Shown piece by piece: positions 1-45,166 of a stretch of DNA of 45,166 nt; position 1 is the stretch's first letter, and every line of letters starts with the position of its first letter. The translations under genes were made by a program, and so were the position numbers. Source of the DNA: a virus. A model generated the notes under the pieces. That model was not told where the DNA came from. It was given only the letters and a program-made list of their open reading frames with translations, and did not search any database. Location of the stretch: IMG/VR virus record IMGVR_UViG_3300020281_000040, positions 1-45,166 of that record; one strand, written 5' to 3'.

Positions 1-1040
1 AAGATCGGTATGTCGAACTCGACCGCAAGGCCACGTAATTCTTCAGCAATTGCTTTAATGTAAGAGTATGAATTGATCGCACCGCCCATTCCTTTCATTC
101 TTGAACTTGCACATATATTTAGATAGTCAATAAAGATTAAGTCTGGTTCAAACTGTCTTTTTAATTTGAGTTCGTTAAGTAAAGCTCTAAAATGACCAGC
201 ATGCGCAGAGCCAGTTGGATATTCTTTAATTACAAATTTACCTGTAGTCTTTCTCGCTATCTCGCTAACTTTTGTAGTAAACTGATCTTTACTTATCTTA
301 TCTAATTGATCGATAGGAACGTTAAGTAAGTTAGCATCTATTCTTTCAGCTATTCTTTCTTCAGCCATTTCCATAGTAATATACAGTACGTTGTAACCTT
401 GTACTAGAGCAGAGGAAGCAACATGGCACATAAATAAAGACTTACCGACACCGGTACCAGCGAGAGCAATATTAAGAGTTTTACGTGGGACGCCACCCTT
501 GGTGATCTTGTTAAAGTATTCCAAGTCAAATGGAAGTCTGTCTTCTTCTGTGTGATAAAATTCATATCGATCCTCCGCGTTTTCTATGTAGTCATGACCA
601 ACTTTTAAGTCAAATCCTACGCCAAGTGCATTTGACAATAGATCAGGTAAAGCACCTTTAGTTAATTGTTCGTGTTTTCCATCAATAATTGATATTGATT
701 CCATGATTGCAAGGTAAATCGCACGATCTTGGCACCACTTTTCAGTAGTATCAACCAGCCATTTATCGTCTACCTTGTCACCAGTAAATAACTGTGGTAC
801 TATATCCATGGCCAAATTATATTGTTCATCGCTTAACTTATCACTTTGATCGAGTTCAATCTTAAATGATTCAGCATTTGGTAACTTATTATACTTAGCT
901 ACAAACTTACCAGCCTCTCGAAACAATATTCGATAGATACCTTCAAAATAATCTGGCTTAATAAAAGGCAACACTTTACGCATATATCCTTCATCAGTTA
1001 ACAGATTACGTAATATAGTCTGTTCTAAATTAGTAGGCAT
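1..1040 (-). CDS. gp41: Replicative DNA helicase gp41 (DnaB-like), C-terminal part cut off by window edge
   Basis: This is the T4 gp41-type hexameric 5'-3' helicase that unwinds the replication fork and partners with the primase. The visible N-terminal 346 codons begin at the ATG at 1040 (MPTNLEQTILRNLL) and run off the window at base 1. A DnaB-type N-terminal helical domain comes first. The RecA-like ATPase core follows, with Walker A GTGVGKSL encoded near 438-461 and a Walker B-like LIFIDYLNI encoded near 120-146. The start overlaps the stop of the 60-aa gene by 11 bases, so the genes 98 aa, 60 aa and 41 appear translationally coupled downstream of uvsX. The order uvsX, small genes, 41 matches T4, where gene 40 lies between them. 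The C-terminal end of the protein cannot be assessed. Confidence 0.95.
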   Translation of the reverse strand, partial: MPTNLEQTILRNLLTDEGYMRKVLPFIKPDYFEGIYRILFREAGKFVAKYNKLPNAESFKIELDQSDKLSDEQYNLAMDIVPQLFTGDKVDDKWLVDTTEKWCQDRAIYLAIMESISIIDGKHEQLTKGALPDLLSNALGVGFDLKVGHDYIENAEDRYEFYHTEEDRLPFDLEYFNKITKGGVPRKTLNIALAGTGVGKSLFMCHVASSALVQGYNVLYITMEMAEERIAERIDANLLNVPIDQLDKISKDQFTTKVSEIARKTTGKFVIKEYPTGSAHAGHFRALLNELKLKRQFEPDLIFIDYLNICASSRMKGMGGAINSYSYIKAIAEELRGLAVEFDIPI

Positions 1041-1212
1041 AGGCAGCTTTTCTCAATCCTTCATCTATTTCTTTTTGTACTTCTTCTGCTCTACTTTCTA
1101 AGTAGCTTATTGACGTATGAATATGACCAGTATCTTCTGGTCTTAATTTACCTTTTGCTATTGCAATCTCATCCATGATTAACATTAGTCTTTGTGTAGC
1201 GCTAATTTGCAT
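1030..1212 (-). CDS. Small conserved-position protein between uvsX and 41 (60 aa), function unknown
   Basis: A 60-residue, charged, probably helical protein (starts MQISATQRLMLIMDEIA) with no membrane segment and no motif that I recognise. It overlaps the upstream 98-aa gene by 11 bases and the helicase gene 41 by 11 bases, which supports it being real and co-translated with the replication genes. Its position is that of T4 gene 40, but it is shorter than gp40 and lacks gp40's hydrophobic character, so I do not equate them. A role in replication or recombination is suggested by context only. Confidence 0.7.
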   Translation of the reverse strand: MQISATQRLMLIMDEIAIAKGKLRPEDTGHIHTSISYLESRAEEVQKEIDEGLRKAAYAY

Positions 1213-1498
1213 TTTTAATCTCCCTTGTCATAACTGAACCTTCTTTTATTCCATTAGCCATAATTTTTTCTAACATAGCTCCAGCAAAATCTTGTAAGTC
1301 TACATTTTCTGTAGTCAGTTCAGAGTCTGGAGAATATATTAGATCAAAATTAAACGTCATATTTTTTGGAATCTCGTTGAACTTAATTACACCATACCTT
1401 ATCACAGTCTCTGTAAACGGACCTTTAAGTATTCTTACATTCCAAGCCTGTTCGTCTTCATGAGATGGAATAATTTCATAATCTACTTTTTCTTCCAT
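1202..1498 (-). CDS. Conserved hypothetical protein next to UvsX (98 aa)
   Basis: A 98-residue acidic protein. The N-terminal half is beta-rich (AWNVRILKGPFTETVIRYG) and the C-terminal half helical (DLQDFAGAMLEKIMANGI). Its ATG overlaps the uvsX stop codon (TAATG at 1496-1500), a strong sign of coupled translation. From memory, similar small proteins with an ExAWxVRIxxGxFTETVI stretch sit beside uvsX in marine T4-like phages, but no function is known to me. It may accompany UvsX or gp41; that is inference from position. Confidence 0.75.
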   Translation of the reverse strand: MEEKVDYEIIPSHEDEQAWNVRILKGPFTETVIRYGVIKFNEIPKNMTFNFDLIYSPDSELTTENVDLQDFAGAMLEKIMANGIKEGSVMTREIKNAN

Positions 1499-2544
1499 TA
1501 GTGCTGGTCCATTTTCTCTAAGTTTATAATATTGTTAAGTATTGAATACTTATTAGTAACGTACTGTTTGAAATCAGTTTCTTCTATTATTGGTTTCCAA
1601 AACTTTTCATTCAAGGTATCTTTTTCTCGAACTTTCGGGTCCACCAACTCTCCAGTTGATTTATCAACTCGGCAGTACCAACCAGCGCTGGGCTTACTAA
1701 CATAATTACCAGACAAAGCAACATCAAGCAGGCCAGACCAATGCTCAACGCCACCGTCCCAACTAACAGAAATAGGTATCTTAGACTTTTCTTTAACATA
1801 TCTTGACTTCTCCACGTTAATTACAAAGTGATAGCCTTTAATTTCAGTACCTTGTTTGTCTTGTTGTCTACCTACGATCCAAATATTATCGGCACTGTAG
1901 TAAATACCAGTACCGCCAGAAACTACGTCTTTTGGAAATAAGCCAATCTCTTTGTAAGTATGATTGACTGCAACTAAAGGTATATCTTTCATATTTAAAT
2001 AAGGTGTAGTCATTCTAAATAAACCTTTAAGTGCTTTTGCTCTTGACATATCTGCCACTGACTTTTCGTTAATGGCGTCTTCCAATTCTTTTTTGGATGC
2101 TAGATTACCAACAGAATCTATAACGATTATAACTTTCTCTCCACGATCGATACTTTCTAGCTGACTTATCATATCAAACTTAAGTTCTTCTACGTTTGTG
2201 ATTGGCGTATGTAAAACTCTATTCGTATCGATATCAAAATTTTCAAAATAAGCTTGAGGAGAGCCAAATTCTGAATCGTAAAATAATAACACGGCATCTT
2301 TGTATTTTTTTAAATAAGCACTTGCCATTATTAATGCAAATGAAGTTTTAAAATGTTTAGATGGACCTGCTAGTACAGTAAGCCCTGGTGCTAAACCACC
2401 GTCCATTGAGCCGGACAAAGCTACATTCATCATTGGTACATTAGTCGGTACCATATCTTTTTCATTAAAAAATTTAGAATCTGCAAGTATTGACGTAAAA
2501 TCGCTCTTGCTATTCTTTTTAAGTTTATCCATTATTGATGACAT
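1498..2544 (-). CDS. uvsX: UvsX RecA-like recombinase
   Basis: T4 UvsX-type strand-exchange protein that coats ssDNA and drives recombination-dependent replication. At 348 aa it is a little shorter than T4 UvsX. Walker A is GPSKHFKT at residues 60-67, the characteristic UvsX variant of the RecA P-loop. The Walker B strand KVIIVIDSVGNLA follows, then a RecA-like core with VVSGGTGIYYSADNIW. The start at 2544 has GGAG six bases upstream. An early-type promoter (2568-2596) lies just before it inside the end of the methyltransferase gene. Its partner UvsY is encoded at 30182-30628. The C-terminus (EKMDQH) lacks the clamp-type tail seen on the neighbouring methyltransferase. Confidence 0.95.
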   Translation of the reverse strand: MSSIMDKLKKNSKSDFTSILADSKFFNEKDMVPTNVPMMNVALSGSMDGGLAPGLTVLAGPSKHFKTSFALIMASAYLKKYKDAVLLFYDSEFGSPQAYFENFDIDTNRVLHTPITNVEELKFDMISQLESIDRGEKVIIVIDSVGNLASKKELEDAINEKSVADMSRAKALKGLFRMTTPYLNMKDIPLVAVNHTYKEIGLFPKDVVSGGTGIYYSADNIWIVGRQQDKQGTEIKGYHFVINVEKSRYVKEKSKIPISVSWDGGVEHWSGLLDVALSGNYVSKPSAGWYCRVDKSTGELVDPKVREKDTLNEKFWKPIIEETDFKQYVTNKYSILNNIINLEKMDQH

Positions 2545-2567
2545 TCAATTCTCCTACAAATAATAAT

Positions 2568-2596
2568 ATTATATCATAAATTGATCAAGACGTAAA
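2568..2596 (-). promoter_or_regulatory. Early-type promoter for uvsX
   Basis: On the minus strand, TTTACG (2591-2596), a 17-bp spacer and TATAAT (2568-2573). The predicted mRNA leader is about 17 nt and contains GGAG. The promoter sits within the last codons of the methyltransferase gene, so uvsX can be expressed apart from the modification genes. Confidence 0.7.
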
Positions 2597-3765
2597 GGAT
2601 TATTTTCAACTTTAAGAGTCCTAGTTTTATTGTCTTGCATTACAAAATCAGTTTCTATCATCTGATTATCTAATCTTCCATCGCAAAATCTTAATACGTT
2701 CTCTGCCATGTCTTGTGCAGTTGTAACAGGTACATTTTGACATATGTGATTTGCATTTTTTATACCACCTTGTAACATAAAATCTTCTGGCATTTTCATT
2801 ATAGACAAGCATTCTCGTACAGTTAAAAATCTATCCTCATCTGGATGCGTAAGCATAGTTGGTAAATGACCAACAAAAGCTCCAATATGATCTTTTGGAA
2901 ACTCTATATTTTTTCTCATTATGTTACCACCAGATTCTAGTTTTCTATGTATTCTTTCGCATTTAGCTGCGTCTTTATCAAAACCATTTTTAAACATCCA
3001 CTTGCTAACTTTATCATATTTTGTTTTTGACTCGATGTATGTTAACACGTTAATTGATTTTGTTATTCTCGTATCTTGAAATTCTTTATGCGATATCCCG
3101 CCTTCAAGTTCCTCGAGGACATATCGATAGTACGGGTTTTGACTAGGAACACTAGAATTAGTTAAGACATTCATTCGATCACTAGGATCTCGTTTCACGG
3201 AACGTATCGTATCTTCTATTCTTTCGTATCCTCTTTTTATATATTCAAGTTTAGGTACTTTTTTACCCTTCCAAAAGAAATAAAATGACCTGTCTCTTAC
3301 CTGCCCTAGTCCGTGAAGAATCGACTTTGTTTTATATACTGAGAAAACGTATCCGTTTTCTTCTCCAATTCTTCTAAGATTTTCACGGATCGGCTCTCCA
3401 ACTTTTGAAGCGAATCTTGGTGCGTTTTCGCCCCAGAATACTTTAGGTTTGATAGTGCCAAGGACATAACGCGCTGTGGCAGGCATCCAATCGTTAATAG
3501 CAGCATCAGAGCTAGCTGAAGGATTGAGACTACTGAGGCCAGCACAAGGGCAAACAGTGTTGACAACATCGACACTAGGTAAGTCAGGTACCCTATCGCT
3601 TCCAATGAGATAATAGGGAACTTGTCCTTTATAATATTCCACCAAGTTAAAATCGTTTGCTTTGAAATCTTCATAACTTAAAATATACTCCGGTTTCTTC
3701 TTAAAGACATTTTGCATTGCAATCGTCTCACCACCTATAAGTGGTACTATGCTAGCGTACTTCAT
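2569..3765 (-). CDS. C5-cytosine DNA methyltransferase homologue with clamp-like C-terminal tail
   Basis: A 398-aa member of the DNA (cytosine-5) methyltransferase family. Motif I is a degenerate PLIGGETIAMQ at residues 8-18. Motif IV is CPCAG with catalytic Cys74. Motif VI is ENAPRF (Glu113). Motif VIII is QVRDR (155-159). The C-terminal region has the LTVRE...PEDF and ICQNVPVTTAQDMAENVL segments of motifs IX-X. All catalytic residues appear intact. I start it at the ATG at 3765, which overlaps the epimerase stop codon by one base; a TTG one codon earlier is less likely. The protein ends in RLDQFMI, resembling the C-terminus of gp55 (DLSEFMQ). It could make 5-methylcytosine or, since the phage also encodes a dCMP hydroxymethylase, act on another substrate or with a modified cofactor. 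The family call is firm; the product is open. Confidence 0.85.
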   Translation of the reverse strand: MKYASIVPLIGGETIAMQNVFKKKPEYILSYEDFKANDFNLVEYYKGQVPYYLIGSDRVPDLPSVDVVNTVCPCAGLSSLNPSASSDAAINDWMPATARYVLGTIKPKVFWGENAPRFASKVGEPIRENLRRIGEENGYVFSVYKTKSILHGLGQVRDRSFYFFWKGKKVPKLEYIKRGYERIEDTIRSVKRDPSDRMNVLTNSSVPSQNPYYRYVLEELEGGISHKEFQDTRITKSINVLTYIESKTKYDKVSKWMFKNGFDKDAAKCERIHRKLESGGNIMRKNIEFPKDHIGAFVGHLPTMLTHPDEDRFLTVRECLSIMKMPEDFMLQGGIKNANHICQNVPVTTAQDMAENVLRFCDGRLDNQMIETDFVMQDNKTRTLKVENNPLRLDQFMI

Positions 3766-4514
3766 CAATGTGGCACCGTTCGTCTAATAATATACTCATC
3801 AATTTTAATTGTTGGTTTCCAACCAAGTTGTAGTAAATCAGCGTTATTAGCCGTATTATCTTGTGCCTCACATTCTTCTCCATTAACTAATGGTAGTTCT
3901 TTGCAGCCAGCGATATCAGCTAAAGTATGAACTTGATTGCCTATACCAGTGCCAATATCATATGCAGGTTTTAATGACCTTATATTTTTATTCATAAGTA
4001 AAATTATAGCTTCCACCACGTCATCTACATGTATAAAATCTCTGGTGTGCTTAGTTACATAATCAACTTTATTATTCAGTAATTTAGGAATAAACATATT
4101 TTCTCTAGCACCATCACCGTATACTGTAGTAAATCTTAGTGCAACTTGATGCTCAAATGCAGTTTCTTCGTTTACCTTCTTACTCGTACCGTATGGTGAT
4201 AGCCACCAATTATGTATACAAGAAGAAGACGCGTACATTAATGGTATATTATTATAGTGACAGATCTTTTGTATTCTTGTAGTATTTTCTACATTATTTT
4301 TCCAGTACTTTTCTGGATCTTTTATACTTTGTCTTACGTTTGCATAAGCTGCAAGATGTATGACATAATTACAATCTTTTGGATCAAAGTCTTTTATACA
4401 TTGAGGAGGATCTTGTCTTAAATCCCATTCAATAACTTTATGTCCATCTTTTTCAAGTCTTGTTTTTAAGTGGCTTCCTATAAAACCACGTGAACCTGTT
4501 AACGCTACATTCAT
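3765..4514 (-). CDS. NAD-dependent sugar epimerase/dehydratase (extended SDR)
   Basis: A 249-aa extended short-chain dehydrogenase of the nucleotide-sugar epimerase class. The Rossmann motif GSRGFIGSHL is at residues 7-16, an acidic residue lies at the end of beta-2 (VIEWD), NYVIHLAAYANV follows, and the catalytic YGTSK pair (Tyr and Lys) comes after ASSSC. At 249 aa it is much shorter than GalE (about 340), so the substrate domain is trimmed. Likely substrates are UDP- or GDP-sugars. It overlaps the preceding SGNH gene by 4 bases (ATGA) and the next methyltransferase by 1 base, placing it inside the modification cassette. Making an activated sugar for DNA modification is my inference; a cell-surface sugar role is the alternative. 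Confidence 0.8.
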   Translation of the reverse strand: MNVALTGSRGFIGSHLKTRLEKDGHKVIEWDLRQDPPQCIKDFDPKDCNYVIHLAAYANVRQSIKDPEKYWKNNVENTTRIQKICHYNNIPLMYASSSCIHNWWLSPYGTSKKVNEETAFEHQVALRFTTVYGDGARENMFIPKLLNNKVDYVTKHTRDFIHVDDVVEAIILLMNKNIRSLKPAYDIGTGIGNQVHTLADIAGCKELPLVNGEECEAQDNTANNADLLQLGWKPTIKIDEYIIRRTVPH

Positions 4515-5548
4515 ACGAAAAAATCCTCCAACGTATTTAATTTTTCTTCACCAGTCCAGTGCGGATAGGCAGACCTAGATAGATGTATAGAGTGTGGCAT
4601 TTCCATATTCTTAAAATCAAGTTGACCATCTTTATTTAATAAGTAGTCTACCCATCTAATTATCTTAACTCTTTTTGCCACTTTTTCAAGTTCTTCTCTA
4701 AATACTAACCTACACTTGTTTCTTTGTTCCCAAGTACCCCAAAATGGTTTATTTTTATAGTAACCAGACTTTGGTAATTTTCGAGATTCGTCTTCTATTG
4801 GTAACAACTCGTATATTGAAACATCTTCGATTGGTAATTTTTCAGCGGCTTCGACGTATCTTCTTGCGAGTTGTCTTGTATTTTCTAAATAATCGCCTTC
4901 GATTCTGCAAAGATGATGTCTTACGTCGATATTACCAAAATATATTTCAACTTTATTAAAAGTATTTATGGGAGCAGCATCTTCAATAAACTCTTGGAAA
5001 CCAGTATTTAAAGCGCCATTAAGAGTTTTAAAAGGTACAGAATTAACTACCCAATCTGGTCGATACATGCAAATGGCATGACTGTCACCAATAACTAATT
5101 TATCTGTAATTTTTGGATATTTAATAAATTCAGCTGTATCGTGCATTCTTTTTAAATTATCTAAATCTACGTCATGCCACGCGTTTAATATGGCTCCGCC
5201 AGTCTCTTTGGCTCTATCTAATCTTTCTTTTATCATCTCATGATACGCTGGAAACTCAATACCGACAGAATAAACTTTACCTTTAAACTGCGAGAAGTTA
5301 CGAGTATTTTCTACGTATGGAAATCCTTTGACACCACCAAAAAAATTTAATCCTCCAGTCCAGTCGCTACCGTGGTAGACATACATCTCGTCAAACTCAT
5401 TATGGTCTTCTATCTTACCACCCCAATTGATTTCTATATCAACGCCAGTTTGTTTTAACATATCGGCATATATCACGCCTTGAGCGCCACGATGAGACTG
5501 AGGCCTAGCAGCTATCGGTATAAATGGACAATTCATTATTGCTTTCAT
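4511..5548 (-). CDS. SGNH/GDSL-hydrolase-like protein with clamp-binding-type C-terminus
   Basis: A 345-aa protein that I do not recognise as a named family. It has the landmarks of an SGNH hydrolase-like domain in its second half: GDSHA at 154-158 (candidate nucleophile Ser156), FGNIDVRHHLCR at 204-215 (candidate Asn and His), and MPHSIHLSRSAYPHW near 317-331 with candidate catalytic His residues. The first 150 residues form a separate region rich in aromatic residues and Gly. The last residues are TLEDFFV, matching the C-terminus of this phage's DNA polymerase (ATLEDFFV) over seven positions. The start at 5548 has GGAG 8 nt upstream and overlaps the preceding stop (ATGA). It might transfer or remove an acyl group or other substituent on modified DNA. 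Function is inferred from the fold signature and tail only. Confidence 0.6.
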   Translation of the reverse strand: MKAIMNCPFIPIAARPQSHRGAQGVIYADMLKQTGVDIEINWGGKIEDHNEFDEMYVYHGSDWTGGLNFFGGVKGFPYVENTRNFSQFKGKVYSVGIEFPAYHEMIKERLDRAKETGGAILNAWHDVDLDNLKRMHDTAEFIKYPKITDKLVIGDSHAICMYRPDWVVNSVPFKTLNGALNTGFQEFIEDAAPINTFNKVEIYFGNIDVRHHLCRIEGDYLENTRQLARRYVEAAEKLPIEDVSIYELLPIEDESRKLPKSGYYKNKPFWGTWEQRNKCRLVFREELEKVAKRVKIIRWVDYLLNKDGQLDFKNMEMPHSIHLSRSAYPHWTGEEKLNTLEDFFV

Positions 5549-6615
5549 ACAAAGAACTCCTCTAGTGTATTTTGATCTGTAAGTTCAGTGGCTCTTGATA
5601 CCTTGCGCTTTTCACAAAGTTTTTTATCTTCTCTTATCTGTAAGTATATTCCAAATTGACAAGATAAAACTTCAGTACCATAATACTTTAAACCATCTTG
5701 TTTTTCTCTAAATAACTTAGTACCATCTGGCATGTCTATGTTGTAAGCTTCCGGATGAAACCAGACGTCTTTTGTAAGTCCACATTCTTCTCCATTTTCT
5801 CTTAAGAAGTAAATTGCTTCTGCATATAATTTACGTGGAGCTTCTGGCCACATTCTATTTATCAGATAAACAGCACCCGGCCCAGGAGCACAAAACTTAT
5901 CATCATGATAGTACTTCATTTGTGGCAATACGCTAGTAGAAGCAGCACCGTGAAAACCATAGTACTCACCAATCCCAGGTAATTGTCTGAGTATCGTGTA
6001 AGCTTGTTGCATATTTTGAGCTTCAGATAATTTTTTATAAGTTCCATTATACTTAAATGACGATACCCAGTCCACTACGTCAACCGGATGAAAAGGTCTA
6101 TCTGGATTATTGTATTTTTCACGACAGTAATTTCTTGAAGCAGCTTGAATAGAAGTATGAAGTTCAGTAGTACCCCATATAGGTCTCTTCTTAGTCTTTG
6201 CTATTTCAATATTATGTTTAAGTTCAGCGAGATAAAGTTCGTCATTGTCAGCCAGCTTGTCAAAATCTACGAAACAATCGTTTGGATCAGTGCTGTTGGT
6301 AACTGCCATATGTACTCCACGAGCTCCATAAAAGTGAGATATAATACCATTACCAAGTATATTGAATTTAGACATATCTTGTTGTGCTATGACAGTTCCA
6401 ATATATCTCATTCTATCATCGAGTGTTATAGTTGGATGAAAGTATTCTACGTCTATTCCAAGACCATAGTCTATCTCGCCGTGCCTATTTAAGTTATTAT
6501 ATTCTTCATCTATAAATCCAAGATTTATGCAAGATCTAGTATTAATCTTTTTTAAAAAATGATTAAAATCTAACATTAGATCTTTATCAAAAGACCACCA
6601 GTCATAATTATACAT
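5545..6615 (-). CDS. Alpha-glutamyl/putrescinyl-thymine pyrophosphorylase-like DNA-modifying enzyme with clamp-type tail
   Basis: A 356-aa protein. The region LPGIGEYYGFHGAAS (residues 212-226) followed by FCAPGPGAVYLINRMWP (from about 241) resembles the helix-hairpin-helix glycosylase-like fold of the AGPT pyrophosphorylases. Those enzymes replace the pyrophosphate on an activated 5-hydroxymethyl-pyrimidine in DNA with an amino acid or polyamine. The assignment is by motif recognition and should be checked by profile search. The ATG at 6615 was chosen over one 57 bases upstream because it has AAAGGAG at good spacing and avoids overlap with the HAD gene stop at 6618. The protein ends in TLEEFFV, one conservative change from the DNA polymerase tail. 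Its substrate may be hydroxymethylcytosine rather than hydroxymethyluracil, because the phage's hydroxymethylase is of the gp42 type. Confidence 0.6.
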   Translation of the reverse strand: MYNYDWWSFDKDLMLDFNHFLKKINTRSCINLGFIDEEYNNLNRHGEIDYGLGIDVEYFHPTITLDDRMRYIGTVIAQQDMSKFNILGNGIISHFYGARGVHMAVTNSTDPNDCFVDFDKLADNDELYLAELKHNIEIAKTKKRPIWGTTELHTSIQAASRNYCREKYNNPDRPFHPVDVVDWVSSFKYNGTYKKLSEAQNMQQAYTILRQLPGIGEYYGFHGAASTSVLPQMKYYHDDKFCAPGPGAVYLINRMWPEAPRKLYAEAIYFLRENGEECGLTKDVWFHPEAYNIDMPDGTKLFREKQDGLKYYGTEVLSCQFGIYLQIREDKKLCEKRKVSRATELTDQNTLEEFFV

Positions 6616-6617
6616 GA

Positions 6618-7022
6618 TTACTCCTTTGGAACCAGATGATGATGTATGTGTACGCATTCTATATCTGGACATTCTTTTTTAATTTCTCCAATTTGTATTG
6701 GATCGTCATCAAAGTGTATGTTAATTCTATAGCCAAGCCACTTTAAATGTTGAAACCATTTAGCTTTTGACTGTCCTGATTGTTTTCTATCATTAAAGTC
6801 TTTTGGCTTTGGATTCATAAACAATGGATTATCTATGCCTTTTGCTTTTAGCATTCTTGTGGTTTCTTTTCTAGTATGGATAGATCTTCCAGTCACAATA
6901 ATATCTTTTGGCCCTGGATATATACCGTCATAATCATCTCCCATATATATTACCCCATCAATATCAAATGAATTGATGGGATATTTTGGAGCTGTAAACC
7001 ATGGATCAAAAGGCTTACGCAT
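6618..7022 (-). CDS. Small HAD-superfamily phosphatase
   Basis: A 134-aa HAD-like hydrolase. Motif I DIDGV is near residues 20-24 (nucleophile Asp20, general acid Asp22), the motif II segment VTGRS lies near residue 45, and the motif IV-like FDDDP is near the end. The ATG at 7022 was chosen because GGAGG precedes it by 9 nt; a longer in-frame start at 7139 would overlap the inositol synthase gene by 125 bases and has no merit. It overlaps the INO1 stop by 8 bases. A plausible job is dephosphorylating myo-inositol 3-phosphate from the upstream enzyme, standing in for an inositol monophosphatase, or acting on a nucleotide. Both are inferences from position. Confidence 0.7.
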   Translation of the reverse strand: MRKPFDPWFTAPKYPINSFDIDGVIYMGDDYDGIYPGPKDIIVTGRSIHTRKETTRMLKAKGIDNPLFMNPKPKDFNDRKQSGQSKAKWFQHLKWLGYRINIHFDDDPIQIGEIKKECPDIECVHIHHHLVPKE

Positions 7023-8319
7023 AATCGGTTTCCTCCGCTTGATAAGTGTATGTAAGTCTAGAAGCTTTTGGATTATTTTCTTTTCGCTGTTCTTCAGTAA
7101 TGTCAGTATATTGCCTGTTGGCAAGCATATCGCATTCATATTTAGCCTCGTCAGTTTTAAGTTGTAGTGGTGGAGTTTTTTGAGTCCATGCTGATGGTCC
7201 TCTTAAGTAACCTACGATACCCATTTCAGCGGCTACTTTACAAAATCTAATAGCAGAAACTACTACGCCACCAGAGTTTGGAGAATCTTGGACAGCTAAT
7301 CTAGCTGTAAGTTCGTATCTAGCGCCACCAAATCCATAAGCAACTATATCAAAGTTCGCTATCTTCTGATCTGAAGCGACGTACTTACCTCCCGGCTTTT
7401 GTTGTACAGTTAAAGATGGACCAGCATATAACGTAGCACCAGCCATTGGCTCGTCTCTTACAACGTTTTGACCTTTTAAAACATTTTCTTTTGAGATATG
7501 TTTATTATGCAGTCTTTCTACTTTAGCCATATTTAAGAAATCAGTATTGGCTGTTCTACCAGTCCTAATATTTTCTTGACCTTGAGTAGAACCAGCAGCC
7601 ATATTCATTTGAATATGTTGAGTTACCATAAGTCCAGAATCTATCATAGCACCTTGTAGTACTTCTGACATTCTTGACGCACCCCAAGCTGATCTCATAT
7701 CAGAACCAACAATAGTTAGACCAGCATCGATAAACTTTTGTTCGATTCTCTTAGTATCTTTAGTAGATATGACGGTTGGAATACAGTTTACAAAATGGAC
7801 GCCTGCTTTTAAAGCTACATCGATATAAAACTTAGATAATTTTTCTGAACCAACAGGCGCATAATTAATTAACACATCAACTTCTGTATCTTTAACAATG
7901 TTAACAATATCGTCAAAAGATTTAGCAGCTTCAGCTCCAGTTCTAAATGATACTTCTTCTGGATAATCTAACATATGAGGTGCAACCCCATCAAGTTCAG
8001 GACCAGAATAAACCATCGCACCTTTTTTGATACAACCGGCTGTATTAGAACCATTTTCAAGTATTTCTTCTACATGGTCCATAGCACAGTTAGGAGCAGC
8101 TCGTAAAGCATCTACTAATGGTTTGTTTACTTTTCTTCTATCAACATCAAAGCCAACCACAAACTCGATCTCATTTACTGTATAACCACCGATAGTGTCA
8201 TACATAAGACCAACTTTATCTTCTGGATTTGCTTTGTAATATTGGATGCCTTCAACTAAGGACTTTGCGCAGTTACCGATACCGATAATACCGACTTTTA
8301 TTTTGGACATTTTTGACAT
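7015..8319 (-). CDS. ino1: myo-Inositol-1(3)-phosphate synthase (INO1-like)
   Basis: A 434-aa enzyme of the prokaryotic inositol-phosphate synthase family, which converts glucose 6-phosphate to myo-inositol 3-phosphate using internal NAD cycling. The N-terminal Rossmann motif is VGIIGIGNCAKSLVEGIQYY. Family hallmarks follow: FVVGFDVDRRKV, INYAPVGSEKLSKFY, HFVNCIPTVI, GSDMRSAWGAS and TDFLNMAKVERL. The ATG at 8319 is preferred over the one at 8325 because the AAAGGAG lies 6 nt before it; the upstream ATG directly abuts the Shine-Dalgarno. The gene follows an untranslated gap with a 7-bp inverted repeat. Phage-encoded inositol synthase is unusual. Its place in the modification cassette suggests a substituent for DNA, although osmolyte or lipid metabolism of the host is possible. 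Confidence 0.85.
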   Translation of the reverse strand: MSKMSKIKVGIIGIGNCAKSLVEGIQYYKANPEDKVGLMYDTIGGYTVNEIEFVVGFDVDRRKVNKPLVDALRAAPNCAMDHVEEILENGSNTAGCIKKGAMVYSGPELDGVAPHMLDYPEEVSFRTGAEAAKSFDDIVNIVKDTEVDVLINYAPVGSEKLSKFYIDVALKAGVHFVNCIPTVISTKDTKRIEQKFIDAGLTIVGSDMRSAWGASRMSEVLQGAMIDSGLMVTQHIQMNMAAGSTQGQENIRTGRTANTDFLNMAKVERLHNKHISKENVLKGQNVVRDEPMAGATLYAGPSLTVQQKPGGKYVASDQKIANFDIVAYGFGGARYELTARLAVQDSPNSGGVVVSAIRFCKVAAEMGIVGYLRGPSAWTQKTPPLQLKTDEAKYECDMLANRQYTDITEEQRKENNPKASRLTYTYQAEETDYA

Positions 8320-8346
8320 ATTCATCTCCTTTATATCAGTTTATTT

Positions 8347-8382
8347 ACGTGAGTGGTTTGTCCGGAGTAGAGTAGCTCACGT
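8347..8382 (-). promoter_or_regulatory. Inverted repeat in the INO1 leader
   Basis: A perfect 7-bp inverted repeat, ACGTGAG (8347-8353) and CTCACGT (8376-8382), encloses a 22-nt loop. It spans the stop codon of the UDG-like gene (8377-8379) and ends about 27 nt before the INO1 start. It has no U-tract, so it is not a classical terminator. It may modulate INO1 translation or processing, or be a protein-binding site. Confidence 0.35.
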
Positions 8383-8730
8383 GTATAAGTAGTTATAACA
8401 CTCCTTAATCTTTGTTTTTTCAAATTCTTTATCATTTAATTGTCTGTTTAAACCTGATGGATGTGGCATCTTAAAATGATCTATGTTAAGTTTTTTCAAG
8501 GAGTTTGATGCCACATTACCAAGTGCGATAACTTTATCGTACTTACTCGTAACTTTTAAGCTATCATAATCTATGGTATACTTTTGACCATATTCTTCGC
8601 TACAATTCATAAAGTCGTATCCACTATTTAATTTCCATTCAGCAGTCCACTGATTTAGTTTTCTAAACGTACCAGATTTTTCAACTGATGACGGATTTTG
8701 ACCTACGATTATAACTTTATCCAATCCCAT
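8377..8730 (-). CDS. Uracil-DNA-glycosylase-superfamily-like protein (117 aa)
   Basis: A short UDG-fold candidate. Motif 1-like VIIVGQNPSS is at residues 6-14, a beta-strand DKVIALGNVAS in the middle, and a motif 2-like HPSGLNRQ near residues 89-97. These resemble the G-x-NP and HPS-G/P motifs of the UDG superfamily. At 117 aa it is about half the length of typical family 4/5 enzymes and no Fe-S cysteine set is visible. The start has AGGTAGG upstream and overlaps the dCMP deaminase end by 22 bases. Sitting between dCMP deaminase and the modification enzymes, it may recognise or handle modified bases rather than remove uracil. The superfamily call is moderate. Confidence 0.55.
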   Translation of the reverse strand: MGLDKVIIVGQNPSSVEKSGTFRKLNQWTAEWKLNSGYDFMNCSEEYGQKYTIDYDSLKVTSKYDKVIALGNVASNSLKKLNIDHFKMPHPSGLNRQLNDKEFEKTKIKECYNYLYT

Positions 8731-9167
8731 AATATACCTACCTCATCAAACATTAATGCAGAATCTCTTACTGAATCTTGCCAGTTTTTTGGAACATCTT
8801 GTTCAGGTGTTACAATTCTTTTTATACCGGCTTGAACTAAACCTTTTGCGCAGTCATTACAAACTGGCAATCCATAAACATATAATGTAGAATCTTTTAA
8901 TGACACACCGTTTTCAGCTGCATTATAAATTGCATTCATCTCTGCATGAACTATAAGCCTATATTTTAAAGGCCTATCATTATAATATAGTGGATCGTCA
9001 TCCATGCCTCTAGGAAAACCATTATAGCCTTGTGCTATAACGTTACGATTTCTAACTGCAACGCAACCAACTTGTGTTGATGGATCTTTTGACCATGACG
9101 CCACGAGTTTTGCCATTTCTAAAAATCTTATGTCCCACTTATTTGACAAGATCAAAATGCCTTTCAT
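8709..9167 (-). CDS. cd: Deoxycytidylate (dCMP) deaminase
   Basis: A zinc-dependent deaminase that converts dCMP to dUMP, supplying the thymidylate branch. Zinc motif HAEMNAI supplies the ligand His and catalytic Glu, and VCNDC supplies two Cys ligands. The N-terminal WSKDPSTQVGCVAV and GYNGFPRGM are typical of dCMP deaminases. At 152 aa it is close to normal length. The first ATG (9167) lies inside the hydroxymethylase gene and lacks a clear ribosome-binding site; TTG codons a few residues later (around 9146-9155) are alternatives with AAAGG upstream. It directly follows dCMP hydroxymethylase, so the two enzymes draw on the same dCMP pool. Confidence 0.9.
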   Translation of the reverse strand: MKGILILSNKWDIRFLEMAKLVASWSKDPSTQVGCVAVRNRNVIAQGYNGFPRGMDDDPLYYNDRPLKYRLIVHAEMNAIYNAAENGVSLKDSTLYVYGLPVCNDCAKGLVQAGIKRIVTPEQDVPKNWQDSVRDSALMFDEVGILWDWIKL

Positions 9168-9849
9168 AAACGTGTAAGTTTTGTACTTGCCATATTATAT
9201 CGCCAACTTCCATTTCTCTTCTGTAATCAGCGTCAGCAGCATTAGCAAGATAACAAGAATTATATTCTTGAGTAAGTTGTTCTAAAACATGAAGCTGCCA
9301 AGCATAGTCATTCTTATATCCGTACACGACATCGTTTGAGCGCATTTGGACAACGCAGTGTATTTTAGCATCGCGTATGTAATAAGTAACGGCGTTAGTA
9401 CATATAAAGTCATTCTTACCATCTTCATTATATTCCTCCCATATACTTGGTCTAGTATAAATCATCGTAGCTCTACGGCCATCAAGGTTTGTAAGTAACT
9501 CGTCGAGAACTCTGCCAAACTGATGATGATATTTATCAGAATAAATTATGTGGCCATAGTTGGAGTTAATCTCGCCATAAGTATTTGAAGCGGCTTTCCA
9601 AGCTGCTGGTACGTTTCTATTATAAGTATCAGACATCCAGTTAACATTTGTTGACTGGCTCTCGTACCAAGCCTTTTCGATCTCGATATACTCTTCGTTA
9701 GGTGTACCAAATATTGTAGGTTTGTCTGCCATGAAAGAAGCACCAATCATTTCAATAGTCTTTTGGCCAGTTCTATCAGTTGTAAATTCTTCATTGGCTA
9801 ACGCATCAATAAAGTAATGTTTTATATCAGTTGTGTTTGGATGTATCAT
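9139..9849 (-). CDS. gp42: dCMP hydroxymethylase (T4 gp42 type)
   Basis: A 236-aa thymidylate-synthase-fold enzyme that makes 5-hydroxymethyl-dCMP from dCMP and methylene-tetrahydrofolate. It tracks T4 gp42 along most of its length. Shared segments include KTIEMIGASFMADKPTIFG, GEINSNYGHIIYS, MIYTRPSIWEEYNEDG and FICTNAV (catalytic Cys). MRSNDVVYGYKNDYAW carries the Asp that marks cytosine rather than uracil specificity in this family. The ending LHVYERHFDLV is also gp42-like, though the protein stops about ten residues earlier than T4's. The methylene-THF it uses could be replenished by the phage serine hydroxymethyltransferase at 20180-21325. This is the main evidence that the phage DNA contains hydroxymethylcytosine or a derivative. 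Confidence 0.93.
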   Translation of the reverse strand: MIHPNTTDIKHYFIDALANEEFTTDRTGQKTIEMIGASFMADKPTIFGTPNEEYIEIEKAWYESQSTNVNWMSDTYNRNVPAAWKAASNTYGEINSNYGHIIYSDKYHHQFGRVLDELLTNLDGRRATMIYTRPSIWEEYNEDGKNDFICTNAVTYYIRDAKIHCVVQMRSNDVVYGYKNDYAWQLHVLEQLTQEYNSCYLANAADADYRREMEVGDIIWQVQNLHVYERHFDLVK

Positions 9850-9854
9850 AATTT

Positions 9855-10520
9855 TTAAACCTTTGGCTTATTAAACATATCTCTATCAGGAGTTTGACCT
9901 TCCATTTTACCACGCATATACGACACTGCAAATGATGCATAGTTAATCATATCTTTGTAAGTATCTTCGAGCGATTCAAAGTTTGGATCTTTACCAGATT
10001 CAAGTAACGAAGTGGCACGAGTAACTTTACCAAGTATTATATCATGTATCGTATCGACGCCACGACGGTAATGCATAGCTTGAGTTACATTAGAACTATC
10101 GCTTTGGTAGTCTTGAGATTTTTTAAGCTGTAAGTCAATACATTCTTGTAAGACTTTTACTGATTCTTTTTGTATCTTAGTTTCAGATTTTTTCACTTTT
10201 TTAAATCCTTTATTCTTAGTTGTAAATTTATTCAAAGTTCCGGCTTTTGGTCTTTCTTCTATAATTTCATCAAAATCATAACCTTTTTTTCTAAGCTTGC
10301 CAAGATGATTAGCCATAAATTGTTTCATTTGGCCTCTCCACTTAGGGTTTAATGTTGCTTTAACAGATCTGTCGCATCCATTAAATTTAAAGTAATTCAT
10401 AAAAGAAACATAATCTGGAAAGATAAGGTTTGTCTTTTTTGATGTCTTAAAAGCCTTTATCAATCGATCGTGAGTAAAGGGGACAGTCTTTTTAATTTTA
10501 TTTTTCAATTTGATCTCCAT
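9855..10520 (-). CDS. Nmad1 (DUF1599-like) nucleotide-modification-associated protein
   Basis: A 221-aa protein. The C-terminal third holds KKSQDYQSDSSNVTQAMHY, IILGKVTRATSLLESG and SLEDTYKDMINYASFAVSY. This is the pattern of the Nmad1 domain (nucleotide modification associated domain 1, formerly DUF1599), recognised from memory. The N-terminal 110 residues are very basic (KNKIKKTVPFTHDRLIKAFK; KNKGFKKVKKSE), which suggests nucleic-acid binding. The ATG at 10520 is chosen over a TTG at 10526. It overlaps the 87-aa gene end by 23 bases and has its own early-type promoter at 10547-10575. Its place immediately upstream of dCMP hydroxymethylase fits the family's link to modified-nucleotide metabolism. 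The exact activity is unknown. Confidence 0.65.
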   Translation of the reverse strand: MEIKLKNKIKKTVPFTHDRLIKAFKTSKKTNLIFPDYVSFMNYFKFNGCDRSVKATLNPKWRGQMKQFMANHLGKLRKKGYDFDEIIEERPKAGTLNKFTTKNKGFKKVKKSETKIQKESVKVLQECIDLQLKKSQDYQSDSSNVTQAMHYRRGVDTIHDIILGKVTRATSLLESGKDPNFESLEDTYKDMINYASFAVSYMRGKMEGQTPDRDMFNKPKV

Positions 10521-10761
10521 ATACAAAATGCCCGTTATCTAAATCTATTATACAATATTCTAAGAGGTTTGTAAACATTTTTTTTACATTTATTCCACAC
10601 TTAGAGTAATGTCTAGGCTCTGGCATGATTTCAATCTTTTTAATCTTGCATAAGCCATATTCAGTTTCAACTACATCGCCAACATAAGTAATATTGTCGT
10701 GTCTTACTTCGCCATCTGCGTCGTATTTAGCTTCATTTTCTAATTCATTCCAATCTAACAT
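10498..10761 (-). CDS. Small early protein (87 aa), unknown
   Basis: An 87-residue acidic, beta-rich protein. Its alternation of DVVETEYGLCKIKKIEIM and YCIIDLDNGHFVYGDQI suggests a small SH3-like or similar barrel. No family is recognised. The ATG overlaps the previous stop codon (TAATG) and GAGG precedes it by 5 nt, so translation coupling is clear. The early promoter for the next gene lies inside its coding sequence. Confidence 0.7.
   Translation of the reverse strand: MLDWNELENEAKYDADGEVRHDNITYVGDVVETEYGLCKIKKIEIMPEPRHYSKCGINVKKMFTNLLEYCIIDLDNGHFVYGDQIEK
10547..10575 (-). promoter_or_regulatory. Early-type promoter for the Nmad1-dCMP hydroxymethylase run
   Basis: TTTACA (10570-10575), a 17-bp spacer and TATAAT (10547-10552) on the minus strand, inside the 3' part of the 87-aa gene. 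It would start transcription near 10540, about 20 nt before the Nmad1 ATG, and serve the whole modification island. Confidence 0.65.
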
Positions 10762-11063
10762 TATTTCCTCATTTCTCCAATACCGTTTTCAAATTTCCAC
10801 TTTGTAGGTGGATGTGGTACAGCACTTTCTAATTTTTCTTCATCTAGTATTTTTTCGTCCATCCAATCTGAACCAACACCTTTTATCTTAAATTGTGGAC
10901 CTTCTAGCTCGTGAGCCTTTTCAGAGGCTTCATCAGCTGTATAGGCACTTATATAAATTGGGTCTAAATAAAACCCTGTTTCTCTATTAATAATATCAAT
11001 TTGGTAAAGAGTTTTACCGTTTAACTTAGACAAATTGTCTTGATTTATATTATTTAAGTTCAT
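10761..11063 (-). CDS. Small early protein (100 aa), unknown
   Basis: A 100-residue acidic protein with LYQIDIINRETGFYLDPIYISAYTADEASEKAHEL. The combination of a strand, the word YISAYTADEASEKA and a helix resembles small alpha/beta domains found in many phage accessory proteins; no specific family is named. AAGGAG lies 7 nt upstream and the ATG overlaps the stop of the preceding gene (TAATG). It is the middle gene of a coupled three-gene run driven by the promoter at 11474-11502. Confidence 0.7.
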   Translation of the reverse strand: MNLNNINQDNLSKLNGKTLYQIDIINRETGFYLDPIYISAYTADEASEKAHELEGPQFKIKGVGSDWMDEKILDEEKLESAVPHPPTKWKFENGIGEMRK

Positions 11064-11440
11064 TACTTAACTCCTTGTTCTTTAGCCGCAGCTATGATGA
11101 TTGGTGTTAAGATTCTTTCGATTTGATCTTCCCACATATCCCAGCTATCTCTAGTAAAATATCTGAAAGAATTCATTGTAGGAATATTCCACTTATCAAT
11201 ATAGTAACTTTCGTTTTCAGCAAAGATACTTACAAATAATCCTCTTTTATTACAAAGACCATTGTTAAAGAAATCATAAGCAGCATTTTGAGCTCTTCTG
11301 AACTTTTCTAAATGCTTATTCTTTGACATTGGATTTTCGCATCTACCAGATGCTGGTATAAGTTCATTTAACTTATCTCTTAAGCTTTCAAAACCTGAGT
11401 TAACACCCCAGTTATTTGTAAATAATTCTAATTGCTTCAT
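11063..11440 (-). CDS. Small early protein (125 aa), unknown
   Basis: A 125-residue protein starting MKQLELFTNNWGVNSG. It is rich in aromatic residues and Asn, with ESYYIDKWNIPTMNSFRYFTRDSW in the middle (the motif spans roughly residues 73-97), and it ends in a short hydrophobic helix. No family is recognised. The ATG at 11440 is preferred over one 75 bases upstream because GGAG lies 7 nt before it and because the upstream ATG would fall over the promoter region at 11474-11502. It is the first gene of a three-gene early transcript. Confidence 0.7.
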   Translation of the reverse strand: MKQLELFTNNWGVNSGFESLRDKLNELIPASGRCENPMSKNKHLEKFRRAQNAAYDFFNNGLCNKRGLFVSIFAENESYYIDKWNIPTMNSFRYFTRDSWDMWEDQIERILTPIIIAAAKEQGVK

Positions 11441-11473
11441 TTTCAACTCCTTAATTTTTAATTTTATAGTTAT

Positions 11474-11502
11474 ATTATATACTAAAAAAATCACTTTGTA
11501 AA
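11474..11502 (-). promoter_or_regulatory. Early-type promoter for the 125-, 100- and 87-aa genes
   Basis: TTTACA (11497-11502), 17-bp spacer, TATAAT (11474-11479) on the minus strand. The leader is about 27 nt and carries AAGGAG. Two TTAAGTGAAAA boxes lie immediately upstream of the -35. Confidence 0.75.
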
Positions 11503-11546
11503 CGTTTTTTTTCACTTAAAGTGATTTTTTCACTTAACATGTTAAT
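11497..11546 (-). repeat. Expanded relative of the 29-bp promoter repeat
   Basis: Read on the minus strand, this segment begins at the stop codon of the 49-aa gene with TTAACATGTTAAGTGAAAA. It then has a second TTAAGTGAAAA box and ends in GTTTACA, the -35 of the next promoter. It matches both ends of the 29-bp repeat at 11748-11776 and 15612-15640 but carries an extra internal copy of the box. A TCACTTTAAGTGA inverted repeat lies in the middle. Confidence 0.6.
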
Positions 11547-11691
11547 CATCAAATTGGTTATCGAGGAACTCGAATTTAACTTTATTGTTATGAATTTTTT
11601 GAAGTCGAGAAAATTCTTTGTGAAAGTTAGATAAAGACTCGAACCAAAACTCGGTTGTGTTGTCCGGGTATGTGATTTTAACTGTAACCAT
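11542..11691 (-). CDS. Very small early protein (49 aa), unknown
   Basis: A 49-codon gene. It starts MVTVKITYPDNTTEFWFESL and ends EFLDNQFDD. It is acidic, with an N-terminal strand pair and then an amphipathic helix (SNFHKEFSRLQKIHNN). AGGAG lies 8 nt before the ATG at 11691. A consensus early promoter with the 29-bp repeat is dedicated to it (11725-11753), and another promoter follows its stop codon directly. That arrangement makes a real, strongly expressed small host-takeover type protein likely. No family is recognised. Confidence 0.7.
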   Translation of the reverse strand: MVTVKITYPDNTTEFWFESLSNFHKEFSRLQKIHNNKVKFEFLDNQFDD

Positions 11692-11724
11692 GATATAACT
11701 CCTAATTAATTATTTAATGTATAC

Positions 11725-11753
11725 ATTATACCATATTTTCTTTGAGTTGTAAA
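11725..11753 (-). promoter_or_regulatory. Early-type promoter for the 49-aa gene
   Basis: TTTACA (11748-11753), 17-bp spacer, TATAAT (11725-11730) on the minus strand; the -35 lies within the 29-bp repeat 11748-11776. The leader is about 30 nt and carries AGGAG. Confidence 0.75.
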
Positions 11754-11776
11754 CAAGTTTTCACTTAACTTGTTAA
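11748..11776 (-). repeat. 29-bp repeat with 8-bp stem overlapping a promoter -35 (copy 1)
   Basis: Identical over 29 bases to 15612-15640. On the minus strand it begins TTAACAAGTT, has the spacer AAGTGAA, then AACTTGTT, and ends TTACA. AACAAGTT and AACTTGTT form a perfect 8-bp inverted repeat with a 7-nt loop. It starts at the stop codon of the primase-like gene (11773-11775) and ends in the -35 element of the following promoter. Confidence 0.85.
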
Positions 11777-12711
11777 ATGTTTTTGTATACGTATTCGAGA
11801 GCTCTATCTGCTTCTTTTTCTAATGGGCGAGATTTATACCAATTGCCAGTTTCTACATCGAGTTCTCTACATAAAGAAGTAATCTCTTGAACTGTAATTG
11901 GATATTTATTTTTGACAGCGTTACCAGCAATGGCTACCATAATTTGGTACATCTTATGATACCAACCAGTATTAGTTATCATTCTATATTCTTTTTCAAG
12001 TTGTTTTGGAAAGAAAGGACAATTTCGATAAGAAGACCAATTGACATTAGTGTTGTCCAACTTAGACTTTCTATGTTCTATAATCTCTCTTTGCATGTCT
12101 TCTGGTAATCTATCAAAAAAGTTATTACCAGACTTTTCACGGTATGGATGTTTGTTCATAACCATATCTGGATCGATATAATTGCCACTGTTACTAAAGA
12201 TAAAATTAAAAGCATTATCATATTTTGCTGGTATATAATACATGCGAGATAGATCTTTGGTTTGTTTATCACCGAGGTCGCCGAGTGTCGTTTGGAGAGC
12301 AAACCAAAAGTGTCGAATCTTTTCAGCCGGAACGTTTTTTGTAAGAGGGAAGACAAGACGAAACTTTGGAAAAGATTGTGTAGAGCTAGCAGTAGAGTAA
12401 CAAACGAACTTATAATTACTAAACCGTGTACGTAAATTTCCATGTAAGTCTCCTTCATATTTAAAATCATCGACATCAACTGCACACCAGTTAGACCATT
12501 CAGTAACATTTGCATTTGCACGAGTAGTATCAGGCTTGTACTGAGCAGGCGACATAAGTGGTGCGTCTTTTTTAGACTTTATTTTTCTTTCTGATAAACC
12601 ATACAAAGCTTTTTCAAAGCTGTCAAAGTCTTTAAACGTAAGTCTTTGAGTAGTTTTATTATCAAAAATACTATTGAAAAGAGTCAGCGATGTTTCCACA
12701 GTTATCCTCAT
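11773..12711 (-). CDS. Primase-polymerase-like (AEP-type) protein
   Basis: A 312-aa protein whose central region resembles archaeo-eukaryotic-type primases found on plasmids and phages. The acidic pair is in WCAVDVDDF (Asp79 and Asp81). A strand pair VCYSTASS ... FPKFRLVFPL has basic residues near 116-118, and KDLSRMYYIPA (Asp153, Arg156) is the typical third motif. The C-terminal part (from about residue 230) is helical, as in primase C-terminal domains. T4 itself uses a DnaG-type primase, gp61, so this would be an extra or replacement primase; gp61 is not in this window. The start overlaps the MazG-like gene by 41 bases. The family call is moderate. Confidence 0.6.
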   Translation of the reverse strand: MRITVETSLTLFNSIFDNKTTQRLTFKDFDSFEKALYGLSERKIKSKKDAPLMSPAQYKPDTTRANANVTEWSNWCAVDVDDFKYEGDLHGNLRTRFSNYKFVCYSTASSTQSFPKFRLVFPLTKNVPAEKIRHFWFALQTTLGDLGDKQTKDLSRMYYIPAKYDNAFNFIFSNSGNYIDPDMVMNKHPYREKSGNNFFDRLPEDMQREIIEHRKSKLDNTNVNWSSYRNCPFFPKQLEKEYRMITNTGWYHKMYQIMVAIAGNAVKNKYPITVQEITSLCRELDVETGNWYKSRPLEKEADRALEYVYKNI

Positions 12712-13096
12712 GTATTGGACCTTGCCAATCTTCTGGTTTTACCAAATCAGGTAATCCAAGTGGATTAGGTCGGCCTTCTTTAACTCCAACTTCTTTTGAC
12801 ATATTGGCTTTATATACTTCATCCCATGCTTTATTAGCGTCGACGCCAAATGCTTCTAAAGTACCGATCGCAAATACGCATAAGTCAATAATACCATCAA
12901 CCATTTCAGGAGCGTCTTTTTGTTCAAATGCTTTTTTTGTTTCATCAAGTTCTTCTTGCATCATGCCAATTCTAAATTCCATAAACTCTTTTAGTCTTCT
13001 TACTGGAACGTCTGATTGCTGTTCAGCTTGCATCCATTTGTTAACACCATATTTTTTATGCATGTCTTGCATATCTTTAAACCAGTTTGTACTCAT
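12671..13096 (-). CDS. mazG: MazG-like all-alpha NTP pyrophosphatase
   Basis: A 141-aa all-alpha NTP-pyrophosphohydrolase. The metal-binding pattern is in MMQEELDETKKAF followed by PEMVDGIIDLCVFAIGTLEAFG (E-E-x-x-E, then E-x-x-D-x-x-x-D). It starts at an ATG that overlaps the DNA polymerase stop (ATGA) and lies just before the primase-like gene. Such enzymes hydrolyse dNTPs or other nucleotides to monophosphates. T4 gp56, which removes dCTP so that only hydroxymethyl-dCTP enters DNA, belongs to the same broad superfamily. This protein may therefore serve as the dCTP/dUTP pyrophosphatase here; a general MazG role in marine phages is the alternative. Confidence 0.8.
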   Translation of the reverse strand: MSTNWFKDMQDMHKKYGVNKWMQAEQQSDVPVRRLKEFMEFRIGMMQEELDETKKAFEQKDAPEMVDGIIDLCVFAIGTLEAFGVDANKAWDEVYKANMSKEVGVKEGRPNPLGLPDLVKPEDWQGPIHEDNCGNIADSFQ

Positions 13097-15579
13097 ACGA
13101 AAAAATCCTCCAATGTTGCTTTTTCTTCAACCGACCAGCCGACTGAATCTAATATTAATTTAAGTGGTTCTATAAATGTCTTTTCAAATTGTGTATCATA
13201 ATCAACGTATTTATGCAGTCCAAGTTCTTGTGGTAAAGCTTCGTGGAATGATATTACATTTTCTTTTATAGGATTTGGTAGTTTAAGGTAACAAAATTTT
13301 ATTCTATCGCCATTTGTTACAAGTTCATATTTATTTTGTAATTTAAGTTTTTTGATATGATAATTAAATAGTAACGAGCCTCTTACGTGGATAGGACAAC
13401 TTTTTTTGTAAATAGTATCTCTAGCATACCAGTCTGTAATATTAGTAACTCTTCTAGGAAAAGCTACTTCTTCAGGAGATAGAGATTTAAATTGTCGTTT
13501 AAAATCTTGAATATAGCTTTGAGTTTGATTTTCAGTGCCTGATATTATTAACTTAAATATTTCTTTAAACTTACCACGAACGACTTCTGGAGTGGAAGAC
13601 TTGATAGCTTCAATACCCATAATCTTAAGCTTTGGTTCTTTGTATTGCACGCCTTCATTATTATGTACGTTAAGTATGTAACGTTTTTTAGCTGTCCAAA
13701 TACCACTGTCAGATATACCTTCACGAGCCATGACCATTCTTTTTTCATAAGCATTCATATTATCAAATAGTTTATCATAGGCTTTTTGTAATAGTGGTTC
13801 GAAATGTTCTTTACAAATTTTATCGAGAAAAGTAACTGGATTGTTTGGTTTAAATTTTTCAACTAACTTACCGAAGTTAACATACAAAGAATCTGTATCG
13901 ATAGCAATAACGTAATCGTCTTCTGTTTTAAGTATGTCATTCATTCCAGCGTTCATGGCTTTTTCAGCCCATTGTATAGCAAGTTGACCAGATTTAGTTA
14001 CGCCTTCAGCTAATCTAATATCAAAATAATGAAAATGTTTATTACCAAGAGCGCCATATAAGCTATTAAGAAGTATTTTAATAGCCATCTGGCGGTTTTC
14101 CAAAGTATTGATTTCCTTATCCAGTTCATAGCTGTAAGCTCCTTGCATTTGTTTTTGTGCTGCAATCATCATATTTTTAACTGATACACGCTCATCATAA
14201 TATTCTTTAATGATTTGTGGTAACACGCCTTGGAAATCTTTGCGATAAGTAGAACCATTTGCAGCTACTGCATGTTCACTTGTAACTGATTTACCAGCAA
14301 GATAATAACCAACACCGTCTGTCTCAGACTGATTAATTATAGTTTCTGGAGACATGTTATATTGTACAATTAAATTAGGATAAAGAGAGTTTAAATCAAA
14401 AGATACTACCCAATCATGCCTGCCAATGTATGGCTCTTTAACATAACCACCCTCAAAAGGCCTATATGGCATTTCTTCTCTTTGAACTGGAACCACAACT
14501 TTACGTTGATTAAGTCTACGATATATGATAGATTCCCATATGGCAGTAACACCAAAAGTATCTTGATAGTTGACACCACCTTTGTACGCGATAGTCATGG
14601 CCAATGTAATTAGCCCCATCTTTTCTTCAAGACGATCTACAAGTTGTACGTCTTTCATATTATAGTCAATATATTTTTGATGATCGTCTTTATATAAATT
14701 TTTAAGAGAACCTGATTCTTCATATGAGAGTTTCTTTTCACCGAGTACAACATACGCAATATGATTTAAGGCATAAGATTCTTGTGGACCGTAACTGTAA
14801 CCGAACTTTTGAAACAGTTCCATATAATCTAAACATTGAATGCCTGGGATCTCGTATATGACTTCAGTTTTTCCACGTTTAACTATTTCACGAGCCTCTA
14901 AATTAAGACCCCATGGAGAAAACTTTAGTATCTCGCCAATACCTAAGACTTTTGATACTCTATTAACTAAATACGGTATATCAAAAAATCTTACGTTCCA
15001 TCCAGTTATAACATCTGGTATAACTTCTGGATGCGACCAGAACTCTAAAAATTTTCGAAGAAGTTCTTCTTCACTATTACATTTAATATACTTGACGTCT
15101 TTTATAAGTGCTTTAGTTGTATCAAATTCTCCATAACCCCAAACGTGATATGTAGAGAATTTACTTGATTTATATGTTATCGATAGAACTGTTTGACTTG
15201 CTTCACTTGGATGTGGAAATCCATTATCGTAATCAGTTTCAATATCAAAAGTACCTACATTTATATCTTGACGATTAAACTCTATATCTCTTGGAAACTT
15301 TTCAGTAATGTATTGTTGAACAAATTTTTTGTTACCATAAACGTGTCTGCCACCAACATCTGTGTTTTGTCTTAGCCATTGATTTGCTTCGTACATGCTA
15401 GGGAAATCTAGTGGAGATACGATATTGCCGTCAAGACCGACATGACCGCTTTCTTTTTTAGAACTTACAAAAAATCTCGGTTGAAAATGATCTTTTTTAG
15501 CAACGCGATTGCCATTGTTATCGTATCCACGATAAAATATATTATTTTTAAATCTTAAAACGTTTGTATAGAATGCCAT
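13093..15579 (-). CDS. gp43: Family B DNA polymerase gp43
   Basis: The replicative polymerase, 828 aa with the start at 15579 (MAFYTNVLRFKNNIFYRG); an upstream GTG at 15600 would lie over the promoter. The 3'-5' exonuclease motifs are VGTFDIETD, NVRFFDIPYL and YNMKDVQLVD. Polymerase motifs are SFDLNSLYPNLI (A), ILLNSLYGALGN (B) and IDTDSLYVNF (C). It is about 70 residues shorter than T4 gp43. The C-terminus KATLEDFFV corresponds to the tail by which T4/RB69 gp43 binds the gp45 clamp. The promoter -10 ends only 9 nt before the ATG, so its own transcript should be nearly leaderless, leaving no room for the T4-type gp43 operator hairpin on that message. Confidence 0.96.
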   Translation of the reverse strand: MAFYTNVLRFKNNIFYRGYDNNGNRVAKKDHFQPRFFVSSKKESGHVGLDGNIVSPLDFPSMYEANQWLRQNTDVGGRHVYGNKKFVQQYITEKFPRDIEFNRQDINVGTFDIETDYDNGFPHPSEASQTVLSITYKSSKFSTYHVWGYGEFDTTKALIKDVKYIKCNSEEELLRKFLEFWSHPEVIPDVITGWNVRFFDIPYLVNRVSKVLGIGEILKFSPWGLNLEAREIVKRGKTEVIYEIPGIQCLDYMELFQKFGYSYGPQESYALNHIAYVVLGEKKLSYEESGSLKNLYKDDHQKYIDYNMKDVQLVDRLEEKMGLITLAMTIAYKGGVNYQDTFGVTAIWESIIYRRLNQRKVVVPVQREEMPYRPFEGGYVKEPYIGRHDWVVSFDLNSLYPNLIVQYNMSPETIINQSETDGVGYYLAGKSVTSEHAVAANGSTYRKDFQGVLPQIIKEYYDERVSVKNMMIAAQKQMQGAYSYELDKEINTLENRQMAIKILLNSLYGALGNKHFHYFDIRLAEGVTKSGQLAIQWAEKAMNAGMNDILKTEDDYVIAIDTDSLYVNFGKLVEKFKPNNPVTFLDKICKEHFEPLLQKAYDKLFDNMNAYEKRMVMAREGISDSGIWTAKKRYILNVHNNEGVQYKEPKLKIMGIEAIKSSTPEVVRGKFKEIFKLIISGTENQTQSYIQDFKRQFKSLSPEEVAFPRRVTNITDWYARDTIYKKSCPIHVRGSLLFNYHIKKLKLQNKYELVTNGDRIKFCYLKLPNPIKENVISFHEALPQELGLHKYVDYDTQFEKTFIEPLKLILDSVGWSVEEKATLEDFFV

Positions 15580-15588
15580 TATGTAATT

Positions 15589-15617
15589 ATTATACCACAC
15601 TTTTTCATAAATGTAAA
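15589..15617 (-). promoter_or_regulatory. Early-type promoter for gp43
   Basis: TTTACA (15612-15617), 17-bp spacer, TATAAT (15589-15594) on the minus strand. The ATG is at 15579, so transcription would begin at or within about 3 nt of the start codon. The -35 is embedded in the 29-bp repeat. Confidence 0.75.
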
Positions 15618-15640
15618 CAAGTTTTCACTTAACTTGTTAA
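15612..15640 (-). repeat. 29-bp repeat with 8-bp stem overlapping the gp43 promoter (copy 2)
   Basis: Identical to 11748-11776. It lies directly after the IscA-like stop codon (15641-15643). The stem AACAAGTT/AACTTGTT has a 7-nt loop and no U-tract after it. It could be a protein operator, an upstream promoter element, or a structure at the end of the upstream mRNA. Confidence 0.85.
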
Positions 15641-15946
15641 TTAGACTGCGAAGGATTCTCCACAACCACACTGGGCTGTAGCATTTGGATTTATTACTTT
15701 GAGATAAGAACCGCCAAATTCTGTTACATAATCTACTGTACAACCTATAACGAATAACTCTGCGGTCTTATCTAAAATTAGTATGTCTTCTAAGAGTGTA
15801 CCTTTATCTGTCTCATCGGTCATACTCCACTCGTACTGAAAACCAGAACAACCACCGCCAAGAACTCCGAGGTAAGCGTACTTCTTACCATTTTTCTTGG
15901 TAGTGGTTGTCAAATAGTTTTTAGCACTTTCTGTTAAAGTTATCAT
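15641..15946 (-). CDS. iscA: IscA/ErpA/SufA-type iron-sulfur cluster carrier
   Basis: A 101-aa A-type carrier protein of the HesB/YadR/YfhF family. It starts with MITLTESAKNYL, and the conserved cysteines are in LGGGCSGFQYEW and QCGCGESFAV, including the C-terminal CxC. The length is normal for the family. The ATG overlaps the stop of the BMP binding-protein gene (ATGA), so the two are co-translated. IscA-like genes recur in marine T4-like phages. It probably helps mature Fe-S proteins needed during infection; the client is unknown. Confidence 0.92.
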   Translation of the reverse strand: MITLTESAKNYLTTTTKKNGKKYAYLGVLGGGCSGFQYEWSMTDETDKGTLLEDILILDKTAELFVIGCTVDYVTEFGGSYLKVINPNATAQCGCGESFAV

Positions 15947-16962
15947 TTTGGTAATGATGCATCTATCCCTTTAACATATTTATTCATGCCAAGCAATTCT
16001 CCGGTAGTATATTTTCCATCAAACGGATCAAATGTTCCATTTTTTATATTACCTTCAAGTTGAGCTGCTAGTGCCGCAACGCTTGGTGTCATATTAGTGT
16101 ATGGTGCCATCTTAACCATTCCACTCTTCATATCGCCCCAAGTGTCAGACTTCTTCCAAGTTCCGTCTAAAACGGCTTTAACTCTCGCTACATAATATGG
16201 AGCCCAGTCATCGATAATGGCTGTAAGTTGAGCTTTAGGAGCAAACTGAATCATATCACTTGCTTGACCAAACGCGTATACGCCAGCTTTTTCTGCTACC
16301 TGTAATGCAGCAGGACTATCAGTATGCTGTGTTATAATATCAGCGCCTTCACTAATTAATACCTTTGCAGCATCGGCTTCTTTTACTGGATCGTACCAAG
16401 TGTTTACCCATACCACGTCAATATCAAATTTTGGATTTACAGATGTAGCACCTAAGTAAAATGCATTAATTCCTCTTATAACTTCAGGAATTGGAAATGA
16501 CGCTATATAACCGGCCTTACCATTCTTACTCATATGACCTGCAATCACGCCTTGAATATATCTACCTTGATAGAACTTAGATGAATATACTGACATGTTA
16601 TCGTTAGTTTTATAACCTGTTGCATGTTCAAATTTTACGTTTGGAAATTCTTTTGCAACTTTTAACATTGGTTCCATATAACCAAAAGATGTTGCAAAGA
16701 TTAAATCTGTACCTGAATTTGCCATAGCTCTTATAACGGTCTCGGCTTCTGGACCATATTTTACGCTTTCAATAAAAGTAGTTTCTACCTTATCACCAAA
16801 AGCTTTTTTAACAGCTAATCGCCCTTGCTCATGCATGTAGGTCCAACCATGATCTCCAACTGGTCCTACGTATACAAATCCAACTTTTAGTTTATCTGCA
16901 AAAGCTGAAAAACAGAATAAAAATGACAGTGCTAGCACTGCCAAGTGCTTTAACGGTTTCAT
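15943..16962 (-). CDS. BMP-family (PnrA-like) periplasmic ABC-transporter substrate-binding protein
   Basis: A 339-aa exported solute receptor. A Sec signal peptide (MKPLKHLAVLALSFLFCFSAFA) occupies residues 1-22 with an AFA cleavage site. There is no lipobox cysteine at the cleavage point, so it should be a free periplasmic protein rather than a lipoprotein. The mature part is typical of the basic membrane protein family: KVGFVYVGPVGDHGWTYMHE, TDLIFATSFGYMEP, GRYIQGVIAGHMSKNGKAGYI and WYDPVKEADAAKVLISEGADII. Characterised members bind nucleosides or related purines. AAGGAG lies 5 nt before the ATG. No permease or ATPase gene is present, so it would feed a host transporter, as phage PstS is thought to do in cyanophages. 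It is likely acquired from a bacterium. Confidence 0.9.
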   Translation of the reverse strand: MKPLKHLAVLALSFLFCFSAFADKLKVGFVYVGPVGDHGWTYMHEQGRLAVKKAFGDKVETTFIESVKYGPEAETVIRAMANSGTDLIFATSFGYMEPMLKVAKEFPNVKFEHATGYKTNDNMSVYSSKFYQGRYIQGVIAGHMSKNGKAGYIASFPIPEVIRGINAFYLGATSVNPKFDIDVVWVNTWYDPVKEADAAKVLISEGADIITQHTDSPAALQVAEKAGVYAFGQASDMIQFAPKAQLTAIIDDWAPYYVARVKAVLDGTWKKSDTWGDMKSGMVKMAPYTNMTPSVAALAAQLEGNIKNGTFDPFDGKYTTGELLGMNKYVKGIDASLPK

Positions 16963-16971
16963 GTTTTCTCC

Positions 16972-17580
16972 TTATCTTACTCTTGAAACTGAGCCATTTG
17001 GTTTTGCTAAGAAAGCTTCGAAACTTACGTCAGGATAATCTTTCTGTAGCGATAAGAAAGCTTTTAGATTAGACTTAGCATCATCAAAAAGCCTTATACG
17101 TTTATATATCTTTTGATCTAAGTACTTTCTAAAAATAACTTTCTTATTATCTGCCGCTGGACCTCCTCCAAGGTTACCAGCGCGTTCAACATAGATTTTA
17201 TCTATGTCGATCCCTTGATTTCTAAATGTGTCTAGAAATAATTCTTTATCGTCAAAGTTTGGTCTTGCAGTTACTATGATAACTCTTGAGCCTTTTCTTA
17301 CTGCATTTCTGAGAATAACTTTGACTTTATTAATCATTCGCGCGATTGGCGTTGATGTCCTGTTAAATACTTCGGCGTTTTTGAATTCGCCGAAATCATA
17401 CTCTTCTCCAGCCTTTTTCTTATATAAGTTAAACTGCTGGTTATCCAATTTTTTAACGACTTTACCATTTTTATTAACTACCTTTACTTTGGCTTTTGTC
17501 TTAAACATGGTTTCGTCAACGTCAAACATTGTAAGACCTTTGCCAGTTGCTTCTTCTAAATATTTTAAAAAATTTTCCAT
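16972..17580 (-). CDS. HAD-superfamily phosphatase (202 aa)
   Basis: A 202-aa HAD-type hydrolase: motif I MFDVDETMF (nucleophile in DVD at about residues 19-21), motif II VIIVTARPNFDD (Thr), and motif IV RLFDDAKSNL. The Lys between them could be in the DNKKVIFRKYL segment. The overall layout recalls polynucleotide 3'-phosphatase domains and other phage HAD proteins; the substrate is unknown. Its promoter (17588-17616) ends 7 nt from the ATG, so the message should be leaderless. It heads the HAD-BMP-IscA transcript. Confidence 0.75.
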   Translation of the reverse strand: MENFLKYLEEATGKGLTMFDVDETMFKTKAKVKVVNKNGKVVKKLDNQQFNLYKKKAGEEYDFGEFKNAEVFNRTSTPIARMINKVKVILRNAVRKGSRVIIVTARPNFDDKELFLDTFRNQGIDIDKIYVERAGNLGGGPAADNKKVIFRKYLDQKIYKRIRLFDDAKSNLKAFLSLQKDYPDVSFEAFLAKPNGSVSRVR

Positions 17581-17587
17581 TATTAGT

Positions 17588-17616
17588 ATTATACCATACT
17601 TTTTGAGAAAAGTAAA
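17588..17616 (-). promoter_or_regulatory. Early-type promoter for HAD-BMP-IscA
   Basis: TTTACT (17611-17616), 17-bp spacer, TATAAT (17588-17593) on the minus strand, with only 7 nt to the ATG at 17580. The spacer end AAAAAGTATGG closely resembles that of the gp43 promoter (AAAAAGTGTGG). Confidence 0.72.
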
Positions 17617-17619
17617 GGA

Positions 17620-17862
17620 TTAATTTAAATAAATTTTTTGAATATAATCCTCAAACTCTTCTACTTTCTTTAACCTATTTGGCCAAAGAATGTACTCTTT
17701 TTCTGGGTTCTTTTTTAAGTTAGTTAATAGTGGCGTGATTGCGTTGTAAAGTTTTTCAAGCTTTTCTTGAGCACCTTCAGCTGATACTTTAGTTTTTTGT
17801 ACTGCTTCTAACTCATCTTCAGTTACAGCAGTAAAACCGAAATCAAAATCTAAATCTGACAT
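17620..17862 (-). CDS. Conserved small acidic protein (80 aa), unknown
   Basis: An 80-residue acidic protein. It begins with a disordered start (MSDLDFDFGFTAV) followed by two predicted helices (EGAQEKLEKLYNAITPLLTNL and RLKKVEEFEDYIQKIYLN). The ATG overlaps the lysozyme stop codon (TAATG), so it is co-translated with lysozyme from a late transcript. No family is recognised. It could be a virion or lysis-associated protein; its promoter context points to late expression. Confidence 0.7.
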   Translation of the reverse strand: MSDLDFDFGFTAVTEDELEAVQKTKVSAEGAQEKLEKLYNAITPLLTNLKKNPEKEYILWPNRLKKVEEFEDYIQKIYLN

Positions 17863-18305
17863 TATGCTAACGCCTTCATTCTAGATACTAATCTACCAGC
17901 TCTATTTGGTACTTGTCTATACCATGCAGAATCAACCATTTCGTCTGCAGCTTTTTTCCAATCTCTAGCATCAACACCAGCTTTCATACCTTTAAACTTT
18001 GAAAGTCTCGGTCTTCCTAAATTAAACATCATGTTTGCTATGATTAGTTGAGCCTCTTCTGGCAATTCATCGAAGTCATCATATAGTATTGCGCAGTCGC
18101 CAAGCACTGTTTCAACGTCTTCGTTGAAGGCTTCAATGACTCTATCTTCTGTGACAGGAGTTCCAACTGGCTCTCCATTTTCAGGGTCGTTATCCCTAAC
18201 CAAATGACCAATACCGAAAGTAGGATAGCCGAGGTGATCGTTATATATTTCATACTTAACTCCTTCATCCACTTCAAGTTCTTTTCTTAACTGTTCTATA
18301 TTCAT
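17862..18305 (-). CDS. e: T4-type lysozyme (GH24 muramidase)
   Basis: A 147-aa T4 gene e-like endolysin that cleaves the MurNAc-GlcNAc bond of peptidoglycan. The catalytic triad is visible at normal spacing: Glu in VDEGVKYEIY, Asp in YNDHLGYPTF, and Thr before GIGHL. The C-terminal WYRQVPNRAGRLVSRM matches T4's WYNQTPNRAKRV. There is no signal peptide, so release would need a holin, which is not identified here. A TATAAATA late promoter and a strong AAGGAGG precede it. It is shorter than T4 lysozyme by 17 residues, mostly in the inter-domain region. Confidence 0.95.
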   Translation of the reverse strand: MNIEQLRKELEVDEGVKYEIYNDHLGYPTFGIGHLVRDNDPENGEPVGTPVTEDRVIEAFNEDVETVLGDCAILYDDFDELPEEAQLIIANMMFNLGRPRLSKFKGMKAGVDARDWKKAADEMVDSAWYRQVPNRAGRLVSRMKALA

Positions 18306-18327
18306 AATAGACCTCCTTATAAATTAC

Positions 18328-18335
18328 TATTTATA
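18328..18335 (-). promoter_or_regulatory. Late promoter TATAAATA for lysozyme
   Basis: An exact T4-type late -10 (TATAAATA) on the minus strand, 22 nt before the lysozyme ATG. It lies directly downstream of the terminator at 18341-18365. Confidence 0.75.
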
Positions 18336-18340
18336 ATAAA

Positions 18341-18365
18341 AAAGGCGAGCACTAAGCCCGCCTTT
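18341..18365 (-). terminator. Rho-independent terminator after the small-gene run
   Basis: Stem AAAGGCG/CGCCTTT, 7 bp, extended by an inner GC pair, followed on the minus strand by TTTTTT. It ends the transcript carrying hsp20, the 74-aa gene and the 14-codon ORF. The A-run on the other side lets it also work on the plus strand. Confidence 0.8.
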
Positions 18366-18367
18366 CT

Positions 18368-18412
18368 TTATTTGGATAAGTAGTCGTTTTCTTCTTCAGT
18401 GTAAGGCCACAT
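18368..18412 (-). CDS. 14-codon ORF translationally coupled to the 74-aa gene
   Basis: The frame reads MWPYTEEENDYLSK and stops at 18368-18370, 2 nt before the terminator stem. Its ATG overlaps the previous stop (TAATG at 18410-18414), exactly the coupling used by real gene pairs in this genome. The peptide is acidic and aromatic. No function is known to me. It may be a genuine micro-peptide or a coupling artefact. Confidence 0.4.
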   Translation of the reverse strand: MWPYTEEENDYLSK

Positions 18413-18636
18413 TAGTACTTACCGTGATATTCATCAATAGTTCTATCATTCATTCTTTGCAAAATTTGACTATATTCTTTTTGCTGATGAAATCCTAAGT
18501 GAATCAACTCTCTTGCAACGCGTCTATTCGCGTTCATCTGCATTCCGAACTTAATCTTATTAAGAGTTGTTTTAAAGAAAAACGCTACTGCGTCGCAGAA
18601 TTTGCATGTATATGCATAAATTGCTGTTGTTGTCAT
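18412..18636 (-). CDS. Small basic protein (74 aa), DUF1127-like tail, unknown
   Basis: A 74-residue protein. The N-terminal half is hydrophobic and aromatic with two Cys (YTCKFCDAVAFFFKTTL). The C-terminal half (RRVARELIHLGFHQQKEYSQIL) has the R-x-x-x-E-L-x-x-L/M-G pattern of DUF1127-type short domains. GAGG precedes the ATG by 6 nt. It follows hsp20 by 16 bases in the same transcript and is coupled to the 14-codon ORF. Function unknown; DUF1127-like proteins elsewhere have been linked to RNA and phosphate responses. Confidence 0.6.
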   Translation of the reverse strand: MTTTAIYAYTCKFCDAVAFFFKTTLNKIKFGMQMNANRRVARELIHLGFHQQKEYSQILQRMNDRTIDEYHGKY

Positions 18637-18652
18637 TTTGATCCTCGTTTAA

Positions 18653-19063
18653 TTATTTGATATTAATTGTACGAGGCTGCTTCTCTTCTGGTAGAACTAC
18701 TTCTAAGTTAACAGTTAAAATTCCATCCGTCATGTCAGCACCAGTTACTTCGGTATACTCCGACAGTCTAAATGACTTTTCAAATTTACGCCCACTAATT
18801 CCTTTATGAACGTACGCATCCGATTCTCTACGTTTCTCTCTATTTCCTTTGATGGTTAAAATGTGTTCTTTAACTTCAATATTAATATCTTTCTTATTGA
18901 AGCCAGCGACTGCCATCTCAATTTGATATTTAGCATCGCCATCTTTAACTACATTGTGAGGTGGGTAACCATCGTTTGCATGTACATGTATATCTTGTAA
19001 TGCATCGAAAATGTGATCGAAACCTAAAAAAGCGTTTCTTGGGAATACAAAATTTCCAGTCAT
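18653..19063 (-). CDS. hsp20: Small heat-shock protein Hsp20 (IbpA-like)
   Basis: A 136-aa alpha-crystallin-type chaperone that holds unfolding proteins. The crystallin domain runs from about residue 38 to 128: YQIEMAVAGFNKKDINIEV, HILTIKGNREKR, the A-x-x-x-G-I/L-type segment (DMTDGILTVNLEVVLPEE), and the I-x-I/V tail TINIK. GGAGG lies 5 nt before the ATG. Hsp20 genes are common in marine T4-like phages and may aid capsid assembly. The upstream region 19064-19176 contains inverted repeats that could matter for control. Confidence 0.93.
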   Translation of the reverse strand: MTGNFVFPRNAFLGFDHIFDALQDIHVHANDGYPPHNVVKDGDAKYQIEMAVAGFNKKDINIEVKEHILTIKGNREKRRESDAYVHKGISGRKFEKSFRLSEYTEVTGADMTDGILTVNLEVVLPEEKQPRTINIK

Positions 19064-19176
19064 AATATCCTCCTATTGACTAGCAAGGTTAAATAAAGGA
19101 CCCGAACCATTCGGCATCCTATAATATATATAATACTTTTTTTTTAAATTTAAACCGCCAGTTTAAACTTTTTTTT
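19064..19176. promoter_or_regulatory. Structured intergenic region upstream of hsp20
   Basis: A 113-bp gap. Plus-strand 19149-19167 is TTTAAAC-CGCCA-GTTTAAA followed by a run of T, a terminator-like hairpin for plus-strand transcription. Between 19119 and 19140 lies an alternating TATA tract that could hold a weak minus-strand -10. Bases 19102-19114 form CCGAA-CCA-TTCGG, a short hairpin about 40 nt before the hsp20 ATG. I see no exact TATAAATA and no good TTTACA-17-TATAAT. Confidence 0.45.
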
Positions 19177-19554
19177 TTACTTTGAGCCGTTTCCAATATT
19201 ATACTTAGGACAAAGTTCCCATTGATCTTTATCTTTAAAAGATATTATTTTAATCTGTCTTAGTGGAGCTACTGGTTGAGCATTATCTTTTTTATCTATA
19301 CTCAATAATCCCCAATCACTCATGAGAGTAGCGATAGTGTTTCTTCTCGCTACGTCATTTTCTTCTAAGTTAGATTTCTTACCGTCTAGCAAAAATAATT
19401 CTTTAAAATGTACTATGAAGTATCGTCCTTGTTTGTGTAGGATATGGCATGATTGATATAACTTATTATCTTTTCTTGAAGCTACACCGATTCTTGTTAA
19501 TGTTTCTCTTATTTTTAGAAAATCATCAGGCTCGTTTAATGAAACCTCTAGCAT
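19177..19554 (-). CDS. regA: RegA translational repressor
   Basis: A 125-aa RNA-binding repressor that blocks translation initiation on early mRNAs. It matches T4 RegA closely: MLEVSLNEPDDFLKIRETLT, LYQSCHILHKQGRYFIVHFK, LMSDWGLLSI and the end WELCPKYNIGNG. I place the start at the ATG at 19554 because it aligns with T4 RegA's first residue. A 13-residue longer GTG start at 19593 is possible but would have GTG as its codon and only a distant SD. As in T4, it follows gene 62. Confidence 0.93.
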   Translation of the reverse strand: MLEVSLNEPDDFLKIRETLTRIGVASRKDNKLYQSCHILHKQGRYFIVHFKELFLLDGKKSNLEENDVARRNTIATLMSDWGLLSIDKKDNAQPVAPLRQIKIISFKDKDQWELCPKYNIGNGSK

Positions 19555-19579
19555 GTCATTAGGGTTCCATTCCACTATA

Positions 19580-19957
19580 TTATTTTCTTCCACCTTTGGC
19601 CACCTTATTTTTTAATTCATTTATCTGTTCAGTGGATAGGAGAGGTAATACTTGGCGGGCTTTATCATTGCTGTAACCATAGTATTGTTTGATATTCTCC
19701 AAATCACTAATTTGTTCTGGTTTAAACCATTTAGAAAACCTTTTGCGCTTTCTAATTATATTTATAAAAAAATCAAATTGTAGACGATTATCTAGGTGGT
19801 GGTTTCGATTCATTTCATTTGCGGCTAAAACCGTGTCTGGAAAGTACGATAATTGACGATTGATCATATAAGGCAGATAAGCTTTTTCAGCTAAATCATC
19901 TACCATAATATTCTTCTTAGTGTAATTTATTGCGTTAGCATATTCAAATGGATTCAT
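19580..19957 (-). CDS. gp62: Clamp-loader small subunit gp62
   Basis: A 125-aa protein whose first half (NPFEYANAINYTKKNIM, YLPYMINRQLSYFPDTVLAANEMN) is typical of gp62, followed by FFINIIRKRKRFSKWFK. gp62 pairs with four gp44 subunits to load the gp45 clamp. At 125 aa it lacks about a third of T4 gp62 (187 aa) at the C-terminus, as marine relatives often do. Its start overlaps the 77-aa gene (ATGA). Unusually, it is separated from gene 44 by a 2.8-kb block of metabolic genes. Confidence 0.85.
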   Translation of the reverse strand: MNPFEYANAINYTKKNIMVDDLAEKAYLPYMINRQLSYFPDTVLAANEMNRNHHLDNRLQFDFFINIIRKRKRFSKWFKPEQISDLENIKQYYGYSNDKARQVLPLLSTEQINELKNKVAKGGRK

Positions 19958-20187
19958 GATGCACGTTTCTCTACTAGTGTTTGTAACTCATTTACTACTG
20001 GTACTATTGTCGCGTCCCACCATTTTATAAATGCGTTATAGTCATTATCAAAATAAGATTCTTGTATAAAAATTTCTATCTGTTTACAATCAAAAGAAAG
20101 CGATGGCTGTATCAAACTGTGCGCAGATAATAATTCACACATAGCCAACTGATTAATAAATTGATTTAACATTTCTACTTCAACCAT
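19954..20187 (-). CDS. Small protein between glyA and 62 (77 aa), unknown
   Basis: A 77-residue acidic, helical protein (FINQLAMCELLSAHSLIQP; YNAFIKWWDATIVPVVNEL). It overlaps glyA by 8 bases and gene 62 by 4 bases, with AAGGA upstream, so it is clearly a translated link in the operon. No family recognised. Confidence 0.65.
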   Translation of the reverse strand: MVEVEMLNQFINQLAMCELLSAHSLIQPSLSFDCKQIEIFIQESYFDNDYNAFIKWWDATIVPVVNELQTLVEKRAS

Positions 20188-21325
20188 TTAATATCCTTAC
20201 TATTTTTTGTCCTAGTTCTCTAAACCAGTACTCTTTATTTCCTCTAGTTGTTTCCGCTGCAGTGCCAATCCTTATACCACTTGTTTCAACAAAGTTACGA
20301 GGATCATTTGGAATACCATTTTTGTTTACAGTTATTCCATTTCTTTCTAATAAGTCAGCTGCTCCTCTGCCTGAATACTTGCTATCACTTAAATCTAGTA
20401 GTATAATATGACTGTCTGTTCCTTCTGTTAGAACACTCATTCCGTATTGTTTTAATGTAAGTGCCATTGCCTGTGCATTCTTAACTACTTGTTCTGAGTA
20501 TTCTTTAAATTCATCTGTATTTGCTTCCATAAAACATTGAGCTTTAGCTGCAATTATATTCATAAGTGGACCGCCTTGAGTGCCAGGGAATATTGCACTG
20601 TTTATTTTTTTAGAATATTCTGGATTATTCCATAAAATCATGCCGCCTCTAGGACCACGTAATGTTTTATGTGTCGTGCTTGTTACTACGTCAGCATAAG
20701 GTAAAGGCGAATCATATACTCCACCTGCAACCAAACCAGAATAGTGCGCCATGTCTGCAACTAGAAAAGCACCTACACCATCTGCAATATCTTTAAATGC
20801 CTTCCAATCGATTTGCCTAGGATACGCGCTTGCACCAGCTACAATTACTTTTGGCCGACTAACTTTTGCCAACGCTCGAATCTCTTCGTAGTTTAGTAAG
20901 CCATCTTCGCCTACACCGTAGGTTACTGAATTATAAACTTTACCACTTAACGTTGGAGGAGCACCGTGAGATAAATGACCACCACTCGCTAGATCCATGC
21001 CCATAAGTACATCGCCCGGATTCATAAGTGCTTGGTATACGGCTGTGTTTGCACCTACCCCGCTATGTGGTTGAACATTGGCAAACTGACATTTATATAA
21101 CTTTGTTACTTCATCGATTGCTAAGTCTTCAATCTCATCCATATGATCACAACCATTGTAGTATCTTTTACCAGAATAACCTTCAGCATACTTATTCGTA
21201 AAAACACTTCCACATAAATCTTTTACAGCTTGACTTGCAAAGTTTTCGCTTGCTATAAGTTCAATTGTATCATTTTGTCTGTTGATTTCTCTATCTAAAA
21301 TTTCTTTAATTTTTGGATATATCAT
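20180..21325 (-). CDS. glyA: Serine hydroxymethyltransferase (GlyA)
   Basis: A 381-aa PLP enzyme that interconverts serine plus tetrahydrofolate with glycine plus methylene-tetrahydrofolate. Family landmarks are ELIASENFAS, TNKYAEGYSGKRYYNGC, VQPHSGVGANTAVY, GGHLSHG, VADMAHYSGLVAGGVY and the PLP-lysine segment TSTTHKTLRGPRGG. It is about 35 residues shorter than E. coli GlyA (417), mainly at the C-terminus, but the active site is intact. AAAGG lies 6 nt before the ATG. Methylene-THF is the cofactor for dCMP hydroxymethylase, giving a direct link to hydroxymethylcytosine synthesis. It overlaps the DadA-like gene by 20 bases. Confidence 0.95.
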   Translation of the reverse strand: MIYPKIKEILDREINRQNDTIELIASENFASQAVKDLCGSVFTNKYAEGYSGKRYYNGCDHMDEIEDLAIDEVTKLYKCQFANVQPHSGVGANTAVYQALMNPGDVLMGMDLASGGHLSHGAPPTLSGKVYNSVTYGVGEDGLLNYEEIRALAKVSRPKVIVAGASAYPRQIDWKAFKDIADGVGAFLVADMAHYSGLVAGGVYDSPLPYADVVTSTTHKTLRGPRGGMILWNNPEYSKKINSAIFPGTQGGPLMNIIAAKAQCFMEANTDEFKEYSEQVVKNAQAMALTLKQYGMSVLTEGTDSHIILLDLSDSKYSGRGAADLLERNGITVNKNGIPNDPRNFVETSGIRIGTAAETTRGNKEYWFRELGQKIVRILNG

Positions 21326-22499
21326 TTGCTACCTTTTCTGCTAAAGCCATTCCCATAGTCCAGCCAAGATGGCCAGCTCCGCTGTTAACCCACAACCCTT
21401 TTACTTTACCAACAACTGGTAACATATTTGGTGTCATCGGTCTTAAACACGCCCATTTTTCAAAACTATCTTGTTTTACAAATGTGTTTTCTTTTACCCA
21501 ATTAGTTAATGGTTTAATTCTATCTTCTCTAATATCATGATTCCAACCAGCGAGTTCTGCTGTACCAGCAACTCTAAACACGTTATTACCAAAAAGTGAT
21601 GCTACAATTTTTTTGTCATCATCAAGTATTGATATAGTTGGAGCTTCATAAGATTTTTGATATGTTATAGAATAACCTTTAATAGGATATATGTTTAAAC
21701 TTGGTAAAAAAGCACTGGTATAAGCACCTGCACATACTATCACTTCATCATAATCTTTTTTAAGAGTATCGATACTAATAGCCATATCTCTTGGATTAGA
21801 CCAAAACACTTCGTTTTCATTACGAACTATTTTATTAATACGAAAACTATAATTATAATCTTTACTAGCTAGCATATATGTCGACAACTTAGTAGTAAAA
21901 GCATGTATGTCTCCGACTGAATCACCTTTAGTAATAGTAGCACCGACAACATCATTTGATTTAATATTATACTTTATAAGATTAGTTTTTGTTTTAACTC
22001 TCCCCCAACCAGTATCTTTAAATCTATCTAGAGTTCTTTGCGCTTTATTCCAAGACTTTTGATTTTTATATATGTGCAATATGCCACAGTCGTTATGATG
22101 AAAGTCAATATCTATTTCTTTCATTAACTTTTTAAACAGCCTACGCGATCTTAAACTGTATTCAATAGTCTTACGAGTATTGTAATCGTACTTATTAGTA
22201 ATAGTTGCACCGATAAAACCTGCAATCCATTTTACTTTACGCCATGACCAATGATCCGGTCTAAAAGCCAATGGAGCATCTGGTTGCGTTAACCATTTTA
22301 TGCCTTTGACTATATTATCATAACTATTCCATACTTCTGCATTACATACAGAAAGTTGACCACCATTTGCGTAACTACATTGTTCAGCCACGCCATTAGG
22401 ATCGAATAAAACTACTTTATATTTTTTAGCTAAAAAGTATGCGGTGGTTACACCAGCAACTCCACCACCAATAATCGCTATGCTCTTTGAGCTCCCCAA
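21306..22499 (-). CDS. dadA: FAD-dependent D-amino-acid dehydrogenase-like oxidoreductase (DadA family)
   Basis: A 397-aa flavoprotein of the DAO/DadA family that oxidatively deaminates D-amino acids or related small amines. The N-terminal dinucleotide fold is IAIIGGGVAGVTTAYFLAKK, followed by YANGGQLS. VIVCAGAYTS and the C-terminal CLRPMTPNMLPVVG and WVNSGAGHLGWTMGMA are close to DadA signatures. The start codon is a TTG at 22499 with GGAG 7 nt upstream; no ATG exists near the fold's start. It overlaps glutaredoxin and glyA, so the three are a coupled set. Possible substrates include D-alanine, glycine or sarcosine, the last two suggested by the neighbouring glyA (inference). Confidence 0.85.
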   Translation of the reverse strand: MGSSKSIAIIGGGVAGVTTAYFLAKKYKVVLFDPNGVAEQCSYANGGQLSVCNAEVWNSYDNIVKGIKWLTQPDAPLAFRPDHWSWRKVKWIAGFIGATITNKYDYNTRKTIEYSLRSRRLFKKLMKEIDIDFHHNDCGILHIYKNQKSWNKAQRTLDRFKDTGWGRVKTKTNLIKYNIKSNDVVGATITKGDSVGDIHAFTTKLSTYMLASKDYNYSFRINKIVRNENEVFWSNPRDMAISIDTLKKDYDEVIVCAGAYTSAFLPSLNIYPIKGYSITYQKSYEAPTISILDDDKKIVASLFGNNVFRVAGTAELAGWNHDIREDRIKPLTNWVKENTFVKQDSFEKWACLRPMTPNMLPVVGKVKGLWVNSGAGHLGWTMGMALAEKVANDISKN

Positions 22500-22777
22500 T
22501 TTTCGACTCCACCTATATAGTTTTCATAATCAAGTTCAGCTTCTACATGCTCTCGTGTAAGTTCTGTAGTTGGAAACTTATTTAAATGCGTATCATTCCA
22601 ATATAATTGAGGGACTGTTCTGTGTCCTTTTTCTCTTAAGAAATCTTTCGCGAATAAATCATGACTTATATTTATCTCTCTAAAATCATATCCCCAGTTA
22701 ACGAGTTTTTTCTTTAACTCGTAACAGTAGTAACAATCTTCTTGAGTATATAAAGTTAATTTAATTGAATTGAACAT
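22478..22777 (-). CDS. grx: Glutaredoxin
   Basis: A 99-aa thioredoxin-fold protein with the redox motif CYYC (in LYTQEDCYYCYELKKKL), the cis-proline loop TVPQLYW and a shortened C-terminus. It probably reduces ribonucleotide reductase or other disulfides during infection, like T4 NrdC. It overlaps gene 44 by 17 bases and the DadA-like gene by 22 bases. Confidence 0.9.
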   Translation of the reverse strand: MFNSIKLTLYTQEDCYYCYELKKKLVNWGYDFREINISHDLFAKDFLREKGHRTVPQLYWNDTHLNKFPTTELTREHVEAELDYENYIGGVENWGAQRA

Positions 22778-23699
22778 CTGACATAACCTCCGTTAAACAA
22801 GCCACCACGTTAAGTTCGTGGTCAGCTACAAATGCGTTTTTATATTGATAATCTGCAAGAATAAGCACCAATTGTGGTATTGATTGAGGCGCAACCTTAT
22901 CACTCATTCTATCGTACATGGCTCTAAAAATTGCGCTTGCATCTGTATCTATATTGTTTACTATCCAATTTCTCATCTTTTTAAAATCTTTATTTTTCAA
23001 ATGAGAGAAAAGATCATCATAGTTTTTATCTTTGATATTAGTAAGTATTCCACTATCAATCATACCATTGATCGAATATCTTTGTAATTCGTTTAATACT
23101 CTTCTCCAATCAGGAGCAAACTTCATTATAAGTTCAGCTATAGCTTTATCATCATACTTAGTTTGTTCGTTTGAGAGTATAAGTTGACACCTTGCCATAA
23201 AATTTTGGCAAAGATCTACCATATCTTTTTTAGAAGTATTAAACTCATATACACCACACCTAGAATGAAGTGGTTCAATAATACGATTTTTAAAATTACA
23301 GGTTAAAATAAATCTACAATTATTAGAAAACTCTTCGATAAAGCCACGAAGAGCTGGTTGAGTAGATTGCGGATTAAGATAATCTGCTTCATCGAGGATA
23401 ACTACTTTATATCCACCTTGTAAAGAAACTGATGAAGCAAACTGTTTTATTTTGGTTCTTAACGTGTCAATGTTGCCTTCTTCAGAACCATTAATTAATA
23501 TATAATCGCAGTCGAGCTCATTACATAGAGCTCGAGCTACGGTAGTTTTACCTAAGCCAGCAGTACCAGTGAATAACATATTAGGGAGTTCACCACCAGT
23601 AACTATCTTTTGGAAGGTCTTTTTTAAAGACTCAGGTAAAATAGTATCTTCTATTTTTGTAGGCCGATATTTTTCAACCCATAGAAATTCATTTGACAT
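22761..23699 (-). CDS. gp44: Clamp-loader ATPase gp44
   Basis: A 312-aa AAA+ clamp-loader subunit. Walker A is GTAGLGKT at 45-52, Walker B VVILDEADYL near 99-108, and the arginine finger region is LHSRCGVYEF. Near-full T4 length (319). GGAG lies upstream of the ATG. The 49-bp gap before it holds a weak early-type promoter candidate. Together with gp62 it loads gp45, the clamp on which I infer the modification enzymes ride. Confidence 0.96.
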   Translation of the reverse strand: MSNEFLWVEKYRPTKIEDTILPESLKKTFQKIVTGGELPNMLFTGTAGLGKTTVARALCNELDCDYILINGSEEGNIDTLRTKIKQFASSVSLQGGYKVVILDEADYLNPQSTQPALRGFIEEFSNNCRFILTCNFKNRIIEPLHSRCGVYEFNTSKKDMVDLCQNFMARCQLILSNEQTKYDDKAIAELIMKFAPDWRRVLNELQRYSINGMIDSGILTNIKDKNYDDLFSHLKNKDFKKMRNWIVNNIDTDASAIFRAMYDRMSDKVAPQSIPQLVLILADYQYKNAFVADHELNVVACLTEVMSDVQFN

Positions 23700-23719
23700 T
23701 TACGTATTCTCCATAACAA

Positions 23720-23748
23720 AATAATAAAATCAATAATCATTACGTAAA
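23720..23748 (-). promoter_or_regulatory. Weak early-type promoter candidate for gene 44
   Basis: TTTACG (23743-23748) and a poor -10 (ATTATT at 23720-23725) 17 bp apart on the minus strand. The -35 is identical to that of uvsX. The -10 matches the consensus at only half the positions. Confidence 0.3.
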
Positions 23749-23985
23749 TTATTTTTTAGGTTTAGTCTCATTTTCAGTTTGAGTACTAGTATCAGCCATA
23801 GCGTCTTCTTGCTGAATCTGCTCTGATAACTGAATGATTTGTACACACTGATCTCTTAAACCACCGATGGTTGTAAGCTCTTCGCCTTTAAAACCACCTC
23901 TTTGAGTTACAGCATCAATAACTGCTACTGTACTTCTAGCCGCCTTATTACTAAGGTCTTTTAATTGCTTCAAATTTTCTGACAT
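23749..23985 (-). CDS. Small protein between 45 and 44 (78 aa), unknown
   Basis: A 78-residue protein starting MSENLKQLKDLSNKAARSTV, with a helical N-terminal half and an acidic, disordered tail (STQTENETKPKK). The start at 23985 is chosen because it directly follows the gp45 stop (23987-23989). A longer in-frame start at 24021 would overlap gp45 by 35 bases. T4 has small rpbA-type genes near this position (rpbA follows 45), but I see no sequence reason to equate them. Confidence 0.65.
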   Translation of the reverse strand: MSENLKQLKDLSNKAARSTVAVIDAVTQRGGFKGEELTTIGGLRDQCVQIIQLSEQIQQEDAMADTSTQTENETKPKK

Positions 23986-23986
23986 G

Positions 23987-24664
23987 TCATGCTCCGTATG
24001 TTGAAGTTTTTTCAAGTGCAATCCAATATTTTACACCTACCTCTTTGTGTTTGAATTGCGTTATTAATCTAGAGGATATTTCTACATCGTAATCACCAGC
24101 TAGGATTTTAAGATTAGAAATTTTGATGACAAAATTAAAGACAGCGTCCTGTTTAAATTCACCATCTATATCAATAGAAAATGCGTTTGATGTTGCATTT
24201 TGGTTCTCAACAATTGAGAGACTTAACACGCCATCTTTTGCTGATATTGATAATTCGTCGTGACCTAACGTAGAAGCAGCTTTTTTAAGTTTATTTAAAG
24301 TATCGTTATCTAAAGTAAACTTAACGTCTGGCTCTGGCATCGTTACGTCTTTTGTCGGTGTTGTAACTGTTTCTTCAGCAGCATAGAAGTATTTAACTTT
24401 TGATCTACCGCTTTCATCTTGAACGATAACAAAGTCATCTTCAAATTTTAAGTCTGGATTATTAACTAATCCCATAACACCAATGAATTCATTTAAATCA
24501 TATATACCAAAATCTTTTTCAAAGTTTTCGGCGATATCAGCTGTTGCCACTACGTTTTTAGCTTCACTGATAGTTTTTATAGTTGATCCAGTTTTAATCA
24601 AAAGGTTTTGATTAATACCAGAAAAGTTCCTAAGAACGTCTACAGTACTTTCACTTAATTGCAT
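23987..24664 (-). CDS. gp45: Sliding clamp gp45
   Basis: A 225-aa PCNA-like clamp (T4 228 aa). It begins MQLSESTVDVLRNFSGINQN and contains the gp45 segments IYDLNEFIGVMGL and ISISAKDG-like strands (ELSISAKDGVLSLSI). It forms a trimeric ring that tethers polymerase gp43 and, in T4, also the late sigma factor gp55 and co-activator gp33. Its own early-type promoter lies at 24698-24726, and AAGG precedes the ATG. It is the predicted docking site for the LEDFFV-type tails found on the modification enzymes. Confidence 0.95.
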   Translation of the reverse strand: MQLSESTVDVLRNFSGINQNLLIKTGSTIKTISEAKNVVATADIAENFEKDFGIYDLNEFIGVMGLVNNPDLKFEDDFVIVQDESGRSKVKYFYAAEETVTTPTKDVTMPEPDVKFTLDNDTLNKLKKAASTLGHDELSISAKDGVLSLSIVENQNATSNAFSIDIDGEFKQDAVFNFVIKISNLKILAGDYDVEISSRLITQFKHKEVGVKYWIALEKTSTYGA

Positions 24665-24697
24665 AATATACCTTCCTTGTATTGTTTAATTGTTATT

Positions 24698-24726
24698 ATT
24701 ATAACATATTTTTTTACAAAAGTAAA
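24698..24726 (-). promoter_or_regulatory. Early-type promoter for gp45
   Basis: TTTACT (24721-24726), 17-bp spacer, TATAAT (24698-24703) on the minus strand, in the gap between genes 46 and 45. Leader of about 27 nt with AAGGAAGG. Confidence 0.75.
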
Positions 24727-24729
24727 CAT

Positions 24730-26430
24730 TTATATTTTCATCTTAGAGAAATTCTTTTCTTTTGTAAATTCTAATTTTGATTGAAACTTTCCATCAAGTA
24801 TATCTCCCTTATGCGATATTATAAAAGTATTAGTATCTGCATCTAAGGTATATAATATCTTTAATAAGTTCTCAATACCATCATGGTCCAGAGACGAATC
24901 AAAGGTTTCATCCAATATCAACAAATTAGTTGCTACTGAATTTTTCATCTTCGCTATTTGCCGCCAAGTAAATAATAAAGATAAATCTATTCTTTGCTTT
25001 TCACCTTCACTAAATGAATCATATGTAAAATCATCTCGATGTCTAGATCGAATAGTTTCGTTAAAGTTTTCATCAAGATTAAAATGTACAAAAAAATCTA
25101 AAACTTGTAAGTATTGATTAACAAGTTTATTAATTGCTGGTAAATATTGTTTTATAATTTTAGTTTTTATTCCAGTATCTTTTAGCATTTCTGCAATCAC
25201 TGTGTTATAACCAAACTGTTCGTTTACTTTTAATTTTTCTTCGAAGAAACTTTCTTTTAAATCTTTCATAGAATTAAGATCTTTTCGAGCTTGAGATAAA
25301 TCTGCAGTAACTTCTTCTTCCAAATACTTTTTTAAGTCAGCGTTGCTTTGATTTAAAGACGTTATTTCTCTGTTGTTAGCATTTATAGTACTAGTTTTTT
25401 CTCTAATATGATTCATGATTTGCTCTAAATCATTAATTTCATTTTGTAAAGTTTGTTCGGTGCCAGCAATCATGTTTAAAGTTGTTTGTAACTGATAGGC
25501 TTCGTTCTTAATTTTACTTAATAATACGTCTTTATTAGTTATATCTTGCTCACATGTAGGACAAGTATCGTTCTGTTCCAAGAACATTCCTCTCTTTGCT
25601 ACAGTTTTCATTTGTTGTTTTACTTCTGCAGTTTGAGATATTATATTATTCTTCTTATCTTGTAATTTTTTATACTCATTATCTGTATCGTTATCTTCTA
25701 ACTCGCGAGATAATTCAGAGTTTTCATTTTGCAGTTTAATTATCTTTTCTTCTGCGGTCTTAACTTGCTTTTGATATTTCTTTTTATTCTCTTCAGTTAA
25801 AGCTGCAATATCTCTTATGTACTTTGTTTGTTGTTCTATTTTAGTAGAGTTTATCTCGATATCTTTGTTTATAGTTGCTAGTTTATCTTTTAAAACAGAG
25901 TTTTTTTCTCTTAATATTACGTTCATCTTAGAAAAGATGTTAATATCCAGAAGGTCCTCTATAACATCTCTACGATGTCCAGCATTGAGTTGCATAAAAG
26001 GAATAAATGATGAAGAACCTAACACAACAACCTGATGGAAACTCTTATGGTTGAGTTTCAAGATATTTTGTTCGAGTATCTTTTGGTATTCGTTAGCATG
26101 AGATGACTGATTAATCATCGTGCCGTCTTTCCATATCTCAAATATGGTTGGTTTTATTCCACGTATGATCTTAAAATAAGCTTTGCCAATATAAAATTCT
26201 ACTTCTACTACACACTGTTTTTGATTTATAGAGTTAACAAGTTGACTCTTCATTATCTTACGATGTGGTTTACCAAATAACGAGAATGATAAGGCATCGA
26301 GCATGGTAGACTTACCAGCACCATTATGACCTACTACTAAAGTAGACTTGTACTTATTTAAATTAATCTCGGTAAAACTGTTTCCAGACGACAAGAAATT
26401 CTTGTACTTAATAGTTTTAAATATAATCAT
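24730..26430 (-). CDS. gp46: Recombination nuclease ATPase subunit gp46 (Rad50/SbcC-like)
   Basis: A 566-aa SMC-like ATPase that with gp47 resects DNA ends and feeds recombination-dependent replication. Walker A GHNGAGKS is at residues 34-41. Two long coiled-coil stretches flank a zinc hook (NDTCPTCEQDI). The signature motif is FSEGEKQRIDLSLLF, Walker B NLLILDETFDSSLD, and FIISHKGD is near the end. The length matches T4 gp46 (560). It overlaps gene 47 by 4 bases. Confidence 0.96.
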   Translation of the reverse strand: MIIFKTIKYKNFLSSGNSFTEINLNKYKSTLVVGHNGAGKSTMLDALSFSLFGKPHRKIMKSQLVNSINQKQCVVEVEFYIGKAYFKIIRGIKPTIFEIWKDGTMINQSSHANEYQKILEQNILKLNHKSFHQVVVLGSSSFIPFMQLNAGHRRDVIEDLLDINIFSKMNVILREKNSVLKDKLATINKDIEINSTKIEQQTKYIRDIAALTEENKKKYQKQVKTAEEKIIKLQNENSELSRELEDNDTDNEYKKLQDKKNNIISQTAEVKQQMKTVAKRGMFLEQNDTCPTCEQDITNKDVLLSKIKNEAYQLQTTLNMIAGTEQTLQNEINDLEQIMNHIREKTSTINANNREITSLNQSNADLKKYLEEEVTADLSQARKDLNSMKDLKESFFEEKLKVNEQFGYNTVIAEMLKDTGIKTKIIKQYLPAINKLVNQYLQVLDFFVHFNLDENFNETIRSRHRDDFTYDSFSEGEKQRIDLSLLFTWRQIAKMKNSVATNLLILDETFDSSLDHDGIENLLKILYTLDADTNTFIISHKGDILDGKFQSKLEFTKEKNFSKMKI

Positions 26431-27485
26431 GCTATCTCTAAGGTTTGCGCTTCAGTCATAAGTTCACGCATCTGAACTTTTATCTTATCTTTATCTAAAT
26501 CTGTATCAACTGCATCGATATACGTATCAACAATTTCTGTAGTATCTTCGAAGTTCATGTCTTCATCTTCGACGTTTGCACCCATAAACTCGTTAAAGTT
26601 TTCTGCTATCTTTAACTCGTATATGTCTTGATTCTGTATGTTGTCTATAAATCTATCAAATGTAAAAGGATCAGTCTTTTCTGCGACTACGACCTTTACA
26701 AATTTTTTAGATAAATTTTTATTATAACTATTATAATCTATTTCTTTGTCATTGTAAACGATTTTTTCAAATAAAGTGTTATTATTTCTTATTTTTTCTA
26801 TATGTCTTGTTTCAGTATCAAGTATATGAAAGAACTTCGGATCATGCGCATCTGACCAAAAGAACTCCATTTGCGAACCAAGATACCAGATATTGTCTTT
26901 TTTAGAACCTACGTGATAATGACCAGTTAAAACTAATTCAAATCTTTTAAATATATCTGGACTCATGCCATGCGTGTTAGTTAATCCTCTCATCATTTCA
27001 AAACCTTTAAGTTCTAGATGAGCGCCTATCCAATCAGCTTTACAATCTTGTATGAAGTTCATAGACTGCTGATAGTTATCTTGACATATCCAAGGGACTA
27101 ATCCTATATTCAAAGAACCATATTTCAACACTTTTGGTTCCATTACTATATGGACTTCATTCATATAATGGCCTAGGCATTCTTTTAAACCATTTAATTC
27201 ATTAGTGTTCTTATAATACGTGTCATGATTCCCAGGAATAATGTCCATTGTCATTCCACGTTTTCTAAGTCTATCTAAAAAAACTCTTCTATTATGATTT
27301 AGTGCTTTAAAATTTACAAACTTACGATGATCGTAATAATCTCCAAGGTGTAGTATATGTTTTATTCCTTGCTTTTCACACTCAGGAAAAAATACTTCAT
27401 TGTAAAACTTTTCTGAATTATCTAAAAATATTTCTGAAGAGTTACGTATACCACAATGCGTATCGTTAAGTATCGCTATTTTCAT
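26427..27485 (-). CDS. gp47: Recombination nuclease subunit gp47 (Mre11/SbcD-like)
   Basis: A 352-aa metallophosphoesterase nuclease, partner of gp46. The phosphoesterase motifs are NDTHCGIR, HLGDYYDHR, IPGNHDTYY and LTGHYHVGS. Near-identical length to T4 gp47 (339). It overlaps the gp55 stop and the gp46 start by 4 bases each, so 55-47-46 form one coupled operon. Confidence 0.96.
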   Translation of the reverse strand: MKIAILNDTHCGIRNSSEIFLDNSEKFYNEVFFPECEKQGIKHILHLGDYYDHRKFVNFKALNHNRRVFLDRLRKRGMTMDIIPGNHDTYYKNTNELNGLKECLGHYMNEVHIVMEPKVLKYGSLNIGLVPWICQDNYQQSMNFIQDCKADWIGAHLELKGFEMMRGLTNTHGMSPDIFKRFELVLTGHYHVGSKKDNIWYLGSQMEFFWSDAHDPKFFHILDTETRHIEKIRNNNTLFEKIVYNDKEIDYNSYNKNLSKKFVKVVVAEKTDPFTFDRFIDNIQNQDIYELKIAENFNEFMGANVEDEDMNFEDTTEIVDTYIDAVDTDLDKDKIKVQMRELMTEAQTLEIA

Positions 27486-28072
27486 TGCATAAACTCGCTT
27501 AAGTCTGAATCAGCTATCTTGCTTCTTCTTTTCTTCTTTTCTGTTTTAACAAACTCTTTTATTTCTTTGTCTGTAGTTCGAACTCTTTCTATTCTATCTC
27601 TTAAAGTATCTACAAAGTGCGTTGATACTTGTTCGCCAACGCCACCACCTTCAAGATCGTTATCAACAAAATTCTCAATGCCAGCTTTTGTAAGATATTT
27701 TAATTTAATTTCTTGTTGTTTCTTTTCTTTCGTTATTCTACGTAAGAAAGCGTACCAAGTTATTTGTGTAAAGTAAGCAAAAGCGTTTGGCTTACCGGTT
27801 CTAGTGGCAGCTTCTAAATTATAGTTACTAATAGCTTTTAAACAGTTTTCAACTGCATCCATAACCATCTCTTCTCTATAAGTATATCTAATAAAATTAG
27901 CTTTATGAGACAAACCTTCAGCTATTCTTAAAAAACAAGTTGCGATATAGTCTGGTACTTTAGGTATTGTCGTTTCGTTTTTCTTAGCTTCTTCGACTTT
28001 CTCTACGTACGTGACTACTGCAGTAGAAAAATCATTATTATTCACGTAATGAATACTTTTTTTACGGGCCAT
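27482..28072 (-). CDS. gp55: Late-transcription sigma factor gp55
   Basis: A 196-aa T4 gp55-like sigma factor that directs host RNA polymerase to TATAAATA late promoters. A sigma-70 region-2-like core is visible (REEMVMDAVENCLKAISNYN, NAFAYFTQITWYAFLRRI). The ATG at 28072 is chosen because AAAGGTGG lies 5 nt before it; an ATG at 28087 lies before that SD. The C-terminus SDLSEFMQ is an acidic-hydrophobic tail of the kind T4 gp55 uses to bind gp45. The six TATAAATA promoters in this window are its expected targets. Confidence 0.92.
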   Translation of the reverse strand: MARKKSIHYVNNNDFSTAVVTYVEKVEEAKKNETTIPKVPDYIATCFLRIAEGLSHKANFIRYTYREEMVMDAVENCLKAISNYNLEAATRTGKPNAFAYFTQITWYAFLRRITKEKKQQEIKLKYLTKAGIENFVDNDLEGGGVGEQVSTHFVDTLRDRIERVRTTDKEIKEFVKTEKKKRRSKIADSDLSEFMQ

Positions 28073-28092
28073 TTTACCACCTTTCATAATAT

Positions 28093-28121
28093 ATTATACA
28101 ACAATTTTTAGTAAAAGTAAA
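28093..28121 (-). promoter_or_regulatory. Early-type promoter for 55-47-46
   Basis: TTTACT (28116-28121), 17-bp spacer, TATAAT (28093-28098) on the minus strand; leader of about 14 nt to the chosen ATG. It is divergent from the plus-strand promoter at 28157-28185. Confidence 0.75.
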
Positions 28122-28133
28122 TACATTTTTTCA

Positions 28134-28146
28134 CAACTAAGAGTTG
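28134..28146. promoter_or_regulatory. Inverted repeat between divergent promoters
   Basis: CAACT-AAG-AGTTG, a perfect 5-bp dyad flanked by T-runs on the left and A-runs on the right. Its centre (28140) is about equidistant from the two -35 elements (28121 and 28157). This is the geometry of a shared operator or of paired upstream elements. Confidence 0.45.
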
Positions 28147-28156
28147 AAAAAAAACG

Positions 28157-28185
28157 TTTACAAACTCAAAAAAATGGTTTATAAT
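28157..28185 (+). promoter_or_regulatory. Plus-strand early-type promoter with no downstream plus-strand gene
   Basis: TTTACA (28157-28162), 17-bp spacer, TATAAT (28180-28185) on the plus strand, as strong as any in the window. A transcript would start near 28192 and run antisense into the 170-aa gene and uvsW. Only tiny ORFs follow (8 codons from 28196, 18 codons from 28222). It may produce a small or antisense RNA. Confidence 0.6.
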
Positions 28186-28218
28186 AAAAGAGTATATGGG
28201 GAGGGAAGGAATATACCA

Positions 28219-28731
28219 TTAATGATAAGTCTTATTTCCTCTAGGTTTAAATTTTATAATATTACTACCGCGATCTGAATCATTTACCGGCGGCTCTTCT
28301 GGCATCATTCCATATTTTTCTTCTAAAAATGAGTCCATTTCTTCGTCAGTCATATCTCTGATCGCTTGGTTAACTTCGTCAATATTAGCATAAGTAGATC
28401 TATTTTTCGTCTTACCGCGATTTTTAAGTTCGTGTGTTATCGCTCTAAGGCATGCTCTATAGTGCTTTAAAATATCTGGCGTTGGATTACTTGATACTAC
28501 TATGTGAGATGAGTTAATCGTTTGCAAAGAAGACGGATCGTCTTGTAAACTTAACCATGGCCTAAAGCAAAAAAACTTAATGCCTCTCATATAATCTTCT
28601 ACTGATATTACTTTAAGTGCTTTACAAACTACAACATCTGCTATATCGTCTCCGGTATTCCAATCGAGAACTTCGCATACTATCTCGTCGTTATTTGTAA
28701 GTTTAAAATGTTTTATATTAAGATTGGTCAT
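28219..28731 (-). CDS. Conserved hypothetical protein downstream of uvsW (170 aa)
   Basis: A 170-aa protein. The first 80 residues alternate strands (IKHFKLTNNDEIVCEVLDW, DVVVCKALKVISVEDY, GIKFFCFRPWLSL) in a pattern compatible with a small Sm-like barrel, but this is a weak structural guess. The rest is helical and acidic (DEVNQAIRDMTDEEMDSFLEEK). It overlaps the uvsW stop by 4 bases (ATGA). It resembles unnamed proteins seen near uvsW in marine T4-like phages. Its 3' end is overlapped by a predicted antisense transcript. Confidence 0.65.
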   Translation of the reverse strand: MTNLNIKHFKLTNNDEIVCEVLDWNTGDDIADVVVCKALKVISVEDYMRGIKFFCFRPWLSLQDDPSSLQTINSSHIVVSSNPTPDILKHYRACLRAITHELKNRGKTKNRSTYANIDEVNQAIRDMTDEEMDSFLEEKYGMMPEEPPVNDSDRGSNIIKFKPRGNKTYH

Positions 28732-30242
28732 ATTTGTACTCTATATGTCTTATGGTTAAATTTTTCTCTTCCATAAATTCTAAGTCTTTCGTCCGCGTGT
28801 AATATTCCATAATTTTTTCTAGACTTCCAACTTATATCATCTATAATATCATACAGCGTGGTATCTTTACCGTCATCAGTTTTTCTTAAACCTCTACCTA
28901 TACTTTGTAAAACTCGTATCTGCGACTTAGAAGGAGAAGCAAATACTATATTGTGAAGGTTCCTAATATTTATACCTGTACTAAATGTACCGAGCGACGC
29001 AACCGTGATAGAATCTTTCTGCTTTTCTACTATAGCTCTTATGGCTTCTCTGTCAGTAGCTGGAGTATTTCCTGACACGAAAAAAATCTTGCGACTTTCA
29101 CTTACTTTATCTTTAATCATGTCATATATAGGTTTACCGTGTTTTTCTACATAATTGTACAGTATTAACGTATTGCCTTTTAAGTCTAAAGACAAGTTAG
29201 TTATAAAACTATTTCTCTTTTTATGTTCAACTATATATTTAATCTCGTCTTGGTATTTTTGTTTACCAAATTCTTTTCTAGTTTTCTTATCGTGCTCTAA
29301 TATAATTCTACGTATTGATAGTTTGGCAAGTGTGTCATTATCTTGTAAGGCTCTCGTGCTGGTAACTCGATATATTTTACCGAACAATCCTTGAAGCACG
29401 AGCTCATGAGTTAACGCTCCGTCTAAAGTACCAGTAGTACCAAATCTATATTCGGCTTCTGTACATTTATTCATTATAGTCGTTAATGATTTTGATTTAA
29501 ATCCATGGCACTCGTCGCCAAACACTGTTCCAAATCTTTCAAACCACTCTTTTGGAAACTTATATATTGATTGCCAAGTACTTATTATAATTCTTTTAAA
29601 CGTATTTTTGTCTTTTCCTGAGTATATTCTGTGGCAGTGTCTATCAACGTCATATCCATAAGATTTAAAATCATTGTACATTTGTTCAACTAAAGAAGTT
29701 GTTGGAACTACTATTAATATATCTTTTCTTGATTTATCCAGCGCGGATAAAAGCCATCTCATCATTACGTATATTATTAAAGATTTACCAGAGCCAGTTG
29801 GCGAAAGTAATATAGCATTTTTTCTCTGTATTCCAGTACAAACCGCATCAAACTGGTAATCTCTTATTTTAAAAGGTAGCTTTAATGCTTCAACGAACTT
29901 CATCATAAAATCTACGTTTATTTGATTACCTTCATTAGGGCTACCGTAGTCAGAATCTTCGATATCTATTTTATACTCTCGACTTTCTGCAAAAGATATT
30001 ATTTGTGGAAACAATCCACTAGATATTTCACCTGTTGTCTGATTAAAAAGTCTTATTTTGCCGTCCCATATTCTATTTTTATATGCTGGCATAAATTTAT
30101 AGCCAGGGACGTAAAACGAAAAAAATTCTCTAAGTTCTGCGCCTATACTTCTATCGCAATATACTTTTAGTATCGCGTGATTTAATTTCCTGACTCGAAT
30201 TGTTTCCATTTGATTATGTTCGATATAGTTTGATGTCGCCAT
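28728..30242 (-). CDS. uvsW: UvsW recombination helicase
   Basis: A 504-aa SF2 helicase (T4 UvsW 503 aa) that processes R-loops, branched DNA and stalled forks. Walker A is LSPTGSGKS, the DExH box VFGDECHGF, then GTTGTLDG and the motif VI QSIGRGLRK. It overlaps the uvsY end by 61 bases if the first ATG (30242) is used. A second ATG 33 bases in would reduce this; neither has a clear SD. Confidence 0.95.
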   Translation of the reverse strand: MATSNYIEHNQMETIRVRKLNHAILKVYCDRSIGAELREFFSFYVPGYKFMPAYKNRIWDGKIRLFNQTTGEISSGLFPQIISFAESREYKIDIEDSDYGSPNEGNQINVDFMMKFVEALKLPFKIRDYQFDAVCTGIQRKNAILLSPTGSGKSLIIYVMMRWLLSALDKSRKDILIVVPTTSLVEQMYNDFKSYGYDVDRHCHRIYSGKDKNTFKRIIISTWQSIYKFPKEWFERFGTVFGDECHGFKSKSLTTIMNKCTEAEYRFGTTGTLDGALTHELVLQGLFGKIYRVTSTRALQDNDTLAKLSIRRIILEHDKKTRKEFGKQKYQDEIKYIVEHKKRNSFITNLSLDLKGNTLILYNYVEKHGKPIYDMIKDKVSESRKIFFVSGNTPATDREAIRAIVEKQKDSITVASLGTFSTGINIRNLHNIVFASPSKSQIRVLQSIGRGLRKTDDGKDTTLYDIIDDISWKSRKNYGILHADERLRIYGREKFNHKTYRVQI

Positions 30243-30628
30243 TTTAAGTTATCTATTATCTCTGTTAATGTTTCTATTACTGTTTTCCAATATTGTATTT
30301 TTTCTTCTGATTTTTGTATCTCTGGATCACTATCATAATAATAATCCATCTCGCCTTTTAACACTTTTAGTCCGTCAAAAGGATCTGGATTCCAACCTTT
30401 TTGACTTAAAGTTTCTTGATCCATTTTGCCATTGTAGTATAACCATTTTTCTTTTAATAGTTTCTTTTGTTCGAACTCGGTTCTTCTTAGTTCTAATTTT
30501 GCAGTTGACCAAAGTTGTAAATATTTAGAATGTAGTTTTGGAGTTTGACGAGAAGTTTCGTCTAGTTGGTTATTATCTATGTTACTGTCGTGTTGCCACA
30601 TCTCGTGGACTTTTTTCAAATCAATCAT
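30182..30628 (-). CDS. uvsY: UvsY recombination mediator
   Basis: A 148-aa helical protein that helps UvsX load onto gp32-covered ssDNA. It matches T4 UvsY in layout: SKYLQLWSTAKLELRRTEFE, YYNGKMD, LQYW-like IQYWKTVIETLTEIID, and an ending FESGN against T4's FEAGK. GAGG lies 6 nt before the ATG. It is next to uvsW, whereas its partner uvsX is 28 kb away. Confidence 0.9.
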   Translation of the reverse strand: MIDLKKVHEMWQHDSNIDNNQLDETSRQTPKLHSKYLQLWSTAKLELRRTEFEQKKLLKEKWLYYNGKMDQETLSQKGWNPDPFDGLKVLKGEMDYYYDSDPEIQKSEEKIQYWKTVIETLTEIIDNLKWRHQTISNIIKWKQFESGN

Positions 30629-30651
30629 AATGTCCTCAATAATATTATATA

Positions 30652-31224
30652 TTAACCTACAGAGCCAGCAACGTTAAACGAGTCTGAATCTGCAAATGCA
30701 CCTGTTGTCGCGTTCTTATTTAGTATATCAAAGTAAGTAAATCTAAAAGACGCGCCAAACGTAATAAAAGATTCTCCGCCTGCCGTTGACTGGAATTGAA
30801 TATCAGTCAAAGCCACAGGTATACAATCTCTATAAACTATTCTTACTATAGCGTTATTAGCACTATTTAAAATTGATAGTGTTATGTCTGATTGAGCCGG
30901 AGGTCTTTGCGTACGATTTTGAAATCGATCTAAAGCCGTAATATTATCTTGATCGAGTATTCTTCTCATCCAAGAATGCATCTCTCTATAAGATTTCATA
31001 TCTTCATCTAGTATTATGTTGGCTAGCATTTCGTTGTAAGTTAGCTTGTCTCCTATAAAAGGTATAGAAGCAATTTTCTTATAACTTAAATCGGCCGCAT
31101 TCATAATCACACCAGCGTGTGTAAAGTCTTGTACAAAAAACTCTAGATTTGGATAATTTGTTCTATCTATGACGAGCTTAAAACCAGTCGGTTGTAGATA
31201 GTTGAAGTTAGTAGTTAAAGCCAT
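30652..31224 (-). CDS. Tail-tube-fold virion protein downstream of capsid gene
   Basis: A 190-aa structural protein. Its start (NYLQPTGFKLVIDRTNYPNLEFF) and its C-terminal half (YREMHSWMRRI, DITLSILNSANN, YRDCIPVALTDIQ, ITFGASFRFTYFDI) resemble the tail-tube fold shared by T4 gp19 and the second half of gp54. Marine T4-like phages often have a gene annotated as tail completion protein gp3 at this place, but I see no specific gp3 match. The late promoter TATAAATA (31230-31237) ends only 5 nt before the ATG, so the mRNA should be leaderless. Confidence 0.6.
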   Translation of the reverse strand: MALTTNFNYLQPTGFKLVIDRTNYPNLEFFVQDFTHAGVIMNAADLSYKKIASIPFIGDKLTYNEMLANIILDEDMKSYREMHSWMRRILDQDNITALDRFQNRTQRPPAQSDITLSILNSANNAIVRIVYRDCIPVALTDIQFQSTAGGESFITFGASFRFTYFDILNKNATTGAFADSDSFNVAGSVG

Positions 31225-31229
31225 ACTGT

Positions 31230-31237
31230 TATTTATA
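31230..31237 (-). promoter_or_regulatory. Late promoter TATAAATA abutting the tail-tube-fold gene
   Basis: An exact late -10 on the minus strand. Five bases (ACAGT) separate it from the ATG. It immediately follows the gene 23 terminator. Confidence 0.75.
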
Positions 31238-31238
31238 C

Positions 31239-31263
31239 AAAAAAAGAGGAGCTTGCGCTCCCC
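31239..31263 (-). terminator. Rho-independent terminator after major capsid gene 23
   Basis: Stem GGGGAGC/GCTCCTC (one G-U pair) with a GCAA tetraloop, then seven T on the minus strand. It lies 23 nt after the gp23 stop and ends the head-gene transcript. Confidence 0.9.
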
Positions 31264-31285
31264 TTTTAATATTAAGTACTAAGAC

Positions 31286-32662
31286 TTAAGCACCTAGAAT
31301 ATTATCTACTCTGAATATTCTGTAGTACTGGTTATTTTTCTTAGTCGCAGCGTTGATATCGTCTCTTGGCTGTGCAGTGACGAATGGGTTGACTTGCATT
31401 CCATATCTGGTTTTAAAACCGATTTTTGGCTGGAAAGTGTCTTCCCCAACAGCTCTGACCATAGTTAGTGGTACATATGGACAGTAGAATACGCCAGCGT
31501 CATATGGGTTAGTACCCTTATATCCTACGTTGACATAGTCTGAAGTTGCATACGGATCAATGTATACTCTCATTCTGCCGTTAAGTACGCCAGCAAAAGT
31601 ATTACCTGTGTCGTCGACCTGTAAGTTAGCTGCTAATGCAGGTGTATAGTCTAACATACCTGCTGCGTTTAATGCAGATGCTACGTCTGATGAGCAGATC
31701 ATAAAGTTACCTTTACCTCTACGTGTCTCTTTAGCAATTACATTAGCTTCTCTTTCGATCTGAAGAATTAATCCTTTGAACTTCTCAACTGACCATCTGC
31801 CATCTGCATCTGTCTGAACGTTGAAGATACCGTTGATGGCTGTGTTTGTTTGTAAACAACCAGTCTTTGCTTGACCGTTGATTGTTCTTACGACTTCTCT
31901 ATTGATTTCAGCTAATATCTCTGTTGATAAGATGTTAGCTAACTCTGTCTCAGCATCAAGACCGTGGATTGCTTTAAGATCTTGAGCTAATTCTAAAGTA
32001 TATTCTGCCTTTAGAGCTCTAGACTTTGCAGTCACAGTAGCTTTTTCGATGGTGAAACCCATTTCTGCGAAACCTTGGTTACCTGATGCTCCAAGTCCCT
32101 CAGCTTCTGCTGTTGTTAGGTTATCAACACCAGCAATTGGATCTCCTCTACTATCATCGATAGTTGAGTCACCGTCTCCGTCTGCGATACCTTTAAGTCC
32201 TGATGGACCAGTTGCAGCGTTTGCGGCTACTCCAGCTGAATCACCAGAGTACTGCTCAACTTCGTCGAACATAGCTTCTGGAGCGCTTGTGCCTGTAGCA
32301 CTTGCACCTAGACCAGCTTTATGCTTGGCGTTAAAATATCTTGACTTCATCGCGAAGATTAAGCCAGTTGGACCTGACATTGGCTGCACACCGCAGATAT
32401 CGTATGCCATTAAGTTTGGCATAGCTCTTCTTACTAATGCAATCAATACAGGGTTCCAGTTAGTTGCGGCTGTATTAGTTGTAGTAGTATTAGTTGCCTC
32501 TTGAATCATGCCCTCTTCTTTGAGCGCGATCTCTTGGTTTTCTAATACTGCAGCTGTTACAGCTTTTCTGTGATTGTCTTGGATCTTACCAGCACTTTCT
32601 TCATCAAGTACTGGAGCCCACTTTTCAATCAACTTATCATAAGATTGAGTATTCGGTACCAT
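31286..32662 (-). CDS. gp23: Major capsid protein gp23
   Basis: A 458-aa HK97-fold capsid protein (T4 gp23 521 aa). It contains the gp23 segments WNPVLIALVRRAMPNLMAYDICGVQPMSGPTGL (start of the mature shell domain), AEMGFTIEKATVTAKSRALKAEYT and PFVTAQPRDDINAATKKNNQY (each only partly quoted from the T4-family core). The N-terminal 55 residues are a removable prohead segment: MIQE-A at residues 52-56 fits the gp21 protease rule (hydrophobic-x-Glu). GGGAG precedes the ATG. No separate vertex gene 24 is seen in the window. Confidence 0.97.
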   Translation of the reverse strand: MVPNTQSYDKLIEKWAPVLDEESAGKIQDNHRKAVTAAVLENQEIALKEEGMIQEATNTTTTNTAATNWNPVLIALVRRAMPNLMAYDICGVQPMSGPTGLIFAMKSRYFNAKHKAGLGASATGTSAPEAMFDEVEQYSGDSAGVAANAATGPSGLKGIADGDGDSTIDDSRGDPIAGVDNLTTAEAEGLGASGNQGFAEMGFTIEKATVTAKSRALKAEYTLELAQDLKAIHGLDAETELANILSTEILAEINREVVRTINGQAKTGCLQTNTAINGIFNVQTDADGRWSVEKFKGLILQIEREANVIAKETRRGKGNFMICSSDVASALNAAGMLDYTPALAANLQVDDTGNTFAGVLNGRMRVYIDPYATSDYVNVGYKGTNPYDAGVFYCPYVPLTMVRAVGEDTFQPKIGFKTRYGMQVNPFVTAQPRDDINAATKKNNQYYRIFRVDNILGA

Positions 32663-32673
32663 TATGGGACTCC

Positions 32674-33759
32674 CTATTTAGTGGTTTTCTTAATTGCGGA
32701 TAAGTACTGAGCCATTGAACCTTCAGCTGAAACTGTTGGTGCATCTTCATCTTCGGCGATTACTTCTCCGGAATTAGTTGTTGTATTTTTAGTGAAGTAT
32801 GACTCTTTGACTGTAGCAACTTTCTTAATAAAAGTCTCTTCGTCTTCAAAATCTACGTCACTGACCAGTGATTTAAGCTTTTCAACTTGAGTGTCTGCTA
32901 AATCTTTAGAGTGCTCTCTAATGATAGCGTCTTTCTTAAGATCTTCTAGCTCGACTGCTTGTGATATAGCTTGCTCGGTTGTTTCATTGAGTTTAGACTC
33001 AAGATCTTCAACTTTATCAGCTAATTCATCAACCATGTCGGTCTTTCCTTCTGGCACTTCGATGTAGGACTCTGTAAACAAGTCTTTTAACTTGTTCATA
33101 AAGTCTTCTGCAATCTCAGTTCTTAAGCCATTTTGGATAGCTAGTTTATTCTCTTCCATCCAGTTTTCAACTACGTAGTTCAGGTAATTGTCCACTTTCT
33201 CTACGAGATCAGACTTTGTACTTTGAATCTCAGCTTCAAGCTCTTCGTTATATTTCTCTTCTAATCTGTCAATCTCATCAGTTAATTTTGATTGAATTGC
33301 AGCTTCAAAGATAATTTCTGCTTTCTGCTTGAACTCATCAGACAATGTAGCTTCTTCAGCGACAAGAGCTTTAAGATCGTCTTTGAAATCGGCTTTGTAA
33401 TCAATTGAAGGTGTATCTTCAACGATTGCATCTTCTTCATTCTCGACGTGATCCTTCATAACGCTGTTGTACATGGTCTCAAGATTAGTTTTCTTAGCTT
33501 TTTTCATCTTGTGATACATTGCGTTAATCATACCTGCCTTTGTCATCTTAGGCATTGGATCTTTCTTAGTATTATGCTTTGCAGTTGCGCCCGGTGCGTC
33601 CGGTAGCGGAGCACTAGTAGTACCTGCATCAGCAGCTTTGTCTACAGAAGCAATTGACTGAGCTTCAGCATTCTTAGGATCGTGTTTCATCTCAGAGATT
33701 TCCTCATCAGTCTCTTGGAGCTCCACGTCCTGATCTTCGATATTTTCTTTATCAGTCAT
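32674..33759 (-). CDS. gp22: Prohead core scaffold gp22
   Basis: A 361-aa, highly charged, coiled-coil scaffold protein that forms the prohead core and is digested by gp21. The long acidic start (NIEDQDVELQETDEEISEM) and several heptad stretches (DEIDRLEEKYNEELEAEIQS; MVDELADKVEDLESKLNE) fit. It is longer than T4 gp22 (269 aa) because of an N-terminal extension containing PMPKMTKAGMINAMYHKMKK. AGGAG precedes the ATG. It lies between 21 and 23 as in T4. Confidence 0.93.
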   Translation of the reverse strand: MTDKENIEDQDVELQETDEEISEMKHDPKNAEAQSIASVDKAADAGTTSAPLPDAPGATAKHNTKKDPMPKMTKAGMINAMYHKMKKAKKTNLETMYNSVMKDHVENEEDAIVEDTPSIDYKADFKDDLKALVAEEATLSDEFKQKAEIIFEAAIQSKLTDEIDRLEEKYNEELEAEIQSTKSDLVEKVDNYLNYVVENWMEENKLAIQNGLRTEIAEDFMNKLKDLFTESYIEVPEGKTDMVDELADKVEDLESKLNETTEQAISQAVELEDLKKDAIIREHSKDLADTQVEKLKSLVSDVDFEDEETFIKKVATVKESYFTKNTTTNSGEVIAEDEDAPTVSAEGSMAQYLSAIKKTTK

Positions 33760-33769
33760 TTTTGACTCC

Positions 33770-34429
33770 TTATTTTGATTTTAACATTGAGAGGAAATTC
33801 TTAAACTCACGTGTCTGTACTTCGTAAAGGTCAGCGCGAGGAGCTTTTTTAATTTCAGTCTCCATTCTTTCAACTGTTCGAGCTTCAATGATTCCGTTAT
33901 TCCAAACCCACTCTACTCCTTCCATTATCCCATTGACAAAAGCGCTAGGAGCGGATGGATCTTGCACGATATCTACCGCGTTAAGAATATAGTCGCTATT
34001 TACGACCATTGCGTTACCATTGTTCTTCAAACTTCCCATACCACGAGTCGATACACCGAATGTGACACCACCATCGAGTAAGCCTTTTACAACTTGACCC
34101 ATTGGAGTTTCCAATATCGATGCCTTACCCACAACATCGTTGCCATCAAATTCTAGCTTGTCAATCTTGTGGGAAACTCTATCTAAATTAACGGTCGGTC
34201 CTTCAGGGTGGTTTAACTCACCGACTGCTCTGCCTTTTGATACTTGATCTACGTTGTATTTTGACAAAGCTTTTTCCAAAATAACTTTTGGATATATTCG
34301 ACCGTTTCGATTCTTTGTTTCTGCTTGTGCAAATATACCTTGGATAGCGTACTTTTTCTTTCCAGACTTCTCGTCTTTTTCAATTAAAAAATCTAGTTTA
34401 TTTTCGGTATATTCTGATATTAATTTCAT
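33770..34429 (-). CDS. gp21: Prohead core protease gp21
   Basis: A 219-aa serine protease that matures the T4-type prohead. The catalytic His is in VGELNHPEGP and the catalytic Ser in FGVSTRGMGSL. YAIQGIFAQAETKNRNGRIYP is the typical N-terminal block. The length is close to T4 gp21 (212). AGAGGATAG upstream serves as the SD. Confidence 0.96.
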   Translation of the reverse strand: MKLISEYTENKLDFLIEKDEKSGKKKYAIQGIFAQAETKNRNGRIYPKVILEKALSKYNVDQVSKGRAVGELNHPEGPTVNLDRVSHKIDKLEFDGNDVVGKASILETPMGQVVKGLLDGGVTFGVSTRGMGSLKNNGNAMVVNSDYILNAVDIVQDPSAPSAFVNGIMEGVEWVWNNGIIEARTVERMETEIKKAPRADLYEVQTREFKNFLSMLKSK

Positions 34430-34430
34430 T

Positions 34431-34676
34431 CTATCCTCTTGGATATGCTATCTTAGTAAAGTGCGTGTTAGTTGAACCAGCATGTATCTCTTCAAACTTT
34501 TCTTTCTGTAATACGAAAGCAAAACCAGCTGGCACTTGCATAGTAGCACCTGTAGTTACGTTTGTTATTAAGTCTGCAGCAGTTGAACAGACATAAACAG
34601 TTTGAGCATTGCTAACAGTTGTTTTATTACTACTACCGTTCGCGGTTACTTTGGCTGCTAAAGGTCTAATTTCCAT
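34431..34676 (-). CDS. Small head-region protein (81 aa), unknown
   Basis: An 81-residue beta-rich protein (MEIRPLAAKVTANGSSNKT; VPAGFAFVLQKEKFEEI) with a Thr/Ala-rich middle. The sequence looks like a compact jelly-roll-like or decoration-type domain, but no family is assigned. Coupled to the gp68-like gene (TAATG), in the late head operon. In T4 no gene lies between 68 and 21, so this is an addition shared, from memory, with other marine T4-like phages. Confidence 0.6.
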   Translation of the reverse strand: MEIRPLAAKVTANGSSNKTTVSNAQTVYVCSTAADLITNVTTGATMQVPAGFAFVLQKEKFEEIHAGSTNTHFTKIAYPRG

Positions 34677-34894
34677 TATCTCATTCCTTTGTATTGCTTT
34701 ATGACTTCTTTTGCCGCTTTCTCAGCTTCTCTTTGAGAACGGTAAACATCAAGTCTATCGCCATCTACGTACGCTACAAAACCAGTACGCTCTTTATGTA
34801 TCTTAACTGGTATTCGTTGAATCTTCTTATCAAATACAACTTTACCTTCCGGCTTTCTACCAGTTAATTCTCTTAGTTCTAAAAAGGTTTTCAT
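34676..34894 (-). CDS. gp68: Prohead core protein gp68-like (72 aa)
   Basis: A 72-residue basic protein (MKTFLELRELTGRKPEGKVV, IQRIPVKIHKERTGFVAYVDG, then a helix REAEKAAKEVIKQY). It is half the length of T4 gp68 (141 aa). The assignment rests on position between 67 and 21 and on the small basic core-protein character. AAAGG lies 7 nt before the ATG, and a TATAAATA promoter just upstream. Confidence 0.5.
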   Translation of the reverse strand: MKTFLELRELTGRKPEGKVVFDKKIQRIPVKIHKERTGFVAYVDGDRLDVYRSQREAEKAAKEVIKQYKGMR

Positions 34895-34905
34895 TCCTTT
34901 ACCTT

Positions 34906-34913
34906 TATTTATA
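34906..34913 (-). promoter_or_regulatory. Late promoter TATAAATA for gp68-21-22-23
   Basis: An exact late -10 on the minus strand, 11 nt before the gp68-like ATG. Its leader carries the AAAGG SD. It would serve the whole protease-scaffold-capsid run up to the terminator at 31239. Confidence 0.75.
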
Positions 34914-34924
34914 CTTTTTAAGTT

Positions 34925-35320
34925 TTAGACGGCGGCGCCTTCTATTTCTTCTTCGTCATCTTCATCATCTTCTGGTGTAACATCACCTTCTTCATATTCT
35001 ATTTCTTCTTCATCATCATCCTCTATTTCTTCTTCATCGTCTTCACTTTCAGTGTCTTCACTTTCAGTATCTTCTTCATCTTCATTTTCATTTTCTTCAA
35101 AATCTTCATCCTCTAACGGCTCTTCTGGATCTGGATCTTCATCGTTATAAATTTGACCTGCTAGTTTTGTTTTAGCTTGATCTAATACGTCGTTCATTTT
35201 GACAGTCATAACGTTACCAAAAACTTCATTTGCCTTATTGTAATCTTTTTCCAGAGAATATTTTACTAAATCTTCAATTGTATCAACATCATCTGGCATT
35301 TGCTTTAAATTTTCACTCAC
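34925..35320 (-). CDS. gp67: Prohead core protein gp67-like (acidic)
   Basis: A 131-aa protein with an N-terminal helical part (VDTIEDLVKYSLEKDYNKA) and an extremely acidic C-terminal half made of Glu/Asp runs. This is the layout of T4 gp67 (80 aa), a core protein needed for head shape. The start codon is GTG at 35320, overlapping the gp20 stop (GTGA), with GGAG 7 nt upstream; the next ATG is seven residues in. Confidence 0.75.
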   Translation of the reverse strand: MSENLKQMPDDVDTIEDLVKYSLEKDYNKANEVFGNVMTVKMNDVLDQAKTKLAGQIYNDEDPDPEEPLEDEDFEENENEDEEDTESEDTESEDDEEEIEDDDEEEIEYEEGDVTPEDDEDDEEEIEGAAV

Positions 35321-36840
35321 TGTAAATCTCCTTGATCTGGTTCAGTGGCAGCTTGAGCTGCTTGTATCTGTTTATTCATCTGATCTATTTCGTCATCTTT
35401 GAATAACAAGACATTTTTTTGTACCCATTCTTTAGAGAAATATTCGCCTACATAGTTAGAGACTTGATCTAGTGATTGTAGTTTTTCTCTTAATAGCTCA
35501 GCTTCTTTTAACTCTGCAAAATGGTTATCTCTTAAATAGTCAACATTTAAATCATGTTTCCAACTATTCCAATCTTCTTCTGTTATTATATTCTTGAGAA
35601 TTAATTGCTTCTTAAGAATCTCATAGAATAACATAGAAAATCTGTTTCTTAGTCTATCAATAAACTTCTGAAACTTAAGTTCATCACGACTAATTTCAGT
35701 AGCTCTTCCTAATGAGAACTGCTGTTCTTGTTCTAATCTGTTCATAGGAACATTTAAAGACCTGTATAATCTTTTTTGAAAATAAATTACGTCTTCAATC
35801 TGTCCAAGATTCTCTCCACCAGGGAGTGTAGATATTTCTGTTCCACGTCCGCCCTCTCTTCGCGGTAGCCAAAAATCTTCTAACATCGACATATGTTTAC
35901 GATCGTCACGTATTTCACCGGTCTTTGCGTCGTATACAAGCTTGTTACGATACTTGGCCATAATATCTTTCATATATTGTTCGGCCTTACCTCTTGGTAA
36001 GTTACCTACGTCAATATAAAACATTCTTCTTTCAGGTGCTCTTGCCAATCTGTATATTACCAATGAATCTTCCATCATTCTTAATTGCGTAATTGGCTTG
36101 AGCGCTTTATGTAAGTACGATACTATTTTTCTTCTATTTTCATCTAGTAATCCAGAAGTCACGTAACTTATCGAATCAGCCGACATTCTTACTGCACTTG
36201 CTTGACTCCCAGGTTTTTCTTGATATATATAAAATTCATCAACTGTTTTAACTACTTTAGCTCCTGTAGCTTTATCAGTTTCTTTTTTAACTTGCTTAAC
36301 TTTTCTTATCTTCATCGCATCGATATATCTTATTTCTTGAATACCATCTTTTGGATTATTTTCATCGACAATAAGATGATGATATAATCTTCCATCTACA
36401 TACCATCTTCTAAAAATATCATGTCCAAGTTCTTTAAAGTTAAGCATATTATAAATATTGTTAAATTCTTCAGCAATTTGTTTTTTTATTCCTGAACTTA
36501 CTTTAATACTATCAGTGTTAACCGTCACACTGGCTTTGTTTTCACTTGCTGATATAGCTTCATTAACAATGTCTTCTATGGCTGCATCAGCTTCTGGATG
36601 CATTGCCGATCCACGATATTTTAAAATAAGTTGAGCGTTATCTTTGGAATCGTCACCTTCCATATTCATATAAGTTCCATAGTGACCACCGCCATAACCA
36701 CCATACCCTGGTGTAGTAGCTGTTACGTATCCAGCTCCATCGTCATCTCTAGGTGGTACTACAGATTTTATGGACTTATTGTCTTTAGCTCTTGATATTT
36801 CAAAACCAAATAATTTAAAAGAGTTTACGGTTTCTGCCAT
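35317..36840 (-). CDS. gp20: Portal vertex protein gp20
   Basis: A 507-aa portal protein (T4 524 aa), the dodecameric ring for DNA entry and prohead initiation. Core motifs include YIDVGNLPRGKAEQYM, DFWLPRREGGRGTEISTLPG and LFYEILKKQLILKNI. The N-terminal portion holds a Gly-rich loop (GYGGYGGGHYG) that is probably flexible. AAAGGATTAAG precedes the ATG. A TATAAATA promoter and an 8-bp hairpin lie in the leader. Confidence 0.96.
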   Translation of the reverse strand: MAETVNSFKLFGFEISRAKDNKSIKSVVPPRDDDGAGYVTATTPGYGGYGGGHYGTYMNMEGDDSKDNAQLILKYRGSAMHPEADAAIEDIVNEAISASENKASVTVNTDSIKVSSGIKKQIAEEFNNIYNMLNFKELGHDIFRRWYVDGRLYHHLIVDENNPKDGIQEIRYIDAMKIRKVKQVKKETDKATGAKVVKTVDEFYIYQEKPGSQASAVRMSADSISYVTSGLLDENRRKIVSYLHKALKPITQLRMMEDSLVIYRLARAPERRMFYIDVGNLPRGKAEQYMKDIMAKYRNKLVYDAKTGEIRDDRKHMSMLEDFWLPRREGGRGTEISTLPGGENLGQIEDVIYFQKRLYRSLNVPMNRLEQEQQFSLGRATEISRDELKFQKFIDRLRNRFSMLFYEILKKQLILKNIITEEDWNSWKHDLNVDYLRDNHFAELKEAELLREKLQSLDQVSNYVGEYFSKEWVQKNVLLFKDDEIDQMNKQIQAAQAATEPDQGDLQ

Positions 36841-36858
36841 TCTTAATCCTTTGTAGTT

Positions 36859-36881
36859 AGGAGGACCGTTATAGTCCTCCT
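36859..36881 (-). promoter_or_regulatory. Hairpin at the 5' end of the gp20 message
   Basis: A perfect 8-bp inverted repeat, AGGAGGAC/GTCCTCCT with a 7-nt loop, starts 2 nt after the late promoter -10 and ends 18 nt before the gp20 ATG. There is no U-tract. The mRNA should begin inside or beside the stem. The two AGGAGG-like/CCTCCT arms could also hide a decoy ribosome-binding sequence. Confidence 0.6.
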
Positions 36882-36883
36882 AC

Positions 36884-36891
36884 TATTTATA
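36884..36891 (-). promoter_or_regulatory. Late promoter TATAAATA for gp20
   Basis: An exact late -10 on the minus strand in the gap between genes 19 and 20, 43 nt before the gp20 ATG. Confidence 0.75.
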
Positions 36892-36893
36892 AC

Positions 36894-37421
36894 TTACGTC
36901 GTAGTGTCAGTCTCAAAGTACTGATAGGCAAAGGTTACTGTGAACCTTTCGATCTCGTCATTAGTTGCATAGTTTAGATCTATTGCTGACATATCTTGTG
37001 GATATGAACCTCTAAACGTATACTTCTTTAAGACGTCTCCTGACCTATCGAGCTGTTCAACGAAAAGATCTGCTTCGTATGCAATAGGAGTTGAAAGACC
37101 AGTATTTGCACTGTGTGCGTTCATACCGTTCATCCATCTCTCCATTGGATTTCTGATAGCAAAATCTGTATCGTTGATTATTGTAACTGTCCATACGTCG
37201 AACGTTCTATCTCCGGCCATCTTTAATTGTCTACCTCTGAAAGGTACGATAATCTGACCTAATGTTGACCCTGGTAACTGAGCAGTTTCACAAAGGAAAG
37301 ATGTCAGTTCTGCATCTCCATTAGCATACCCGGGAAAGTTTATTGTAGCCTTGAAGAGGTTAGGACGAGCCCCGCCGCCTCTTAGCTTTGATTTAAAATC
37401 ATCTACGCCTAATACTGCCAT
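36894..37421 (-). CDS. gp19: Tail tube protein gp19
   Basis: A 175-aa tail tube subunit (T4 163 aa). Its tube-fold landmarks are NLFKATINFPGYANGD, FLCETAQLPGSTLGQIIVPFRG, RTFDVWTVTIINDTDFAIRN and FTVTFAYQYFE. It follows the sheath gene by 11 bases. The fold resembles that of the protein at 30652-31224. Confidence 0.95.
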   Translation of the reverse strand: MAVLGVDDFKSKLRGGGARPNLFKATINFPGYANGDAELTSFLCETAQLPGSTLGQIIVPFRGRQLKMAGDRTFDVWTVTIINDTDFAIRNPMERWMNGMNAHSANTGLSTPIAYEADLFVEQLDRSGDVLKKYTFRGSYPQDMSAIDLNYATNDEIERFTVTFAYQYFETDTTT

Positions 37422-37432
37422 TTCTTACCTCC

Positions 37433-39241
37433 TTAAACTGTACCGACGACTTCTTCAAAGTCGACACCAGTTCTTACTGCCACAAAGTTAAGTGTGATAA
37501 AGTTAATAGAACGTGCAGGCTTGATGAAGATACTTGCGATAAATTCATTTCTATCTATAACTGCAGGTGTGTTGTTAGTCTCATCTGCAACTACCTTGAA
37601 ATCTGTAATACCGCGTCTACCTTTTACTTCTCTTAATACTGGTTCGACAATATTAACAAACTCTGCTCTTGTAAATTCATCGTTGAACTCGAAGAGTACT
37701 TGCTCGGCTGCTCTTGCTATAGCTCTTTCGAGTATCAAGAACAATCTTCTTACGTTAATTCTATCGAACGCAGAAGGTCTTGCAAGTTTTGTCTTATCGC
37801 CAAATAGTATTACGCCAGCGCCTGGGATATTAGCTATTGGATTTACCTGTGCTTTATACAAGGTATCTCTTTGTCCCTTTGTTGGCGAGAACGGAATAGA
37901 GGTAATTCCTAAATACTGGCCTCTTCTAGAACCAGCTGGTGAGAACCATGCTGCTCTGTTTAAGTCAGTTGCTGCCATAATTCCAGCTGTTGAAGAAGCT
38001 GCTGGTATTTCTATGAGTTGGTCGTTAAACTTATCATAGACTTTTAAGAAGTTACCGTCCATTACTAAGTACGAGGACTTAGTTAAGGTATCAGCAGTAG
38101 CTACTATATTTGTAACTATTGATGAAGAGTTAGTCTGATTGACCACGTCATCTCTTGCAGGTGAAGTAACCACCACGCAGTCTTTTCTAGTATTTTGCGC
38201 AGTTGTTACAAGAGCGTTTACTACTGTAGTAGTATCTGATGTTGTTGCCATACCCGGAGCGATAATGAAATCGATTTCAACTTGATCTTTATCTTCAAAT
38301 AGTCCGTAACCGGATACGTTCGTGGTACCTAGTAAATTTCCAGTACTTAAAGTACCGGCGTCAACTCCAGAGTCGAAGTCAAAGTCTATTTCTGTCTTTA
38401 GTACTGCTGCGCTTCCAGTTATTCTTTGGAAGTTATCTCCACTATCGATAGCGGTTCCAGCTCCAGCCTTACCGCCTGTAGCGTGAGACATGTCTGAGTC
38501 AAACCCAACCATCCAGACGTATTGAGATGTTTCGTTGATAACATCTTTTACGTAGATATTGGATCCGGCATCGTCTTTAGCGTTAGTTCCTACTGATAAG
38601 AACGAGTATCTTTCTAGAACAGTGCCTTTAGTTCCTGTGAACTCTCCGTTCTTGTCTGTAATTAGTACGTGAACTTCGTCATTAGTAGCGTTCTTTTTAG
38701 TAGCAAAGTTTGAAGTCCCTGGAGGGGCGTCAAACTCGTTTACAAAAGTTGCGTTGTCTAAAAACGCAGAGTCTCCAGTTGATACTGGACACATCTGAAC
38801 CTGTAAGCTATTACCTAAAGCTCCAGGGTATTTCGCGACAAAAGTATGCTTATCTGAGTCTAAAGCGGATAACTGTGAATTAAAACTAGTTTGATTTTTT
38901 ACTACTTCTTGAAGAGAAGCTGGAGTTATCAAACCAGTCTGTCTTGTTGTTGATGTAGCATTTTTAGCGTCTCCGTCAATAGCTCTAACAACTTGGAGTT
39001 TACTAGAGTATTTAAGGAACATATTTGCTTCATGAAATGAATTGGTGGTTGTGGTGTTAGGCGCTGCGAATTTATTGACAAGTTCTTCTTCATTTGCCAC
39101 TAAAACTCGCTCGTCTACCGTTCCCCACCTTGAATTTATTACATATGCACCTGTGGTCGACTGGACGTTTGGCACGCCACCAGTCAAGTCTATTTCTTTA
39201 ACGACAACCGCGGGTGATTCTGAGGGTGTAGAGAGTGCCAT
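37433..39241 (-). CDS. gp18: Tail sheath protein gp18
   Basis: A 602-aa contractile sheath subunit (T4 659 aa). It begins ALSTPSESPAVVVKEIDLTG and has the conserved C-terminal sheath domain (NVRRLFLILERAIARAAEQV, FEFNDEFTRAEFVNIVEPVL) used for the inter-subunit mesh. The variable surface domains in the middle are shorter than in T4. The leader from the TATAAATA promoter is about 65 nt and contains two CGTATAAT repeats. Confidence 0.95.
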   Translation of the reverse strand: MALSTPSESPAVVVKEIDLTGGVPNVQSTTGAYVINSRWGTVDERVLVANEEELVNKFAAPNTTTTNSFHEANMFLKYSSKLQVVRAIDGDAKNATSTTRQTGLITPASLQEVVKNQTSFNSQLSALDSDKHTFVAKYPGALGNSLQVQMCPVSTGDSAFLDNATFVNEFDAPPGTSNFATKKNATNDEVHVLITDKNGEFTGTKGTVLERYSFLSVGTNAKDDAGSNIYVKDVINETSQYVWMVGFDSDMSHATGGKAGAGTAIDSGDNFQRITGSAAVLKTEIDFDFDSGVDAGTLSTGNLLGTTNVSGYGLFEDKDQVEIDFIIAPGMATTSDTTTVVNALVTTAQNTRKDCVVVTSPARDDVVNQTNSSSIVTNIVATADTLTKSSYLVMDGNFLKVYDKFNDQLIEIPAASSTAGIMAATDLNRAAWFSPAGSRRGQYLGITSIPFSPTKGQRDTLYKAQVNPIANIPGAGVILFGDKTKLARPSAFDRINVRRLFLILERAIARAAEQVLFEFNDEFTRAEFVNIVEPVLREVKGRRGITDFKVVADETNNTPAVIDRNEFIASIFIKPARSINFITLNFVAVRTGVDFEEVVGTV

Positions 39242-39306
39242 CTTCTTTTCCTTTTCAGTTGATTTATTATACGGTTAACATTATACGATTATTCAATTGT
39301 TACCAT

Positions 39307-39314
39307 TATTTATA
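39307..39314 (-). promoter_or_regulatory. Late promoter TATAAATA for gp18-19
   Basis: An exact late -10 on the minus strand just after the gene 17 stop. The 65-nt leader includes the direct repeat CGTATAAT at two nearby positions (within 39256-39290). Confidence 0.72.
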
Positions 39315-39317
39315 TGT

Positions 39318-40928
39318 TTACAACTCTCTATCGTATTCTATCTGCCATTGCTGACGAGGGTCGTCTTCTATCTCTATCTTTTTTATCTGCTCACTGCCAT
39401 CGTCTATAAATCCAAATGGTACGATGTCTTCTTCTATTGCTTTTAGTTTTTGATTAAATATCATGTCTTTAATGTTAATATCAGTCAAGTTTGCAAAGTA
39501 CGCTGATGAAACAAAATAACCAAACAGTACTAAGTTCATAACTAAATCATCATGATTTCCAGTAGACGCTTCAAAAGTTTGGCCTTTGGCTTCAAACGTA
39601 GATATTTCTAATATCGTGTGTTCATCTACAACTTTTATCTTATTATTCTCCATTAAGTCTTTTAAGGCAGAACAACCAAGTCTTTTTGACTTTCTATTTA
39701 TTTCTATTCCAACCGCGTTCGCTTTTATAGCTGATTCCACGTGCACGTTCTCGTATTCTAATTCATAATATAATCCATTGCAAACTACAGAACCTTGGTC
39801 GTTTGACTCAATTATACAATAAGCTTTGTTGTAGACGTTTGCATATTTATAAATAATATTAGGGAAGAGCAGTGGAGAGATAGTGTTGTTGCGATAAACA
39901 GCTACCTGTTCAAAAGGTCTTGTGCTAATATCGATTAAAGAAAATGTAGAATAGTCCTGTCCTCTTCCCTTACTTACATCTGCAACTAAGATATAATCAT
40001 GGTTTTGTACGGTCTCTTTGTATATAAGCATGTCTCCATTTTCCATAATCTTAACTGGCTGTGATGCCCTTAGATCTAAAAGTGTTTGAGCATTTATTAA
40101 AGTGTTGCCAGTTCCAAAAAATGTATTACCAAACTCTTGATCAAATTGTACTTGAGAAGTATTGTTTATAGTTTCTTCTTTCCATTTTTCATCTCTCCCA
40201 GGAACATCATGCCAATCAACTCTAAAATTACTGTACTCGTTTACTCCTTGTATCGAACCTTCCCATATCTTATGAAAAGTATTACCTATGCCGTTTGCAG
40301 TTGACGTGACAATAATCTTGGTATCTGTGCCTGAAGATATAACTGGATAAGTTGATGTGTAAAACTCTGCAGCACGTTCAACAAAAGCAAACTCGTCTAG
40401 ATATAATAAGTTAATTGATAAACCTCTTATTGACTGGCCAGTAGTTGCTGCCGCTATAATTCTACTATTGTTACTAAAATCAATATTAGACTTATTTAAA
40501 GCTTTAACACCGGGTTGTAAGAAGAACGGTATATTTTCTAACATAATAGTTATTCTCGCAAGCATCTCTCTTGCCGTAGCGCCTTTGTTAGCAAGTATAG
40601 CTATTGATTTTTCTGGTTGAAATAACGCGAACCAAAGTAAATAACCGCATGCTGATATGGACTTACCAGATTGACGACACGCGAGCACGACATTAAATCT
40701 ATTTTTTTCAAATTGTTTAAACATTTCTTTTTGATAAGGATATAAATTAAAATCAACTAAACCTTTATCTAAAGAAATTATCTTTGCGTATTTTTCTATG
40801 AAGTATACTGGATCTTTCATGCATAATGCGTATTCGCGCACTTCTTCTTCGGTCCAATTTTGGGTGACCCCATCTTTTTTTATATTTGGATTACCTAGAT
40901 AATTTTGGTTCAGGTTTTGGCGTGACAT
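39318..40928 (-). CDS. gp17: Terminase large subunit gp17
   Basis: A 536-aa packaging motor (T4 610 aa). The ATPase domain has Walker A CRQSGKS, Walker B LLYLDEFAFVE and the coupling motif VTSTANGIGNTFH. The nuclease domain shows the acidic residues in ILVADVSKGRGQDYS, CIIESNDQG and NHDDLVMNLVLFGY. It overlaps gene 16 by 38 bases, as in T4. The C-terminal extension is shorter than in T4. Confidence 0.96.
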   Translation of the reverse strand: MSRQNLNQNYLGNPNIKKDGVTQNWTEEEVREYALCMKDPVYFIEKYAKIISLDKGLVDFNLYPYQKEMFKQFEKNRFNVVLACRQSGKSISACGYLLWFALFQPEKSIAILANKGATAREMLARITIMLENIPFFLQPGVKALNKSNIDFSNNSRIIAAATTGQSIRGLSINLLYLDEFAFVERAAEFYTSTYPVISSGTDTKIIVTSTANGIGNTFHKIWEGSIQGVNEYSNFRVDWHDVPGRDEKWKEETINNTSQVQFDQEFGNTFFGTGNTLINAQTLLDLRASQPVKIMENGDMLIYKETVQNHDYILVADVSKGRGQDYSTFSLIDISTRPFEQVAVYRNNTISPLLFPNIIYKYANVYNKAYCIIESNDQGSVVCNGLYYELEYENVHVESAIKANAVGIEINRKSKRLGCSALKDLMENNKIKVVDEHTILEISTFEAKGQTFEASTGNHDDLVMNLVLFGYFVSSAYFANLTDINIKDMIFNQKLKAIEEDIVPFGFIDDGSEQIKKIEIEDDPRQQWQIEYDREL

Positions 40929-41277
40929 CTACTATTTTCGATTCATTTTTTAATATCTTTTGAAGTTCAGCAGTCGACCCAACAAAAAGATTATTAGTGG
41001 TGTTTGCGATATTTTTTATCTCTTCTTTTCTATCTAAATCTTTTTTCTTTTTGTTTAAGTCCATCAATCTGTCATTAACATCAGAAATATTTTTAATCAT
41101 TCCTGATAATACTTCAAAAGCTCTAGGGTGTTCACTTTCCCTAGCCACTTCAATCATAAGTTCAAGGCTCTCTTTACCTTTTTCTACAAGCTCGTAGTAG
41201 GTATCTCGAGAATACTTGTAATCGTTATCAACATTTTTTTCTTCTGGTGGAAGAAACTTTTCTATATCTTTGCTCAT
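40891..41277 (-). CDS. gp16: Terminase small subunit gp16
   Basis: A 128-aa helical protein (T4 gp16 164 aa) whose central coiled coil (REEIKNI-type KKKDLDRKEEIKNIANTTNN) and position before 17 identify it. It recognises DNA and stimulates gp17. ATGA overlap with the nuclease gene upstream. Confidence 0.85.
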   Translation of the reverse strand: MSKDIEKFLPPEEKNVDNDYKYSRDTYYELVEKGKESLELMIEVARESEHPRAFEVLSGMIKNISDVNDRLMDLNKKKKDLDRKEEIKNIANTTNNLFVGSTAELQKILKNESKIVDVTPKPEPKLSR

Positions 41278-41669
41278 ATTTTAACTAATGCGCGATTCTT
41301 TATGTGCGCTTCTTGGATTTCTTTTTTTGACTGTCCGTGGTACGCAACCGCATGATGTTCGTATACCATCTTATCATTTATATTAGTATCAAAAGTCCAT
41401 ATCTCTCCGAGTATTCTGCCAAACTTGCCTCTTTCATCTTTATGAGTTTTAATTTTCAGTTCGCCGGCACCAGTCCATTTTACTAAAAACTCTTTTGCCG
41501 CTAGTCCATATTTCTTTTCTTCTAAATCTCTTGTTCTCGATTCTGGAGTATCAATACCATATAATCTTACTCTTTGTTTTCTTAGCCAAACTCCAAATCC
41601 TAAATCGATATCAACGTCTATGGTATCACCATCGATTACTTTGATTAGTTTACATTTATATTCAAACAT
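41274..41669 (-). CDS. Staphylococcal-nuclease-like endonuclease
   Basis: A 131-aa SNase-fold protein. LIKVIDGDTIDVDIDLGF carries the calcium-binding Asp residues, VRLYGIDTPESR the catalytic Arg and Glu, and GKFGRILGEI the second Arg. All active-site positions of thermonuclease are present. It has no signal peptide, so it acts inside the cell. It lies between 15 and 16 in the late operon, where T4 has no gene; roles in packaging, host DNA breakdown or exclusion of other phages are possible. Confidence 0.88.
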   Translation of the reverse strand: MFEYKCKLIKVIDGDTIDVDIDLGFGVWLRKQRVRLYGIDTPESRTRDLEEKKYGLAAKEFLVKWTGAGELKIKTHKDERGKFGRILGEIWTFDTNINDKMVYEHHAVAYHGQSKKEIQEAHIKNRALVKI

Positions 41670-41671
41670 TT

Positions 41672-42463
41672 TTAACTCGCACTATCTAGTATTGTTGTAG
41701 TAAATCCAAAATCGCTGTCTTCTAATCCAATCACTGAAGTTGGATTAGGCGTGACTTGAATAGTTTCCAGACCAATATCAGAATCATTAAGTCCAGCTTT
41801 GATATCAAAAAGTTTTGCCGTACTTGTTCTGATAATACTTTGATCTGCGATTGGACCATGATAACTTAACTTCATCTCAAAGTCCAAACTGTATATTATA
41901 GTTCTTCTTTGTTCTAGTGCTCCTTCAAAATCATCAGAAAAAGCCACACTTTGTATTATAACTTGTATGTCTTCTTTAAACGATGGAAACTCTGTTGCAA
42001 ATGGTTTAATTGTTAAAGCGTATTGCGGGTTAAACGTAGGAAGTATTTGTTCTACGATCTGTAAAGCGTCATCTTGAGATTTAGCGTACGCGTTCAACTG
42101 AAAATTTATAGAATAAGGAACTGGATTAAAAAATTTCTGCCTTTTGCTGGTACTTCCATCAGAAGAAGTTGAAGTAAAATTACCAACCTTTGCAAGTTGT
42201 CTTTGCGCGTCGTATGTTATTGAAGTAATCTCAAAAGACATTCTTGGTAGTTTGATAGAGACTTGAGTGTCGTCTATTAAACTAGGATTTTCTCGTATTC
42301 TCTCTAAAAACTTATTTTTAGGAGCATACGATAACGGTACTTTTACCTGACTTATAACTGCTCCACTAGAATTCTTTCGTATCACGTATAAGTTATTAAA
42401 CAGTCTACCGAATAGAGCTACTGCTTTTTTAGTTTTTGAATGATAGAAGTGCCCGCCAAACAT
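41672..42463 (-). CDS. gp15: Tail completion/sheath stabiliser gp15
   Basis: A 263-aa protein that matches T4 gp15 (272 aa). It has MFGGHFYHSKTKKAVALFG, then RLFNNLYVIRK, then VPLSYAPKNKFLERI. The middle has INFQLNAYAKSQDDALQIVE and QILPTFNPQYALTI. gp15 caps the tail and joins it to the neck. Adjacent to 14 (TAATG-type overlap at 42463). Confidence 0.93.
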   Translation of the reverse strand: MFGGHFYHSKTKKAVALFGRLFNNLYVIRKNSSGAVISQVKVPLSYAPKNKFLERIRENPSLIDDTQVSIKLPRMSFEITSITYDAQRQLAKVGNFTSTSSDGSTSKRQKFFNPVPYSINFQLNAYAKSQDDALQIVEQILPTFNPQYALTIKPFATEFPSFKEDIQVIIQSVAFSDDFEGALEQRRTIIYSLDFEMKLSYHGPIADQSIIRTSTAKLFDIKAGLNDSDIGLETIQVTPNPTSVIGLEDSDFGFTTTILDSAS

Positions 42464-43578
42464 TAGTTATTACTCACATCGCCAAATGGATTAGACTCGC
42501 TAAAGTCAATAAAGTCTGCACCAGTTGAAAAATCTGCGTTTTGCTCGTTTTCAGATACTCGATTATCTTCCACTACAAGCGTAATCACGCCACCTGCTCC
42601 AGAAGTAAGTCCGATAATTTTCTTTCCAGCTGCAAAAGTATGGTACTTACCATCATCTGCACCAGCGTGTATGAGATGAATCTTATCATCTGAGTCTGAA
42701 TATTTAGCAACTTCAGCTCTCATAGTTGTAGAGCCGCTCTGGCTAGTAATAGTTTCGCCAACTTTAAATACATTAGGCGCTGGCTCTGTAAACTTAAATG
42801 ATGGGTTAGTATATCCAGTTCCGGGGTTTGTTATTGTTAACCCATTAACTTTACCGTTATTACTATCAACCGTAGCAACTACAGCGGCGCCAACTCCACT
42901 GGCATCAATAATCGAAATAGTAGGAGCAACAAAATAATTATTACCACTATCAGTTATAGTAACAGTAGCCAACTGACCAGAGTTTAAAGTTGCTGATGCT
43001 TGAGCGCTGTCTCTTAGGTTTGACAGAGAAAGTATATACCTGTAAGCATATTTCTTTTCAATATCATCTATCGTATCGATACCAGTATCTAAATCTTCTC
43101 CAGCGTATTCGAATAACTGGCATCTCATCTTATAAACTGGTAAATTACTAAGTTGATAAAAAGGTTGTTCATGTTCTACATGAGATATTTGAAACAATGA
43201 TTTAGACATAGGTAAGTATATTAAGTCGCCTTCAGATGGTCGAGTACTCGTTATCTCGTTGTCGTACCTTTGTATGATTTGTTCCCATCTTTTTCTTGCA
43301 ACAATAAAAGTCGCTTCATCTCGTATTTCTACTCCAAATCGAGTAAATAAGTCTCCTTCACCCTCGAATCCTTCGGTGTTCTCGATATACATTTCAATTA
43401 CGTGTGACGAGTTAAAACTAGAAACGACGTCATCACCGAGTATAGTATCTTCATTTACGATATCTCTCGGCAAATAAAACACGTCTTGCCCGTACATCTT
43501 TAAAGACTCTATAACGATGTCTTCGTAAAGGTGTTGTTCTGATCTTACCTTTTGACTAAAATATAAATTAGTTGCCAT
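42463..43578 (-). CDS. gp14: Neck protein gp14 with repeat-type insertion
   Basis: A 371-aa neck protein, clearly longer than T4 gp14 (256 aa). The N-terminal part (NLYFSQKVRSEQHLYEDIV, SLKMYGQDVFYLPRDIVN) and the C-terminal end (FIDFSESNPFGDVSNN) are gp14-like. Between about residues 195 and 340 lies an insertion with two copies of a GxGY/N-x-x-x-P repeat: TITDSGNNYFVAPTISI and TITNPGTGYTNPSFKF. The insertion resembles surface or adhesion-type repeats of marine phage virions. Confidence 0.9.
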   Translation of the reverse strand: MATNLYFSQKVRSEQHLYEDIVIESLKMYGQDVFYLPRDIVNEDTILGDDVVSSFNSSHVIEMYIENTEGFEGEGDLFTRFGVEIRDEATFIVARKRWEQIIQRYDNEITSTRPSEGDLIYLPMSKSLFQISHVEHEQPFYQLSNLPVYKMRCQLFEYAGEDLDTGIDTIDDIEKKYAYRYILSLSNLRDSAQASATLNSGQLATVTITDSGNNYFVAPTISIIDASGVGAAVVATVDSNNGKVNGLTITNPGTGYTNPSFKFTEPAPNVFKVGETITSQSGSTTMRAEVAKYSDSDDKIHLIHAGADDGKYHTFAAGKKIIGLTSGAGGVITLVVEDNRVSENEQNADFSTGADFIDFSESNPFGDVSNN

Positions 43579-43579
43579 G

Positions 43580-44335
43580 TCATCCTACGAAAAAGTCTGG
43601 TGGAAGTTCGTGTTCGTCTCTAACTCTTTGTCTTAGTGCTTCTATTTCACCAGTAGCATCATCATATATCTGTCTTCCGTTTAAAATGACTCCTCCGGGT
43701 AGTTGCATGCCTTCAAACTTAATTAAATTTGTCCCCCATTGCTGTTTTATTAAAGCAGTCGTATACTCTTTCACGAACATATCATTGAACACTGAAGTAT
43801 GGGCACTTGGATCTACTATAGTATAAACTTCAGCCACTATGAAATCACCTTCTTTTATATCTCCATCAGCAAAGTCTCCAAATATATACAGTCTATTTTG
43901 TCTCCTCGCAAACTGAACTTGTGGATGACCATTGAGTTTCATATCTAAAAGCGATAAGTATTGCTGCATCTGCTCGTAATAAGCTAAATCTCCAGCGAAA
44001 TTCATTAAATCAGCAATGTCATTAAGCATCATCTGATACTTAATATCAAAAAAATTACGTGACTGATTAAACGAACTTTCTAGTGGAAACATTTTTGAAA
44101 CAAATAAAATATTATTAGATAACGTAATGTATTCATTAGATACATCCGTGGCTGTTATCTGGTGTTTTAAATAAGTTCTTACAGTAGCATCTGAGTGGTA
44201 CTCTTGATAATACTGTAGCGCTTCATCGACACGATCTTCTACTTGATCGTCATCAACATTTATCTCGATAACTGGATCGCCAAGACGTCTTTTACAGTAC
44301 TCTATAAGAGTTGCTCTAGATGTGGGAGTTGCCAT
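43580..44335 (-). CDS. gp13: Neck protein gp13
   Basis: A 251-aa head-completion protein (T4 gp13 309 aa). It opens with LIEYCKRRLGDPVIEINVDDDQVEDRVDEALQYYQEYH (quoted in two parts: residues 10-24 and 25-47), which matches the gp13 N-terminus. The end is shorter than in T4. gp13 and gp14 form the neck that seals the packaged head. A TATAAATA promoter lies 19 nt upstream. Confidence 0.9.
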   Translation of the reverse strand: MATPTSRATLIEYCKRRLGDPVIEINVDDDQVEDRVDEALQYYQEYHSDATVRTYLKHQITATDVSNEYITLSNNILFVSKMFPLESSFNQSRNFFDIKYQMMLNDIADLMNFAGDLAYYEQMQQYLSLLDMKLNGHPQVQFARRQNRLYIFGDFADGDIKEGDFIVAEVYTIVDPSAHTSVFNDMFVKEYTTALIKQQWGTNLIKFEGMQLPGGVILNGRQIYDDATGEIEALRQRVRDEHELPPDFFVG

Positions 44336-44352
44336 TTTAAATCCTTTTTATT

Positions 44353-44724
44353 CTATTTATAAGGACTTGTTCCTAAAACACTCTCATCCCATGCTGCTTT
44401 TAATTTATCAATAGTGTTTGCACTTGTAATTGCACTTGCTGCAGGCGCATCTCTAAGTTTTTTCTTTTTAGCCACGCTTGCAACCTTTCCGTCACTATCA
44501 TTAGCTTCTGCCGCTTTCATCCAAACGACATCTTCTGCTTCTAGTAAAGGACCTCTTACTTCTCTTATTTTATTTTTAAAGATTTCTTTTGCTGCAGTTA
44601 AGTCTTCACTAATAGCTGTTTGTGCGCTATCAAATACCCATGCGTTTCGAAAATGTCTATCAGACGGCATGGTCGATGGTGTTGCAGCAATTATACCATC
44701 TTTATCTTGAATCATTGTAGTCAT
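44353..44724 (-). CDS. Conserved hypothetical, tail-assembly-chaperone-like (123 aa)
   Basis: A 123-aa protein starting MTTMIQDKDGIIAATPSTMP. The segments DRHFRNAWVFD, ISEDLTAAKEIFKNKIREVR and VWMKAAEANDS resemble a recurring marine T4-like protein often labelled as a tail fibre or tail assembly chaperone-type protein. The assignment is from memory. GGAGAG lies upstream of the ATG. The protein upstream (44735-45166) has a related DRTFRNAW-like motif (HRTWRNAWKI), suggesting a shared domain type or interaction. Confidence 0.55.
   Translation of the reverse strand: MTTMIQDKDGIIAATPSTMPSDRHFRNAWVFDSAQTAISEDLTAAKEIFKNKIREVRGPLLEAEDVVWMKAAEANDSDGKVASVAKKKKLRDAPAASAITSANTIDKLKAAWDESVLGTSPYK
44354..44361 (-). 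promoter_or_regulatory. Late promoter TATAAATA for gp13-14-15
   Basis: An exact late -10 on the minus strand, overlapping the stop codon of the 123-aa gene. AAGGA lies in the 18-nt leader before the gp13 ATG. Confidence 0.75.
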
Positions 44725-44734
44725 CTTTCTCTCC

Positions 44735-45166
44735 TTATGCTACTTCTTGGTTTATCTTCCAAGCATTACGCCACGTTCTATGACTTGGTAGATTTTGTTT
44801 TTTACAAATTACTAATCTTCTACGATTAGATTTTTCATAATCTCTCCACACTCTCTGTGGAATGTCTTTCATAATTAAGTATTCAATCGCTTGTTCTTCA
44901 GTCATCTTATCAACTGGCTTCGTATTATGTAGTAGATAACCTCGAGTATGTTTCTTAAAATCAGGTTTTGCTTCATCTTCAGCCAAAGCCCAATAAACTT
45001 CTACCGGTGGAAGTATACCACCTTGTAAAGCACATGCCAACCAGTTCGGATCCGGCACCGTAACTTTTGCAGGTGCATCCGGTTCTTCAGGATCTTCCCA
45101 TACTACTCTATAATCGCTTTGTACGCCGTCTAAATTATCTTTAGCCCAGTGTAATCTATTCCATAA
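44735..45166 (-). CDS. Partial structural-region protein, start outside window
   Basis: An open frame from the right edge of the window to the stop at 44735, 143 codons visible. The internal GTG at 45058 is not the likely start because the frame remains open and protein-like upstream (LWNRLHWAKDNLDG, YRVVWEDPEEPDAP). The visible part has PDPNWLACALQGGILPPVEV, MTEEQAIEYLIMKDIPQRVW and HRTWRNAWKI. It resembles unnamed proteins near gene 13 in marine T4-like phages. It may be tail or neck related. Confidence 0.7.
   Translation of the reverse strand, partial: LWNRLHWAKDNLDGVQSDYRVVWEDPEEPDAPAKVTVPDPNWLACALQGGILPPVEVYWALAEDEAKPDFKKHTRGYLLHNTKPVDKMTEEQAIEYLIMKDIPQRVWRDYEKSNRRRLVICKKQNLPSHRTWRNAWKINQEVA

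Follow-up and report, generated by a model that had tools for sequence, protein, structure and literature searches.

Clamp-type C-terminal tails on DNA-modifying enzymes of marine T4-like phages

In a large group of marine T4-like phages, several unrelated DNA-modifying enzymes end in the same short acidic/hydrophobic tail that the phage DNA polymerase (gp43) uses to hold on to the ring-shaped sliding clamp (gp45), and these enzymes therefore probably ride on the clamp and mark phage DNA chemically as it is copied. We first examined this in a 45,166-nucleotide stretch of viral DNA (IMG/VR record IMGVR_UViG_3300020281_000040), referred to here as the window, and then in 224 fetched marine phage loci. 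The alpha-glucosyltransferase (alpha-GT) of T4 was already known to bind gp45 (Sommer et al., 2004, cited and reproduced in PMC13216743 of 2026; also PMC6024577), although T4's enzyme lacks such a tail. What is new is the recurrence of a portable tail on at least four unrelated modifying enzymes, with binding to the clamp itself inferred.

Tailed and untailed genes in the window

A sequence-only reading of the window had pointed out that gp43, the late sigma factor gp55, and three DNA-modification-type enzymes share this type of ending, and this observation was confirmed by our analysis. Of the 57 genes in the window, exactly these five (Table 1) were matched by a loose pattern ([LVI][acidic/polar]x[FL][FLMY] within 5 residues of the end), while interior 10-mers matched it at 1.4% (binomial P about 0.001). 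The strict form, [TSN]L[ED][ED]F[FM], occurred three times in all 57 proteins, each time at an extreme C-terminus. Because the pattern was chosen after seeing the tails, conservation in independent homologues is the stronger test, and the tails passed it (next section), which together with these counts led us to reject chance. Two details of the earlier reading needed correction. Its end coordinate for the enzyme cluster (6615) lies inside the HMUDK/AGPT-like open reading frame, as most homologues start at window residue M21, and the enzymes it called adjacent have a fourth gene between them, a nucleotide-sugar epimerase with no tail.

Table 1. Features of the window relevant to the C-terminal tails (gene ends are given in single-letter code).
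Position	Strand	Feature	Basis
2569..3768	-	DNA cytosine-5 methyltransferase (C5-MTase) homologue, ends NPLRLDQFMI	Pfam PF00145; motifs CPCAGLS, GENAP and QxRxR invariant
2572..2592	-	C-terminal tail RLDQFMI of the C5-MTase homologue	
3765..4514	-	NAD-dependent nucleotide-sugar epimerase/dehydratase, no tail (internal control)	
4511..5548	-	SGNH/GDSH-hydrolase-fold protein, ends NTLEDFFV	phrog_13881
4514..4534	-	C-terminal tail TLEDFFV of the SGNH protein	residues 331-345 with pLDDT below 50; predicted short helix at 340-344
5545..6672	-	HMUDK_hel/AGPT-pyrophosphorylase-superfamily protein, ends NTLEEFFV; true start probably at M21 (6612)	PF18723 matched at residues 200-296
5548..5568	-	C-terminal tail TLEEFFV of the HMUDK-like protein	
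6618..7139	-	HAD-type phosphatase-like protein, no tail	phrog_415
7015..8325	-	inositol-3-phosphate / cyclitol-phosphate synthase (MIPS) homologue, no tail	TIGR03450 at 1.6e-62; 1gr0 at 1.2e-51
9139..9849	-	dCMP hydroxymethylase (T4 gp42 type), no tail	1b49 at 3.8e-64, against about 1e-7 for the best thymidylate synthase
13093..15600	-	gp43 family B DNA polymerase, ends ATLEDFFV	
23987..24664	-	gp45 sliding clamp, presumed docking partner	phrog_223 at 2.1e-73; T4/RB69 gp45 structures
27482..28087	-	gp55 late sigma factor, ends SDLSEFMQ	

We evaluated the predicted identity of each enzyme separately. The C5-MTase homologue has motif IV PC, motif VI ENx, and motif VIII QxRxR, and its activity is inferred from sequence alone. 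The SGNH protein has the block I, III, and V signatures of the SGNH/GDSL hydrolase superfamily (GDSH, GNID, and S[IV]H, invariant in 16 homologues), and a Foldseek search matched it to PAF-acetylhydrolase-type structures (1.5e-5). The HMUDK-like protein contains the helical domain PF18723 of the 5-hmdU DNA kinase / aGPT-pyrophosphorylase family of thymidine-hypermodifying phages (40.4 bits against a gathering score of 25), but the P-loop (Walker A, GxxxxGK[ST]) of a nucleotide kinase was not found in 15 homologues, and its structure model was too poor (pLDDT 54.9) to give a confident fold. The thymidylate-synthase homologue of the phage is dCMP rather than dUMP hydroxymethylase-like, which indicates 5-hydroxymethylcytosine (5hmC) in the DNA and disfavors 5hmU as the base. 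The substrate of the HMUDK-like protein is thus more likely 5hmC DNA.

Conservation of the tail among marine phage loci

The 224 loci were found through internal motifs and not through the tail. In these loci, the tail was kept in 88/89 HMUDK/AGPT-like, 94/94 SGNH, 130/131 distinct C5-MTase-like, and 50/51 gp43 proteins. The scan exposed a fourth tailed enzyme family (29/29), found in locus L186 and others, which we identified as marine homologues of T4 alpha-GT by PF11440 (1.3e-33) and by alignment to the T4 enzyme (1xv5, 9.8e-36), and which lie in the same operon position. Taken together, the tail was near-universal in these five families (391/394 by the relaxed pattern) but rare (6/417) in MIPS, HAD, dCMP hydroxymethylase, dCMP deaminase, and epimerase proteins from the same operons. 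After clustering at 70%, the tail was found in 25 of 27 enzyme clusters and 5 of 6 gp43 clusters, compared with 0 of 63 clusters of those controls. Sequence and length vary just before the tail: mean pairwise identity was 0.62-0.88 for the five core tail residues but 0.19-0.39 for the 15 residues upstream in the enzymes.

Individual phages gave both supporting cases and exceptions. In Aeromonas phage 44RR, the SGNH and HMUDK-like proteins are fused in reverse order; the SGNH tail is replaced at the junction by a Lys-rich linker, and a single tail, SLDGLFAI, sits at the new C-terminus. The SGNH protein of phiAS4 ends TLELFDI, resembling the end of its own gp43 (NLFDMFDI). We also looked for homologues that lack the tail while their gp43 keeps it, a condition that the sequence-only reading had named as refuting clamp docking, and found one: phage XG4 has gp43 (ending SLDDLFM) and gp45, but its C5-MTase homologue (about 31% identical) has no tail. 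The C5-MTase homologue of cyanophage S-TIM5, where neither a gp43 nor a gp45 homologue was found, lacks the tail and fits the expectation that the tail is absent where no T4-type clamp exists and present where one does, whereas XG4 does not fit it for the C5-MTase homologue. The tail is not a general property of phage modifying enzymes, as it is absent from T4 alpha-GT, beta-GT, and Dam, RB69 ORF003c, Klebsiella JD18 alpha-GT, the Dam-type enzymes of six cyanophages examined, and the putative glycosyltransferase found with UDP-galactopyranose mutase upstream of some C5-MTases. Nor can every C-terminal xxFFx be taken as a clamp tail: a T4-type baseplate hub protein ends in a lookalike (GLQSFFT) inside a folded domain, so resemblance alone proves nothing.

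We considered whether the tail could be a nucleotide-level artefact, in which GAGGAG/GAGGA coding for Glu-Glu near the stop is the Shine-Dalgarno (SD) sequence of an overlapping downstream gene. In the window, HMUDK and SGNH end in GAG GAG/GAT TTY TTY GTA TGA with the next ATG overlapping as ATGA, and SD-like words occur in 39/89 HMUDK, 72/94 SGNH, and 27/29 alpha-GT ends, so the tail codons probably do double as an SD. However, 118 C5-MTase tails among 131 homologues and 32 HMUDK tails have neither an SD word nor an overlapping start and still carry the tail, while epimerase genes overlap the next start in 49/60 cases and only one of the 60 has a tail-like end. The Leu and Phe positions are conserved although codons vary (39-41 codon strings for each of the three enzyme families), and the Aeromonas tails are of a different sequence. 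We thus rejected an SD artefact as the sole cause and consider it very unlikely.

The tails could also have spread by recombination or duplication of a short gp43 3' end and persisted by descent with little function. In the window, the last 24 nt of gp43 and SGNH differ at one position, so a duplicated 3' end is possible, and the convergent origin proposed in the sequence-only reading is not shown. While this could explain origin, it does not explain retention through divergence down to about 45% identity in marine loci with drifting codons and linkers, and the C5-MTase tail (LDxFMV) differs from the gp43 tail in the same contig. Persistence by descent alone therefore appears unlikely.

Inferred docking on the sliding clamp

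The interpretation offered in the sequence-only reading, a clamp-tethered system modifying new DNA right behind the fork, was partly supported. Clamp docking of unrelated DNA-modifying enzymes is well supported by conservation, by the untailed neighbours, and by the Aeromonas fusion. We consider it likely that the tails are gp45-binding peptides of the gp43/gp55/gp33 type, which would tether at least four unrelated enzymes (HMUDK/AGPT-like, SGNH, C5-MTase homologue, and alpha-GT) to the clamp on DNA. In T4, the C-terminal motifs of gp43 and gp55 are known clamp ligands and interchangeable, joined in gp55 by a linker variable in sequence and length (PMC2988020; RB69 gp45-peptide structure 1b8h, PMC3012046), but their carriers are replication and transcription proteins rather than base-modification enzymes. 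In this view, dCMP hydroxymethylase makes 5-hydroxymethyl-dCMP, which enters DNA as 5hmC, and the clamp-held enzymes then act on the new duplex as the ring trails the polymerase or stays on DNA, raising their local concentration and processivity before host nucleases can act. Our analysis demonstrates the conservation of the tail, the variable linker, its rarity among soluble-precursor enzymes, its retention through gene fusion, and the presence of gp45 in the genome, while binding to gp45, timing, and the chemistry of the final base are inferences. In the window clamp, the residues at RB69 positions 39, 107, 109, and 217 are hydrophobic whereas Trp199 and Arg32 of the RB69 peptide pocket are not conserved, on an alignment at about 28% identity.

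A different shared partner (late RNA polymerase, gp32, or the clamp loader), or binding between enzymes and polymerase, is unlikely. The similar end of gp55 and the lack of binding data for these phages leave room for it, but in T4 the gp43, gp55, and gp33 ends all target gp45, the one partner known for this peptide. A tentative alternative, which the present data do not separate from fork coupling, is that the tails bind gp45 for processive action or late recruitment on clamp-loaded DNA generally, since T4 gp45 also serves as the activator of late transcription. Modification right behind the fork is likewise inferred; PMC13216743 concludes that gp45 binding is not the main reason alpha-glucosylation predominates in T4, the alpha-GT share being set mostly by expression.

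The suggestion in the sequence-only reading that no DNA hypermodification system organized in this way has been described is wrong in part. T4 alpha-GT is a hypermodifying enzyme acting on 5hmC, as is inferred for the enzymes considered here, and it binds the clamp. However, C-terminally His-tagged T4 alpha-GT still pulled down gp45, whereas here the tail is a portable C-terminal peptide. In eukaryotes, the DNA cytosine methyltransferase DNMT1 is recruited to the sliding clamp PCNA by a short peptide, but clamp, peptide, and purpose are different, and we claim no homology of the tail.

Implications for phage DNA modification

A more speculative possibility, which we hold only tentatively, is that a whole 5hmC-hypermodification line is assembled on the clamp. 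Base flipping/transfer (HMUDK-like), SGNH chemistry, and a C5-MTase homologue would each occupy sites on the gp45 trimer and use an inositol- or cyclitol-derived donor made by the untailed MIPS/HAD genes, such that a new kind of inositol-like DNA base would be installed in step with replication. We found no paper linking inositol-phosphate synthase in phage to DNA modification in the literature searched.

These findings turn an isolated observation, that T4 alpha-GT touches gp45, into a general rule for a widespread marine phage group, in which enzymes that act on DNA carry a portable clamp tail and enzymes that make precursors do not. The tail can serve as a sequence signature to pick out unknown clamp-coupled DNA enzymes, and whether phages modify DNA in step with replication becomes testable by a seven-residue deletion. 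The results also point to an undescribed modified cytosine with a possible inositol or cyclitol group.

Tailed genes of the window and their annotation

The window is part of a T4-like phage genome in which all relevant genes lie on the minus strand. The sequence-only reading had reported that three adjacent DNA-modification-type enzymes, the DNA polymerase gp43 and the sigma factor gp55 share a similar C-terminal tail, and this observation was confirmed. A loose tail pattern found these five genes and no others among 57, while the strict motif occurred in only three proteins and only at their ends. The coordinates of these genes, of the gp45 clamp and of other features are listed in the table.

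Features of the window and of related loci (L numbers) discussed in the text
Sequence	Coordinates	Feature	C-terminal end
Window	2569-3768	C5-MTase homologue	RLDQFMI
Window	4511-5548	SGNH protein	TLEDFFV
Window	5545-6672	HMUDK/AGPT-like protein	TLEEFFV
Window	4511-5568	Tail codons GAG GAG/GAT that appear to double as a Shine-Dalgarno sequence for the ATGA-overlapping downstream gene	
Window	6618-7139	HAD phosphatase-like gene	
Window	7015-8325	Inositol-3-phosphate/cyclitol-phosphate synthase (MIPS) homologue	
Window	8377-8730	117-aa UDG-superfamily protein	
Window	13093-15600	gp43	TLEDFFV
Window	23987-24664	gp45 clamp	
Window	27482-28087	gp55	DLSEFMQ
L033 (Aeromonas phage 44RR)	9190-10713	SGLT-like sodium/solute symporter	
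L034 (phiAS4)	9775-13047	UDP-galactopyranose mutase plus putative glycosyltransferase (phrog_14998)	No tail on the glycosyltransferase
L193 and similar loci	4093-6245 (L193)	UDP-galactopyranose mutase plus putative glycosyltransferase (phrog_14998)	No tail on the glycosyltransferase
L186	529-1845	Marine homologue of T4 alpha-glucosyltransferase (28 other distinct homologues)	gp43-like tail
L240 (Phage C48C1)	25481-26365	D12-class adenine methylase next to gp43	STLDAFFG

Pfam searches identified PF00145 in the methylase homologue and PF18723 (5-hmdU DNA kinase helical domain) in the HMUDK-like protein, along with an epimerase (PF01370), a dCMP deaminase, an inositol-phosphate synthase and a UDG-like protein, the last of which lies in the modification operon and was not found in some related loci. 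Because the HMUDK-like protein has no Walker A motif, its designation as a kinase is doubtful. The SGNH protein had no Pfam hit but belongs to phrog_13881, and another family, phrog_17781, joins SGNH and HMUDK in one chain. The predicted structure of the SGNH protein (pLDDT 79.7) matched SGNH acetylhydrolases, and the GDSH, GNID and S[IV]H blocks are invariant. The thymidylate-synthase homologue is a dCMP hydroxymethylase, matching T4 gp42 at 3.8e-64 against about 1e-7 for the best thymidylate synthase. The expected DNA base is therefore 5hmC, not 5hmU.

Conservation of the tail among related loci

We fetched homologues from IMG/VR using internal peptide patterns, so that the tail itself did not select them. 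In 224 loci, the relaxed tail pattern was found in 88/89 distinct HMUDK, 94/94 SGNH, 130/131 C5-MTase, 50/51 gp43 and 29/29 alpha-GT proteins. Among controls from the same operons, it was found in 0/84 MIPS, 0/85 HAD, 1/97 dCMP-HMase, 4/91 dCMP deaminase and 1/60 epimerase proteins. Since these sequences are related, the counts are not independent. After clustering at 70% identity, a stricter pattern was found in 25 of 27 enzyme clusters (HMUDK 5/6, SGNH 12/12, C5-MTase 5/6, alpha-GT 3/3) and 5 of 6 gp43 clusters, and in 0 of 63 clusters of the five control families; the two missing enzyme clusters end in near-variants (TLEQWI, DLTSFI). The five core tail positions keep 62-88% mean pairwise identity, while the 15 residues before them keep 19-39% in the enzymes, and linkers change length. 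This is the pattern described for T4 gp55, whose clamp epitope is conserved while the connecting segment is divergent and of varying length (PMC2988020).

A fourth tailed family was found through the tail. Among 2,345 other ORFs, 49 matched the loose pattern, and 29 of them are one family with 29/29 tails. This family is homologous to T4 alpha-glucosyltransferase (PF11440 at 1.3e-33; 1xv5 at 9.8e-36), takes the place of HMUDK+SGNH upstream of epimerase and C5-MTase, and carries a C-terminal extension, ending in the tail, beyond the part that aligns to T4 AGT. The T4 enzyme binds gp45 (Sommer 2004, cited and reproduced in PMC13216743; also PMC6024577), but T4 AGT ends without the tail, and a C-terminally tagged version still pulled down gp45.

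Individual phages provided natural experiments, including the case that had been named beforehand as contrary to docking, an enzyme without the tail in a phage whose gp43 keeps it. Aeromonas phage 44RR encodes a 795-aa SGNH-HMUDK fusion in the opposite order to the window's genes, in which SGNH's own tail is replaced by a Lys-rich linker and a single tail, SLDGLFAI, ends the fusion. The SGNH protein of Aeromonas phiAS4 ends TLELFDI and the gp43 ends of 44RR and phiAS4 are NLFDMFDI, so the tail follows the Aeromonas form. Cyanophage S-TIM5 has a C5-MTase homologue without a tail, and no gp43 or gp45 homologue was found in its record. The contrary case was XG4, which has gp43 (SLDDLFM) and gp45 but whose C5-MTase homologue ends without a tail. 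In Phage C48C1, the D12-class adenine methylase directly after gp43 carries a tail-like end, but the Dam-type homologues in six cyanophages lack it, which may reflect a recent gain.

We also examined whole contigs. In two large marine contigs (157 and 139 genes), the conserved tailed proteins are gp43, gp55, HMUDK, SGNH and C5-MTase, and in a third (159 genes) they are gp43, gp55, SGNH and C5-MTase. All three also have a baseplate hub protein with a lookalike end that belongs to a folded Pfam domain, which shows that C-terminal resemblance alone is not proof.

Translational coupling and the origin of the tail

Tail codons GAG GAG/GAT often lie the right distance before an overlapping ATGA, so the tail DNA probably doubles as a ribosome-binding site in some genes. 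Such a Shine-Dalgarno role cannot be the cause of the tail, however, since 118 C5-MTase and 32 HMUDK tails have neither SD word nor overlapping start, and epimerase genes overlap their neighbours almost always without tails. The sequence-only reading had attributed the shared tail to convergence. The final 24 nt of gp43 and SGNH in the window differ at one position, so copying of a 3' end is as possible as convergence.

Inferred docking on the clamp and possible modification chemistry

The chemistry of the modification is inferred with low confidence. The operon carries the MIPS homologue and the HAD phosphatase-like gene directly upstream of the HMUDK/SGNH pair, and both co-occur with it in most of the related loci, which suggests an inositol- or cyclitol-decorated base. 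Phage 44RR instead has the symporter immediately upstream of its fused gene, possibly importing the donor precursor. In phiAS4, where they lie next to SGNH, and in L193 and similar loci, UDP-galactopyranose mutase and the putative glycosyltransferase form a third interchangeable module next to SGNH or C5-MTase, hinting at galactofuranosyl-5hmC. A cyclitol- or sugar-decorated 5hmC is plausible.

The interpretation offered by the sequence-only reading, a clamp-tethered system modifying new DNA right behind the fork, was partly supported, being largely right on docking. Its claim that no such system had been described was overstated in part because T4 alpha-GT-gp45 binding was known. What was not found described in the literature we searched is the portable, recurrent tail on at least four unrelated DNA-modifying enzyme families. 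While the tails and their conservation are results of our sequence comparisons, binding to gp45, its timing and the final base are inferred. The RB69 gp45 pocket is only partly conserved in the window clamp (hydrophobic at 39, 107, 109 and 217, but not Trp199 or Arg32). The inferred docking may reflect fork coupling or clamp tethering more generally, and in T4 gp45 binding is argued not to be the main determinant of which glucosylation predominates (PMC13216743).

Most likely, the tails dock the enzymes on gp45, which on DNA trails the polymerase (PMC3012046). The precursor enzymes (dCMP-HMase, dCMP deaminase, MIPS, HAD, epimerase) act on small molecules and, apart from the few tail-like ends counted among their homologues, have no tails, while the tailed proteins are DNA-acting enzymes or their fusion partners. 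This division of labour is the strongest functional argument for docking.
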